In this document: piece by piece, positions 1-64,000 of the stretch
Layout of the letters: each line of letters begins with the position of its first letter
Position numbering within the stretch: the first letter of the stretch is position 1
NCBI GenBank assembly: GCA_019843655.1
Contig: JACDQD010000006.1
Span: 6,812,034 to 6,876,033 of the forward strand
Source of the DNA: Lethocerus indicus
Lineage: Eukaryota > Arthropoda > Insecta > Hemiptera > Belostomatidae
Direction of reading: 5' to 3'
DNA length: 64,000 nucleotides
Program-made: the position numbers and the translations under genes
The notes under the pieces: model-generated
Told to the model about the DNA's origin: nothing
The model's input: the letters and a program-made list of their open reading frames with translations, nothing else
Databases searched by the model: none

Positions 1-2081
1 TCACATTTCAAAACACACGGTTCAAAAGCGAGGACTTTTGTTTGGAAATAGTTGCGAAAGGTTTCTGACCGTTCAGAATAATTACTGCAGTCAACGCCGA
101 AATGTTTCAACGGCGGAAATTGCAAAGGATTCGGGTACATGGGGTGTGTTTGAGTATCTTTCAAAAAGCGCCCCAGTGGGTTTTGTCAAAGACTGCGTGA
201 TCAATGTCCATGATATGTCGGGTTTACCTTGGTGGGCGACTATAATATTAGTTACATTCACTTTAAGGGCCACTCTTACATTTCCATTAGCAATATATCA
301 GGTTAATATTGTTAAAATAATTTTGTTTTGTTTAGAATAATGATAGAGGTACAACATATTTTCTCATGTTGCTAATGCTTCAAATAATTAATATTAATAT
401 TATAATTAAATTTTAAATTAAACACAAACTATTTTCTGCAATTGATTTGCTTTCAGACTTACATATTAGCGAAAGTTGAGAATATTTCATTTCTGGAAAT
501 GCCTGAATGTGCTGAAAGGATAAAGAAAGAAACTGACAGGAAGGTTAGAGAGTTGAAGTTGGATGTAAAGAAAGCGAGTTTACACTATAAAATAGCTGTG
601 AGTTGATTGTTATAAATGTTGTTATTGTTTATATAGCTATAGCTGTGACACAGATTTAATATTGCTGAATATGGCTGACAGTGACATTTAGTGTTCATTT
701 AAAAATAGGATATAATAACATAAAGAAATATAAATTGATATGAGTAATTAATTTTGTTGTTATGGGGACCTGCATAGATTTATAAATCTAAATTTAAGGA
801 ATTATTATAAAATATGTTATTATCTTGCCTACTTACATTGTGAAGAGAGCATAAATATAAAGAGATACATTTTACTAGCAGCTCTTGGCCTTTTCAGACT
901 TCTTTTTCATATTATTATATTTATATTAAACTATGAAATGATGTATCATTTAAAGTTCACATTGACCTGTGCCCATAAGTTTATGCAATTTTTGTCTAGT
1001 TTACAAGTAACTATGAATTTGTAATCATTTTAATATTTCACCCTGTTAAAATATTATTAACTATTACATATTTAAACATTTTTATATTTCCAGATGAAGA
1101 AACAATGGGATGAATTAATAGTTCGTGATAACTGTCATCCATTCAAGGCTAGTGTTTCATTGTGGTTTCAGATACCAACTTGGATTTTTTTCTCTACTGC
1201 TTTGAGAAATTTAGCATATATGCTGCCAGTTAGTGATGCAGGTGTGAGTGTATTATATATCAACAATTTTATATGAAATACATACCATGCATGTTTTATA
1301 GCACTGCTATTGTTAATTATCAATTTAGTTGATAATTACTGTGAATTTCAGGAGTGCAGCTCTTAAATCCTGTGAAATCTTTAAATTTGGATTAGAATAA
1401 GTTATAATACTTGATTCTTTTACTATATCCGTTTCTATTAGTGACACTTTTATAATTCAATGATATAAAATTAAGAAAATGTACAATGTATTGTTAATTT
1501 TTGAAAAGGAATGTTTGGAGGAATTAGACCTATTGGGAAAAAATATTTAACATTTAAACATTCTTTTTTAGTATTAGTGTTGATTGATTACTGTGCTTAG
1601 ATATATTTTTATAATTTTCTAGTTATTTATTTAAAATATTATCAATTTACAGCTGCTCAGGTAGCATACTTGGAACTCTGCTTTGGTGGATTTTTGTGGA
1701 TTCCAAACCTAACTCAACCAGATGGTTCACTTATTTTACCAGTAGCTCTGGGTCTTTCCAATCTTGCTATCATTGAGGTAACTCATATTAAATTTATAAA
1801 TGATGTTTCAATGTTCACATTGAGCTTTATTTAAATTACTGATAACTATTTATTTATTGCTAATTTTTATTTGCAATATTTTTTAATTTCATAAATTCCT
1901 AATATTTATTTAAGAAAATCTTATTTATCAACTATATACTGCCAGTTCTTTTGCTCTATTTTCTTTTTACGTATAAACAATATATGTTGAAGCATTTATT
2001 TTTTACTTAGATACATTTAAATATAAATAAATATAAATGTAAATAAATAAATATATATGTGTGTGTATGTATGTATGTATG

Positions 2082-2145
<64 letters not shown>

Positions 2146-4458
2146 TAATATAACTGATGAGTCAATTGTTCAAGAATAATTGAGATCTATGATCATATTT
2201 CTGTATATTTACTACACAAAAGTTATCAAGTACTTTCACTTGCAGAAATATTTTAACTGAACATGGCCCAAACAATTTTAGTAATAGTAATTCTAATAAT
2301 ATGTGTCTTTCTTGATATTTTATGAATTTTTTTAGAATCATATTGGCTACTGATATTTAGCCAATAACTGATTAATCTGTTTAAGCGATTTTGGCTCTGG
2401 TAACTCTTTCAAGTCCTGTGACACCTGATTCCAATGCTTTTGAACCAAGGCAATCTGTTTATCTGTCAGATAGGCAAGATTTGGACTCATCTGCCAGATT
2501 GAATCCATTATTTCATAAACTTGTTTCATTTCTTCCTCAGATTGAAATTCGGAACTATGTTCGGAACCCTGTCTTTTCCTGGGTTTTAATTCAATGCCAT
2601 TGTTGAGCAAGGAATGCTTTTCTGCTGTCGAGCTTTGGTCGCTTAGGTTGTTTCCATTATTCCTGTCTTGTTCTTCATCATCATTATCATAATCAGATGC
2701 CTCAACATCATCATTATCATAATCAGATGCCTCAACATCATCATTATCATCATCAGATGCCTCAACATCATCATTATCATTGTCCCCATCATTCCCATAA
2801 ACAACCTCTTCTTCTTTCTCTCCTTTTATTTCTCCTCCTCTTCCCTCAACTTCATAAGTATTATAGTGAGAATCACTCTTCTGAAGCTTGGATACTGTTT
2901 CACTTATCACTGTATTATTATTAATTCCTTCTGTAAGGTTAGAAAAACATTAATAATTTGGTATATTATATTTTATCATTATTACACAGTGATATTTTAA
3001 GTTTATATAATATGTTATTTTTACTGACACAGAAAATCTACTGTTTCTGTAATTAACAAATTTTTAGTTTGGAATACCTGTTTTATAGTCTGGAAAGGGG
3101 CAGAATACATGGTATAACAAATTTCTGTTTCAACTGTTATACGTATATCCCTTCAGACATACCACTAATACCACAAGATTCAAAATCATTTGATCATTAT
3201 TATCATTTAATGCATTTACAGAAATATTATATTTAGTAGAAAATGTAATGTTTTATTTTTGGCTGTTTTCTTTGTTAAGGGTGCTTGGTATGAAATCTAA
3301 ATTATATACAAGTTTAAATTACATTTCATTTGATTACATTTATATTAATTTTAATTCCTTTCTGACATTTATATTACCAATTATCTCTATTAATTTATAA
3401 AATAAGTTTGTAATTCTATTTAAATGGCTTAAAATTAAGTTTAATTTTTGTTTACATGTATATTTGTGCTCATACAGTATTGAGTATTTACCTTCAGTAA
3501 CCCATAATGCTCTCAACTGACATAGAAATAGTAAAAGCAACACTTCTGGAATATGTAGTTCCATTTTTTCAATTGGTGACAATGTCCATTTTTGTTTCTG
3601 CTTGGGGATTTTATTTAAAATCAAAACAATTGAAGATCAATAAGTCTATTAATTTCATGATCATAATTAAAAAACAATTGTCTATTTAAATCATTCTTAT
3701 ATGTACATGCTCTTAAAGAAGTATATTAATTAAACATATTTGTGTTAAATACATGAATTTATTTAATCTAACAAATAGTGTAAGTTGAGAAAATATTGTT
3801 ATTCTAAAATAACCTAAGATTTTTAATATATTGATATTTATCGATACTGCATGTTATTGTGCAAATTAGTGTTTATTAATATAATTGATGTTATATAATG
3901 CAAGCATAATGGAAATTTGTATTGTTTAATTCATACTTGATTTTAGATTCAAGCATTGATGAGATTAAGGAAGGCAACCAGATTTCAGAGTATTGTGACC
4001 AACTTTTTTCGAGGATTTAGTATTGCATTGATTCCTATAGCTGCAACTGTTCCATCGGTTTGTGTTTATTTCATATGCAGTAAAAATACAATAATATGAA
4101 AGTAATAGAGTAATAAATAGAAAATAATAAGTTTTTTTGAAGTTGGTGTGTAGAAATAATTAATAAGTTTATGTATTTATCTGACCATTTTCACCTATTT
4201 TATTATTCCTGTACTTTACTTTAGTAAGCTCTTATTTTTTGTTGACTACTAGATTAATATTTTTAAATTATTTGTTAACAGTGCGTATGCCTGTATTGGA
4301 CAACCTCAAGTCTACTTGGCCTTGGTCAAAACTTACTCCTAATGTCAAACAGACTGAGAAGCTTTTGTGGGATACCTGACACTCCGAGTACTTTTGATTA
4401 CCCGTATAGCCAGCTGATGGCTGAAATAAAAGAGAAATTCACCTGGAAGAAAAATTAA
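1..4458 (+). CDS. COX18: COX18, mitochondrial inner-membrane insertase (5' end possibly cut by window edge)
   Basis: Oxa1/YidC-family protein of the mitochondrial inner membrane; family members help insert the C-terminal part of Cox2 during cytochrome c oxidase assembly. Exons: 2-301, 457-597, 1094-1241, 1653-1777, 3947-4057 and 4282-4458, all with GT-AG borders and compatible phases, giving 333 residues plus stop, close to the length of animal COX18. Seen in the protein: a Ser/Arg/Lys-rich N-terminus (presequence-like), the first membrane segment with [16 protein letters not shown], a charged matrix loop with [12 protein letters not shown], then segments with [31 protein letters not shown] and [14 protein letters not shown], and a last helix with [17 protein letters not shown]. 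The frame is open to the window edge, so the initiator Met is probably just upstream. The fourth intron hosts a gene on the other strand. Identity to COX18 rather than OXA1L rests on the [14 protein letters not shown] region and total length. Confidence 0.9.
2050..2142. repeat. Compound microsatellite (TG)n-(TATG)n-(TA)n
   Basis: In COX18 intron 4. A short TG run passes into about five TATG units and then a TA run of roughly 25 units ending at 2142. It is likely to vary in length between individuals; no function is visible. Confidence 0.95.
2347..3564 (-). CDS. Nested gene: small secreted/luminal acidic-repeat protein of unknown function
   Basis: I do not recognise this protein. Two minus-strand exons, 3564-3492 and 2930-2347, join in phase 1 (donor GAAG|GTAAAT, acceptor TTACAG|AAGG) to give 218 residues. 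Exon 1 encodes exactly a signal peptide: Met-Glu-Leu start, core [10 protein letters not shown], then ALWVTE. Exon 2 opens with a short linker and an acidic tract in which [14 protein letters not shown] decapeptides repeat three times, then a charged Ser/Gln-rich stretch, and ends in a non-repetitive helical-looking segment of about 65 residues ([17 protein letters not shown] to LLAKYQ). There is no C-terminal KDEL. The upstream in-frame codons reach 3624, but Met at 3564 sits ideally before the hydrophobic core. The whole gene lies in COX18 intron 4, opposite strand. The matching phase, signal peptide and ordered C-terminus argue for a real gene rather than a chance ORF; function unknown. Confidence 0.68.
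2676..2780 (-). repeat. 30-bp tandem repeat coding the acidic decapeptides
   Basis: Three near-identical 30-bp units (2676-2705, 2706-2735, 2736-2765) plus a half unit. The period is a multiple of three, so copy-number change keeps the frame of the nested gene. Units differ at one or two bases (Tyr versus Asp codon). Confidence 0.9.
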
Positions 4459-5906
4459 GGCCATCTAAGAATTAGAGAAATAGTTGTGAAATTGTAATAG
4501 TTTTATTCCTGTAAATTTAATTTTTTTTAAACAGCATTTATTTAGGGTGCAATTGTGCCTGATGCCGCTATGTGCAGGAAATTTTAAAAAATGAATTGTT
4601 CTGCTGAATTTATGATTATTTATAAATCAACTTAATTTAGTCTACTTAATACAAAAGGAAGTATGAACAAAAATGAAGAACCTATTTATTAGATGAAAAG
4701 AACCTATTGTTATTATTATGACTACAGTGTTCCTTTATAAAGGAATGTAACATGAAAAAATGTGCCCTCTGTATTTTTTATGCAACTCAGTATTGATTTC
4801 TTAGTGAAGAGTGTTAAATAAAGTTACAGAGTGAGCTTGCAAATGACTGTATGAACTTTGTTCCATGACCTTTTGATAACACTGGTATAAAAATTAGTAA
4901 TCTTCAGATTGATCTGTTTGTTGTGTGTGTACCAGTTCCACATAGTGGAGTGATTAAAACTGTTCACTTTATAATATGTTGTCAGAATTAAATTTGCCTT
5001 ATTAATCCAAGTGTTTTTATTTTCATGATTACTTTTTTGAAGTGATGTGATTTTTATTAACAAACATGTATCTTTATTTCTTTATAACGTTTTGGTGTTT
5101 ATTGCCCTTCAAATGTGATCCTGTAAGTAGGATATGTTTTTAATTGAGTTATTTATAAATAATCTGCAATGATAATTAAAATAAAGTTATTTTTCTTTAA
5201 GTGCACATTAACCCCCCCACCCTCAGTACATGTGACAAAAATAGGCAGTCAATAGTTTCACCCCTTTTGTTAACCTCAGTTGCATTACTTTGAATCATAA
5301 AGTTTGCTCAGGTCACTAAGGTTGCTTCATTGTGTGAGATATAATTACATCATATGATTTCTAAATGTTACTGAAATGTTATTTGGGTGGATAAATGTTA
5401 ATGCAAGGACATCTTAATAAGAATGCAGTGGCGTTTCTGATTTGTAGATGGTGTCACGAAATTAATTTTTATATGCTGATATACAGAGCTATATTGATAT
5501 ACTATCCTCTGTATTCAAAGCTAAGCATAATAATAAACAGGTTGATGAAATTAATGAAACATTTTCAAACATTTTTTATCACAGCTGGTTCAACACCATT
5601 TGATATGGATAATACATATCTATAATCTAACTACATCGGGCTGTTTTCTTCATTACTTTATATATTAATACTCTTTTATAATAATTTAATGCCTATGAAT
5701 GGTACCTTTTTGGTGTAATTGATAAAAGAAGGAAGTTGAAAAACATTCATGTTTTTTATTTTTTACCTAATTTTTTTTTTTAATTCATTATTATTTTTAT
5801 ATTATTTAATATATTTAATTGTATATTATTTAGTTTATACTTATTTCTTCATTTTGAATTGATTTTCTATTATTTTAATGCGATGTAGATTTATTTTCCT
5901 CACGAG
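4459..5906 (+). other. COX18 3' UTR and spacer before the Tequila-like gene
   Basis: AT-rich. Candidate polyadenylation signals AATAAA at 4817-4822 and 5180-5185 could end COX18 transcripts. I looked here for the missing first (signal peptide) exon of the downstream protease and did not find a convincing ATG plus hydrophobic run plus phase-0 donor. Nothing else is supported. Confidence 0.5.
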
Positions 5907-8900
5907 ACCCCCACAAAACCCCCACTGAGGCAAGAACCCCTCAACTGGCAGCAACGTCCATCAGACACAGTAGATCAAACTGTTATTACAGGTATTGATA
6001 AGGAACAAAAACCACAACAAAGAGTGACTCTTCAGAACCAGGGGAACCCCTTAGAAAAAAATCCTGTTGTTGTGGTCCCGTGGTCTTATAATGTTGACAC
6101 AACAGATGAAAGTACAAATAGTAACTCACAAAATGTTGCCTGGCCAGAAGAAAATCAGGTACAACCATGTTCAATAAATTTTCTATTAATGAATCTGGAA
6201 AGTCTATTTGTTTGAGGACTGAATATACAATACTGAGTGTGAATAATTGCTCATATAAGTTCCTAATACAATTGTGTATAAATCTGTTCATTGCCAGTAA
6301 ATATGGTCATATTCTTAAATTGCATGAAATTCAGTATGACTATTGCATTAATTTCAGTTTAAAATGATAATTCAATAGTCAATTTATTTTATTTGGCATT
6401 GCTCTTGAGTAGGGAATGCATCGGAAAATAAAATCATTTAAACAATAAAATAATAAAAGTGAAATAAAAATAAAGAATAGTAATATAATGAAGTAACATG
6501 AATATGGTAGTAAATGACAATTATGGAGGTTCATTGTGAAACCGGTTTTTCCACAATTACATAACATCAATAAAAACAACTGGAGGTCATTTTGGATGAA
6601 AACCCATGAAACCAGATAAAAATTAGTGATTAATAAAAATCATTAGTGAATATTTAACTAATTTCATATTTACTACCCTGCATTTTCTGCTGAATTTAAT
6701 TTTATGTATGATGAGAGTGCTGTCTTTTAAGATTCCCAATTGTTTCTGTGAATTATTGAATAGTAAAAATATATAAGATCTGTTTACAAAACACACTTGA
6801 AATATATATAATGATTTCTCATTATTCATTATAATTAAAGTATATATCTACACTTATCCTTCTGACAGTTCTTATCTGTAATAATATCTTGTGGTTATGA
6901 AGGAACTGACCTATTTAATAAAATGAAATTTATTACATATATTATTGAAATCTACAAATATATTTCTAATTTACTTTAATAGATATGATTTTAGTTTACA
7001 TAATAGTCCTTGTGTACTGGCAAGATTGAATGTGTTTGTTATTTTATAGTTGATGTTAACGGTTAATGGATTAATTTCATTATAATAATTTCCCAAGATA
7101 TAGGCCATAGTTATGCATAATTTCTTTCTTACCCATACCTGTTTCTACACTTACTGATTTTAACAGAAAATGAAAGGCAAAAGTTAGATAAACAGTTTAT
7201 CACAGTGGTTAGAAAATTACAGATGTATATACTACTGCTTGATTAATTAAGAAAAACTACTAAAATACTAAATGCAAAAATAAATATATATCTCATGGTC
7301 TATTTAAGAACTAGTGGTATGTTGTATGTATATATGAAAGATAAAAATATCGGATTTTATCCTGTTGTCTTTTATCGCATTAGTGATAATTTTACTGACA
7401 TTAAATTATAATTTATATCGCTGTTATTGAAGTTAAAGAACTATCTGAACAATTGATTTAATCTAGTCTGGTACCCTTCACATCAGACGGTCAAAAGGTC
7501 ATGTTATTAAATTACACTACTTAGTTTATGTGGACGTCATGGAAATTATCCTTTGATTTTCTTGAAACTCTAATATTAATAATATATATTAAGTTATGGT
7601 ATACATTTTAAATGTATAATTTAATGTAATTATTACATTATGAAATAACTGCTGTTAAATTAAGAATAATAGAAAGTTTTATCTCTAGATTGAAATAGAT
7701 CAGATCTGGGACGGGTTGGGTTGTCCCAAGGGCCAGACGGGACAATACCCGTACTTGTACGATTGTAGGAGGTTCTATAACTGCTGGAAAGGGAAGGGAA
7801 TGTCAATGCTCTGCGCGCCAGGAACACTCTTCAATCCGAAGACTCTCGAATGCGATTTTCCAGCCAAAGTCACTTGTCTAATTCCGCCCAATCATTATAC
7901 TGTAGAACATGCCCCGACTACTGTCTATAACACCAGTGACAACAGTAAGTTTCTATTGAAGGATGATAACGTTTTTCAAATTATTTTAGGTTTAAATTAC
8001 TCAAAATTCGTTCAAGAAATTTACTTCAACGCACAATTATCAATTTTCAGGCCCTGGAACCGACAGCCTTCACAGACACAGGCATCATACTCACCACCAT
8101 CAAACCCACAGATATCCAGAATATTATGTACCCGGTAGTATGAATACGCATAAATGAATCCATTCAATAGAAAAAGTCGAATATATGCTTATAACTTCCC
8201 TTAATTTTCAGAATCTCCAAACAACCCCCTAATAGTTCCAGGAGCAAGACGGTTCGATGCTGAAATCCCCGATGATTCAATCACGTCAGAGCAGCAACAT
8301 CACCACGCCGGCGTTCAACCGCCCTCTTCTTTAAACTACTCCGTTCAGTTTTTCCCGTCGAATTCAAATCAACAAGCTCGTTACCCCCCTACCGATCCGA
8401 AATCTCCTGCTCGTCCTTATCCAGCAGGTCCCACCTATCCTGTTCCTTCTCTTCCATCCGGTCCCAAGACTCCTGCAAATCCTTATCCAGGAGGTCCCAC
8501 CTATCCTGCTCCTTCTATCCCGTCCGGTCCCAAGACTCCTGCAAATCCTTATCCAGGAGGTCCCACCTATCCTGCTCCTTCTATCCCGTCCGGTCCGAAG
8601 ACTCCTGCAAATCCTTATCCAGGAGGTCCCACCTATCATGCTCCTTCTATCCCGTCCGGTCCGAAGACTCCTGCAAATCCTTATCCAGGAGATCCCACCT
8701 ATCCTGCTCCTTCTATCCCGTCCGGTCCCAAGACTCCTGCGAATCCTTACCCAGCAGGTCCCACCTATCCTGCACCTTATCTTCCATCTGGTCCCAAGAC
8801 TCCTGCAAATCCTTATCCAGGAGGTCCCACCTATCCTGCTCCTTTTCTTCCGTCCGGTCCCAAGACTCCTGCACGCTCTTACGCTGCAGGACCCAGCTAT

Positions 8901-9663
8901 TCTAATCTGTCATCAGCCGCCAATCCGAAATTTCCTGATACCCCTTTCTCCGCCCAATCAATTTACCCCTCTCAGTCACCTTCTCGTCCCGCAAATTCGG
9001 GCTTTTGGCCGTCAGACATGCAGCCACCTTCCCCCGTCACGCCCCTAGGTCGAGGTACACCGGTCGACAGTTACGGCAGACCCGTGACCGTGGCTTATCC
9101 GTCGCAGAGTTTCGATACGTCAACCCCGGTGGCCTCCGCTCTACCCGTACCGAAAAATCGGACAGGCTTTACTGTAATGATATCTCGGTCAGGTGATAGG
9201 GTAATCCCTAATAGGGAAGGTAACTGGAAACCAGTTCCCATCCGGACTTCCGACACGGATAGAAGGGTTGTGGTTATTCATAGGCCCTCTCTCAAGTGTC
9301 CTCCCGGCGCCATTGGAATGTACCCACACGTTGATTGCGACAAGTTCCTCTCCTGCATTCACGGTCGAACTTTTGTTCTTAATTGCTCCCATGGAACAAG
9401 GTATGTCATCTGAATTACGGACGTCTGAACTTAAAAACGCTCTTAGCAGCAAATTATATTATTAACGTGTCGGTATTTTTTAACGCTATTATTAATTATA
9501 ATAATCGAATCAATAATTCAACCTGTTTTATTTGGTTTAAATTATTATTTATTGTTAAGGTTCCATCTGAGACGAGGGACATGCTACCACGCATCTGGTG
9601 TTGAATGCGGGGAAGACGGACGACACATTATCGATGCTGATTTGGAAGCTGATCTAGCAGCAA
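5907..9663 (+). other. teq: N-terminal chitin-binding and proline-rich region of the protease
   Basis: Exon 5907-6158 is a hydrophilic linker (ends AWPEENQ). Exon 7689-7944 encodes a peritrophin-A type chitin-binding domain: six cysteines in [39 protein letters not shown] and VTC. Exon 8051-8134 is His/Tyr-rich. Exon 8212-9400 carries the Pro-rich tandem repeats and the start of a second chitin-binding-like domain ([30 protein letters not shown]), finished by exon 9560-9663 ([11 protein letters not shown]). The second domain is split by an intron in phase 2. The cysteine pattern is what supports both calls. Confidence 0.85.
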
Positions 9664-12600
9664 GTGTGTACATAATCGTTGTCAGGATACAATTTGTTCT
9701 ACACTTAATAATTATTATATTCGTGTAAAATTGTATTTTCTAGACGCGTCCGAAACCGTTCAAGTGGTAGAAGTGGACTTGAATACTAACGGAACGGGAC
9801 GAGGCCCCTCGACCAACACGTCTAGAGGAGGAAGAACGCATCAGAGTGTCGGTCTGAAAACGACCACACCTCAACCGTATATAACCCACCCGTATTATAA
9901 GGATGTTAAGGGGTTTTTTATCGAAAGCACGGACGCTTCGCATTCCACGGGGAAACTGTCGGAACCCACCCGCCCACAAGTGACTACGTCCACAACTCCG
10001 GAACCCTCCCAACTGTTGAAGCCAACGCCCGCAACGAAGGTTTAAACATACTTATTCAACATAACATAAAATAAACATTACCAGAGGAGGTCTAATAAAG
10101 CGGTAACCATGAAAGTTACTTTCTCAACCTTAAATCAAGCATATTTAATAACTATATATTCTTTATTTTTAGTCTGAATTCGTTTTTCGGACACGGGGAA
10201 CGACTACGACGACGACGACGACGACTACGCCTTCGAGCGAGGACACGCACGTTTTCAGGCCTGAGGAGAGTAGACTTGTGGAGGAGGTGAGAACTGGAGG
10301 TAGGGCGTTACACGACCGACAGGTGGTCAGACTGAGAGGCGGACCGACCCATCGCGAGGGCTTCGTCGAGATACAGATGGCCCCGACCTACTGGGGCGTC
10401 CTCTGCGATAGGCCAAACCAGTGGACCATACAGGAGGCAAACATAGTCTGCCGCCATTTGGGATTCGACAGGTACCTGACAGGGCCTTACACTTGGCCAA
10501 GAATTTAATAATTCCAATTTTTCAAAAAAATATTATGGAATATAATTAATTACAATTTGAGATTGAAGATTAAAATAAGTGCTTACAATTTTTTGATGAG
10601 TCGGCAAAGTTTTAATACTAAAAAACCGAGAGTTTAATAAACATTCACTCACGCACTTACACTGCATCTCAATTCGCCTGACCAGATCATCGACGAATTC
10701 CGAGAAAACTCAATTGCTTTTCAAGTTACTAGAAGAGGAGAAACTAATGATTATTTTTGCCGCTTTATTAGACCTCCTCTGGCAATATTTATGTTTACAA
10801 CCTTAGGGGCTGAAAGAGTAACGTTAATGGTAGACACTTTGTTAGACCTCGTCTATCCCTTTTTCGGGAGGGTGATAGGCCCACCGAGCGATCATGTTTC
10901 CGATTATAGAAATATTTGAAGCGCTATTTTTTATATTTATATTCAGGGGTGCGGAGCTGTCGTGGCAAGGCAATTCGATCGAGAATCGCGCGTCGTTTTC
11001 GAGGATAATTTCAACGGACAGCGTCAACTGTTATGGGCACGAGGAGTCAATTTTGGACTGTAACATATCCAAAGGTATGCATCTTAAAGGTCGGGGTTAT
11101 TATTAATGTACGTCCCCATCCTTCAGTATTGTTGGCTCCGCGTAAAAATCAGGAATATTTTTCTTTACAATTCGAATTCGTTCACTTTTGTCAAAATGAC
11201 TGAACTAGAAATGACAATTATGTTTGGCAGGAATTTGACTGTAAAAGTACAGTTCCAAAAATGTCTACTTTTTAAACAAAATCTTAGATATTTTATTGTT
11301 TTCAATATTCAACGCTTACACTGTAGCCAAGATAACAAGTGGTAATTATGAATATATGCTCGGATCTTAATTTATCTGCATTCGATATTTAATACTGGTT
11401 GCAGGTAAAGTGTGCGAACTTGAGAAGGACGCAGTCTGGGTTCGTTGCTACAGTAACCCGGTGTCTCGGTGTATGCCAGGCGAGACCTCTTTCGAAGGCA
11501 AGTGCTACTCGCTGGTCGTCCCTAAAGAGGACTCGGCAACGGAGCTCGTTGGTTTCTCACAGGGAGAAGCAGTAGCACATTGCCAGAATCTCGGCGGACA
11601 CTTGCTCGACATCACTTCTCAGGTTTATTTTATTATTGAAAAACCCGGTGGCTCTTGATTACTAACTGTTAGATCAAACGACTTTATTATTACTAGATCA
11701 CAAACAGCTGCTATTATTTGCACTTTTTAAGACTGCGATTAATTTAGTACTATCCTTTGTAAAATTTCAGTCGTTACGTTTCTTTTAATATTCTACCCAC
11801 AAATCTCTGAAAATATAAAACAGTTCAACCAAACGCGCCTTCCTAATTGCGTGATCTAAAATTGATAACAAGAAATTGGAATTCATTTTTGCAGTCTTTA
11901 AAAATAGATACACAAGTAATTTGCGTTCAATTTGGAATCTTAAAAGCTCAAATTATAACAGATGCCCCTTGTTGATATGGTGTTCAACTACAGTGAAAAT
12001 AATTGATTTTACAGAGAGAAAGCGATTATGTATCCGAGTGGTTGTTGAACGAGAATTTCGTGGAGAGCATAATGACTTCCGGTGTAGGAGTTTCGGTGAT
12101 GGGCCACGCCTTGTGGATATGGGAAGGGAGCACCGATTCTTTCGCCTACCAGAATTGGTGGCCAGGTCACTATTTGATTATAGCTCAATTAGTACTACAT
12201 ATTGAATATAGCTTAAGAATTAAAGATGGCGAGCCTCGACCCCTCCCGCTTAACTCCAAACAGGAATCTCAACATAAGTCATACACATATATACTATTAT
12301 GTTTAATTACGTTCACATTCTGCATTTGAAATGAATTTGAATTAATCTTTGTAGGGTGGGGCGGAGGTAAAGGTGTAGCTCCTAAGACGGAAAGCGGGCG
12401 TGGACTGTGCGTAGTGGCCCGAAGACAGTACCCGTGCCCTGAACCCAGCGGCAACAGTACATCGGAGCCCAAGTACTGCGACGCCCAGTACTATTACTGG
12501 GACGTCGAAGACTGTGGAGCTATGTCCCACCAGTACCCCTACGTCTGCGAGAGACCCGTCGATGATATAGGTACGGTTGAGTTTCAATTCATTTGAGACC

Positions 12601-15600
12601 AAACATCCAAGACTTTTTCAGGCTTATATCGCCGGGAAATTACTAAACTTTCCTCCAGAACTCCAGCACTTTTCAGGGGTGCGAAGGCATAAATATAACA
12701 TGGCTAGGTAATTTTTGCACAGGATGCATGGTTGGAAATGGAGCGCATTATAAGGACAAAGCCAATGTGACTAAGAGGGGCACTTACTGTCTACCTTGGG
12801 GGGCGAGAGAAGTTCTATCTGCGCTTAAGTACTCAATCTCCGAATCGGAACTAAGGTTCGTGTACTGCTTTTTTCGGATACGAGCACCTGTTAATATGAC
12901 ACCCGTTAAAACATTTCATGCTTCTGTACTCATTTGTTTTTAAAATGCTTTATAAAATACCAATTCATTTATATGCACATAATCTTCACAATCTTACAAT
13001 AGTTATTTCTCATTGTCACTGTCCCCAGGAACAAGTTGTTGGGACATAATTACTGCCGAAATGTTGGGGGTAGAGACTTAGAACCCTGGTGCTACACGAT
13101 GCTTGAGACCGGGATGAGTAAGGAATTTTGTGACATCCCTAGATGTTCGACAGGTGTGTCCATTATGAGTCCATCTTAAAGCCATATTTTACTTGATATT
13201 TAGAGACATTTTATGCTGGTGAAATAAAAAATATAATTGATTGTTTCTTCGATGGATTTTCACAGACATAGAAAAGTCCGGACAGTTCTTGAATTACAAA
13301 TGCAAAATCAACGAATTTTCCTGCAATTTTAACCAAGAGTGTATACCATCTGTTTGGGTCTGCAACGGACAATCGGTAGGTGATAACAGTACATTACGAA
13401 TATTGAATTATGAGAAATTAAAATATAGAATGCCTCGTGGATATAATGACCTAATGAACCTAATGAAAGTAAATGTCCCTATTTTGCTACAATCCTAAAA
13501 AATGATTAAATGTTGCAACAGGACTGTACCAACGGGCGTGACGAAACTGAATGTTCCAGCGTTATGGCCAGGTTTAATAAAACGTCAAAAAGCAGGCTTA
13601 TTGGATACGACATCGAAAGGTTCATTCAGACTCCGCTGATGGCGTGTGCTCATCACTGCATTATGGCACGGGATTTCGAGTGTAAATCATTCTCCTACGC
13701 GTAAGTAACACAAAATAAATTGATATTAGTGTACCAAAGTATAAAATGGAATATTTATTTATTTTAATTTCTGTATTAGAGACAAAACAATTTGAATCGA
13801 AATCGTATTTTAGTATGTCTTTTGTCTATGAATTTTAGCCGCATTTTTTTCAGGAATAAAACGCAGGAATGTGTGTTGAGTGACAGCAACATAGGGTTTT
13901 CTGGAACGTTGGCGCTGAACGAATCGGGATGGGATTATTTTGAAATGAACTCCAAGTCCCTCGACTGTGACGACATGTTCGTGTGCAAAAACGGGAAGTG
14001 CATAAACAAGACGAGCGTGAGTTTTGGTTCGAATGCACACATTTGTGTGCGAAATTTCGTTTCATGCAGGAAATGACGTTTGATGCGCGTTTAGCCAATT
14101 CTTGGTCTATTGTTTCAAAGAACAAAGGAAAATTATTAACAGCAATGATATAAACAGAATTTGATTACAGGAATGCAACGGGCACAACGATTGTGGCGAC
14201 AGATCAGACGAGAAAAACTGCACTTGGCTCGACCTAGGAATCGACTTGAAGTTGACTGGAGGAAATAAACCAAACGAAGGGATTATAGAAATAAAAGGTA
14301 TTTAGTCTTTGAGGATAATGAAAACTATTAACACAAGGTAAGGAATTCATTGTCTAAAGAAACAAGAAAGAACTACAAGAAAGAACAGGTTGTCCACAAA
14401 TTATCCACATTATCGCTACTCTGTGTATAAAACTATCGAATATGAACATGTCTACATTTTTGATCCCGAACACTCGCAACTATATTCGCCATTTTCCTAT
14501 TTAGTTTACTTGAATGTTGTTCAGTAAGTGTTGATTGGAAATTGCTAAATGTATGATGTTCCCGCCCGCAGTATTGGGCGAATGGGGCCTAATTTGCGAC
14601 GATCAGTTCGACCTGAGGGACGCTCACGTTCTCTGCCGTCACATTGGATATCACCGGGGCGCCGCCGAAGAGAGGAAACACTCGGATTTCAACGCCGAAT
14701 TCCCGGAGAACACCAAGTATTTCGTGGACGACCTCAACTGCAGGGGCAACGAGACGAAAATCACACAGTGCGAGCACAACGGCTGGGGGATACACGACTG
14801 CGGACCAGAAGAGGTGAGTTTTACCGAATTTATTATATATTGAGATACGAATGTTATTAAAAGAAGGTGTCATCGGACACGAATAGAATAATAATTATTG
14901 TCGTTGAAAAAACAGGTGGACATGGTTTTTGTCCAAATCCTTATAATATACATCTCATTGCAGGATTTCGTATCTCAAACCGTGTTCTTAAGCAATTGAT
15001 CGTTATACTGCATAAATCAACTGCAATATTGACACAGTGCTTCGTACAATGAGAAATGAACTGGATAGAAAGGTGAAATACATTTTATTATTGAATTGTA
15101 TGCAGGCGGCGGGCGTCGTGTGCAAAGAGGAAGAGATTCAATGCGCTGAGAGGGAATGGCAATGCGATTCTAGCGAGGAGTGCATTCCAGTCGATTTCCT
15201 CTGCGACAACCAGTACGACTGCGAGGACAGGAGCGACGAAGACGACAGCCGTTGCAAAGTAAGCCTCCCAACAAAATTTTCACTTTTACACTTGATATTA
15301 GTCCACTTTTATATAAGCCACTTTAATTTTAAGGCAAGATTAAACTTTGAAATATTTTCAGGAATAAAATTTAAATAAATTTTGGAATTATTTTCGCCTA
15401 TTTGCAATAATCCTCTCCAAAGAGAAATTTAAACAAATACTTTCAATATTCTAGGGTCGTTAGCTGTGGTTCTATTTTACGTGGGACAGGGCAAACTTCA
15501 TAATCAATAAATATATCAGGAACAATAATATTTCAAAACTTCGTTTGCCAATCTTAGACTAAAAAAAATTACACCAGTTTTGTTTAAACATTTTGGTTAA

Positions 15601-18600
15601 TTGAAACAATTTATTCGAAGGGATTCTTCTCAAAAGTTGTTATACTCCTCGGATATACACAATTCTTACAGTACCTCGTTCATTTTTAAATCACAGTACT
15701 CGATTATAAATATTATGATTTCAGTCACCTTTGGCAATGCGGCTGGTGGGACCGGGTAGGAGCGACAAGGCGTACGAGGGGAGGCTCGAAGTGCGGAGGT
15801 TCGGTGTTTGGGGCACCGTCTGCGACGACGATTTCGGCGAAAAAGAAGCGGACGTCGTCTGCAAATATCTCGGCTATCCGGGCCCGGCCAAGGTAAACGA
15901 TAAAATAAAATACGAATAATAGTTTACGAAGCTTTTCTCTCTTCTGACGAGCATGTGCGAAAGTTTGGAAAGAATGGACTAGCTACTGGTTCTTTAACCT
16001 TTAATTCTGAACTAATTTAATCCCCTTCATCGTGGGATCATTCTAGCCCTCCCATTCTCCCTGGGAATTTTCCTTAGGGATACTTTTTCAGGGACAGGAG
16101 ATAGGAGGCGCCAGTCTTACTATTTGTGTCGTATTTTTAATAAATTAACGTTTAATTAATTAATTAATTTGCCAATCACCAACTAATAACGATACTCTAT
16201 ATGTTTCTGTTGCAGGCATTGAAGGAAGCCGCTTTCGGAGCCGGTGAAGGTGTGATATGGTTGGATCAAGTGCACTGCGCTGGTAACGAGTCCAACTTGG
16301 TCAACTGCTACCACGAGGCCTGGGGATCCACCAACTGCCAACACAACGAGGACGTTTCCATCATGTGCACACCAACTCACCACAAGGTACACTACTCGTC
16401 GTTTTTTTATTCCATCCAATTACGATTAAGTGTTTCCTGGAACCAGCAGGTTTCCTGGGTACGATGATTGTATTAAAATTGAACTTTCCATCGATTTTAT
16501 GGGCTGAAATAAGTTATTACGCCTATTAAATAACATCAAAATCTAAGTAGAGGTGTCTAATTAATGACAGAGAAAGGAGCCGCATGTTCAAAGCTCTGTC
16601 TGTTCGACTTTTCTGAACGCCAGATCACGTGTATCATGTTTTGCAAGTGTAGTCGGTAAATCGGTAGGAAATAAATTAAAGCTTGTCGCTTATTTTTAAG
16701 GGCGGTCCGAAAAAGGGCCATCACACGAAGAAAGTTCCGACGAAACTTGAAATAGACGACATACTGCCGAAAGTGTGCGGGGTGCCGCCCAAAGTAGACG
16801 TGTCGCCCCATTTCACGCCCAAGGTCGTTTCCGGATTCGAGACGCAGAAGGGGAGTTATCCGTGGCAGGTACGAAATGGCGAGACAGCACTTCAATTAGG
16901 CACGGTGTATCTTTCGCGTATATTGGCTGGTGTACCTACTGTTTGTTGCAGGCGAGTATTAGGGTGAAGAGCGTATCGGGCAGATCGTCCCATTGGTGCG
17001 GCGCGGTGGTCATATCGAAAGTGCATGCACTCACCGCCGGCCATTGCCTCAGGGATTACATCAAGTCATCCTACTACATCAGAGCCGGTGATTTCGATAC
17101 GCAGGTAATATCAGTATTTTCCCATCCACCGATTAACCATTAATTATTACAATATTACTTTGATAAACGGGGGAAGCGCGTGAACTCATTTCAAATATAC
17201 CGTAGGTTTGTGGTGTATCTGTCTCCTCTTGCTAGTTTGGTCTTTTGCTAGACCGGCTTCGGCTGCTCGCCATCTTCAGTAGCGGTGTTAGTAACTTTTG
17301 GCACTTTGGATGTTTTTCGGGCATACTCACGGCACTGTCACGTTCGCCTACTCTACTGTCTGTAAGGCGCTAATACTAAAATGTAAGACAGACCTGTGTT
17401 GCGGGCTAGTATTAGGTGCGCCGTAGCATTGAAACTAGCGCACTACAACCACCATAGTACTTTAATGCGCTACTATTTTCAATGGTACGGCGCACCTAAT
17501 ACTAGCCCGCAACACAGGTCTGTCTTACATTTTAGTATTAGCGCCTTACATATAGCGTCTTACAGTAGAAGTGACAGTGACAGTGCAGTGAGGATGCCCA
17601 AAAAACATTCAATGTGCCGACACCGCTACTAAAGATGGCGAGCAGTCGAAACCGGTCTAGCAAAAGACCAAACCAGCGAGAGGAGGCAGAAACACCACAA
17701 ACATACGGTATTCCAACCCCTCGAAGACCACAAAACAGGTGTGTTAAACCCATTTCAAATATGTTTTCATCACATTTATAATAATTACTAACATGTGAAA
17801 ACAGTCTTTGATATTCGATCAACGTCAGTTTCGATTTATCTCCCTGTTCTAACTTTGGTGACCAGCTGGACGAGGACACGGAACAGGACATTGAAATAGA
17901 AGAGATCTGGATTCACGAGGGCATCGACAATGGGACGAGGTTGAACAACGACATTGCTCTGGTCAAACTGAAAGCGCCGGGCTTCACGTTCGACCGGTGG
18001 GTAGCGCCGGCTTGTTTGCCGCGCAAAAGGCTCGAGTACACACCCGGAAGAAACTGTTCTATTTCCGGTTGGGGCTCCAACGGCGGCCCGGGATCTGGTA
18101 ATATCGGTTTTCATTTATTTTCGAAGGGACATTCAGTTATTCAATATCTCCGTCCGTCATTTCGACCAAATTTTCAATTTTTGTTTCAACAGGATTTGCT
18201 AGGACTTTACATGCAACTTGGTTGAGCATAATACCGACTGACTTATGTTCGTCTAAACACGTTTATGGGGAGAAAGCTGTTACAAAAGGTATGTTCTGCG
18301 CGGGAAGTCTCACAGGCGGCTCCGACTCTTGCCAAGGAGATTCCGGAGGACCATTTTTGTGCTTACACGAAGGTATTACTCTAAATCTCTTCTTATTCAA
18401 AAGTATTTATAACCATATTAAATTACTTTAAAACCCTTGTCCTTGTTTTGTGTGGAGAAAATAATAGCCCTATTAAATTAGCACAGTGTCAGCATATTTT
18501 TACCGCGGATTACAGCATTTCTGAGTAAATAAAGAACATGTGACAACAGTGTATAAATAGTACGGAATACATTGTAATATGTTTACAGTTATGGTTTACG

Positions 18601-18826
18601 GAAAATCATAGTCTTAAAGCATTAGGTCAGATTTTATGAAAGTTTTTTATACTTTGTTTATATATGATTCCCTTTTCGACTTACAGGACACTACACCCTG
18701 TTTGGTATAACAAGTTGGGGCCACGGATGCGGAAGGGCAAATTCACCCGGTGTGTACACCAAACTGGCTCATTATATTGACTGGGTACACGAAAAGATTT
18801 TAAAATCCATGGCCGTAGAGAGCTGA
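5907..18826 (+). CDS. teq: Tequila/neurotrypsin-like multidomain serine protease (5' partial)
   Basis: Secreted mosaic trypsin-like protease related to insect Tequila and vertebrate neurotrypsin (PRSS12). Exons: 5907-6158, 7689-7944, 8051-8134, 8212-9400, 9560-9663, 9744-10039, 10173-10471, 10947-11074, 11405-11622, 12015-12165, 12355-12570, 12723-12855, 13029-13153, 13266-13375, 13522-13700, 13854-14016, 14171-14297, 14572-14813, 15106-15258, 15725-15892, 16216-16386, 16701-16868, 16952-17104, 17866-18097, 18193-18372, 18687-18826. All 26 join in phase: 5637 nt, 1878 residues plus stop. Order by residue: CBM14 about 95-143, proline repeats 261-414, CBM14-like 560-611, SRCR 778-886, C-type lectin 892-1058, kringle 1066-1148, LDLa 1166-1200, PAN about 1205-1277, LDLa 1285-1318, SRCR 1328-1430, LDLa 1435-1475, SRCR 1478-1583, protease 1630-1878. 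The 5907 exon follows an acceptor AG and an in-frame stop, so an upstream start exon is missing from the model. Chitin binding suggests a matrix- or peritrophic-associated protease. AATAAA signals lie at 18879-18888. Confidence 0.9.
8400..8861 (+). repeat. 66-bp in-frame tandem repeat, 22-residue Pro/Gly/Tyr-rich unit
   Basis: Seven full units starting at 8400, 8466, 8532, 8598, 8664, 8730 and 8796, with an eighth degenerate unit from 8862. The unit peptide runs [20 protein letters not shown] plus GP. The period is exactly 66 bp throughout, so the frame is never broken. The middle units are nearly identical at nucleotide level while the outer ones have drifted, as expected from recent unequal exchange. 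Confidence 0.95.
9744..12570 (+). other. teq: Thr/Pro linker, first SRCR and C-type lectin domain of the protease
   Basis: Exons 9744-10039 and the start of 10173-10471 encode a Ser/Thr/Pro-rich linker with a (ACG)n threonine run near 10205. SRCR 1: [42 protein letters not shown] and WVRC across exons 10173-10471, 10947-11074 and 11405-11622. The C-type lectin domain follows over exons 11405-11622, 12015-12165 and 12355-12570: [35 protein letters not shown], then YWDVEDCG and PYVCER. The WDVEDC block matches the WND-type calcium-site strand, but the usual EPN or QPD sugar-specificity motif is replaced by QNWWPG, so sugar specificity cannot be predicted. Confidence 0.82.
10734..10890 (+). repeat. 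Interspersed repeat family 2, copy A (protease intron)
   Basis: Shares with 24846-25080 and 33260-33420 the blocks GCCGCTTTATTA, ACCTCCTCTGGCAATATTTA, CTTAGGGGCTGAAA and ATAGGCCCACCGAGCG. No ORF. A short inverted piece of the same family (CCAGAGGAGGTCTAATAAAG) is at 10082-10101. Class unknown; a short non-autonomous element is likely. Confidence 0.7.
12723..14297 (+). other. teq: Kringle, LDLa, PAN/apple and second LDLa of the protease
   Basis: Kringle (12723-12855 plus 13029-13153): cysteines in [33 protein letters not shown] and EFCDIPRC, with the classical LEPWCYT core. LDLa 1 (13266-13375 plus 13522-13700): [19 protein letters not shown] then [11 protein letters not shown], retaining acidic calcium ligands. 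PAN/apple-like segment (13522-13700 plus 13854-14016): [20 protein letters not shown] then ECVLSDSN. LDLa 2 (13854-14016 plus 14171-14297): [11 protein letters not shown] then [17 protein letters not shown]. LDLa 1 and LDLa 2 are both split by phase-0 introns at the same place in the fold, which suggests module duplication. Confidence 0.82.
14171..16386 (+). other. teq: Second SRCR, third LDLa and third SRCR of the protease
   Basis: SRCR 2 spans exons 14171-14297, 14572-14813 and 15106-15258: [52 protein letters not shown] and VVC. LDLa 3 in exon 15106-15258: [19 protein letters not shown] then [17 protein letters not shown] 3 in exons 15725-15892 and 16216-16386: [51 protein letters not shown] and IMC. 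All show the SRCR cysteine order. SRCR domains mediate protein-protein contacts; partners are unknown. Confidence 0.88.
16701..18826 (+). other. teq: Catalytic trypsin-like domain of the protease
   Basis: Exons 16701-16868, 16952-17104, 17866-18097, 18193-18372, 18687-18826. The activation site is FTPK followed by VVSGFE, so the new N-terminus is Val-Val-Ser-Gly rather than the common Ile-Val-Gly-Gly. A Cys before it (KVCGVPP) can tether the light chain. The catalytic triad is intact: His in TAGHC (codon 17042-17044), Asp in NNDIALVKL (17950-17952), Ser in CQGDSGGP (18342-18344). Asp six residues before the Ser (18324-18326) predicts trypsin-like cleavage after Arg or Lys. The intron between 17104 and 17866 carries a foldback element. 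Confidence 0.93.
17199..17750. mobile_element. Foldback element, copy 1 (12-bp target duplication)
   Basis: Sits in the protease intron 17105-17865. Outer inverted repeats of about 80 bp: the left starts ACCGTAGGTTTGTGG and contains GCTCGCCATCTTCAGTAGCG; the right is the near complement (GATGGCGAGCAGTCGAAACC). Inside are perfect 60-bp inverted arms at 17366-17425 and 17486-17545. An asymmetric 3' tail (ACCCCTCGAAGACCAC, then TTAAAC) follows the right repeat. Flanking direct repeats CATTTCAAATAT at 17187-17198 and 17751-17762 are exactly 12 bp. No coding capacity is seen, so it is non-autonomous. Confidence 0.88.
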
Positions 18827-21615
18827 AATTTTAATAATTTTTTTTGTTTGTAATGGATATTCTTAGTTGATGTATTTAAATAAATAAACTAACACTTTAA
18901 AAAAACTTGATTACGGTTATGTGAAGTAATTATGTATTTCCTTCAATTTCGTATGTAAATGTTATGTATTATTGAAACCCTAATTATATAGATTACATCC
19001 TCATGAACATATCTTAATGAATATCATGGCTAGTGTGATTCTCGGTCATATACACCTATAGGCTACAAAAAAGTTAGAGGAGTCAGATAATCATATGAGC
19101 GATGATATACCAAGCCTAATATATTGCCATATTTCATATGGTAAATGTAGTAAACCATGTAGGACCATGTTATTGCATTACTCCTTGCCCCGGTTAGAAG
19201 AAATATTAGATAACATGGCGGGAGCTCACGTGTCCACCGATGCCGACACTAAGAGTTCCAATGGACGCCATTCGGTCCATGTGTATACCTTGAATCACGT
19301 GTATAAATAAACACAAATAATTAACATATCAGTTTTATTCTTAATTATAATTGGAAAAAGCAGTAAATATTATCTATAACAACGAATTAATGAAACCAAA
19401 TAAATATGTGCAGACATTTTATTACAAAATAATTTGTTTGTTTTAGATACGAAATAGTATTACATTTTTATTAAAAAAAACCATAATGTCCTTTGCCTGT
19501 TCTAGTGACTCAGACTAATTAATGATTTTTATCTTCTTTTTAATCTGGTTTGCTCTGGTTATAAGGATTCTAGGTATATCAAAACTTGGATTTTCTTATT
19601 TTCATTGCATGTTTGCTATTTCCTTTTCACTTTTGATTTTAATGTCCATTTTATATTTATTACAGCTTGAATATTTATAGTAAAAAAATTACTTTAATTT
19701 GTAAACATTATTTATTTTCAATTTTACATGATCAATATGTACAATTATAAGATCATTATAAAAGAAATATTTTTATTCTATGAAATAATATTGTTTTCTG
19801 TTAAAAAGCAAATTTTATAATATATCCATCCCTTGCTATGACTTAACTACATATTTAATTTTAATGCACACAATAATGTTAACTTGTTCGGCGGATTAGT
19901 TGTGGAAGAAAAATCATCTTCATTCCTGATGAGAAGGAAAATATGTTCCTAAATAGTTTAGTGATTTGAAGTAGAATTGTAATTAAGGATTTGTAAAAGA
20001 ACAAATATATGATGTACAGAGTACATATGTAAAATTATGCTTATGTAAGGATTACTATTGTGGAAATGCCTGAATTCCGGTTGAAAATGTAAAAGTTGTT
20101 GGAGCCTGAAGAGTTGACTACACATATGAATTCTTCTTCAAATCACAAAGTAGATTTCCTCTTTATTAAAGGAATGTTTAAGTGAATAATTAACTTATAC
20201 ATTAATTAAAAAACTTGTGAAATGTATCAACACCTCTATTCACACTAATATGTATTATTTGTTTCTTTATTATAGGCACTTCTGACATTTCTTATAAAAT
20301 GGCCGGTTTTAAAACCTGTGTGTATATAATATATGTTTAAATTATCTTACAAAAGTTGCTTCTTTTATTATAGTACATATTCTATATTTTTCTGCACTAC
20401 CTCTCTTTCTAACATCAAATTGTTCTTACTCCTCTGGAACAAAATTGAATGATTTAACAAAGGAAAGTATTTTTTTTATACCATTTATGGTCTGTCACTT
20501 CTGTTAGAACAATTGGTTAACAGTTAAAATATTGAAAGTAACAGATCTGTTCCTAAAGACATATTTCACTAATTTTATGTTTATGAATATGTGTAAAATG
20601 TATTCATATATGATCCTGTTTGTTTAAATCATTGTTGGCTTCCATTCAATTGTTATTGTGTCATTAAAGCAGAGTGAAAAACTCACATTTTCACATAATT
20701 CATAATGTAATATGTTAAAGTAGTCACAAATATTTATACATTATTAACATCACACTCTATACTAAAATATTGTAAAGTTGAGGTTGAGAGGAAGAATTAA
20801 GCCCTAATGTGAAGCATACTACATCAATTCTGAAAATATTTATAATTGCACTCTTACTTAAGCAATTCCAAATAATTTAAATTACAAACTAATTTAAATC
20901 CCTTGAATGAATTAGAATAACACAGGGATGAACAATATTTTTTTTTTAGAAAAAATTTATTTGGGTTCTTCTTAACACACTATAACACTTTTCAAAGAGT
21001 CATGTAACACTGGCATTTAATTTCCAAACGAACATTTATTTTTTGAAAAAATAATATATTTTACATAATTGTAACTTTAGGTTCTAATATAAATTCTCTT
21101 CATATGAGTATATACATTCATACACGCACACACTCCCGAACACATTTTCGTAACTCATATATATGGATATTTCAAATGGGCCTGATTTCGTTCGGCTTTT
21201 TGAAGTGATGTTTATGGTTGCACGTACACAAGTATATTATTTACAGAGCGTTAATAACGTATAGTGGAAATACAGCTGTATATAACAACACATATTTATA
21301 TTTCTTTTCTCTTTTTTTTTTACATAATTTACTGTGGTGCCACTCAAACACAAAAGAAACACGTAATTCAATATTACATTTTTTTTTCTCATTTAATATC
21401 GAATAATCGATACAACCTGTTGTTAAACACTATAATCTTGTTGTCACTGTTTTTAAAAATATAAGCAAACAACCTTTTGGGGTTGAATTCAATGTCTGTT
21501 ATGTGTAAGTTTCTTGGTAACTCTGATCAGGTAACTCTAAATTATGCTGAAGTTGCTCTTGCGGCCAGTACAGTTTTGCGGACTCAATCCCGTGGGACGA
21601 GTCCGACAGCATTCA
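18827..21615. other. Convergent 3' region between protease and receptor genes
   Basis: AT-rich. AATAAA motifs at 18879-18888 serve the plus-strand protease. On the minus strand the nearest AATAAA to the receptor stop lies at 21035-21040, so about 0.6 kb of receptor 3' UTR is possible; others further on (for example 19334-19339) would allow a longer UTR. No coding region is supported. A short ORF near 19095-19310 shows no recognisable features. Confidence 0.45.
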
Positions 21616-21681
21616 CTAGGTGTCGGCATCGTAGCTCAGTGATGACTTCTTCATTTCAATCATCGGTAGTATTCCTGTTTC
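21616..21681 (-). CDS. Receptor last coding exon
   Basis: 21 residues plus TAG. Acceptor ATTCTTTAG|GAAACA in phase 0; reads [21 protein letters not shown]. Chosen because frame and acidic/Ser-rich ending fit a receptor tail. An alternative AG seven bases downstream would be out of phase. Confidence 0.75.
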   Translation of the reverse strand, partial: ETGILPMIEMKKSSLSYDADT

Positions 21682-24600
21682 CTAAAGAATTTAAAATACA
21701 TTGTAATAGATATTAACGTTTTTCAAGTTGTTATTTAAGAATCGCTTGTCATCATAAATTTCTGGAGTCATCAGAAATTTGTTTACTAACGAGGGGGTGG
21801 CGATCTACAATAAACATGAGATCATATAGATTATATAATTATTTATTACTGTGGCAAATGATAAAAGAAGGTTTTTTTTTTCTGTAGAACTTTTCCAGCT
21901 TGAAACCCAGCATCAATAGTTTCGAAAGCCGTCAGAAAGTTGAACGGTTAATTGAGTTTGAGCACTGGTAAGAGGATGAAACAAATGTGGAAGGGCCTAC
22001 CCCATTAATGTGCTGTATCTCGAGAGCGGCGGGTACGTATGTTGTGCCCGGTGAGCACCTCGTGCAGCTACGCTTCAGCGCTGGCCTCTGCCTCGAACCG
22101 TGGCACCTGATCGCGAACCTAAGCTCCTCGGCCATTTCCGAGCACAGAGATTGCTGAAACCGAATGAAACTGAGTCTACCTAGGCTAGCAACACTGTGAA
22201 TTTAACCGCGATTATCTTGTTTATGTGTTAGGTAAACTTAGACTTAATTTTCGTCAGGCACCGCAAACGTTCCTTACAGACGCTTGAAAAGGAGGTGGTC
22301 ATGTGACTTAAGCTTACCGGAGAAAAATTCATGTTCTAACAGCTATTTGTATGCATTTTAGATTGATATTTTGGGAAGTTTTATGTGTACTGATAATAAT
22401 TAGAAAATAGGGTAAAATTTAATAGACATAAACATCTTTTTACCCTATCCGTTTGCGCATTTTTCTTCGAATTCCAGCAAAATTCCAGTATTGCCACCAC
22501 TATGGCTAGGGCTAAACCGCAGAGGAGAACCACAAATACTCCACCTGAAATTAATAAATCAGAATATTGAAATAATTTATATTATAATGACCTAGTAATT
22601 TTTTTCCAATTTATTGAACACATTCACATTGCAGACAATTTTCCGGTTAATGGTTCCTGGTAATCAGGGCGGATATTTTCATTTTTTCAGTATGTAATTC
22701 AGTACTTAAGTTCACTAAATTTCACCTATATTTTCGACTCCCAAAGCGTTGGCCTTCGACTCTTTGTTCTTGTCGTCCCTGTTGCAGACGTCCCCTGTAT
22801 TTTTCCACCATTTGTCGTACAGTATCTGAATAACTCCTTTCTCCTGAAGCTCCAGAATGGCCAACGATATTTTGTCCCTCCAGGGTGAACCTGTACATCG
22901 ATACGAGTGCAGTTTGGGCGGCAGAAAATTGTGCCGTTCAATAGCGAGGGTAAAATTCTCCGCCTCCCGCAGCGCAGAGACAACGACTTGTTAAAAAAAG
23001 AAAGTATTACGCCCACGCTCGGGGCTTTCGGGAATCTAAATAACCGGTGGAATAATTATTAAAATATCGGGACGGTTTGCCTGTAATGGGGGAAGGACAC
23101 GGTTGAAAAATATTTTGATCCCGTACTTTATATGTATGACTTCACCTGCGAAGTAGTTTCCAATTATAACATTTTTTCCTCCAACAAGACCACCCCCACT
23201 CTTTAATGAACCCATTTCTCCTCTCCATAAATTATCGGCTGTAATTTAATTCGTGTCTAATATTTTTTAAGCTAAGGGGTGTTAAACTAGAGCCGCTGAA
23301 TTAAAACTGAATTTAATATCATCCCCGAATAATTTCCTACAATCTATTACCATAATGAAGTTAAAAAAATTAGAATGGCTTATAATCTTGTTTAAAGGCT
23401 GAAACCATTTTTATATAATTTGCATTTGTTACAAATTAATAATGTTGTAGTGTAGCGATGAGAAAAATTGAAGTTTAAATGTATGAAGGTTAATTTATAA
23501 TGTAGGTTTGTGGTGTATCTGTCTCCTCTCGCTAGTTTGGTCTTTTGCTAGACCGGCTTCGGCTGCTCGCCATCTTCAGTAGCGGTGTCGGCACAACGGA
23601 ATGTTTTTTGGGCATCCTCACTGCACTGTCACTTTCACTTACTGTACTGTCTGTAAGGCGCTAATACTAAAATGTAAGACAGACATGTGTTGCGGACTAG
23701 TATTAGGTGCGCCGAACTTTAGTTAAGTACATTTCCGCACCACCCTCAGGGGGCGCTAGTTTATCGGCGCAAGTGTACCCAACGAACTTTAGTTAAGTAC
23801 ATTTCCGCACCACCCTCAGGGGGCGCTAGTTTACCGGTGCAAGTGACCGCAACGAACTTTAGTTAAGTACATTTCCGCACCACACTCAGGGGGCGCTAGT
23901 TTACCGGTGCACGTGTACCCAACGAACTTTAGTTAAGTACATTTCCGCACCACACTCAGAGGGGCGCTAGTTTACCGGTGCAAGTGACCGCAACGAACTT
24001 TAGTTAAGTACATTTCCGCACCACACTCAGGGGGCGCTAGTTTACCGGTGCACGTGTACCCAACGAACTTTAGTTAAGTACATTTCCGCACCACACTCAG
24101 GGGGCGCTAGTTTATCGTTGCAAGTGCACCGAACGAACTTTAGTTAAGTACATTTCCGCACCACACTCAGAGGGGCGCTAGTTTACCGGTGCAAGTGACC
24201 GCAACGAACTTTAGTTAAGTACATTTCCGCACCACACTCAGAGGGGCGCTAGTTTACCGGTGCAAGTGACCGCAACGAACTTTAGTTAAGTACATTTCCG
24301 CTAATACTAAAATGTAAGACAGACCTGTGTTGCGGACTAGTATTAGGTGCGCCGTACCATTGAAACTAGCGCATCAAACTGATTACACTACAACCACCAC
24401 GGTACTTTAATGCAATACTATTTTCAATGGTACGGCGCACCTAATACTAGCCCGCAACACAGGTCTGTCTTACATTTTAGTATTAGCGCCTTACATATAG
24501 CGCCTTACTGTAGAAGTGACAATGACAGTGCAGTGAGGATGCCCAAAAACATTAAGTTGTGCCGACACCGCTACTGAAGATGGCGAGCAGCCGAAACCGG

Positions 24601-27600
24601 TCTAGCAAAAGACCAAACCAGCTAGAGGAGACAGAAACACCACAAACCTACGATATTCCAACCCCTCGCTGACCACAAAACAGGTGTGTTAAACTAGTTA
24701 ATTTATAACAATATGAATATATTTTATAGATTTATTTTTCTGTCGAATTATTTTTCAGTAAAATATATCACACGTGTTCTTTCTTCTGGGTATTTCTGGT
24801 TTTTGCAATTGGATACGGATACAAGTTAGTAGAGGCTGAGAGAGTATCGTTTATTGTTGCCGCTTTATTAAACCTCCTCTGGCAATATTTATGTTTAAAG
24901 CCTTAGAGGCTGAAAAGGGTAGCGTTTATGGTTGCCGCTTTATTAGAACTCGTCTATCCCTTGTCGGGGAGGGGGTTAGGCCCACTGAGAGAAGGCTCGG
25001 TAGACTCTTGTGCGGCTTCTCGTGGTAAGATCTGATTTTCCATAACTTGTGTTACCGAGTTGTATTTGAGATCCTTAAATAAAAAAACGTTAATGTTCGA
25101 TGTTTTCACACGCGTGTTACGCCATAGTCTGAATATCGATCCTTTTTCTTAATTTTTTTTATATTTATGCGCTTGATAAGGCCAAAGTGGGTGCTACGGA
25201 AAGGCGTGGTGAAAAGAAAACAACTGACCTTTGGGAGTTGCAATGCCGTATCCTTTCGAGTCGAGGAGCCCTCCTATCTGGGTTAGGTTGCAGTCCCTCT
25301 GGACCGCGTAGTCGAGCATCGTAGATTCCATGAGGAAAGCGTAGTTTCCTTCGAGCACTCTCTTGATGCCCTCCTCGTACGAGCGGACGAAAACCGACGG
25401 CCTCTTACTCTCCATGTACCGCCACATTTTCTGGTATATACCGATCTTTGAGTCCTGCAAAACGACGACCTCTCTGTATTTGGGAACATTAGCCATGAAA
25501 ATGCAACATTTATTGTGAAACAACTCGAACGTGCGACCAATAGAAATCTAGTCCCCAAGTCTGCGAGAGGATTATAAATAAACTAAAATGAAATAAATAT
25601 TTCTTATCGTATAAGATAAAAAATGTTGTACCTTTGTGAATGGAATTCTGTCGAATTTAAACAGAAAATTGGAATCACTAGAATTTTATCGGTAAAGGGG
25701 GAAACCCACGAGACCTGCCGGATATTAACCCGGGGGTTTCATTAGGAACAGGAAACGCGTGAAAAATGTTGCCGGGCCCGTTAGACGGTGGCGTAACCTG
25801 GGCGTGTGCCCCCCCCCTCCCCCTCCCCCGAGCAAAGTAATAAGGAATTTAATTACAGACCGGTCCGAGGACAATTGCCGCGTGTCCGGAGCGGCCGCAA
25901 ATAAGAGGATTATACCGTTTATTCCGATTTTACGCTCTCGCGAATTTTACCGACGCCTATTTTAGCCGGCTTCGCTGAGCGGAACGGAGGGTTCGGACTC
26001 GATCCGCTGACCGGGAAAGTTAATTAGCCGGTGCCCCCTTCGTACACCCTCCCCTTTTTCTCCCGTCCCCAACCCCATCCCTTCTGGGCCGCCCTTCCAA
26101 GGAAACCCCCTCACCGCGGAATTCAATTATGTTCCGATCATTTAAATTTGGCCGATAATAATTTCCAGCTAAGCCATTTCTACCGTGTGAAACTGTTGGA
26201 CATGTTTTGCGGCCGGTTCCGCCCGGTCGTATAATTATGGCGGTTAAACGGAGCGGTGTTAATCTAATTTAAAGATTGAATTAACTCTGATAAACCTGGA
26301 TGTTTCGCTGGTTGGCCTTCTGATTTTTCCGAAACGGGGCCCGTGTAAATTGTGGACTTGGAATTGTGGATTTCCGTTTCATTAACGGCCGGGCGATGCG
26401 GTCATCGGTCGGTTTGGGCCGTCGGCTCGTCGGGCTTTCCTGCGGGCCGATTAAAAATGATCGGCCTCGGAACTCCGGCCTAGAGAGCTCTGAGGTGAAC
26501 TTCGGGCCGAAGGGAGTGGGCCCAATTAGCCGAGTTTAATCGCTAATTAAAAAGGGCCGTGTTAGAAATTAGCGGCCGGTGGAAGCGTGCCCGATAAACC
26601 CCGATCCTTCTTCCTCCGACCACAAATTGGTTCGCCCGAGGGACACAGGAATCGAGTCGAGTTTTAAATACCGAAGAGTTTGGTAATTGGGAAGCATTGA
26701 GGCTAAATTGTACGGTAAAAAATAAATTACCTTTGAATGTGCGATGTTAAACCTGTCGCCGGCTCAACCGGTCTAGCTTAGAGTCATACAAATAAGAGTA
26801 AATTGAATATCGGGGTAATTTTTCGAATAAAAAAATTAAAACTCTATAGCGCACAGAATAAACGACACTCATTTTCTCTTTCCCTTAATGAACCATCTAG
26901 TCAATTACTAAGGTTTCGGGTAAGCAGAGATTGTAGATAATAATAAACAATTAACACACCCTTTTCAGGACAGTATTCCTCTGCTTAATTTTATCTGGAT
27001 ATTTTCTGGCTAATTTAGTAATTTTTTAAGAAAAATTACATAGGCTTGTTTATAATTGCCGCTGTCGAAGCAGATTGATATCATAAACTAATTACGAGCG
27101 GCAGTAATTAAATACTCCGCTTGCTCATTAACATTAAGTGGAGTTTGGAGCAGAAATGAACACCGGCGGAGAATAATTTCATTAAAAAATAATCCAGATA
27201 AATTAAAGGAGATTGAAATATCCCTTATATCTTCCCTAACTGGAATCAAAGTAAAACTCAGTTATTAAAATTCCTTTTGATATGGGAGTTCGCTTCTAAT
27301 GGGATCAGTCTATATCGGTAACAGGACCGATTTTAATAAAAAATTATCACTGCTGGTCTTCCTTTAACATCTAACGAATGTCCCCACATCCGGATGTTAC
27401 TTATATCAGTAACGACGTGCTTTGTTCGTGATATTCCAATCACAAATAATAACTGACGATTCGGTGATATTTAATCGCGCGAATATTTGTCATAAAAATA
27501 GCACCGCGCGATTTGCTGACCGTAAGAACTGACCGTCTGTCATATGGGCGGGGTGGAAACGGAAGTCACCAAGAAAGATGGTGTTTCGAGGACAAAGCGG

Positions 27601-30600
27601 CAGATATTTATTATGTCTACCATTCAATATATATTTTTTCGGGACATTGGGTAGAGTTAGACAAAAAATTTCTGTCCATCCGACTCTCTCTCTCTTCCAT
27701 CTACCGAAGAGGGATTGGGTTGGGGCCGGCATGGGAGCGATCTGGGCGGCAATTCGCATTTTCCGGCGGGGATATCGGAGTTTTTCCAGGAGTGAAAGTG
27801 GCGCGAAGGGAGATGATCGCTTCCGTCGCGTTATGTGTAACTGGATTTTCACGATCGGTTGGGCCCCGGATGCCCGATGCCCGGCGACCGTATCCGGGCG
27901 CTACCCCGCACCACTTCGTGCCCATTTCCGATTTGGCAGCGTTTGATCCCGGCTATCAATATTGAGGGCTGCCGTCCCAACAGTGAACAAACACGAATCG
28001 TTAATAATGTTAACGCCAAACGGGCCGCTGTAATGATAATATTACCATAACTGAATTTTAATGAAGTCTGATATTCATAAAAAATTTACTGTGCAATCTC
28101 GATAAATTAAATGCAAATAAATTGTACTTTTCGATTTTATATACCAACGTAATTATTGTTATTTTATATATTGCCTGTGTTGATTGACGAATGGGGAAGA
28201 AATCCCCTGAGTACTGTCTAACGACATGCACTTGGATAGCTCAATATTTTCTTGGTAATTTTGGTTTAATTTTTAAAGCATTTAATTTGTTTATTATTAC
28301 ACCGAAAAAATATATTTTTTATTGTTATATTGAGCTTTTCTGCGTCTCCCCGTAGTCGCTCGGCTGGGATCGAGTCTGAAATTCAATTTAGTCGCAAGGG
28401 GACCGGCCATCGCCGTCTGCCTCCAATGATGTTCCGGCTCTAAAACTGGTCCTCCTTGTTAGGTTTCCGTTTAGTCTGTTTCTACTTTTTCCTTCCCTCT
28501 TTTTTTTAATTCCTCATTTCGAAATCGGAACCGACGTGACTCGTGGATTTCGAAGAGGGGCCGGTGGGGTAGAGAAGCCGCGAGGGAAGAATACGGAAAC
28601 TTCTAGCGGGAAAGGAAGGGAAAGTTGACGGAAATGGAAGTTGGCGAGTTACAACTGTTATTCTTGTTGTCTGCCGGCGTCGATGGCTCCGATACAAGGC
28701 AGGGCACGTCGTTAACGACCGGCGTTATGTTCACTTCCAGATAAAGTTCTGCGGGAAAGTACTCGCTATTAACTTGGGATATGGCCCGCTTTATAATCAG
28801 ACCGACGATTTTTCTCCTAACCGAACGGTTACTACCCTGACTTTTTCAAGACTATACATAATTTATGTATGTATACATCTAGAGATCACTTGAAAGAAAG
28901 TACATAACTATTAGTATTACGCGTGAATTTTTCTACTAGCTTCAGTATCATTTAATTTGATTTAGTACACATAAATTTGCACATAACGCGTTTTCACTAT
29001 TGTAGTTCGTTCAAACGACCTAATTTTCGCCGGGATTATGTAAGGTAAATGATTATTAATAAAGAGATGCAACTCCTAACTAATTAAAAGCAAAATTTCT
29101 GATTAGCCTCGATTCGTTTGATAGACCGATGTTTAATTTTACCGACTCGGCCGTTGTTGATACGTGTTAATATTGTGCCGGTTGGGGTTCGCTTTGTTTT
29201 TCAACTCATCGGGACGGGGCGCGAAGTCTGTTTGATGGAAGTTTGGAGTAGTATATGAGTGATGTGCTTTCGAGATGTGTATTCAACAGGTCCACTCGAG
29301 GCTCCCAACAGTGTGCCCCACTCGGAAAACATCTTCAAGCGGACTCCCAAAGCGTCCGGGTCGCTCCGGCACATGCCCAAGGCACGTCCACTTCGTATCG
29401 GCCGGAAAATCGGCAACTTAATCACGGTAGAAGCATAAACAACGCCAGTGCTCTTGGATCGATATAGTTCAACATATCGTTGCGATCTGTCTTCACGCAA
29501 TGATTTGCTTGCGATGTGCAAGGTTTTGGTTACCACAGTGCACCCAACGAAATTTTGTTATGTACGCATTTAAGCACATTTTTTATAACTTACATTTTTA
29601 TTTTTATCTTACAATATTAAGTTGTTATTTGTCTATGAAAGATTTGCTATTTAAATAAAAATTGTTAGATATAGATTAACTAGCGCCCCACTGAGGGTGC
29701 TGCTGAAATGCACTTAACTAAAGTTCCGTAGATTTCGTGTGTTCCTGGCTCCTCTCGCTGGATTGGTCAAAATGACTTTTCGTCAAAAAAACCCCATTAT
29801 TTAGCCTAAAAACCGCATTTCTGGGCCGATTTTTCGTCAAAATCCCTATTTTTGGTCCTATTTTGCGCCTAAAAATCCCATTTTTGGGCCAAAAAACCGC
29901 TTTCTAGGGCCAATTTTTCGTTAAAAAAAACCCATTTTCAGCCTAAAAACTGCATTTCTGCCCCGAAAACTATCGCATAGGAAAATATTTTCAAGGCGAC
30001 GTTCGGTTGTATAGAGCGGAAGTGAAAAGCCTCTAAAAACGGGAAATGGTACATGGGGAGGTACAGGCACCTACATTGAGCATTAGCCTGGGCTCGGGTT
30101 TTGGCGGTTAAGCGATGGGATATTTAGAGGGAGTTTGGGGCCGGGGCGGGTATAATGAGGCCACTAATAGTAGCCAGGTGCCAGGGTTACAGTTATCGAG
30201 TTGTCGAACCACCCGCCACCCTCAACCATCGCCGTTACCAACCCACAAAACGCGTGCTACTTCAAGCGTAGCTTATACGCGCAAGATGGAAAATTCCTTC
30301 TACGCTATACCTGTTGTAAATCCAGGAAAATTTTTGAAAAAACAAAATATTTTATTTTTAACTATCCTTTCAGACAAGTTTATCATTCCGCACTGAAAAC
30401 CCTCTTTTTATTTATGCCTCATTTTCCTACAATTCAACCAATATTAAATATCTGCGAACTAATTTTCTCTCTTATCCCAAATTATTTAACTTTTCGCAAA
30501 CTTTAAGGATATTATTATCGTGGTGGTAATATACAAATGATATTGAGGGGCAAATCTGAGAAAAATGTAAACATGAAATCATCTGCAAATCGAGGAACAT

Positions 30601-33600
30601 GCTGTTTTATCAACGCATTGTTACGAAGTAAGCGTAAACTCTGGATTATTAATTTAAATATTGGAGCCGCCCTTTTTAATTTTTTTTTACGAACGCAAAA
30701 ATGTAGTAATGCCTAAGTCATATTTCATTGTTAGCTCGCTGGTCACATTTTGTTTTCTTTCTTTATTTCTTGCGCCATCCGGTAACAAGTCAACAAATCA
30801 CAATTCCAACAAACTCGCCAAGAGCCTGCTAAAAATGGAATACAAAAAAAGGAGGCTAAAATTAATAAGGAAAAAAAATAAGATTGAACACCTAAAAAAA
30901 TTTGAATTTAACGGTAGTCGTGAAATTAATTCATGAACGTTGTTTTGAATGAAGGATACAAAAATAATTCGTATACCATTACCATAACACTGTTATAGTC
31001 GATATTGAGCGATTACAGTTGTTTGGATGAAAGTTGGCCGCGGTGACAATGTTGACATTGTTCACCTCAATAAATAGTTGCTGATGATCTAGGGCAGTGT
31101 TTCCAGAAGTTAGTTCCGCGGAACCCTGGGCTTCCGCAGGATAAGTTGTTCTACATTATTGAAATAAGCTAAGCTAATCGACTGATCAAGATAATACATA
31201 TGAAATCAAAATATTTAGGTTAATTAACACTTGTGCGGGGGAATAAATCTACAGAAGTAGATTCAGTCAATCGATCGCTGATAATATTGATTAGAACATT
31301 CATCAATCAGGATAATTTGATTGTAAACTATTTCAGACCTTAAGGATAATAGACCAGGCGCCAGATAGTATGCCGTCCAGAATGAACTAAACAAAACCCC
31401 GGGATGAAGCGGTAAGTCGCTATTTCAATAGAACAAAAATTAAGTTCGGATTCAAGATGTTGATTCTGGGGACATATGCATCAACCGACTGATTGAGCTT
31501 GGTGATAAGAGAGTTTTAGTAAGGGAAACAACCGGCTGCGGAACCGGGTCATCCCCTTCCGGTTTTGTTAACTCGGCCGGCCTTAAATAATTCCCGGACG
31601 CCCCGATAGGCCCACGGCCTAATCTACTTTTCTGTTTTACGTTTGATTTATCTCGGCCGAGATAAAAACCGCTGTCCAACTTTTAAACGGCCCGGACGGA
31701 AGTTTGGGGACGCTAATTTTTTTTCTTTTTAGTTCAAATTGCATTATAAAAATCCAACCGCCACCCACGCCCCCCCCCGAAGCAGGCGAAAGTTCGCCTG
31801 ACCGAGAACCGGAGCTGAATACGTTATGAGCTCTGTCTACAAAGGGCCAACTTCTAATCCTGGCCGACAGTTTATAGTCTATTTCATTCTCCTACAATTT
31901 ATTCCTCCGGTTTTAAGTTACCACTTGATCGAAGCAAAGTATCTTCTGACCTCATGTAAAATATTACAAACAATATGTGGCCTATTTTAATAATGATATT
32001 GATGCTCACAATATAAATCAGTTGGTGTTTCACTACTAGTAAGCTCCATTTTTCAGATTTTCTGATAAAATTCTTGACTATTCGTGTTATGAGTTCAGTA
32101 AAGTACAAAATTAAGCTTTTACCGGTTTTACACGTATCGTTTTGAATTATCTTGATCTGAAGACCGCAAAAGGTCATCAAGTCTACAGTCTAAGCGTGGT
32201 TTGTGGAAATGTGGAGCATACATACGTTATTTCGGGTAATTTTGCTAATCTTAAGCGCATGTTTGTAATGGGAAATCACTGGAAGAAGTATTCCGAAACG
32301 ACTGAAAATATGATAATTTATCTAGCTTGGAGGTAAACCTCCCCCCATTGTTTGAAACTGTTTTTTCGGACCATTAGTAGCTGGGAATAAACTCTGCTTC
32401 TTTCGGCCTCTTTTTCAGAGAGAAAAGAAATTCTTTTAGATGGATTTTAAACCGAGATCTTGCACGGAATAAACTTTTCGGCAAACATCAAGAAGAATTG
32501 AATTCGGGTTTCTGCGTAAATTGTATTTTAAAAATAAGCTCGTTTTTACATAATAATAATGTTTCTTCCCCTCTCTCCTGACATGGCCCTATTAACATTT
32601 TCACTTGTTCATTAATGGTCCACGTGATATAAGAATATAGCTTTAGTATTATTAATGCTTTAACAGTATTTTGCGCTCTAACTTAAATGTATTCCTTGAT
32701 TATACAGAAGTCTAATTACAAGTTAAGAAATGACTGTTACATTTCTTTCTTCAAAGAGAATTTTAACACAAATAATAATGTATAATGAACAATTTACACC
32801 CAGCCTAACTGCGGAAGTAGACCGAGAAACCCAACCTCGTTTCGGAAAAAGTGCTTGTTCCATCCTCAGGTTTTAGGGGGAAACTCGTTCTGCCGGAGGT
32901 CCAATTAGATGACATTCCGCCATGCTGATGACACGACCAATGGAAAGAGACGTCCAATTATGTCAGCTTCTCTGCAGGTGATGAATGCCGGGCCACTTCA
33001 TCGGCCGTAAAACCGTTTACTCATCGCCAACCAACATTGGATGATTCTATCGTAGAACTGTTTTGCCCTCACCGACATTCCGGTTTTCGCAAACGCTATT
33101 CCGCGGTCTTTCTCCAAAGAACCGCTGATTTGTCCACTGTAGAAGTGTTTCATATGTTTCGTTGCTCGGGTAGCAATTATCTTGCCTGTTTGACCGAAGT
33201 AGCAGTAAACTAAATCACCTTAAAAGTTGTCTCTATCTATATAAGCTAGAAGAGAATGAGTTTATAGCCTTAGAGGCTGACGGGGGTTGTAACGTTTATG
33301 GCCCATCCCTTGTCGGGAGGAGGATAGGCCCACCGAGCGCGGGCTCAGGGCTCTTTTCCCGGCTGACATTGTATCATTTGTGTTACTGAATTATTTACTT
33401 ATCCTTTTAAATATATGTTATAATACAATATGGAGAGAAATATTGACAGGTAAAATGTGAATTTCCGCGGACGTATCTTTGGCCCTACCTAAGGAAGGGT
33501 GCCTTTTGTCCTTTGGCCGCACTTTCCCTAATTTAATATATACACACGTGGTTCTTTAGGAAAGGAATAGTTATTTGAATTGTTTAAATCCTAATTTTTT

Positions 33601-36600
33601 GGTGCCATATAATTTTCGTATTAAATTATTTAATGTCGGCCGACTGGTGAATATTATTTCGGTTGGTGGTGGGTTAAAGGGCAGGGTCGAGTTTATTTCG
33701 CTCACGCATTTTGAAAGAGCGTGCGGTCGTGCGAGGCCGCGTTTGTTAGCGCTCCCCCGGCCGACCATAATGAGAGTAGAAAATTTGCATACATTTTCCA
33801 AATTGAGCCCGAACCGCAATCGGTACGTCGCGTAGCGCGGCCGTTGGCAAAAAATGGTTCCCCTCTCCGCTTCCGGATTCCAGATTAATTTTTAGGCCCC
33901 GGCTGTTTTTTCTTCGGTCGTCACTGGGCTCGCTCGCGGCTGATTTATATTATCAATACGGTCGGTTTCGTGGAATGAACAAACCCGAAAATAATTAACC
34001 GTGAGGCGGGAAACCGGTTATTTATTAACCTTGTCTCGGTAAGACACTAACATTTCTGATCTATTCCCATCATATCATGGCATAATCCGTAGGTAACTTA
34101 TATATTCATTATTTTTAAATAATTTCATTCACCAGATACCATTGTTTTTATTAAAATTTAATTTTGAATTCTTTTTTAGGAAACACTCGATTATCTTTCA
34201 TAAAAAATATATATTTACACTGTTGTACGCCTTTGAAGGTGGCGATTTTATAATTCAACATTATTGCGTTTTGTATTCATTTAAGCCACGACTTTTTGGA
34301 ACTTTCTGTCTGCCCCCGATGATTTGATCCCCTGTTTGTCCTCTCGTCATCAGTAGGTAGCATTAAATCAGAAAATAGGACCGTGTTCGGTCGTCGTCAC
34401 GGACAACGGCCCTTGTTGATGTTAGAGCGGCATTTAACTGCAATTATAATTCGCCGACTAAATATCAAAGTAAGCCGAATATCAGTTTCTGACTGATCCA
34501 AATAAACGGATTAAACTGTTGTAAGCCGCGTAGTTTGGACGTTGTTGTTCGGAGCGATACTGTTATCCCGGGTCGGGGTTTAGAACAACTAACAGGGGCT
34601 GACCCGACCCCCCGCCCCAAATCCGTACAGTTTACCCGCTCTTCCGTCACTGGCTGCGAATTTCAGACTGTAAAAGCCGCGATTTCGGGTGCACACCTAG
34701 TTAGAGAGGTAGCTGCGGGACAAGGCGAGCGTGGCATTTTAATTGGAATAGAGTCAACCTAGGGGCCCAAGAGGAAGAGGAAATTATTGATGGAGTCACA
34801 TAATTCTATTGGTCAGTGAATAGGGCAACAGGGCTAACAGTCAGGAAGAAATCTCAGTACACTACATGTGACAATTAAATTCCATGCGATTGTGCATATA
34901 GAAGAAATGGGTGAACATTGCCTAGTTCCGACCGTTACCGAATCGAATTATTTCATTATTCATCAAATATAAAATCCCGGAAATATTTTTAATTCATTTT
35001 ATTCTAAAAAATATAATTTGAGATAATAAAAACCTAATTACATCATAGATTTCGTGTGTTTCTGTCTTCTCTCTCTGGTTTGGTCCTTTGCTAAACCGGT
35101 TTCGGCTGCTCGCCATCTTCAGTAGCGGTCACTTAGGCACTTTGGATGTTTTTTGGGCATCCTCACTGCACTGTCACTGCCACTTCTACTGTAAGGCGCT
35201 AATACTAAAATGTAAGACAGACCTGTGTTGCGGGCTAGTATTAGGAGCGCCGTAACATTGAAAATAGTAGCGCATTAAATGAATTCAGGTACGGCGCATC
35301 TAATACTAGCCCGCAACACAGGTCTGTCTTACATTTTAGTATTAGCGCCCGACATTTTAGTATTTTGACTGACACTACTGAAGATGGCGAACAGCCGAAA
35401 CCGTTCTAGCAAAAGACCCCAAACCAGCGAGAGGAGACATAAACACACTAAATCTACGGTATTCCAACCCCTCGCAGACCAGAAAACAGGTATATTAAAC
35501 TAATTACATCAGTATTCATATCTGTTAACAGGCTAATTTAATCTGTACAGACTAATTTAATAAAGAAACTAGTATAATATTCTATTAGGACTTATTACTG
35601 AAATTTCTTTTACAGGGACCTGTGTATTAAACACTTATTTGCCCATGTATTAAATTTATACGCCGTTATAAATGGAATCAAGCAACAGACGACTTATATC
35701 GCGGTCTATCCTTCGAGTCGTTTTAACCGGCGGTATTGAATCATTTTCAAGACGGGGTAGAAGATAACAAGATTAATTTTACTCGGATCCAATATCTCTA
35801 AAATCCTGCGCCTACGCGGAGCATCTTCAAAAGGAGGGCTTAATTTGTTTATAGGACGTTCTGACTGGAGAGCCGCGGGTATAGATTGCAGACAGAATTA
35901 AATTACCGCCCACCTCCGACATGGCCTAATGATTATATTCGTTTACCTGTTCCTTCGGCTACATTGGATTTCCGTCGAAACGTGCGCTCAGCGCTTCGCA
36001 CAATGTCGGAAAAGTATTTTTGTATCTTACGTACAAATTTAATATTGTAGGGATAGACCATCTTTTAATACTTCAGTAAATTGAGCTCAAAAATTTCGTA
36101 TTTAAAAATATTACAGTATTTTGTAGTGGTCGGAAGTTTCCGAATTCCCTGTTCTGAGTTGGCAATGAATACAAAATACTATTTTGACCTATGAATCCTT
36201 GCTTACGATCGTAATAAATCTGACGCTAATGATATGCTGGAGTTCACCGTTCATTCAATTAGTGACGGTGAGAAATTAACCCATTTCAACAGTTTTTACG
36301 CTTTCCAATCCGCATTGAACAAGTCTATATCGGTGATATATTGATTTTACTGTGTGGAAATTATTGAAAACTTCATTATAAAACAGCTGAAAATATTCAT
36401 GACATGTGGACGTTAGGAAAATAAAAGGAGAGCACTTACCCTGAAGAAAGTCATTGTCGATCCTCCTTCTAATGTGCCGTAGGCAATGTCCGTCTGTTCT
36501 GAGAGGTCGGCGGCGCTCTCTATCGGCGTGATCATCCTCTCGACGGTGAGGAAAGCTGCCAGGTTGGCCGTGTACGAAGAGATGATGATCAGCGTGAAGA

Positions 36601-39600
36601 ACCACCAGATGCCACCGACGATCCTCGTCGAAGTTGCCTGGAAAAATCCAATCCCGAGCATATTTTCCGAGGGTTCCACATTGCCGTATATGGAACGAGT
36701 AGTAAGATTAAATTACCCATATTGGGCACATATAGTTGTAATAATACAACAATAATATTAGTCTTACAAGCGACACACTTCAAAACACAGTACAGCCAGT
36801 AGTATTGTAATCCCTACTAAATACCCACGAAGCTGGTAACCCAAAGCTTTCCAAAATCGAGGACCGAAAAAATGGGCAGTTCGTAAATCTTACATATTTT
36901 ATTATAAAATATTTCTAGTATGATAATGTATTTTAAGAGATAATTTAGCACACGGTAATTATTAATTCGATAATTACTTCTGAGGCTTAATAAGATTTCA
37001 TACTTGAACTATAAAAGAACGACGAGTCGTTCGTTTAAACCAATTAATTTTTTTTTTTTTAATTTCTTTTCTTAAAATGAAGGGAAACAAATGCAGCCGC
37101 CGCGCAATGTCGCAGGACGATATTGTTCATTAAGGGAGTTTGAAACAAACTTTTGGAAGTCCGTAGGGTGTTGTAATTGAAAGAGTTTGGAAAGCTAGCG
37201 GTAATTAAAATTTACACAATTTAAACTTAAGTCGAAGGTAAATTATTATTAGTAGCTGTGAACTTTACCAAGAAATGTGCGGGAAATTAACAAAACATAG
37301 CCAAGTGTATTCAAAAAAGCTGTTGAATTTCTGCGTGAATTTATTTCAATAAATGCATTTCCAGTTGGTCAATTAGGGGTTGTGTGATAGGACTACGAAA
37401 GCGACAAGTGTTTTCCTATCGACATGCAATCTCTTCTACTTGTTAAGAACGCGCGAAGATGAAACTGAATCATGCAACTAAAATGCACAGCTAAATCATG
37501 CCTAAACATACATGGTACTACGTAGACGGTGGCCCTTAGCTGCCGACAGTGACAAGGGTTGTAAATGATACTCACAGGTAAACACACTCACGACCGCTGC
37601 GGGTTTCTCATGTTTTCCTTATAATGATCCTTAGTTATCTTTCATTGCTAGCGTCTATATTGATAAATTATTATTACAGGTATGTTTCGAATACAGGAAT
37701 ATTTCGGAATGAACTTTGGAATATGTGCTATCCTTTTATGTACCATAGAAAAATTCTTACTTTGGTATAGTGCTCGTATGTGCATTGTAAAAGTTTGAAA
37801 TACATTTCTAGAAACATCGACCTCCTGGGAAATAAACATTTACTTCACAGCCATATAACACTCTATTACAGTTCTTAGAATTATATGAAGTTCATAACTC
37901 CTGAAGAATTTAATTTGAGGCCGGTATTTCAGAATTACTTTCGCTATTAACATTAACAGCGGATGAAGACTGAAAATGCAGTGCAATAAAAATAGTCGAG
38001 CCTCACTATCTAAAATATTGCGTGGAATATATAGAATTCTCTCTTCAAATGGAATTTTTGTTATGATCCCTTCCTGGAAGAATAAACGTCACTATTTTGA
38101 AGTCTATATTTAAGAGTTTGGTAATATTGCCCCCTATAATGAGTGAAAGCACCAAATATTCTGTAAATATGAAATATTCATACAAAAACGAGTTTAACGA
38201 ATAAATATGGTACATTGTCTTAAAATGCCTTAACGGAAATGTAATTAAGTGCGAAATTTCTAATTCTGTACTTTTGCCTACTGCGAATGTCTACAAGCCT
38301 TCAAAGGACGAACTAATTTGGAAAACCGCTATCTAACAAAAGAATAAAAGAAACAAATATGTCCCTTACAAAATATGTGGCGCTTCTAATTAATAGGATA
38401 ATAGCAAATGTATTTAAATCGTAGTGTGTGGGAGTGTATTAATGTTAGGTGTTTGCAATCGTGGAGTCTTCATTGCCATTTCGTAACTTTTCATTCAACA
38501 ATATTTTCAAACGTGCCAAAAATTTCATATAGCCATAGATCGAAACTGGAATAATATTTAATTATCGAATGAATATTTTGACAATAAAAATTGCTAAGGG
38601 AGACTGGAAATAAGTGTCCTTAAATGGTAGTGTGAAAAATATATTAAAATATCATTCCCAGGTTTTATTAAGCCCTATTTTTTCTTGAGAAATGTTCTAA
38701 AATGGTTCGAAATATATTCCTGAAGCCATCGAGGCACCAAATTTGAGTTTTAGTACCAGAAAATGTTTCCTTTTATACAACCGGAATATTAGACCCACGT
38801 TGGTCTTATGATTTAAGTAGATGCGTTTTTATAAAATCACATTGTGCCTGAAATAATATCTTGGGTAGAAAGGATTTAACTTAGGCATTACAACTGGTCT
38901 TTAATAAGCATTACCAACGGTGCGAGAACGTTATTTAGAAGCCCATCCGGGCGACAGACACCTTTTAAAAGTTCAAAACCTGCTAAACCTCGGATCTATA
39001 GATTTATTTCAGCGTTTTCTTGTTCTTTTCAGTGTCATTTTATTGTGTACTGCAAATAAAATGATAACAAAGTACTGAGTTGTAATGCCCTTGTACATAT
39101 TTTTAATGCTAAAAGGCTGCGCGGAAAATAAATGAATTTAAGTTGATGGAGTTTGGGCTATGCTACAAAAATATATATTTAGATTTTTGAATATCTGTTT
39201 GGAAGTCCACTGATCTTTTAATACACCAAACCAGCGAGCGGAGACTGAAGATTACAAGAGGCATGTTACATATATTTCCAACGTGGCGGCGTGGGTCGAA
39301 CTGTGACGTAGTATCCAAGATAGTGTTCTCGATTGGGTAGGGCGGTTGAGCCCGGCCTAATTGGGGAGGCCTCGCCTTTCGTTAAATGGGAGGAAAAAGC
39401 CAATTAAGATTGGGTCGTGTCACGACCGTTTAATTGGTATTTTGTAATCCCTCCGGTTTTAATTCTAGCGGGCGAGGCCCGGGGGTCGCGCTGATTGCTT
39501 GCATTCAACCGATCGTACTGAATTTTAAAGCGGAAGCCCCATTGAACTAGCAGACATTGTCATTCACACGGAGGATCGGCTAATTTACTTTCAGTTTAAT

Positions 39601-42600
39601 ATAAGACGATTATCGCGCAATCAGCGAACAGTCGGATTAATATTTACGACTTTTATATTAAGTCCAAAATATTTCCAAAATAGAGATATTAACTCCATTC
39701 TGGGAATAGTGCGTGGTAGTGTCCCTCTAAGATTTTTCAACTACACCTGATTACGCTAGTGCACTAATTTACTGATAGTGCTAAAGATGGCGGGGAGCTG
39801 CAACCATTCAACCACCGGTTGAATTAAGAGAGTAGCGAAAGTCAAATTATTCCCAACCCTAGTTTACCAGGGCGTAAAAGCGGAAGGAATGCATTATATT
39901 TATAATACAATTTCTATTTTATGCGAACCAGTCTTTTAAAATTTGCTTATGCTCACAACGTAGAATTTGGGGAAGAATTTTTTTTAAATGGCCCAGAGCG
40001 TATCGCCCTAAGGGTGACCGCGTTATATGAAAGCGCCGCGTTCGGATTTAACGGTTCTGATCAAATTTTAAATATCTTGTTTCTGTTTACGACTGGTCGG
40101 ACTTTTACGACGGCGCGAAGTGCGGCGACGTTCGCGCCGAAAACAACCACTTGTCCGCCCCGGGCCGGTTAGGGGCCAATAAAAGTGTCATAATTCTCTG
40201 GGAGAATAGGCCCGGCCGTATTTTACGATGACTAACCTCGGAATTATTATAGAACCGATCACCGGAATTGTCAACGGTCAAAAAACAACAGCGTGGCGGG
40301 GGGGGGCGACGGGTAGGGGTCTCAGATTAAATTACGCGAGAAAAACCGTACCAGGCTCTGGGGTCGAATCGTTTCTGGACAACGTCCAAATTGAAATTAA
40401 TGAAAGGGCTAGTTCGGGTGTCGGAGCATTGCCATTTTCCTGAAATATTTATTTCCAATTCAAAATGAAGTTTATATATTTCTCCATATCGCGGGAATGA
40501 TCATTTTTATAAATCGAACGCCGATATTTCTCCTCTCTGCTTGTATTAGTTTCTATCAGTAGAATTACTTTATTTGTTTTTCTATTCCGCCTTTTATATT
40601 TTTTCAAAGAAAATATTTTTATTTATATATTATCGTTCACAAGTGTGCCATATTTCTAATTGACAATAATCTATTATTTTAATATTGTTTAATCGATATT
40701 GAATATCTTAAATTAAAATGTAATTAGACCGATAAATATATATTTGAAATGGGACCTTTTTTGAGTACTAAGAGACTAAGGGTGCATAATAAATATAAGT
40801 TTTGATGGGAATACAAGGCTAATTTATTATTTCATACGGACTATGTTCAAGATGGAATTAAAATAGTATCACCAATACCTTCTCCCAGCTCTCACCTATT
40901 AGGTTTGGTCACCGATAGGTTTTACCTAGTTGGCTTGGGTATCTATTCTACGTGGCTGGTAACAGTTTAGTGAAAACGGACTAACCTGGGTGTACACCAG
41001 TCGCTATATCACTGTGTTATCGCAATTCGAATTGAACTAGTAGCGGGGTAGGCTGTTTATATACACATTGCAAGCGTACTGTTCGGTTCGGTACGACGGC
41101 CGCGGCTTTCTTGTTTAATAGGACGGGCCTCAAAGTGAAAGCGGCCCCGGCTAGCCAAATCGAAAACGCTCTCCCCTTCACTCGATTATACCCCCGGACA
41201 GGATTCAATTCCGGCAGGACCCGGGCGTTCGGAGATGAACGCTTGTTTAAGATTAAACCGGCCGACGGGCGTATACATATATACTGCCATATCACCGCCG
41301 ATAACTATACCAATAAATGCTGGCGTATTTTATACTTACGTATAATTATTGTGTAAAGAAAATTTCTCCGTTCTCTCCTGCGCGCATACATAATAGGCAT
41401 AAATCAAACTACGACTATCGGCTTATACGCTGAACAAATGAATGCGTATAAAAAAATTTGGTGAAATAATTTTTATGCGTAAAATAAAATAATCGGCGTT
41501 ATTCGAATAAAATAAAAAATATGTTTTCGTCTTATGACTTTTAATTTCCCATTAAAAATTAGCCTAACTGTAATTTTTATGGGTACAGCTTTTTTTACAC
41601 CGATTTTTACACTTTTTCGGTTGAATATAAAATAATTTAAATTATACATATATTTATTGACTTATTTAATCCAGTTGTGAATTGGGGGACTGAAATTTTG
41701 AATATTTAAACGTTAATTTCTACAGAATTCCTTCATTCCGATTTTGGCAATACAACACAGTGTGAAAATCCGTGACTCCCGTTATGTATATTGTGTAATG
41801 TCTGGTGTGTCCGTGGAATTTCTGGGGTTATTATAGGGGGCATTATTACCTTAGGGTTGAGCTCAGAACCCTGCTGCATTAGCGAGCCGATGGTGAACCA
41901 GAAAGCGTTGCCGAGCGTGAAGTCGTTCTCAAGTACGAGTAGGGAGGAGAGCAAGTGCTCGTGGTGCTCCTCGTGCTCGTGCCCGTGCTCGTGCTCGTGC
42001 TCGTGGAGGTGTTGGAGTTCGGCAGCCGAACAGGGGCAGACCTGGGGCGGGCTCCACTCCCTGGGCGAGAACCTCGCCACTGTCCATATGGTCAGCGAGA
42101 CCATCACGTAAGCACCGACCATCCAGAGCCAGATCTCACCGGCCAATGGGTTCAGGAACGAGAACATCCGGTTGGTTATCCTCTCGCTTGTCTTCACAAC
42201 ACAACATCCCTTCTTTATCTCTACAGCCCGTTCTAACATCTTACCCAACCCGTATAGTGAAGGTGAAATTTTCCATCAGGTCAAATTTATGCAATTAGTA
42301 CATAATTGTTTGCCATTACCATGCTTTTACAATCGTATACCATTTATTTCTTTATGGGCGTATAAGAAACGCTGACCTATGGTATTTCCCTTCCGTACTC
42401 AAATACTCACCACCATTTAAAATTCTTCTTTAAGAATATAGGCGAATTCTACAATCTTATTTACTGAAGGTTGAGTTTTTTTAGATACTTTCACCTGTGT
42501 AATTTACTTTAACGCTACATTATTTGAATAATTGCACTCGTTATATGGCACAAATAGTTTAAATATATGCTGCGAATGTTTATGAAATCATTAAATATCG

Positions 42601-45600
42601 ATAATAGTCGATAATCGCCGGTAACATCGCTCTATAATTGGAAAGTCGATTCGATAAAGTGAAGGCGACTGAAAGGTGAACAAAAATCTGAAGATGGTTC
42701 AAAGGCAAATATGCAATTCTTAATATCAAATACGATTTATTTTAAGTAAGGCGGCTCTGATTAGGTTCCTACGTAGAATGTTATATGCACGATATAACTT
42801 TTATAAGGGCGACCCCGGAGTCTATTGAAACGTAGTCCCTGCAAATAGAGCAACTGTTAGGAGGAAACAGGAAATTGAGGAAATTCGAAGAAAATATAGA
42901 ACGGCGGGACCCGTGCCCATCTCAAATTTACAATGATAAGATGTCGCAACCGACCCCGTCCTGCTTGGGCTCGGACGAGGTTATAAATAATAGCTCGGGT
43001 TTAAGGAAACCTCATTATGATAAGCCTCCTAATTAGATTCTAATCCCCATTCGAGAGCTTCTTCTCGTTTTAGCGTCCTTTGCCCGCGGCTTCATTAAAT
43101 CCTTGAAGTGCCATAAAGAGGGGATAACCCGACTGAAGTGTGCGCAATAAAAAAGGGGCCTAATCTACGGGGTAGGAAATTTAAAAGGCCGTGAAAAAGA
43201 GGTTAGCGCGTTGAGATATGTTTTATCTGTATACTTTTATGATAATTAACCTTTTTATTAAACGGACCGATGCAGTGAGAATCGCATGGATCTAATGAAG
43301 CTAAAACAAAAATATCTCAATATTTTCAAACTCTATTGTATAAACCTCCCTTACACGGCTGGATTTTCGGTCGGAGCCCTATGCCTTAGGATGGCGGGCG
43401 AGTCAACAATATTAAAACTTTGTATTTGTGGCTAGCCCTGTAACGATTCTGACAAATGTTTGGAGACGCTTAAGAGTTGAGCGTGATGGGCGGTGTGCGT
43501 GTGCGCGTGAGAGGGTAGTTGGGGGCCCGTCTAATGAACTGACCCGGTGTTTGCGCTCTGTGATGAGAGCGCCCCGACGCCGAGCACGCCCAACGCCGCC
43601 CTGAATATGGATCCACATTACCATCGGCTTCCGAGGCCGCATATTGGAGTGCGCACCAATTGGAATCGGAGCGAATATTTTCAGCGGGACGCTCAAATTT
43701 CGAACCCATCCGACCGTACCAGGCCGGCCGTAGGCCTAGGAAAAATCATTCATGGAATGCGATATTTCATATACGGCTCGTCGTATTGTGAAACGGAGCT
43801 GTCAATAATGAACTATATTTTGTGGGCACTAAACCACCCACACCCGGTCCACTGACCAGACGGCCACTGACCCGAATTATATCTATAACAAAAAATACAA
43901 TACAATAATTTGAACAGTAAAGAAGATTAATACTTCTTTAATTGTCAAATTAAAAAAGTATAGGAATGATTTCTGCACTTCAAGTGCAGTTAAAATGAGT
44001 TCAAGCAATACAAGACACAGACGATAACAATGGTCACAATATAGTATATTGTCTCCGTCAACTTATTGTTTTTTCCGAAGCCATTAGAATAACTCAATGT
44101 GTGAATGAATATATAATTAGCATTTATTACTATGTTAACGTTACGTCGTATGGTTTTGTCGAGTTTTAATGGCAAGAACTAACTTTAAATTCGTATTTTA
44201 AGGTAAAAACTGCAAGAGTAATTTAAGAAGATGTAGATTTTATAAACGGAAACTATTACAGAAAAAGTCACATTTAGAAATTATACCATGCCATTTCCCT
44301 GAAATTAATATTCTGTATCTTAACGAACATAATAACAGTAGATAGGGTAAATATAAAAACGTAATATTCTTAGAAAGTGTGACTGCAAATTTTAATTAAT
44401 TGAGTTATATTGAGAAATATTTTTACGATTCGTTTGTTGCAGGCAACGACACTACTACTTCACTCCGACACTCAACGAGAGGGGTCAACGCCTTGAAATG
44501 CCTTCGGCGGCAACGACCTCATTACAGGAAGGGCAATAAGTGCTAACGGTTTTGTCACTGGACTGTTGACCCTTTGGGCTCCCCGATCAGGCTCACGCCG
44601 ACCGGCAATGTCCAAGATCAGAAATAAATACTGGACCGCTTCTTCCACGAGTGGTATCGGCCTCGGGCTATTTCACAGCATAAAAGTTATTTTTATATAT
44701 ATAAAGATAGCCCCCACTAGGCCGCAGACAGCCCACATTATTTGATATAGTTGGTTATGGACTGTGGATATAGAAGTCGGTACGTGATCGAGCTGTGTCA
44801 TGTACACCTGACCGTCACGCTTCAGGCCCCTCCACAGGCGCACAGGCGCCAGGTTAGCGGCCGCTAACACGTGCGGCCCCACTTTTATTGCACCATAAAA
44901 CGAGATCGGAATACATTTTTGAATAAGCCTCTGTGATATTCCCAGACACTCTATCAGGTAAAATTAAAATGAGCATTTGCCTGTCAAAAAATTTACATTA
45001 TTAGTTCTCGTAGTAATTAATTATATATTTGATGAACTGGATATTTGATGTACTATACTAATCTGATATATAAATTCATAATTTTTAGCCTTTCGATTTA
45101 AAAGCTTCAGATTTCACTATTTGTTAAACATTCCATTACAAAATAATATGATGCATGTATATATATATGTGTATATACGACTACATATATTAATTATATA
45201 ATTATTATATATTAATTTTTATTAACATTATTTGTAAATAATGAACCGGACTCTTGTTTAAGAATGAACACGGCGAGAAGTCGGCAAGCCAGCAATACAG
45301 CAGTGTTGTGCGTTTATTATTACAGGGCGCCGGTTCTCACTCGGGATATATGAGACGGGATAGTTTAGTGTTTTTGTTCGGGCCCTCCTGTTCTATTTCT
45401 TTCCTTCAGTAATTATTTTATAAAATCATTTATATCGGTCAATGCGCTTTAATAATAAAAAGGAATTATTTAAAAATAAATATCCGGTATACAACCCGAT
45501 AGTATTTTCCATGAAGATTCCTTTCCATCACTCCTTTGTTTAATATCTCGGAGGGTAAAAGTAAAAGAAATGGGAATTTTGAGATTGACATAGAACAGAA

Positions 45601-48600
45601 TGCGTATAACGGTGAATAGGCCTACCTTGGGAAATTTCGACGGTGGCCGAATATTTGGAGTTGGAGGGGAATTTCGGTTGATGAGTGCCAATTTAGAACC
45701 CAATATTACCAAAAACGCGGGAGGCCTACATAACGAGGTTTCCGTTTAATATGACAGACGTGTTTGCTATCACTTTCTAAAAAGCAGTGTTTTCTTGAAC
45801 TGATAAACAATAACAAAGAATTAATGTTTAAACTATAATAAATAATAAATAGCGCACCGCCTTATAAAATACCATTAAATATGAATTAAAAGCCTCCTTT
45901 AGCCGTGTATTTAATTTTTCCAAGAGGACAACATTTTTCCACATTTCAAGGATTCTTCAGGTGCACTATAAAGTGTGGAAGATCCTTATTAGCGAAATAA
46001 GAAAAAGAGAAATATTTTTAGAATTAAAGGTACTAATTAAAAATTGACTGTACGGCTGTTACGATAATGTGTTTCAACACATTGGTAGAGCAGGGAAATA
46101 AGGCAAACCCCGTCCATTTTTACGAGTCTATTGGAAAAAGTGGTAACAGTTTGCAACATTGTCTTGGTGTAGCAGTAACACGTTTAGACATGTATGCGTA
46201 CAGCTTTATACCTTTTTGAAAGTAGTCAAAATTCTTCAGATATCCCGTTCGAAGAGGAAGCAGCAGGGGAGGAAGTGTAGTGGGCTAGTTTCTCCGGTCG
46301 GATTGAAACGGGGTTAGAGGTTGGTATCTGAGTTTGGGGGGGGCGAGTGAAATATGCGAGCGGGGTCGGAGGGTATGTGTCAGCCGGTGTTGTAATGTTA
46401 GCCGAGGGCGACACAATGCACGGCCTCCACCCCGCCCCCGCCGCCTCTCTACCCGAGGCAAATTGGAGCCCCCTTTGTCGTCAACCGCCCAATACCTCCA
46501 GACCAGACCCGGTACCCAATATACATTGATATACGTTCATTATCCACTGTCTGCCAGACTCAAGATCTGAGACTGTCAGAACCCTGCCGGAATTATAGAA
46601 AAAGAACTAGAACAATTATCGCTAACTTCCCCCTTGGTTAGAGGGGGTTGAACCCCTGCTAGTTTTCTCCCGCGTTTTGTAACCACAGTTTTTTTTTCAA
46701 CAAAAAATTCAATAAGGATATTGGATACATTATCGGTACAGAATCGTTCACAGTAAATAGAGGAAAAAATAAGACATAATCCTAAGAATGTTAACGACAA
46801 ACAAACTTTATTTTGATTCACACTCAGAATGGCCCATAGGGTAATGGGCGAAAAAGCAAAAAAGGGAAAAATCTTGGACTACAGTGCTACTAGGTGTTAA
46901 ACACGTGATCCTGATTCCGGTTATTATTGTCTGAAATTTAGAAGAATAAAATTAGATAATTTTTCGCCTTCTAATTATACATGGAATTAAAATATGACCG
47001 ATATTTTCTTAAGGTAAACTCCGTTATCAATTCTTAATAAGCTATCGGGTTTTTGTAATTTCTTAACTTGTTACCAAATCTCGATTTAAGCCAACATGCC
47101 GTTGTGGGCATAAAGTGAACGGGCATAAAATTGAATCGTTTCTCGAATACGATTATCCCCAATTACCTGACGAAGTCTCGACGGCCGGCTAAAACAATCG
47201 GCTGATCGTTGTTAAGTCAATACACATCGCAATTTCGGACCGTCGGACGCTTGTCCCGGGAACCGAATTAGGAGGGCGGCCGGTGGCCCTCTCGTAACGC
47301 GTTTAACATTAGCCCCGGCCAGAATTTCGTTTGTACCCCGTCGAAGGGACGTCGGTTCATTCGGCCCAACAAACGAAATATAAATGGACGGGGATGGAGA
47401 CAGAAACGAAATGCGTACTATAGGACAGACGCATCCGTTATACCCAGTCGCTCTGGCGATTAGCTTAGCTTGAATGTAGATAACTGAAAGTAAAAAGTAA
47501 TTTGTTTATTTTTAGGTTTAGCAAAGAATTGTTCGTTGCAAGGAACTGTACGTCAACGCGAGAAATACTACAACATTCGCAGAGACCACGTGCATAAATA
47601 ATGTAATAATTATTTGAGAAACTGCTTCTCATTTATAATTCTTTTTATCCGTTTCTCAATTTCTGCCAATCGACATTATGCCCACTCTCCGCTTTGTGTT
47701 ATTCTGGCCTCGAATCAGAGACCAGAGGACGTTGGTAATTCAATATGTGAAGATTCTCAGGGGAACGCGGTTTTCTTTCCTGCGGTTTCCAGCCACAATA
47801 AGGACGTGCGATTAAACTGCGCCGTGAAAACCACAGTATGCAGACAAAGGACACAAAGGAACTCAAAGAAAAAGGACTGAAAAATCAACAAGATGTAATA
47901 ATTAAGAAAGTATTCTTCCCGACGGGGATTGGAAATGAAATTGCTTTGAATTATTGAGCGGGTTAGTAAAACGGAGGGGGCTTTTAACGCCGCATAAAAA
48001 ATAGTTGGACGATATAATCCGCGAAGATTTGATGCAACCTGTTGTTGATTAGCTTTCACGGCCAAGAGATACGGACGGCTCCCCCGCGGGCCGTTCCAAG
48101 TTAACGGCTCGACTGGAACTGCAGTTAATCATTAATTTCAGCCCCCTGCAGCAACGCCCAATCGCAGGGCGGGGTTGGGGGGCACCCGAGAGATCTAGCC
48201 CAATAACAGGTTCTGCTGTTGGGAGCAGTCCAAATTTTTTGAAACAGTCCCCGTTGAGAGAATCGAGTGATTAATGAATTTCGTTCGTGTTCTGAACATG
48301 TCGTTACTGCGACGTTACTCTCCCCGAAGGGTGATTCGTCCTCATTATCGGCATGTTCTCTTGTGAATGAAGTACAAATTTTATAATGCAATAATTTCAA
48401 CGTTGGCGTCCTTTTGTTTTACGGCGTCTATCTTTTTGAAATTGAAATACACTCACGAACAATATGAACTCAATGGGTACTAGTGCCATTTTAATTGTTT
48501 TCGATATGTATTCACGTAATTCATAGTAGATATGAAGAAGTTTCATCCGAGTCACGGTCCAATCTCCAGTTAGAGACCCTCGTTCGATTAATGTCTTCAC

Positions 48601-51600
48601 TAAGGTATATAGTACCTCCTTGTTCTAGAGCAACTTAAAACCTTCATTGCATTGGGATTAAAACTCCAATATTATGAATCTACAGATATAATATTAAGAG
48701 AAATAAAAATTACTATGGTAGTCACCGAGTGTTTCAGAAACTCTCCCACCGACACCGATCTTCTCCGTAGTGAGAGGACGCACATTCATCTCTGAAAAAT
48801 TGATATTTACATAAACATGCCAATGAAATGAATCACCGGTTAGAGTTTGACGGCGATACCTCGGACGGGAGAGGACATGCTATAGCGGGCATTCCCAAAT
48901 GCTTAAAAAGAGAGGGTAGTATGCAAATAGCGGGAAGCAAAACTCTTGTAGCGTCTTATATCCAAACGGGAATAGTTCAATACAAAAAACGGTCACAACA
49001 GTTAGTCATGCAAGAGTGGGGGTTTTTGAAGTTTGGCCGTCGGGGCTTCCCCGTACCTTGGGGTTGAGTCCAGAGCCCTGCCTGAGGAATGTGCCCGTGA
49101 TGAACCAGAAACTGTTCGAGACCGAGAACTGGTTTTCGACGACGTGGGCCTCGGGCGAACAGGGGTGGGGGTTGTTCCACTCGTAGGGCGAGAACCGGGC
49201 CATGACGAACAGCGTGAAGCTGACGAGGAGGTAGGCGGCCAACACGTACAGCCAGATCTCCACGGCCAGCGGGTTCATGAATGAAAACAGTCTCGTCGGC
49301 TGCGACGTCGGCACCTGCCCTCACACAACCAACCCTCAAACTCACACATGTTTTATTTCAATATTTATTTCACGCTCCCGAAGAAAAAAAAGGTTGATTT
49401 CGAAACAGCCCCCCACCCCGAGTGCGCTAAAAGTCTGTTCCGATATTCGTAATTAAATAGTGAATTTATTTAACAGAAAATATGGCATTCGATCGGCACA
49501 CCTGTAACCCGATATTAGGGTCCTCGTTGGGCCTAATTTTAATTTTCGTAAGACATTTATTTTACGCCAAATAAAACGATGAAAGCGTTTTCACTGACCG
49601 TACCTGAAATCAAAAGTGTTAATAATACAATATACAGCACAATGTTTCATCATACACTTGAATACTACAAATGGCACTATGATTTTAAAATAAACGAGTT
49701 ATCGTCATTCGACCCCGAGCTTGTGTGACTTCACGTACTTAACAAATATTTACACATCAATTTAAATAATAACATGCAACGAACAAACTTAACGGAGTCA
49801 CTAGGAAAAACACGATGTGAGAATAAATAGTGCGGTCATTGTAGGCCTGAAATTATAGCTCACATGACTGAAATTTATTCAAATCGTAAAATCAGTAGTT
49901 GCAAAACATCCAGAGTGTGTGCGCGTTCCATCGGCGCAAAAAGTGCGGCAAATCCTTTTCGAACATGTGAGGTGGGCGGAACTAAAGGTGATTTCATACT
50001 GTAAATGGGCGGTTCGATTAACCAATTTACAATCCACTCTTGTTCGAACAACTTTACAGGGTAATATTCAGCGGCCTCGTGCATTTTTTTGAACAAAATG
50101 GAATTACTTTGTTTTTAGATTCAACAAAATTTATACCCGCCTCGCGTACTCTGTTCCGAGTTGAAAATTAGGCAGACTTAACCGAGTGGGCTCGGCTCAG
50201 CGCTAATAACGGCTTGTTGATAGTGATTTATAATAAGGTTCATTAATATTGTACGGATGGTAATGGCGATGGACCCAAACGGTGGTATAAATCTGAACAA
50301 GATTGCTTTCAATCGAACGACGCCAGGTAGTTGATTTGTCTATCTATTGGTCAAATAAAGTAACATCTGAATAATTAGTTGTTGAAATTAATTGATAGAA
50401 TACTCGACTCCTGGAATCCGCTCTATTGTATCTGACTGCAATTTGCTATGTAATATTGAATTCATATACGGAAGGACATCGAATTATATTCTTCATATTC
50501 TGACAAGGATGTAATGCTTTGTGTAGAGAGTCAATAAGATTGGTTTGGATGTATTGTGGTATGCCCTAATGGGGCGGGCTGCCGCGTTCTCGGTCAATGG
50601 GTTCTGCGGGCCTTATTATTGCCGATAGGCGGGGCTAGAGCTCAGAGCCAGCGCTGTCACCGCCAGCTTCTGAGGCTTCCTCCAACCCCTTCCCTACCGC
50701 TCAGTCTCGCTCAACTTGTTTAACAATTCACTTCTCGAGTCCCGTATTCGTTTTCGGTCATCGCCGCCTAATGGGCTAGATAAGCCCCCCTCCCTCCCAC
50801 CGATTCGCCTTCGGTGACGGTCGTTACGTTCACAAACGTTTCCTTCATAATATCCGCCGTTTTATTCCCCGGAGAAGTTATCTTGAATTTCAATTGAGTC
50901 GTAGGTGTCTGCGAAAACTCGCTTTCCCCGTTCCGAAATGGAGCCGTCAGGCACTTGAATATCTAATCGACTGAGTCTAACCCTCGTTTAATCTAGTAAA
51001 ATTATCTCAGCAAATAATATTAATGCTTAATGCAGATATATAATGAAAATAGTTAAAAAATGTTATATAAAACCTACTGTACGCAATAGTATTGTATTGT
51101 ATGAATAAATCAGTTACCGGCCAATATTGAGAGCAAAACTTTCATACATGCTAACCAGATGAGATAATCGAAAGAAGATGGTATTTTTTATTATATATTA
51201 TATTAAAATACTATAATTTAGAATTCAACCGTTAAAAATTATATTTATTCACGATATCCATGATATGAATACATTCCTAGTTATTAATTGCAATCAATTT
51301 GTACAACGTCTCTGTCAGTATCAAAATTTCTTAATTTATCGTTATTTGTTCCTTATGCTATCAACTTCACACGTGAGATTTATTCGTTAGAGCCTATGTG
51401 TATTGGGCTTTATATATTTTATTCTATGTAATGTAATTTTGTTCGATACTGAAAATGAAAAGTACGAGCGAAATTTTCAAAAACTTTAAAATATTTAACT
51501 AAATATATAAACCGGCAGAACACCAATAACAGTGAACTGATTGCAATAACACGATATCTCGTCTGCAGCAGGCACGTATGTTTGCTCTACTAACTTACAT

Positions 51601-54600
51601 ACATAAACATGACCTACCAATGTCGAAGGAATGAAACCTAAACAAGAGAGAGAGTGCAGGTGGGATCTCACATGTGTGAGTTTATATGTGATCAGGGCGT
51701 ACTATAAAGTTATTGCACTTCGAGGAGTTATTTTTCGCAATTACTATGTAATAATCTGTTGGGATGCCACTTTCGAGCTATATATTTCATAATTTATTAT
51801 TCGTTATTTGCCGGTGACATTATTTAAGATGTTTATGCACTCGTCCTTCAATGAAAATCATTAATATCAAAAATTATACGGTTACTGCATATAAATATTT
51901 CGTTTTGTAAATACTAGGCCCCGCTTGAAACGGAATTCAGGCAATACAATCTATACTTTTTTTTTTAACTGTTTTATTTTTGCACAATCAACTTAGACAG
52001 TTATGGGTGCAATTGATACATGTATTTATTTCCGCGTGTTAGTCTTGATAAAGAAGCCACCCAGTGATGGCGCTTTTGACATATTTTAACTACTGCCCGA
52101 GGTGATCTCTGGGCCAGTGGCGTTTAAGCCGTCCTGGTGGGGATAGTGGATGGGTAGAAGAGGAAAGGGACTGAGCGAGTGGGTTTGGTGTGGAGGGAGG
52201 CGGGAGTGGAATTTAAGGAAACGCGATTTTGCGACTTCGTCGACTGTCGGTATGTTGAGGTCATTATGGATTGTTCGGTTAGAAATATACCAGGTACCAT
52301 TAAGGATGATAAGAATCTCTGGATGCGGGCGATGTTGGATTTCTTAGCGGAACCCCATAGCTCTATTCCGCAAGTCCATGTCGGTTTTAAAATGGATTTG
52401 TATATTGTAAGTTTGTTGTCTGCTGTCAGTTTTGATGTCTTTTTCAAAAGAGGTCTCAGCAGTCCAAATTCGCGGTCGAGGTCTGTTCTTTCGAGTCGCG
52501 TATGGGGGTTCCGACGTGAGTCTTATCTATACTAATCGGTATTTATTCTATTGTAAAAGCTCAAATGAGCTTATTTTCGGAATATCATCATCCCCCCCGG
52601 CTAAAATCCGTAACGCCGTTTGAATACAGTATATTGAATCGTATATATTCTAATATGAAAGCGGATGGAAGAGATTATTGGGCCATGTGGAGTGGAGTCA
52701 GTAACACTATAAATTGGTTTAGGCTTAGCCGAGATTGGAAAAGAAAGGCGGGGGGGGGGGGGCGCCGTATCCGGGCCTGCCCTATTCGGATATTTCACAG
52801 GAGACGATTCGCGAGTTCGCGCTTCACCGGAACCGTAAACTAGGGCTCCAATATTAAATTACCTTTTATCCATTGCCATCGCAAGGCAATTGTAAGGCGA
52901 TAATGCATCAATTTTTGACCCCCTTTGACATTTTGAGTGCTCAAGAATGTTAGCGACAAATAGCATTCATGTTTTACTGCGCCGCTAATAAAATAAATAA
53001 AAAGTAAAAGGGTTTTGAATTATCTTCCACCTAAAATAATAGATTAGCAATGGTACTTTAAATTGAAATCACAAACAGGTAATATCAATTTTGTACATTT
53101 TTTCATGTCAATTTGCCGGTGTTATGCGATTTCTTTACAATCCTTGTTGTATAAAATAGACAAAGCAATTGATTAATTTTAATTGTCTTTTATATTAATT
53201 AATTTATTTTTTATTCTCCGCGACATTTTTATTTCAATTTCCACGTGCATTGTTATGTATCTTACTCAGGTAGTAAACATGGTAACGAGTTTTACCTCCG
53301 AAATTATTAACCGTGGGAAACTTTTGAAACACGTTCATGGTTTTTCAGGGTTTTCCATTAAGGTTAACAGGCAGGGTTTTCATTTATGTTTTCCTGCTTA
53401 TTATTTATACCTGTATGCTTACTTTTTTCGCAATTCCTTTAATTAATATCTGATATGATAAATAAGTACTCAGTTGAATAGTTATTGATTGTGCCTCGCT
53501 CCAGGTTTTATTATTCTGGTCCATTTTAACCGAGAGTCCGTAAGATAAAGTAGGGGGAAACGCTGGGCCCAAATCTGCGCTGTTTATCGTTGGTCCGATC
53601 CCGAGAATTTTCATATCTCCGAGATCCGCTGACTCGGTACGCCGAAGCCAGTACGCATCCGCGCAATTCAAATCTTGTAAAACCTTCAAAATTGAAAAAG
53701 GGAGAATTGAAAAGGGGAAAGAAATGAAATGCGTTACGACCCGCCGGGCGTAGGAGGGCACTGGTTTTATCGAGGTGGGATCCGAACCCTGCCGTGGGTA
53801 AAAACCGTTCCTCCTAGTTTAGGTGAGGAATATAAATCTGATATATTGGGGTCGGTAACGGGCACTTGGCCATTGTCTGAGCAGCGCTAAATCATTGTGG
53901 GGTGGAGGGGCCTCCCCAATTAGAGCCTTGAATAAGCAGTCCGAATTGCCGGTCCGAATTCTCGGACCCCCAACCCTTACGCCAATTAAGCTTTCCCGTG
54001 GAATCCGTAGTAACGCGAGAATTTCCGTCCGCTCCTTGCATTGTCTTTAACGAAAATAATACCTAATTAGGACGACCTTATGTAACTACTATGCTTGAGT
54101 TGTTGCGTTACGCAACAAAAAAAAAATGTAGCGTTAGGAGAAATTCACGATAATTGATAACATTAACTGTAATAAAGTTATTTCAGGACCGGGCTGCGTA
54201 CCGTGTCGTTTTCTAATTGAATTTCCGAATACGAAGCCGTCGTAAATCCACATTATGTTGAGGATCGGTGTCAAGTTATAACTTTTGAGGGGAGCTGATA
54301 AACCCGGCCCCAAGTTAAGGGATTTATGCGCTCTGTATTTATATTCGGAAGACGTTTTTCGTTGTGGACGGAGACTCGTGAGCTGAATTAGGCCGCCGAC
54401 CCTCCGTCCCTCATGTCCGCACCACAGCTAATTCCTCCATTCTTTTAAAAAAATCGACTATTAGTTTCCCACCTAAAATATGTACAGATGATGACCATAT
54501 CCAATATTTTATGATCCCCGATATTACAGCCCCGTCTCTCAACGACATGGTTCAAAATTTTCATTAAAATATCACTATCGCATTTACATTTACAATATCC

Positions 54601-57600
54601 GTCTTTACTGTTGTTTTAAGTATCGATACTATACTTGTATTTTGGGGGTGTAAATATTTATCGCACTTGAATTGCCCAACCAGTGAAATTGTCTACTTTA
54701 AATATACTGCCGATGAGTAAATATGGATGATTAAATTTTTTAAATAGAGACCTCAGAACATGCAAGGTTTATGTTCTTTGTGAAAGGAACTGCAATATGA
54801 CTACTATGACTTCGGGATTTATCGTAATTATACAATTCTGTTTATTTTATAACGCAGGAAAATAATTTTTTTCCTAACAGAAAGTTTAATATAAACTATT
54901 TATCTCCGTTCTATCTGTAAACTTATACAAACGGAATAATCTCCACCTCCATTTCCATATAAATACCTCCAGGGGAAGGTATAAAAAGTTTCACCGAACT
55001 GAAATTGTTTTCCGTTAATAAGATTTCTTTAATAGAATGTCCGAAGAAATTACGGCCTGCATTTCGGAAACTGAAAGCAAGCTAAGCACGTAACATCAAG
55101 ATCAATAGATTATATTCTGAGCGAGATTAGTGTTTATGAAGCACCCTCCGCAGTTTTCCCCGAAAAATTTCAAATTTTCCCCGTTTTGACAACCTAATTT
55201 CGCACCAAAGGGAAAATCAGGCGGAAGAATTATATTACAGCGTAATTTTGCGCCCACTTCAGTACGAAAGGAAATTTTTCCTTGAAGCCGTTATCGTATA
55301 AATTCACGATTGATGTAAATGGCTAATATAAGTAAAATGTAATTTATGGTTCGTTTATTATTATCTTTTAACAAACAAGTCCTACTTAAGCTAGTAAAGG
55401 CCAGTAACAAACTTTCAAATGGCAGTTTCGTGACTAGAATTTAAGGGCAGTACTTCACCCACACAGAACATGGTTTGTTCTTTTCCAGCTCTGAACCATT
55501 AAAAACTGTTATTATTTTTACATTTTAATTTCATGAACTATAAAATGATCTTTCTATGTATTAAAACAAAAAACAATAAAATACCAATTTTATCTAATAT
55601 TATCCAATTTTAATAGTTAGTAACATCATTATTTTTCATAAGTAACCAGCAGAATTTATTATTTTCGTACTGTTTGTATATTTATATATATTAAATTTTC
55701 GTAATTTTTTATAATAACATAAAAATTAATTATTAGTAAATTTATGGATAACTGTAAACTATTAATTTTCAAGAATAAATTGTTATTTAGGCAAACCTGC
55801 AAAACACAGTGTTGAAGGTTTTGTATCCAAAGGCACCTTTTTTTATTCCTTTTTTATAAAAACATTATATAGTTCATTCCAACTATTTAATTCCATTGTT
55901 AAATGCAAGTAAAAATATTGGTCTGGCGGAGGTTCCTGCTCATACGACGGTCTAATACAGCAAGTGTTATCAGTTCCAATTTTATTCTCATATCGCACGG
56001 TGGAACATTCACTGTGTCCTTTTTTTCAGCCTCTGCGGCACTTAAACCGGAACAAAGCTAAAAAATACGACTTTATTACTCCGGCTTGGACAACTCTATT
56101 TAAAAACTCGCATGGACTAAAGAATATGTCGCATAAATACGCAGCGTAATATTTTAGGGGCGATACTATCGGTGGGGGCGGTTTTAATTATTAGGTACAA
56201 TTATAATCTGCATTCGTATAACAAGATGTTTGTTGGATATAAAATAACCATTTTTTTGTTTCATTTATGAACAAAATTCCCAGCCTAAGTAAGTGACAGA
56301 TAATTTAAGCACTGAAAAGCGAGTGGGCACATGAAAATACTTTACTGGCTTTTTTTTATTCGGAAAACTGTCTCCGAGATTTTTTTCTTTCCATTCGGGT
56401 CAAATCATTGGCGTCCGCTCTAAAAACGCGGCGTGATGGAGAGAGCAATAAAGGCATTCCCAAGTAAGCCATTAATGAACCGAATAAATTAGCGATGGCC
56501 CTAATTTTGTTCTTCGCACTGGCTGGAAGGGACGCCCAGCCCGCGGAATAGTCCTTCGGGGTCAACCGAAGCGTCTGCCAAATGGGACACGCTCCCGGAT
56601 AAAGAAGCGGGGGCCTCCATTTATTGTTTAAGATATTAATGGAGACCGTTATATGCTTCCTCTCGATTGTAGATAAGCCATCGTTCCGTTAGTGTCGCCG
56701 CCGCAGTAATAATAATAAACTCGGGCGTCGTGATCAATTCAAATTTTCAACAAGAAGAAGTATGGAAGTGGAAGAGTATTCCATCCACCACCGGGATTCG
56801 AACCCGGGATAGAACTCAGTCTGATTCGTAACAATCGCTTCCTGCTAAAAAGGGCAGATGACATCACGAGCAGGAACATGCACAATTATCATACATTACA
56901 AACATTTTGTAAAATATTTATAGTATTTACATAGATTAGCGGATAGAATGAAGCGACATTTTAACGCACCGAATTTTCCTTCAATTGCAGATTTGAATAG
57001 GACTGTATCGTAATTGACAATGTAGTATACGGTTATAATAAAGGAACACTACCGACTATAGAGAGAAGCTATACCTGTGCTACTATAGAACCAAACACGT
57101 GGTATCAGATAGAGAATCGCACGATTGATGATGTTTATTTATTGTTTGTACAAATATGTACGACAGCATTGTTTTGACGCTGATAATTGGTTTAGCGAAC
57201 CCCTCAAGTCACCGATTTCAGACCTCAGATCAATTCCTAATGGGCGTGTCCAACCGGTGTTTCCAATAACAGCATATCCGATATAATATTATTATTTTGT
57301 ATAATGTATGTACCGTACATATTATCATATTCTATGGTACATATATTATGCCTATGTTGATTACGTTAGAAACTCTGGGAAGCAACGGGGAGAACAAGGA
57401 AAACAAGGTGGCCGTTTGAAATCAACAACAATTTCTATTTGCTTTAGTTGGGTTTGGAACATAAATAAATATTGATGTTAAGTCATTTATTCAACAAATT
57501 TGCTGCGGGTAATTCACCAATGCAATATTCCCCGTCATCTTGTCAGTTGGATTCATCGTGTCAAATTATGTTCAATGTGCTTATGTTTGTAGCTTTCTGA

Positions 57601-60600
57601 GCTTGAGGATTGCTCGGTTCAACGGCTCAATCCAGCTAGACATCAAAACACATGCTTGTATTGTTTGTAAAATTCCGGTTCCGGAATTCACTATTAGTCG
57701 GATTAAAATTACATTTAGTGTCCATCGAAAAAAAATGAATAAATCGACAGTTTTCCGTTAGAATATGCTTCTGTCCGGTGGAATGTAAATTCATTTCGTG
57801 CCTTTACTCTAGAAACCTAAAAACCTTTCAGTGATTCGAAAATAGTTATTTACACCACGTAAAATAGAATTTCACATGCAATAAATCGAACTAATAAAAC
57901 ATTTGATTAACGTCCTTTTTTTGCTCTATATATTTCATTTTATGGATATCGGTGGTGTCTTTTTGGTAATCGATACAGCCTCAAATTTACTATAGTCTAC
58001 AATATAAATGATCAATTATTTGGATAGTTTTGAGGATAAAGTTTACTTCCAATGTTCCGAACAACGCGTTAGCTCAACCCGTTAGACAGAGTTGTTTGTT
58101 AATTTATATTAATAAAATAAAAATTACTTGTCTCTGACGTTGAATGTTAGCATGCGGATTGCTTAGCTAATTTCAACGAGCAATCGGATGTCTTAGGTCA
58201 ACGTTATATCTTTCCGTAAGGAACACGGTCCCTTAATAGAGTGTTAGTTGGGGGACGGGAGATTAAGAGTGAGGAATTACCGAAGCAATTACGGGCAATA
58301 GTTTTTAATTGAATGAATCGCCGGCAAACAAGGACAATGTGCTAACTTGTTGGAACGAGTTGGCCTTTTAATGACTCCATCCCGGCAACTAACTCAATTA
58401 CTCAGAGCGTTGGCAGACTCAGAATGTACTCTGGAAGTGTTTCCGCCGGCCATTAGAATTGGTAAGTTTCGTTATACAGCCAGTCGCCCAACCTCCCAGT
58501 TTCACACCAGTAGTGTTCCGGCCAAAGATTCGGATTTGATACTGAGTTTGCAGTCGTCGGAATGTTTTAACAACTGTTTTCCAAAATTAAAATCAACATA
58601 ACGCCTGCGCAGTGAGCTATTAACACGTTCCAAACGGGAATATTCAAATCGAATAGAACTCCTGAATATTACAATACAAGTGCTATTCTATTGATTTGTC
58701 TGCCAAATACATTCTTGTGTTTAATGCGTAAAATCCGTCGCACCGAATACCTGTCGTCGTATTATTCCCTACATGAGGTCAAATTCGTGTCAAATATTTT
58801 TTGAACAACATGCCACATTTTGTTTTTAAATTAATATCGCTAATTCTTTTATAGAAATAGAGGAAATCACTCTAGAGCGACATTTGATTCTGGTCGCAAG
58901 ATGGCAGATTCTTCCTTTCTAATATAATCTCTGCTTACTATTTCTAAGTTAAATTTGTATATTATTTTATTCGATGAAATATTACCTATATTATATTCAA
59001 TAATGCCACGTCAATAAGTTAAATCCCTACACATGTAATAAAGTCGCGCAAGTTTGGAGAAAATAATTTATCGCACAGAGTTCCAAGGCTTAATTATTAA
59101 TATCGGTAAATTATATCACCTGGGGAATACACCCAGGGTACCGAGATTAAGCTCAAACGGGCACAAAAACTACATACTTAAGGATCCAGGGGGGCACGGT
59201 AAATACACCCTTTACCTAATAAACTGGGGCATTACAGTAAAAATCGGACGTATTAAACCCTTGGCCACCTATCGTAAAATGCCGAAATCAAAAGTCGTTT
59301 CGACCGTAAATACGGTTTATTGGCCATTAGAACGGTAGGTTTTGCGGCTGTCAAGGCTAAGTTGGCCCTACCCGGTTCCAGTTTTACTGGCAGTTTACCG
59401 GTCCCCGATGCAGTTATTGGTTCCGCTCGTCCCGAGACGATATATATTCCTCATAAATTGTCCAATTTTAAAACAAAGAATCGTTTACAAGAACTGGCAT
59501 TGCTCACGGCTCCAGACATAATTCCTCCGGTATTGATTCTGGCGGTGCTTTAGTATTTTTTTTATTCTGAGACTTATTTTATGGATCGGACTTAACGGGT
59601 CGACGGTGGAACGTATTTCATTTCAAAAGTGGCGAAATTTCTACAGTAATAAGAACGAGGTGATCTCGAGTGGGAACTGAGGACGTGTACCTCACGTCCA
59701 TATATTCCTGATAATTTAGGAAATATTTAACACATCCAAGTGTTATTTTATATCTAGGGCTATAAATTAATAATTACGATATCCAAAAATATCGTTTGAA
59801 GTCACGAATAATTTAGTGAGGAACAAATATTCGATATTCTATTGGCGTGATATACTCACTCCTCTTGATTCATCCGTAGCTAACCCACGTGTAATACTAC
59901 ACTATAAAACATCCATTTTGAATATCGGTTTCATCATGTCAGGAAAACCCGTACATCATAGACGCCCACCGCTAGGAAAAGATTAAACCGGTGTGTTCTC
60001 AGAAATAGAAATAGCACGTCGTAAGTGTCATATTAGTCATTATCACGTCTATCTCTACAATTCAGTGTTAATATTCTAATACTAAATTGAACAATTAAGG
60101 AACGTGTTTTGAAAAATAAGAATTAAATCCAATCCGTCGGACGGAGTAGAGGTTTATGAAACATCATCATTCATGCGATCTTCTATCTCAATTCCGTGAT
60201 TAGCTCTAATGCTGGTTTTGACTTTTCGCCACGATTGTTAGTATTCCAAACTTTTGCGGTATCTTAACCATCGAACCACCTTACTGACATCATAAATTTA
60301 TGATATAATTCATAAATCTTAAGTCATAAATCAATCGTTCTTTTAGTGGTAATTACTAACCTGTTAAACTATATTTCAATTTAACCTCCCTTAAGAACGT
60401 AGTTTTTATAAGTTTATGAAATTCAACGATAAAATATTTCAACAACATATATATACATCCATATACAATGTATATATATATGGTACACGTATTCGAGTAT
60501 GTATTTCTACTCTATTGGTCGATTGGAATATATTAATTACCAGTTCTGTGTAGGCCGGCTTCTAGACAAACAGTGAAAGCGTTAGTGCATGGTACCGTCT

Positions 60601-63600
60601 CTTCTTGAAACAGGTTAAGAACCGGAAATTAATCTTATTAACTTACCGACCCAGACTTGTGAGGGCGCCGGCCCACAAAGGCAATCGGTACGGATGGTGG
60701 CAGATTTGAGAAGAACCCTAAAGGGTTCGGCGCTAACGAGGGGAAGCTTCGCAGACGCCTCCCAAAGTAGTAAACAGCCGGTAATAAACACCCGGACGGG
60801 CGCTTTGGTACAATCGGGGACGAAAACTTACTCGCTCCGAAGCGCCCTTCTTTTCATTAAAAAAAATGATCTCAACATCGTAACAATTAACAATACTTTA
60901 CACCGCAAAATAAATTTATCAAAGATAAGTACACTGCCTAACATCCAGAAAAACGTTCACTGTGAAAACATGGGAATAGACGGACCCGTAGAAGCAACGG
61001 AAAATACTAGCCAAATCAATTTAGAAGGTGTAAACCGCCTAAAATGACTACATGCCAATATAAAAAGGATAAGGTTATAATCGGTTCTGCACCCAATAAA
61101 ATATTGATACATTCCAGATCCCAATTTTTGGGAATGTAAAATCCTCATTTGGAAGTAGAATGGGTGTGAATAAAAATTATACGTTTCATAGAATTATTAA
61201 AACATTAAACTATCGAAAGAGATATGAGAATCTGTTTCCTTACTGGAATCATTGCGAATGGAAATGGTCTAAATACTCGGAAACATCTCTCTCCGAGACC
61301 CTTCTAAAATCCCTTAAATCCGTAACCCTCGGAACGAGCTAAATAAATTGAAAAATGCAGTCAACGTTGCGGCAACTTTTGAAAACATCGTAAGTTATAA
61401 TGGTGCTCGGAAACTCTCCAGAAATATATATAAATGAAAATAATTTCCAAACCGTGGAAAACGGTAAAGAAGCGGTGAAAAACATTTCACTCCTACGTGT
61501 GATTGCCTGCAGGACTATTAACCGAAAGAATAATCCTAATTATTTAAGCAAATATAGCGTACGTTATCCACATCATATCCATGATAATCCAAATGATCTT
61601 GTATTTTTCAATGCTAATAAGTTAAAGAATAAAATGATGGATTATTATTTCTTTAAAATTATTTCGATTCATTGTGTTCTGAATAGAGAAATGCAATTAA
61701 TCGAAATCATTATTAAATTTATAAATAGTTTCACAAAACCGTATTTACTTCTTTAAATTAATAAGTGGCTAACGTTTCAATTCTTGTGTAAGCTATGTTG
61801 AGCTTACGAAGTAAGAGAAAAGTCAACATTGATTGTTCTAGCCAGCAAAAAAAGTGTAACAAAAGTGCGATATCGTACTCAAGAGTGCTGTTGATGTTAA
61901 TTTCTTATTGAAATGATACAGACCGTAAGAGCTAAAAACCAGATCGATATCGATCGAAATCTTGCACAGGTATAATGATGTTTACCGTACTCTTTCATAT
62001 TATCATTGGCAAACTTTACGTAGGCCCCCTGAAATTAATGATTAAACAGGATTTATAACAGTTTACAACATTGAACATCTACTTAAGTCGTACATTATGT
62101 CGTCTAGAGGTGAGCATTTCAGTAACTCTACTATTTTTAGGTCTAAATCTAGACCAGTTTTTGGTTTTCTTACTTAGATTAAAGGTTCTATCAGTTTGTA
62201 TAATTGAGGCAGATCTCCTTCGTTGATCATTCAAAGAAATCAATGAAAATTTAAAAATTTGAGGAGATTTAAATTAAAATTCTGATCTAGTTTAGAATAG
62301 TTGTTTTGTGTTCTGCGAGGGGTCGGAATACTGTATATTTCGTGTGTTTCTGTCTCCTCTCGCTGGTTTGGTCTATTGCTAGACCGGTTTCTGCTCCTCG
62401 CCATCTTCAGTATTGGTGTTAGTCACTTTGGCACTTTGGATGTTTTATTTATAGCGCCCCCCTGAGGGTGGTACGGAAATGTACTCAACTAAAGTTCGTT
62501 GGGTGCACATGCACCGATAACCTAGCAGCCCCCTGAGGGTGGTGCGGAAATGTACTTAACTAAAGTTCGTTGGGTGCACTTGCACCGATAAACTAGCGCC
62601 CCCTGAGGGTGGTGCGGAAATGTACTTAACTAAAGTTCGTTTGGTGCACTTGCACCGATAATCTAGCGCCCCCCCTGAGGGTGGTGCGGAAATGTACTTA
62701 ACTAAAGTTCGTTTGGTGCACTTGCACCGATAAACTAGCGCCCCCTGAGGGTGGTGCGGAAATGTACTTAACTAAAGTTCGTTGGGTACACTTGCACCGA
62801 TAAACTAGCACCCCCTGAGGGTGGTGCGGAAATGTACTTAACTAAAGTTCGTTGGGTGCACTTGCACCGATAAACTAGCGCCCCCTGAGGGTGGTGCGGA
62901 AATGTACTTAACTAAAGTTCGTTGGGTGCACTTGCACCGATAAACTAGCGCCCCCTAAGTGTGGTGCGGAAATGTACTTAACTAAAGTTCGTTGGGTGCA
63001 CTTGCACCGATAAACTAGCGCCCCCTGAGGGTGGTGCGGAAATGTACTTAACCAAAGTTCGTTGAGTGCACTTGTACCGGTAAACTAGCGCCCCCTGAGG
63101 GTGATGCGGAAATGTACTTAACTAACGTTTGTTGGGTGCACTTGCACCGATTAACTAGATTAATAAAAATAAACTTTTTTCAATGAATTTTGGATCAACA
63201 GGAAAACTTTTATGATCGTAAATACACAATACCAGATAGGTTTCCTGCTATATACTTCGTAGTCAAAATCTAGTAGTTCTGACCAGTTGCGTGATCAAAT
63301 ATATATTTGACCGATAATCCGACAAAGACAGAGATATAGAGATAAGCCGATTAACAAAATTCCTCCCAACACAAATAAGATAAACAACACCCCCCCAAAA
63401 CACAATAACAAGACACATATATATACACAACGACACAACAAACAGACAACTACCACACTACACGTGACAGTGACAGTGCAGTGAGGATACCCAAAAAACA
63501 TCCAAAGTGCCAAAGTGACTAACACCGCTACTGAAGATGGCGAACAGCCGAAACCGGTCTAGAAAAAGACCAAACCAGCGAGAGGGGACAGAACACGCGA

Positions 63601-63815
63601 AATCTACGGTAAAATTCTGATCCTTTACATACCTGTATTATAATTTCCAAAACAAATTAGATGTTAACTATACGGTCAAGGCAAATAGCTGTTAATTGAC
63701 TTCGGTTTACCTTGAAGAGGATGCCGATACCGAGGTTCATAAAGGGCTTTGTGAAATCGATGACGCTCTCACGTGCGTAGTTGATGGTCATTGAAGCCAC
63801 CGCCAAATCGGCCCT
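21616..63815 (-). CDS. Kainate-type ionotropic glutamate receptor subunit, C-terminal half (N-terminal part outside window)
   Basis: Ligand-gated cation channel of the kainate clade. Minus-strand exons in transcript order: 63815-63711 (end of S1), one of two alternative M1-M2 exons (49314-49057 or 42191-41850), 36637-36440 (M3 and start of S2), 25454-25229 (S2), 22890-22726 (end of S2), 22544-22444 (M4), 22153-22001 and 21681-21616 (C-tail, stop). Phases agree at every join: 423 residues with the 49-kb exon, 451 with the 42-kb exon. Glutamate-binding features are present: Arg in INYARE (S1), Thr in GSTMTFF and Glu in AFLMEST (S2). The M3 gating motif SYTANLAAF is intact. The C-tail has [11 protein letters not shown] and ends [12 protein letters not shown]. 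Introns reach 14 kb. The amino-terminal domain and early S1 lie beyond 64000. The exact insect orthologue is not assigned. Confidence 0.92.
22001..22153 (-). CDS. Receptor exon: cytoplasmic tail, first part
   Basis: 51 residues, phase 0/0 (GGTTTCAG|CAATCT; AATGGG|GTAGGC). Encodes [16 protein letters not shown], a basic Cys-rich stretch and [15 protein letters not shown]. If the donor is not used, the frame continues 22 more residues to a stop at 21932-21934, a possible alternative C-terminus. Confidence 0.85.
22444..22544 (-). CDS. Receptor exon: transmembrane segment M4
   Basis: 101 nt, phase 1 in and phase 0 out (AATTTCAG|GTGGAG; GATAGG|GTAAAA). Encodes [20 protein letters not shown] followed by [12 protein letters not shown], the membrane-proximal basic stretch of kainate receptors. 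Confidence 0.93.
22726..22890 (-). CDS. Receptor exon: end of S2
   Basis: 165 nt, phase 1 in and out (TGTACAG|GTTCAC; ATATAG|GTGAAA). Encodes [32 protein letters not shown] and the family-typical ALGVENIG just before M4. Confidence 0.94.
   Translation of the reverse strand, partial: VHPGGTKYRWPFWSFRRKELFRYCTTNGGKIQGTSATGTTRTKSRRPTLWESKI
23501..24696. mobile_element. Foldback element, copy 2, carrying a minisatellite array
   Basis: In the receptor intron between 22891 and 25228. Same outer inverted repeats as copy 1 (left from 23503, right to about 24652) and the same 3' tail ending TTAAACTA. Flanking direct repeats GTTAATTTATAA at 23489-23500 and 24697-24708 are exactly 12 bp. One arm motif (CTAATACTAAAATGTAAGAC) occurs on both sides of an internal array at 23714-24300, then the usual hairpin arms follow. 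Confidence 0.88.
23714..24300 (+). repeat. 70-bp minisatellite array inside foldback copy 2
   Basis: Units begin GAACTTTAGTTAAGTACATT at 23714, 23784, 23854, 23924, 23995, 24065, 24135, 24206 and 24277 (last one partial), period 70-71 bp, about 8.3 copies. Two sub-variants partly alternate (GTGTACCCAAC versus GTGACCGCAAC at the unit end), pointing to amplification of dimers. Confidence 0.95.
24846..25080 (+). repeat. Interspersed repeat family 2, copy B
   Basis: Longest copy. The block TTGCCGCTTTATTA occurs twice (about 24857 and 24932), so there is an internal duplication. It continues GGTTAGGCCCACTGAGAG and, about 70 bp on, AACTTGTGTTACCGAG, then ATCCTTAAATAAA, which resembles a 3' tail. 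It lies just beyond foldback copy 2, upstream on the receptor strand of the end-of-S2 exon. Confidence 0.7.
25229..25454 (-). CDS. Receptor exon: central S2 ligand-binding lobe
   Basis: 226 nt, enters in phase 0 (TTTTGCAG|GACTCA) and leaves in phase 1 (CCAAAG|GTCAGT). Encodes [18 protein letters not shown], then [19 protein letters not shown] with the ligand-contacting Glu, and [20 protein letters not shown]. Confidence 0.95.
29536..29770. mobile_element. Decayed foldback/minisatellite remnant
   Basis: A single degraded minisatellite unit in plus orientation at about 29536-29575 (GTGCACCCAACGAAATTTTG), then one in minus orientation at about 29684-29727 (ACTAGCGCCCCACTGAGGGT) running straight into the foldback terminus (CCGTAGATTTCGTGTG, then CTCCTCTCGCTGGATTGGTC). 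No target duplication could be defined. Confidence 0.65.
29765..29970 (+). repeat. Degenerate tandem repeat, about 50-60 bp period
   Basis: Repeated pattern of TTTTTCGTCAAAAAAACCCC followed by GCCTAAAAACCGCATTTCTG, recurring about three to four times with substitutions and indels. In a receptor intron. No coding sense. Confidence 0.7.
33260..33420 (+). repeat. Interspersed repeat family 2, copy C (5'-shortened)
   Basis: Begins at TATAGCCTTAGAGGCTGA, lacks the first block, then GGATAGGCCCACCGAGCG and TTTGTGTTACTGAATT; collinear with copy B in its second half. Confidence 0.65.
35046..35499. mobile_element. Foldback element, copy 3
   Basis: In a receptor intron. Left end TAGATTTCGTGTGTTTCTG; right end near TCTACGGTATTCC with the usual tail ending TATTAAAC. 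Inner arms around 35195-35254 and 35288-35347 are inverted copies. Flanking direct repeats CTAATTACATCA at 35034-35045 and 35500-35511 are exactly 12 bp. No array inside. Confidence 0.88.
36440..36637 (-). CDS. Receptor exon: M3 and start of S2
   Basis: 66 residues, phase 0/0: acceptor TTTTTCCAG|GCAACT, donor TTCAGG|GTAAGT. Begins [14 protein letters not shown] and carries the gating helix [16 protein letters not shown], then [18 protein letters not shown] and TMTFFR. It receives either pore exon. Only one copy of this exon is seen in the window. Confidence 0.95.
36638..41849. other. 5.2-kb receptor intron between M3 and alternative exon A
   Basis: Mostly AT-rich. A GC-rich block at about 39280-40400 has no supported gene. 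A short piece resembling the foldback terminus (ACCAAACCAGCGAGCGGAGA) occurs near 39227. No third pore exon was recognised here. Confidence 0.45.
41850..42191 (-). CDS. Receptor alternative exon A: M1-linker-M2 pore with Gln at the Q/R site and His/Glu insert
   Basis: 114 residues, phase 0/0: acceptor TTGTGAAG|ACAAGC, donor CCTAAG|GTAATA. Eight lead-in residues (TSERITNR) precede MFSFLNPL, exactly as many as in exon B. M1 is [21 protein letters not shown], then ARFSPREW. The linker is 28 residues longer than in exon B and holds a histidine/glutamate-rich run ([17 protein letters not shown]). The M2 loop is [17 protein letters not shown] with Gln at the Q/R site (codon CAG 41874-41876) and Glu at +4, the standard calcium-permeable arrangement. 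The acceptor assignment is the one phase-0 AG giving an 8-residue lead-in; its pyrimidine tract is weak. Confidence 0.87.
41950..42015 (-). repeat. Hexanucleotide (GAGCAC-type) repeat coding His-Glu dipeptides
   Basis: Imperfect GAGCAC/GAGCAT tandem units on the coding strand within alternative exon A. The six-base period codes for alternating Glu-His, so length changes keep the frame. It lies in the M1-M2 linker, which is cytoplasmic in this receptor family. Confidence 0.85.
42192..49056. other. 6.9-kb intron separating the two alternative pore exons
   Basis: AT-rich with GC/CpG-rich patches at about 42900-43800, 46240-46520 and 47090-47420. The only notable ORF is at 44673-44960 on the minus strand (separate entry). 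No further copy of the pore exon was recognised in it. Confidence 0.45.
44673..44960 (-). other. Unassigned ORF with a C-terminal membrane-like segment
   Basis: Minus-strand open frame of about 90 codons, possibly entered through an acceptor (ATATCACAG|AGGCTT near 44931). Protein pieces: [37 protein letters not shown], then the hydrophobic [18 protein letters not shown] and a stop at 44673. I recognise no family. It could be chance, an old retrocopy, or part of an unknown nested gene; it lies in a GC-rich patch containing a NotI palindrome. Confidence 0.2.
49057..49314 (-). CDS. Receptor alternative exon B: M1-linker-M2 pore with Arg at the Q/R site
   Basis: 86 residues, phase 0/0: acceptor GAGGGCAG|GTGCCG, donor CCCAAG|GTACGG. 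Opens VPTSQPTR then LFSFMNPL; M1 is [20 protein letters not shown]. The linker ([13 protein letters not shown], then [14 protein letters not shown]) is canonical for kainate receptors and has no insert. The M2 pore loop reads [15 protein letters not shown]: the Q/R-site codon is AGG (Arg, 49081-49083) and the +4 residue is Gly instead of an acid. The acceptor tract is G/T-rich and pyrimidine-poor. It is open throughout with no frameshift, so it does not look like a decaying copy. Confidence 0.88.
51957..52530 (-). pseudogene. Jockey-like non-LTR retrotransposon, 5'-truncated 3' end
   Basis: On the minus strand, a reverse-transcriptase C-terminal remnant: [20 protein letters not shown], then [17 protein letters not shown], the conserved jockey-clade block. 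After a frameshift the match continues in other frames ([19 protein letters not shown]; then [13 protein letters not shown], the usual C-terminal ending). A 3' UTR and an A-run (T10 at about 51957-51966 on the plus strand) close the element. 5' truncation and frameshifts show it is dead. Confidence 0.85.
56770..56870 (-). repeat. tRNA-like SINE or tRNA pseudogene fragment
   Basis: On the minus strand, a perfect pol III B box (GGTTCGAATCC) lies within a five-pair T-arm, CCGGGTTCGAATCCCGG (56791-56807). No matching acceptor stem or clear A box at the right distance, so not an intact tRNA. A tRNA-derived SINE remnant is most likely. Confidence 0.5.
62288..63611. mobile_element. Foldback element, copy 4, carrying a minisatellite array (reverse orientation)
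   Basis: In the first receptor intron of the window. The asymmetric tail is at the left (TTGTTTTGTGTTCTGCGAGG), so the element is inverted relative to copies 1-3. Outer inverted repeats lie at about 62336-62440 and 63480-63611. Flanking direct repeats AAAATTCTGATC at 62276-62287 and 63612-63623 are 12 bp, with one further matching T that fits the element end. Inside: a minisatellite array and an A/C-rich stretch. Confidence 0.87.
62454..63158 (-). repeat. 70-bp minisatellite array inside foldback copy 4
   Basis: Ten units; the motif GCGGAAATGTACTTAACTAA recurs at about 62475, 62546, 62616, 62688, 62758, 62828, 62898, 62968, 63038 and 63108, period 70-72 bp. The unit is the reverse complement of the array at 23714-24300. 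Central units are the most alike and edge units the most diverged. Confidence 0.95.
63711..63815 (-). CDS. Receptor exon: end of ligand-binding lobe S1
   Basis: 35 residues, phase 0 at both ends: acceptor TTCGCAG|AGGGCC, donor TTCAAG|GTAAAC. Contains [16 protein letters not shown], with the Arg that contacts the ligand alpha-carboxyl in this family, then [18 protein letters not shown], the approach to M1. The acceptor has a good T-rich tract, unlike the two alternative exons downstream. Confidence 0.93.
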
Positions 63816-64000
63816 CTGCGAATCAAAACGAAAAGCCAATTGAGCTTCGGTAATCAACCAATTGATGATCGGTTAAATGTTTAATTTTTGAATTGGCCCT
63901 ATGCCAATCTGCGCGGCGTAGATATTGTATTTCACAATAATTCTGCACTACAGATTGTTATTCGATTAATTATCTCTTACTTATAAATGGTTATCATGAA

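What the first reader, a model, noticed from the sequence alone, without database searches (positions are those of the whole stretch)
41850..49314. Two interchangeable pore exons (M1-linker-M2) in a kainate receptor gene
Seen: two exons 6.9 kb apart on the minus strand each encode M1, linker and pore loop. Both begin and end in phase 0, both have exactly eight residues before the FSF(M/L)NPL block, and both end LNPK at the donor. Only one S1-end exon upstream and one M3 exon downstream are in the window, and both joins work with either exon. Inference: mutually exclusive splicing makes two channels that share ligand-binding domain, M3 and M4 but differ in pore. I do not know whether this is described for this gene in any insect.
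Basis: partly seen in the sequence, partly recalled or inferred. Interest (0 to 1): 0.88.

Follow-up and report, generated by a model that had tools for sequence, protein, structure and literature searches.

The report
Splice-swapped glutamate channel pore exons
A bug's glutamate-receptor gene carries two interchangeable pore exons, one with a calcium-passing type of filter and one with a calcium-blocking type, so splicing could set what vertebrates set by RNA editing.

Summary
The window (probably a true bug) carries the 3' half of a kainate-type receptor gene, closest to insect "kainate 2" genes, with two homologous M1-linker-M2 exons between one S1 exon and one M3 exon. Both are phase 0 and join in frame. 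Exon B has R at the Q/R site (codon AGG, so not made by editing) and G at +4; exon A has Q and E. In relatives, 137 of 137 R pores had G at +4 and 147 of 147 Q pores had D, E or N. Reading: a splicing-coded Q/R switch at least as old as the insect-crustacean split. Ten literature searches in the held library listed no paper on it. Not shown: RNA reads in this species, currents, or what enforces exclusivity. 63 of 221 database proteins contain both exons in tandem, which I read as mostly model errors or dead isoforms.

The parts
63711..63815 (-). S1-end exon ([35 protein letters not shown]), shared upstream partner of both pore exons
   Evidence: donor AAG|GTAAAC
49057..49314 (-). pore exon B: M1, M1-M2 linker, M2; 86 aa, pore [12 protein letters not shown] (codon AGG) at Q/R site, G at +4
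41850..42191 (-). pore exon A: M1, long His/acid-rich linker, M2; 114 aa, pore [12 protein letters not shown] (codon CAG) at Q/R site, E at +4
36440..36637 (-). M3 exon ([10 protein letters not shown]), shared downstream partner
25229..25454 (-). S2 exon a
22726..22890 (-). S2 exon b ([18 protein letters not shown])
22444..22544 (-). M4 exon
22001..22153 (-). C-terminal exon ([19 protein letters not shown]...HING)
   Evidence: one search had run it on into the intron, to 21935
21616..21681 (-). last coding exon [21 protein letters not shown] and stop
   Evidence: placed by likeness to relatives' C-termini
41830..41850 (-). 5' splice site of exon A, arm 1 of a 21-nt (20 of 21) inverted repeat: candidate sequestering duplex
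   Evidence: strength and chance
38120..38140 (-). arm 2 of that inverted repeat, in the A-M3 intron

Best explanation
One kainate-receptor gene carries a duplicated pore exon, and splicing puts one copy at a time between the S1 exon and the M3 exon. Exon A gives a standard pore (Q at the Q/R site, acid at +4): expected to be calcium-permeable, of higher conductance and polyamine-blocked. Exon B gives a pore with R at the Q/R site and no acid at +4: expected to be calcium-poor, of low conductance and free of polyamine block, and to tune mixed tetramers with A subunits. The exon choice thus hard-wires in DNA what vertebrate GluK1/GluK2 set by RNA editing. Shown: the exons, their joins, the residues, their conservation and annotated one-exon isoforms in relatives. 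Inferred: use in this species, exclusivity, and channel properties.
For: In-frame joins and single flanking exons. B-only versus A-only isoforms (best-matching pair) identical outside the exon in Halyomorpha, Tribolium, Neocloeon, Cloeon, Ischnura, Bemisia and Diorhabda carinulata; a Daphnia A-only model differs from a tandem one by exactly exon B. G at +4 in 137 of 137 R pores and D/E/N in 147 of 147 Q pores, with a pattern that leaves both sites free; both sites fixed in 24 of 24 B and, as Q and D/E, in 24 of 24 A exons of the aligned set. B exons are one clade, 100/99, including four crustaceans. B is nearly invariant (mean identity 0.91; extracted units 84-86 residues), A looser (0.62; 85-195). 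Role of the sites: GluK2 filter side chains are Q621 and E625 (PMC11599716, passages); Q-to-R reduces calcium permeability, turns inward rectification linear, the unedited form has about 25-fold larger unitary conductance, and the two forms co-assemble (PMC13221535, passages); [quoted passage not shown]
Against: No RNA reads seen; relatives' isoforms are database gene models, most of them computed. 63 of 221 records have B and A in tandem, always B first, including five records of Drosophila takahashii. Neither double inclusion nor double skipping breaks the frame. A and B have purine-rich 3' splice sites (pyrimidine fraction 0.39 each, against 0.50-0.78 for the other six exons and a mean of 0.51, sd 0.13, before any AG of the region), and A's ends in AAG. 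A's linker contains a hexamer repeat. On the tree the A exons are not one group: Daphnia's falls on the B/paralogue side of a starred branch.
Confidence: 0.82

Rival explanations
1. Both exons are included together as a normal product, giving a subunit with two M1-M2 units, or a dead or dominant-negative subunit.
For: 63 of 221 database proteins, from 56 species, have B then A in tandem; the frame stays open.
Against: A second M1 would invert the topology and put S2 inside the cell (inference from iGluR topology). One-exon isoforms stand beside tandem ones in Halyomorpha, Tribolium, Neocloeon and Ceutorhynchus. Consistently opposite residues at the Q/R and +4 sites suggest two working pores.
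Confidence: 0.07
2. One of the two exons is not used in this species (relic or cryptic exon).
For: Purine-rich 3' splice sites of both; AAG acceptor and repeat-filled linker in A.
Against: Both reading frames are intact over 86 and 114 codons, with GC3 of 0.90 and 0.82 in a 38% GC window. Both exon starts fall where the Halyomorpha isoforms diverge, after ILFK. Both pores match the types kept in relatives.
Confidence: 0.06
3. Exon B or A belongs to a second receptor gene interleaved here.
For: Insects have further kainate-type paralogues (for example P0102 and P0113, listed as kainate 2-like).
Against: One set of S1-end, M3, S2 and M4 exons in 64 kb; relatives' isoforms share the other residues.
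Confidence: 0.01
4. The exon A/B differences are mainly about assembly, trafficking or auxiliary-subunit binding through M1 and the cytoplasmic linker rather than permeation.
For: Eight of the ten fixed differences lie outside the Q/R and +4 sites, some of them in M1, and the linker lengths are very different.
Against: Fixed differences fall on both filter sites with known permeation roles.
Confidence: 0.12

Closest known systems
Q/R-site RNA editing of vertebrate GluK1/GluK2 (and GluA2, recalled)
   Same: Same residue, same two states (Q or R), expected same direction of effect on calcium permeability, conductance and block.
   Different: Here R is written in the genome as AGG in its own exon; the choice would be made by splicing, and the acidic +4 residue and eight further positions change with it.
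AMPA receptor flip/flop exons (recalled)
   Same: Two homologous exons, one per transcript, in an ionotropic glutamate receptor.
   Different: Flip/flop lies in the ligand-binding part before M4; here the pore itself is swapped.
Mutually exclusive exons of Drosophila cac (Cav2)
   Same: A single insect channel gene gains functional range from exon pairs (PMC11828482, outline and abstract).
   Different: There the voltage sensor and an intracellular loop, here the selectivity filter of a ligand-gated channel.
Database gene models of insect and crustacean 'glutamate receptor ionotropic, kainate 2'
   Same: The same two exons, in several species as separate isoforms.
   Different: Entries without comment in what the tool shows; no text found describing the switch in the searches made.

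Membership tests
Kainate-type ionotropic glutamate receptor | Lig_chan pore domain with M1, re-entrant M2 and [10 protein letters not shown]3 | tested here: met
   Pfam PF00060 in both exons; M3 exon
Kainate-type ionotropic glutamate receptor | Closest relatives are kainate receptors | tested here: met
   In the 60 rows shown for each exon, chains named kainate 1, 2, 3 and 5 (with 7ysv and 7ysj, named only 'Glutamate receptor', among them) all rank ahead of those named AMPA subunits; insect kainate 2 proteins up to 97% identical
Kainate-type ionotropic glutamate receptor | Amino-terminal domain and full S1 | not testable with these tools
   Upstream of the window; own-genome search did not complete
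Mutually exclusive exon pair | Homologous neighbouring exons with the same phase at both ends and shared flanking exons | tested here: met
Mutually exclusive exon pair | Exactly one of the two in each mature mRNA | tested here: inconclusive
   One-exon isoforms identical outside the exon in 7 species but tandem models in 63 of 221 records; no reads
Mutually exclusive exon pair | A mechanism that prevents double inclusion | tested here: inconclusive
   Frame, a short intron or U12 sites do not explain it (6.9 kb intron, GT-AG ends at S1, B, A and M3); candidate duplex on A's donor, not outstanding by energy
Q/R-site RNA editing | Genomic CAG at the Q/R site converted by ADAR | tested here: not met
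   Exon B has genomic AGG. Editing of exon A's CAG was not tested with reads; longest exact complement between its last 80 nt and the next 3 kb is 8 nt

The most novel reading that the evidence does not exclude
A splicing-coded permeation switch at least as old as the insect-crustacean split: exon A makes a calcium-passing cation channel, exon B (R at Q/R plus loss of the +4 acid, two charges more positive per subunit) makes a near-silent or partly anion-conducting subunit that acts as a graded brake in mixed receptors. Exon A use is gated by RNA folding that hides its 5' splice site.
Probability: 0.2. Interest if true: 0.9.

Novelty: new variant of a known kind. Interest (0 to 1): 0.7.

Why it matters
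The Q/R site is a classic control point of glutamate-receptor calcium entry, and in vertebrates it is set by RNA editing. A conserved exon swap at the same site in insects and crustaceans would be a separate solution to the same problem, encoded in DNA and open to cell-type control by splicing. It makes testable how arthropod neurons set calcium entry through kainate receptors, and it warns that single-isoform cloning of this gene could miss half its physiology.

Tried and rejected
Second gene or second M3/S2 set: rejected by profile scans of the six-frame segments of 25 aa or more. R in exon B by editing: rejected, codon AGG. U12 sites or too short an intron as the cause of exclusivity: rejected (GT-AG ends, 6.9 kb). 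An editing partner for exon A's Q/R codon: no exact complement above 8 nt between its last 80 nt and the next 3 kb. Rfam at gathering scores: 0 matches. RNA duplex: the perfect-match test singles out A's donor (best ungapped score 18; 30 shuffles reached at most 13; the other seven splice sites scored 9-12), and up to 3 mismatches the 21-mer has only its own site and the partner in the window, 0.01 matches expected. Against it: 7 of 599 windows of the region reach 18, six of them in one other inverted-repeat family, so with eight sites tested the chance is about 1-10%. By duplex energy (-32.4 kcal/mol) 16 of 120 control windows are stronger, and exon B's own donor and acceptor find partners of -35.8 and -35.2. 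It stays a candidate, in one genome only.

Age beyond Pancrustacea: not settled; the last protein search (Artemia exon A) could not be made. Lepidoptera: one record noted (Bombyx mandarina, P0107), with exon B duplicated exactly, probably an assembly or model error; exon A in that order was not searched for.

Listings were capped (12 or 20 rows). Subscription journals are mostly not held; the 2013 Drosophila mutually-exclusive-exome paper (recalled) was not held.
Full report
What is there. The minus strand of the window from 63815 down to 21616 holds the 3' half of a kainate-type glutamate receptor gene: S1-end exon, pore exon B, pore exon A, M3, two S2 exons, M4, a C-terminal exon and a last coding exon with the stop. 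A profile built from 17 relatives finds eight of these nine pieces, and nothing else above threshold, among the 1565 six-frame segments of 25 aa or more; a profile of the pore unit finds the two pore exons only. The ninth, a 21-residue last exon, is too short for that scan and was placed by likeness to relatives' C-termini. The 5' half lies outside the window. The own-genome search was asked for seven times and never answered. The species is probably a true bug: the B-form product is 97% identical to Rhodnius and Halyomorpha, and its exon A groups with Halyomorpha and Nesidiocoris (99/96).

The pair. B is 86 aa and A is 114 aa. Both start after S1's ILFK and end in LNPK, both have lengths divisible by three, and both are phase 0. 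S1-B-M3 and S1-A-M3 read through, but so do S1-B-A-M3 and S1-M3. Exon B scores 1.5e-30 and exon A 1.4e-17 against the best solved GluK2 chain.

What differs. In GluK2 the filter side chains are Q621 (the Q/R site) and E625, four positions on (PMC11599716, passages). Exon A has Q and E there; exon B has R (codon AGG) and G. In the relatives I used a pattern that leaves both sites free. All 137 R pores had G at +4. All 147 Q pores had D, E or N at +4 (145 D, one E, one N). The 221 proteins classified there are all those listed: 72 R only, 84 Q only, 63 R then Q, one R and R, one without a match. The lists are the best 120 of each search, aimed at exon B and exon A, so the counts are not prevalences; at least two Q-only records (P0102, P0113) look like paralogues. 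The record without a match (P0008, Culicoides) is paralogue-like with a QTGSD pore; the R-and-R record (P0107) repeats exon B exactly, and both its pores are in the 137. Among the first 120 proteins, three (P0017, P0085, P0106) show a second M1 block whose pore the pattern missed, so they count as single; the second list was not checked for this. In a 24-species alignment ten positions separate all A from all B exons, including both filter sites and the residue before Q/R.

Is it alternative splicing? In seven species (Halyomorpha, Tribolium, Neocloeon, Cloeon, Ischnura, Bemisia, Diorhabda carinulata) the best-matching pair of a B-only and an A-only protein shares every residue before and after the exon. 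In Macrosteles and Ceutorhynchus the pair differs by a few residues elsewhere as well. In Daphnia an A-only and a tandem model differ by exactly exon B, and in Anthonomus a B-only and a tandem model by exactly exon A. These are database gene models, most of them computed; I saw no reads. Against clean exclusivity, 63 of 221 records from 56 species contain B followed by A. Such a protein would carry an extra M1-M2 and should have its S2 half on the wrong side of the membrane (inference). I therefore read these as merged models or non-working transcripts, but that is not shown.

History. On a tree of 52 pore units (94 columns, long branches, many forks open), the 24 B exons, crustacean ones included, form one clade (100/99). 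The A exons do not form one group: 20 insect ones sit together (88/91, unstarred), three crustacean ones are unresolved, and Daphnia's falls on the other side of a starred branch (95/92) with the B exons and the three paralogue rows, all of which lack R. The simplest story is a duplication before the insect-crustacean split, after which B took R and G and froze (mean identity 0.91), while A kept the ancestral filter and let its cytoplasmic linker drift (0.62; 85-195 residues). Counting tandem and separate isoforms, 61 species in my lists carry both exons. Presence outside Pancrustacea is untested: could not be made.

How it probably works. Q-to-R in GluK1/GluK2 reduces calcium permeability, changes inward rectification to linear and lowers unitary conductance (the unedited form is about 25-fold larger), and edited and unedited subunits co-assemble (PMC13221535, passages). 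[quoted passage not shown] PMC13221535 also says that certain kainate receptors pass chloride. So A should give a calcium-passing, polyamine-blocked channel, and B a calcium-poor, small-conductance, unblocked one; loss of the +4 acid makes B's filter more positive than edited GluK2. Mixed tetramers from one gene would give graded behaviour. None of this is measured here.

What could make the choice. Frame, short introns and U12 sites do not. Both pore exons have purine-rich 3' splice sites (pyrimidine fraction 0.39 each; the other six exons 0.50-0.78; before any AG of the region 0.51, sd 0.13), which fits regulated exons but also weak ones. Exon A's 5' splice site, from the last exon base to +20, pairs 20 of 21 with 38120-38140 in the next intron. 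This could hide the donor and make B the default. Chance is about 1-10% after counting the sites tested and the region's own repeats, and by energy alone it is not outstanding: 16 of 120 control windows are stronger.

Known or new. Database models already separate the isoforms, so the exons are not new to databases. Ten literature searches that ran listed no paper that I recognised as treating this pair. Of the 20 papers listed as naming CG11155 I read passages of two (PMC5042512; PMC10664524): expression or enrichment only; the other 18 I saw as listings. PMC3923563, PMC12295206 and PMC12788803 did not mention it in the passages seen, and PMC6307864 has no word beginning 'splic' in its main text. 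I call it a new variant of a known kind: mutually exclusive exons and Q/R control are both known, and their union in one exon swap appears undescribed in what I could search.

Noticed in passing
window 41955-42005: Exon A's M1-M2 linker is a hexamer repeat coding mainly His-Glu (8.5 copies). Macrosteles, Bemisia and Daphnia have other His-rich stretches in the same linker, so a metal- or pH-sensing loop is conceivable.
   Followed up: partly
window 7689-18222 (+): Open frames with chitin-binding (CBM_14), SRCR, LDL-receptor A and trypsin matches, together resembling insect Tequila/neurotrypsin (name recalled), tail to tail with the receptor gene.
   Followed up: partly
window 62348-62446 and 63495-63593: 99-nt inverted repeat, 92% complementary, 1 kb apart, in the S1-B intron next to the S1 exon; a partial related stretch near 39209. 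Perhaps a small transposon.
   Followed up: no
window 23700-24250 (-): Repeated short frames with the motif [15 protein letters not shown] and similar suggest a tandem repeat of about 140 bp in the S2a-S2b intron.
   Followed up: no
window 8205-9410 (+): Long open frame of Pro-rich repeats (units of about 22 aa such as [22 protein letters not shown]) between the chitin-binding and SRCR frames.
   Followed up: no
database records such as P0005, P0006, P0012, P0099: Many public kainate 2 models carry both pore exons in tandem; users of these models may get the wrong topology.
   Followed up: partly
P0107 (Bombyx mandarina): Exon B appears twice, identical, and this record has no exon A; the model may be faulty, or exon A may be missing there.
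   Followed up: no
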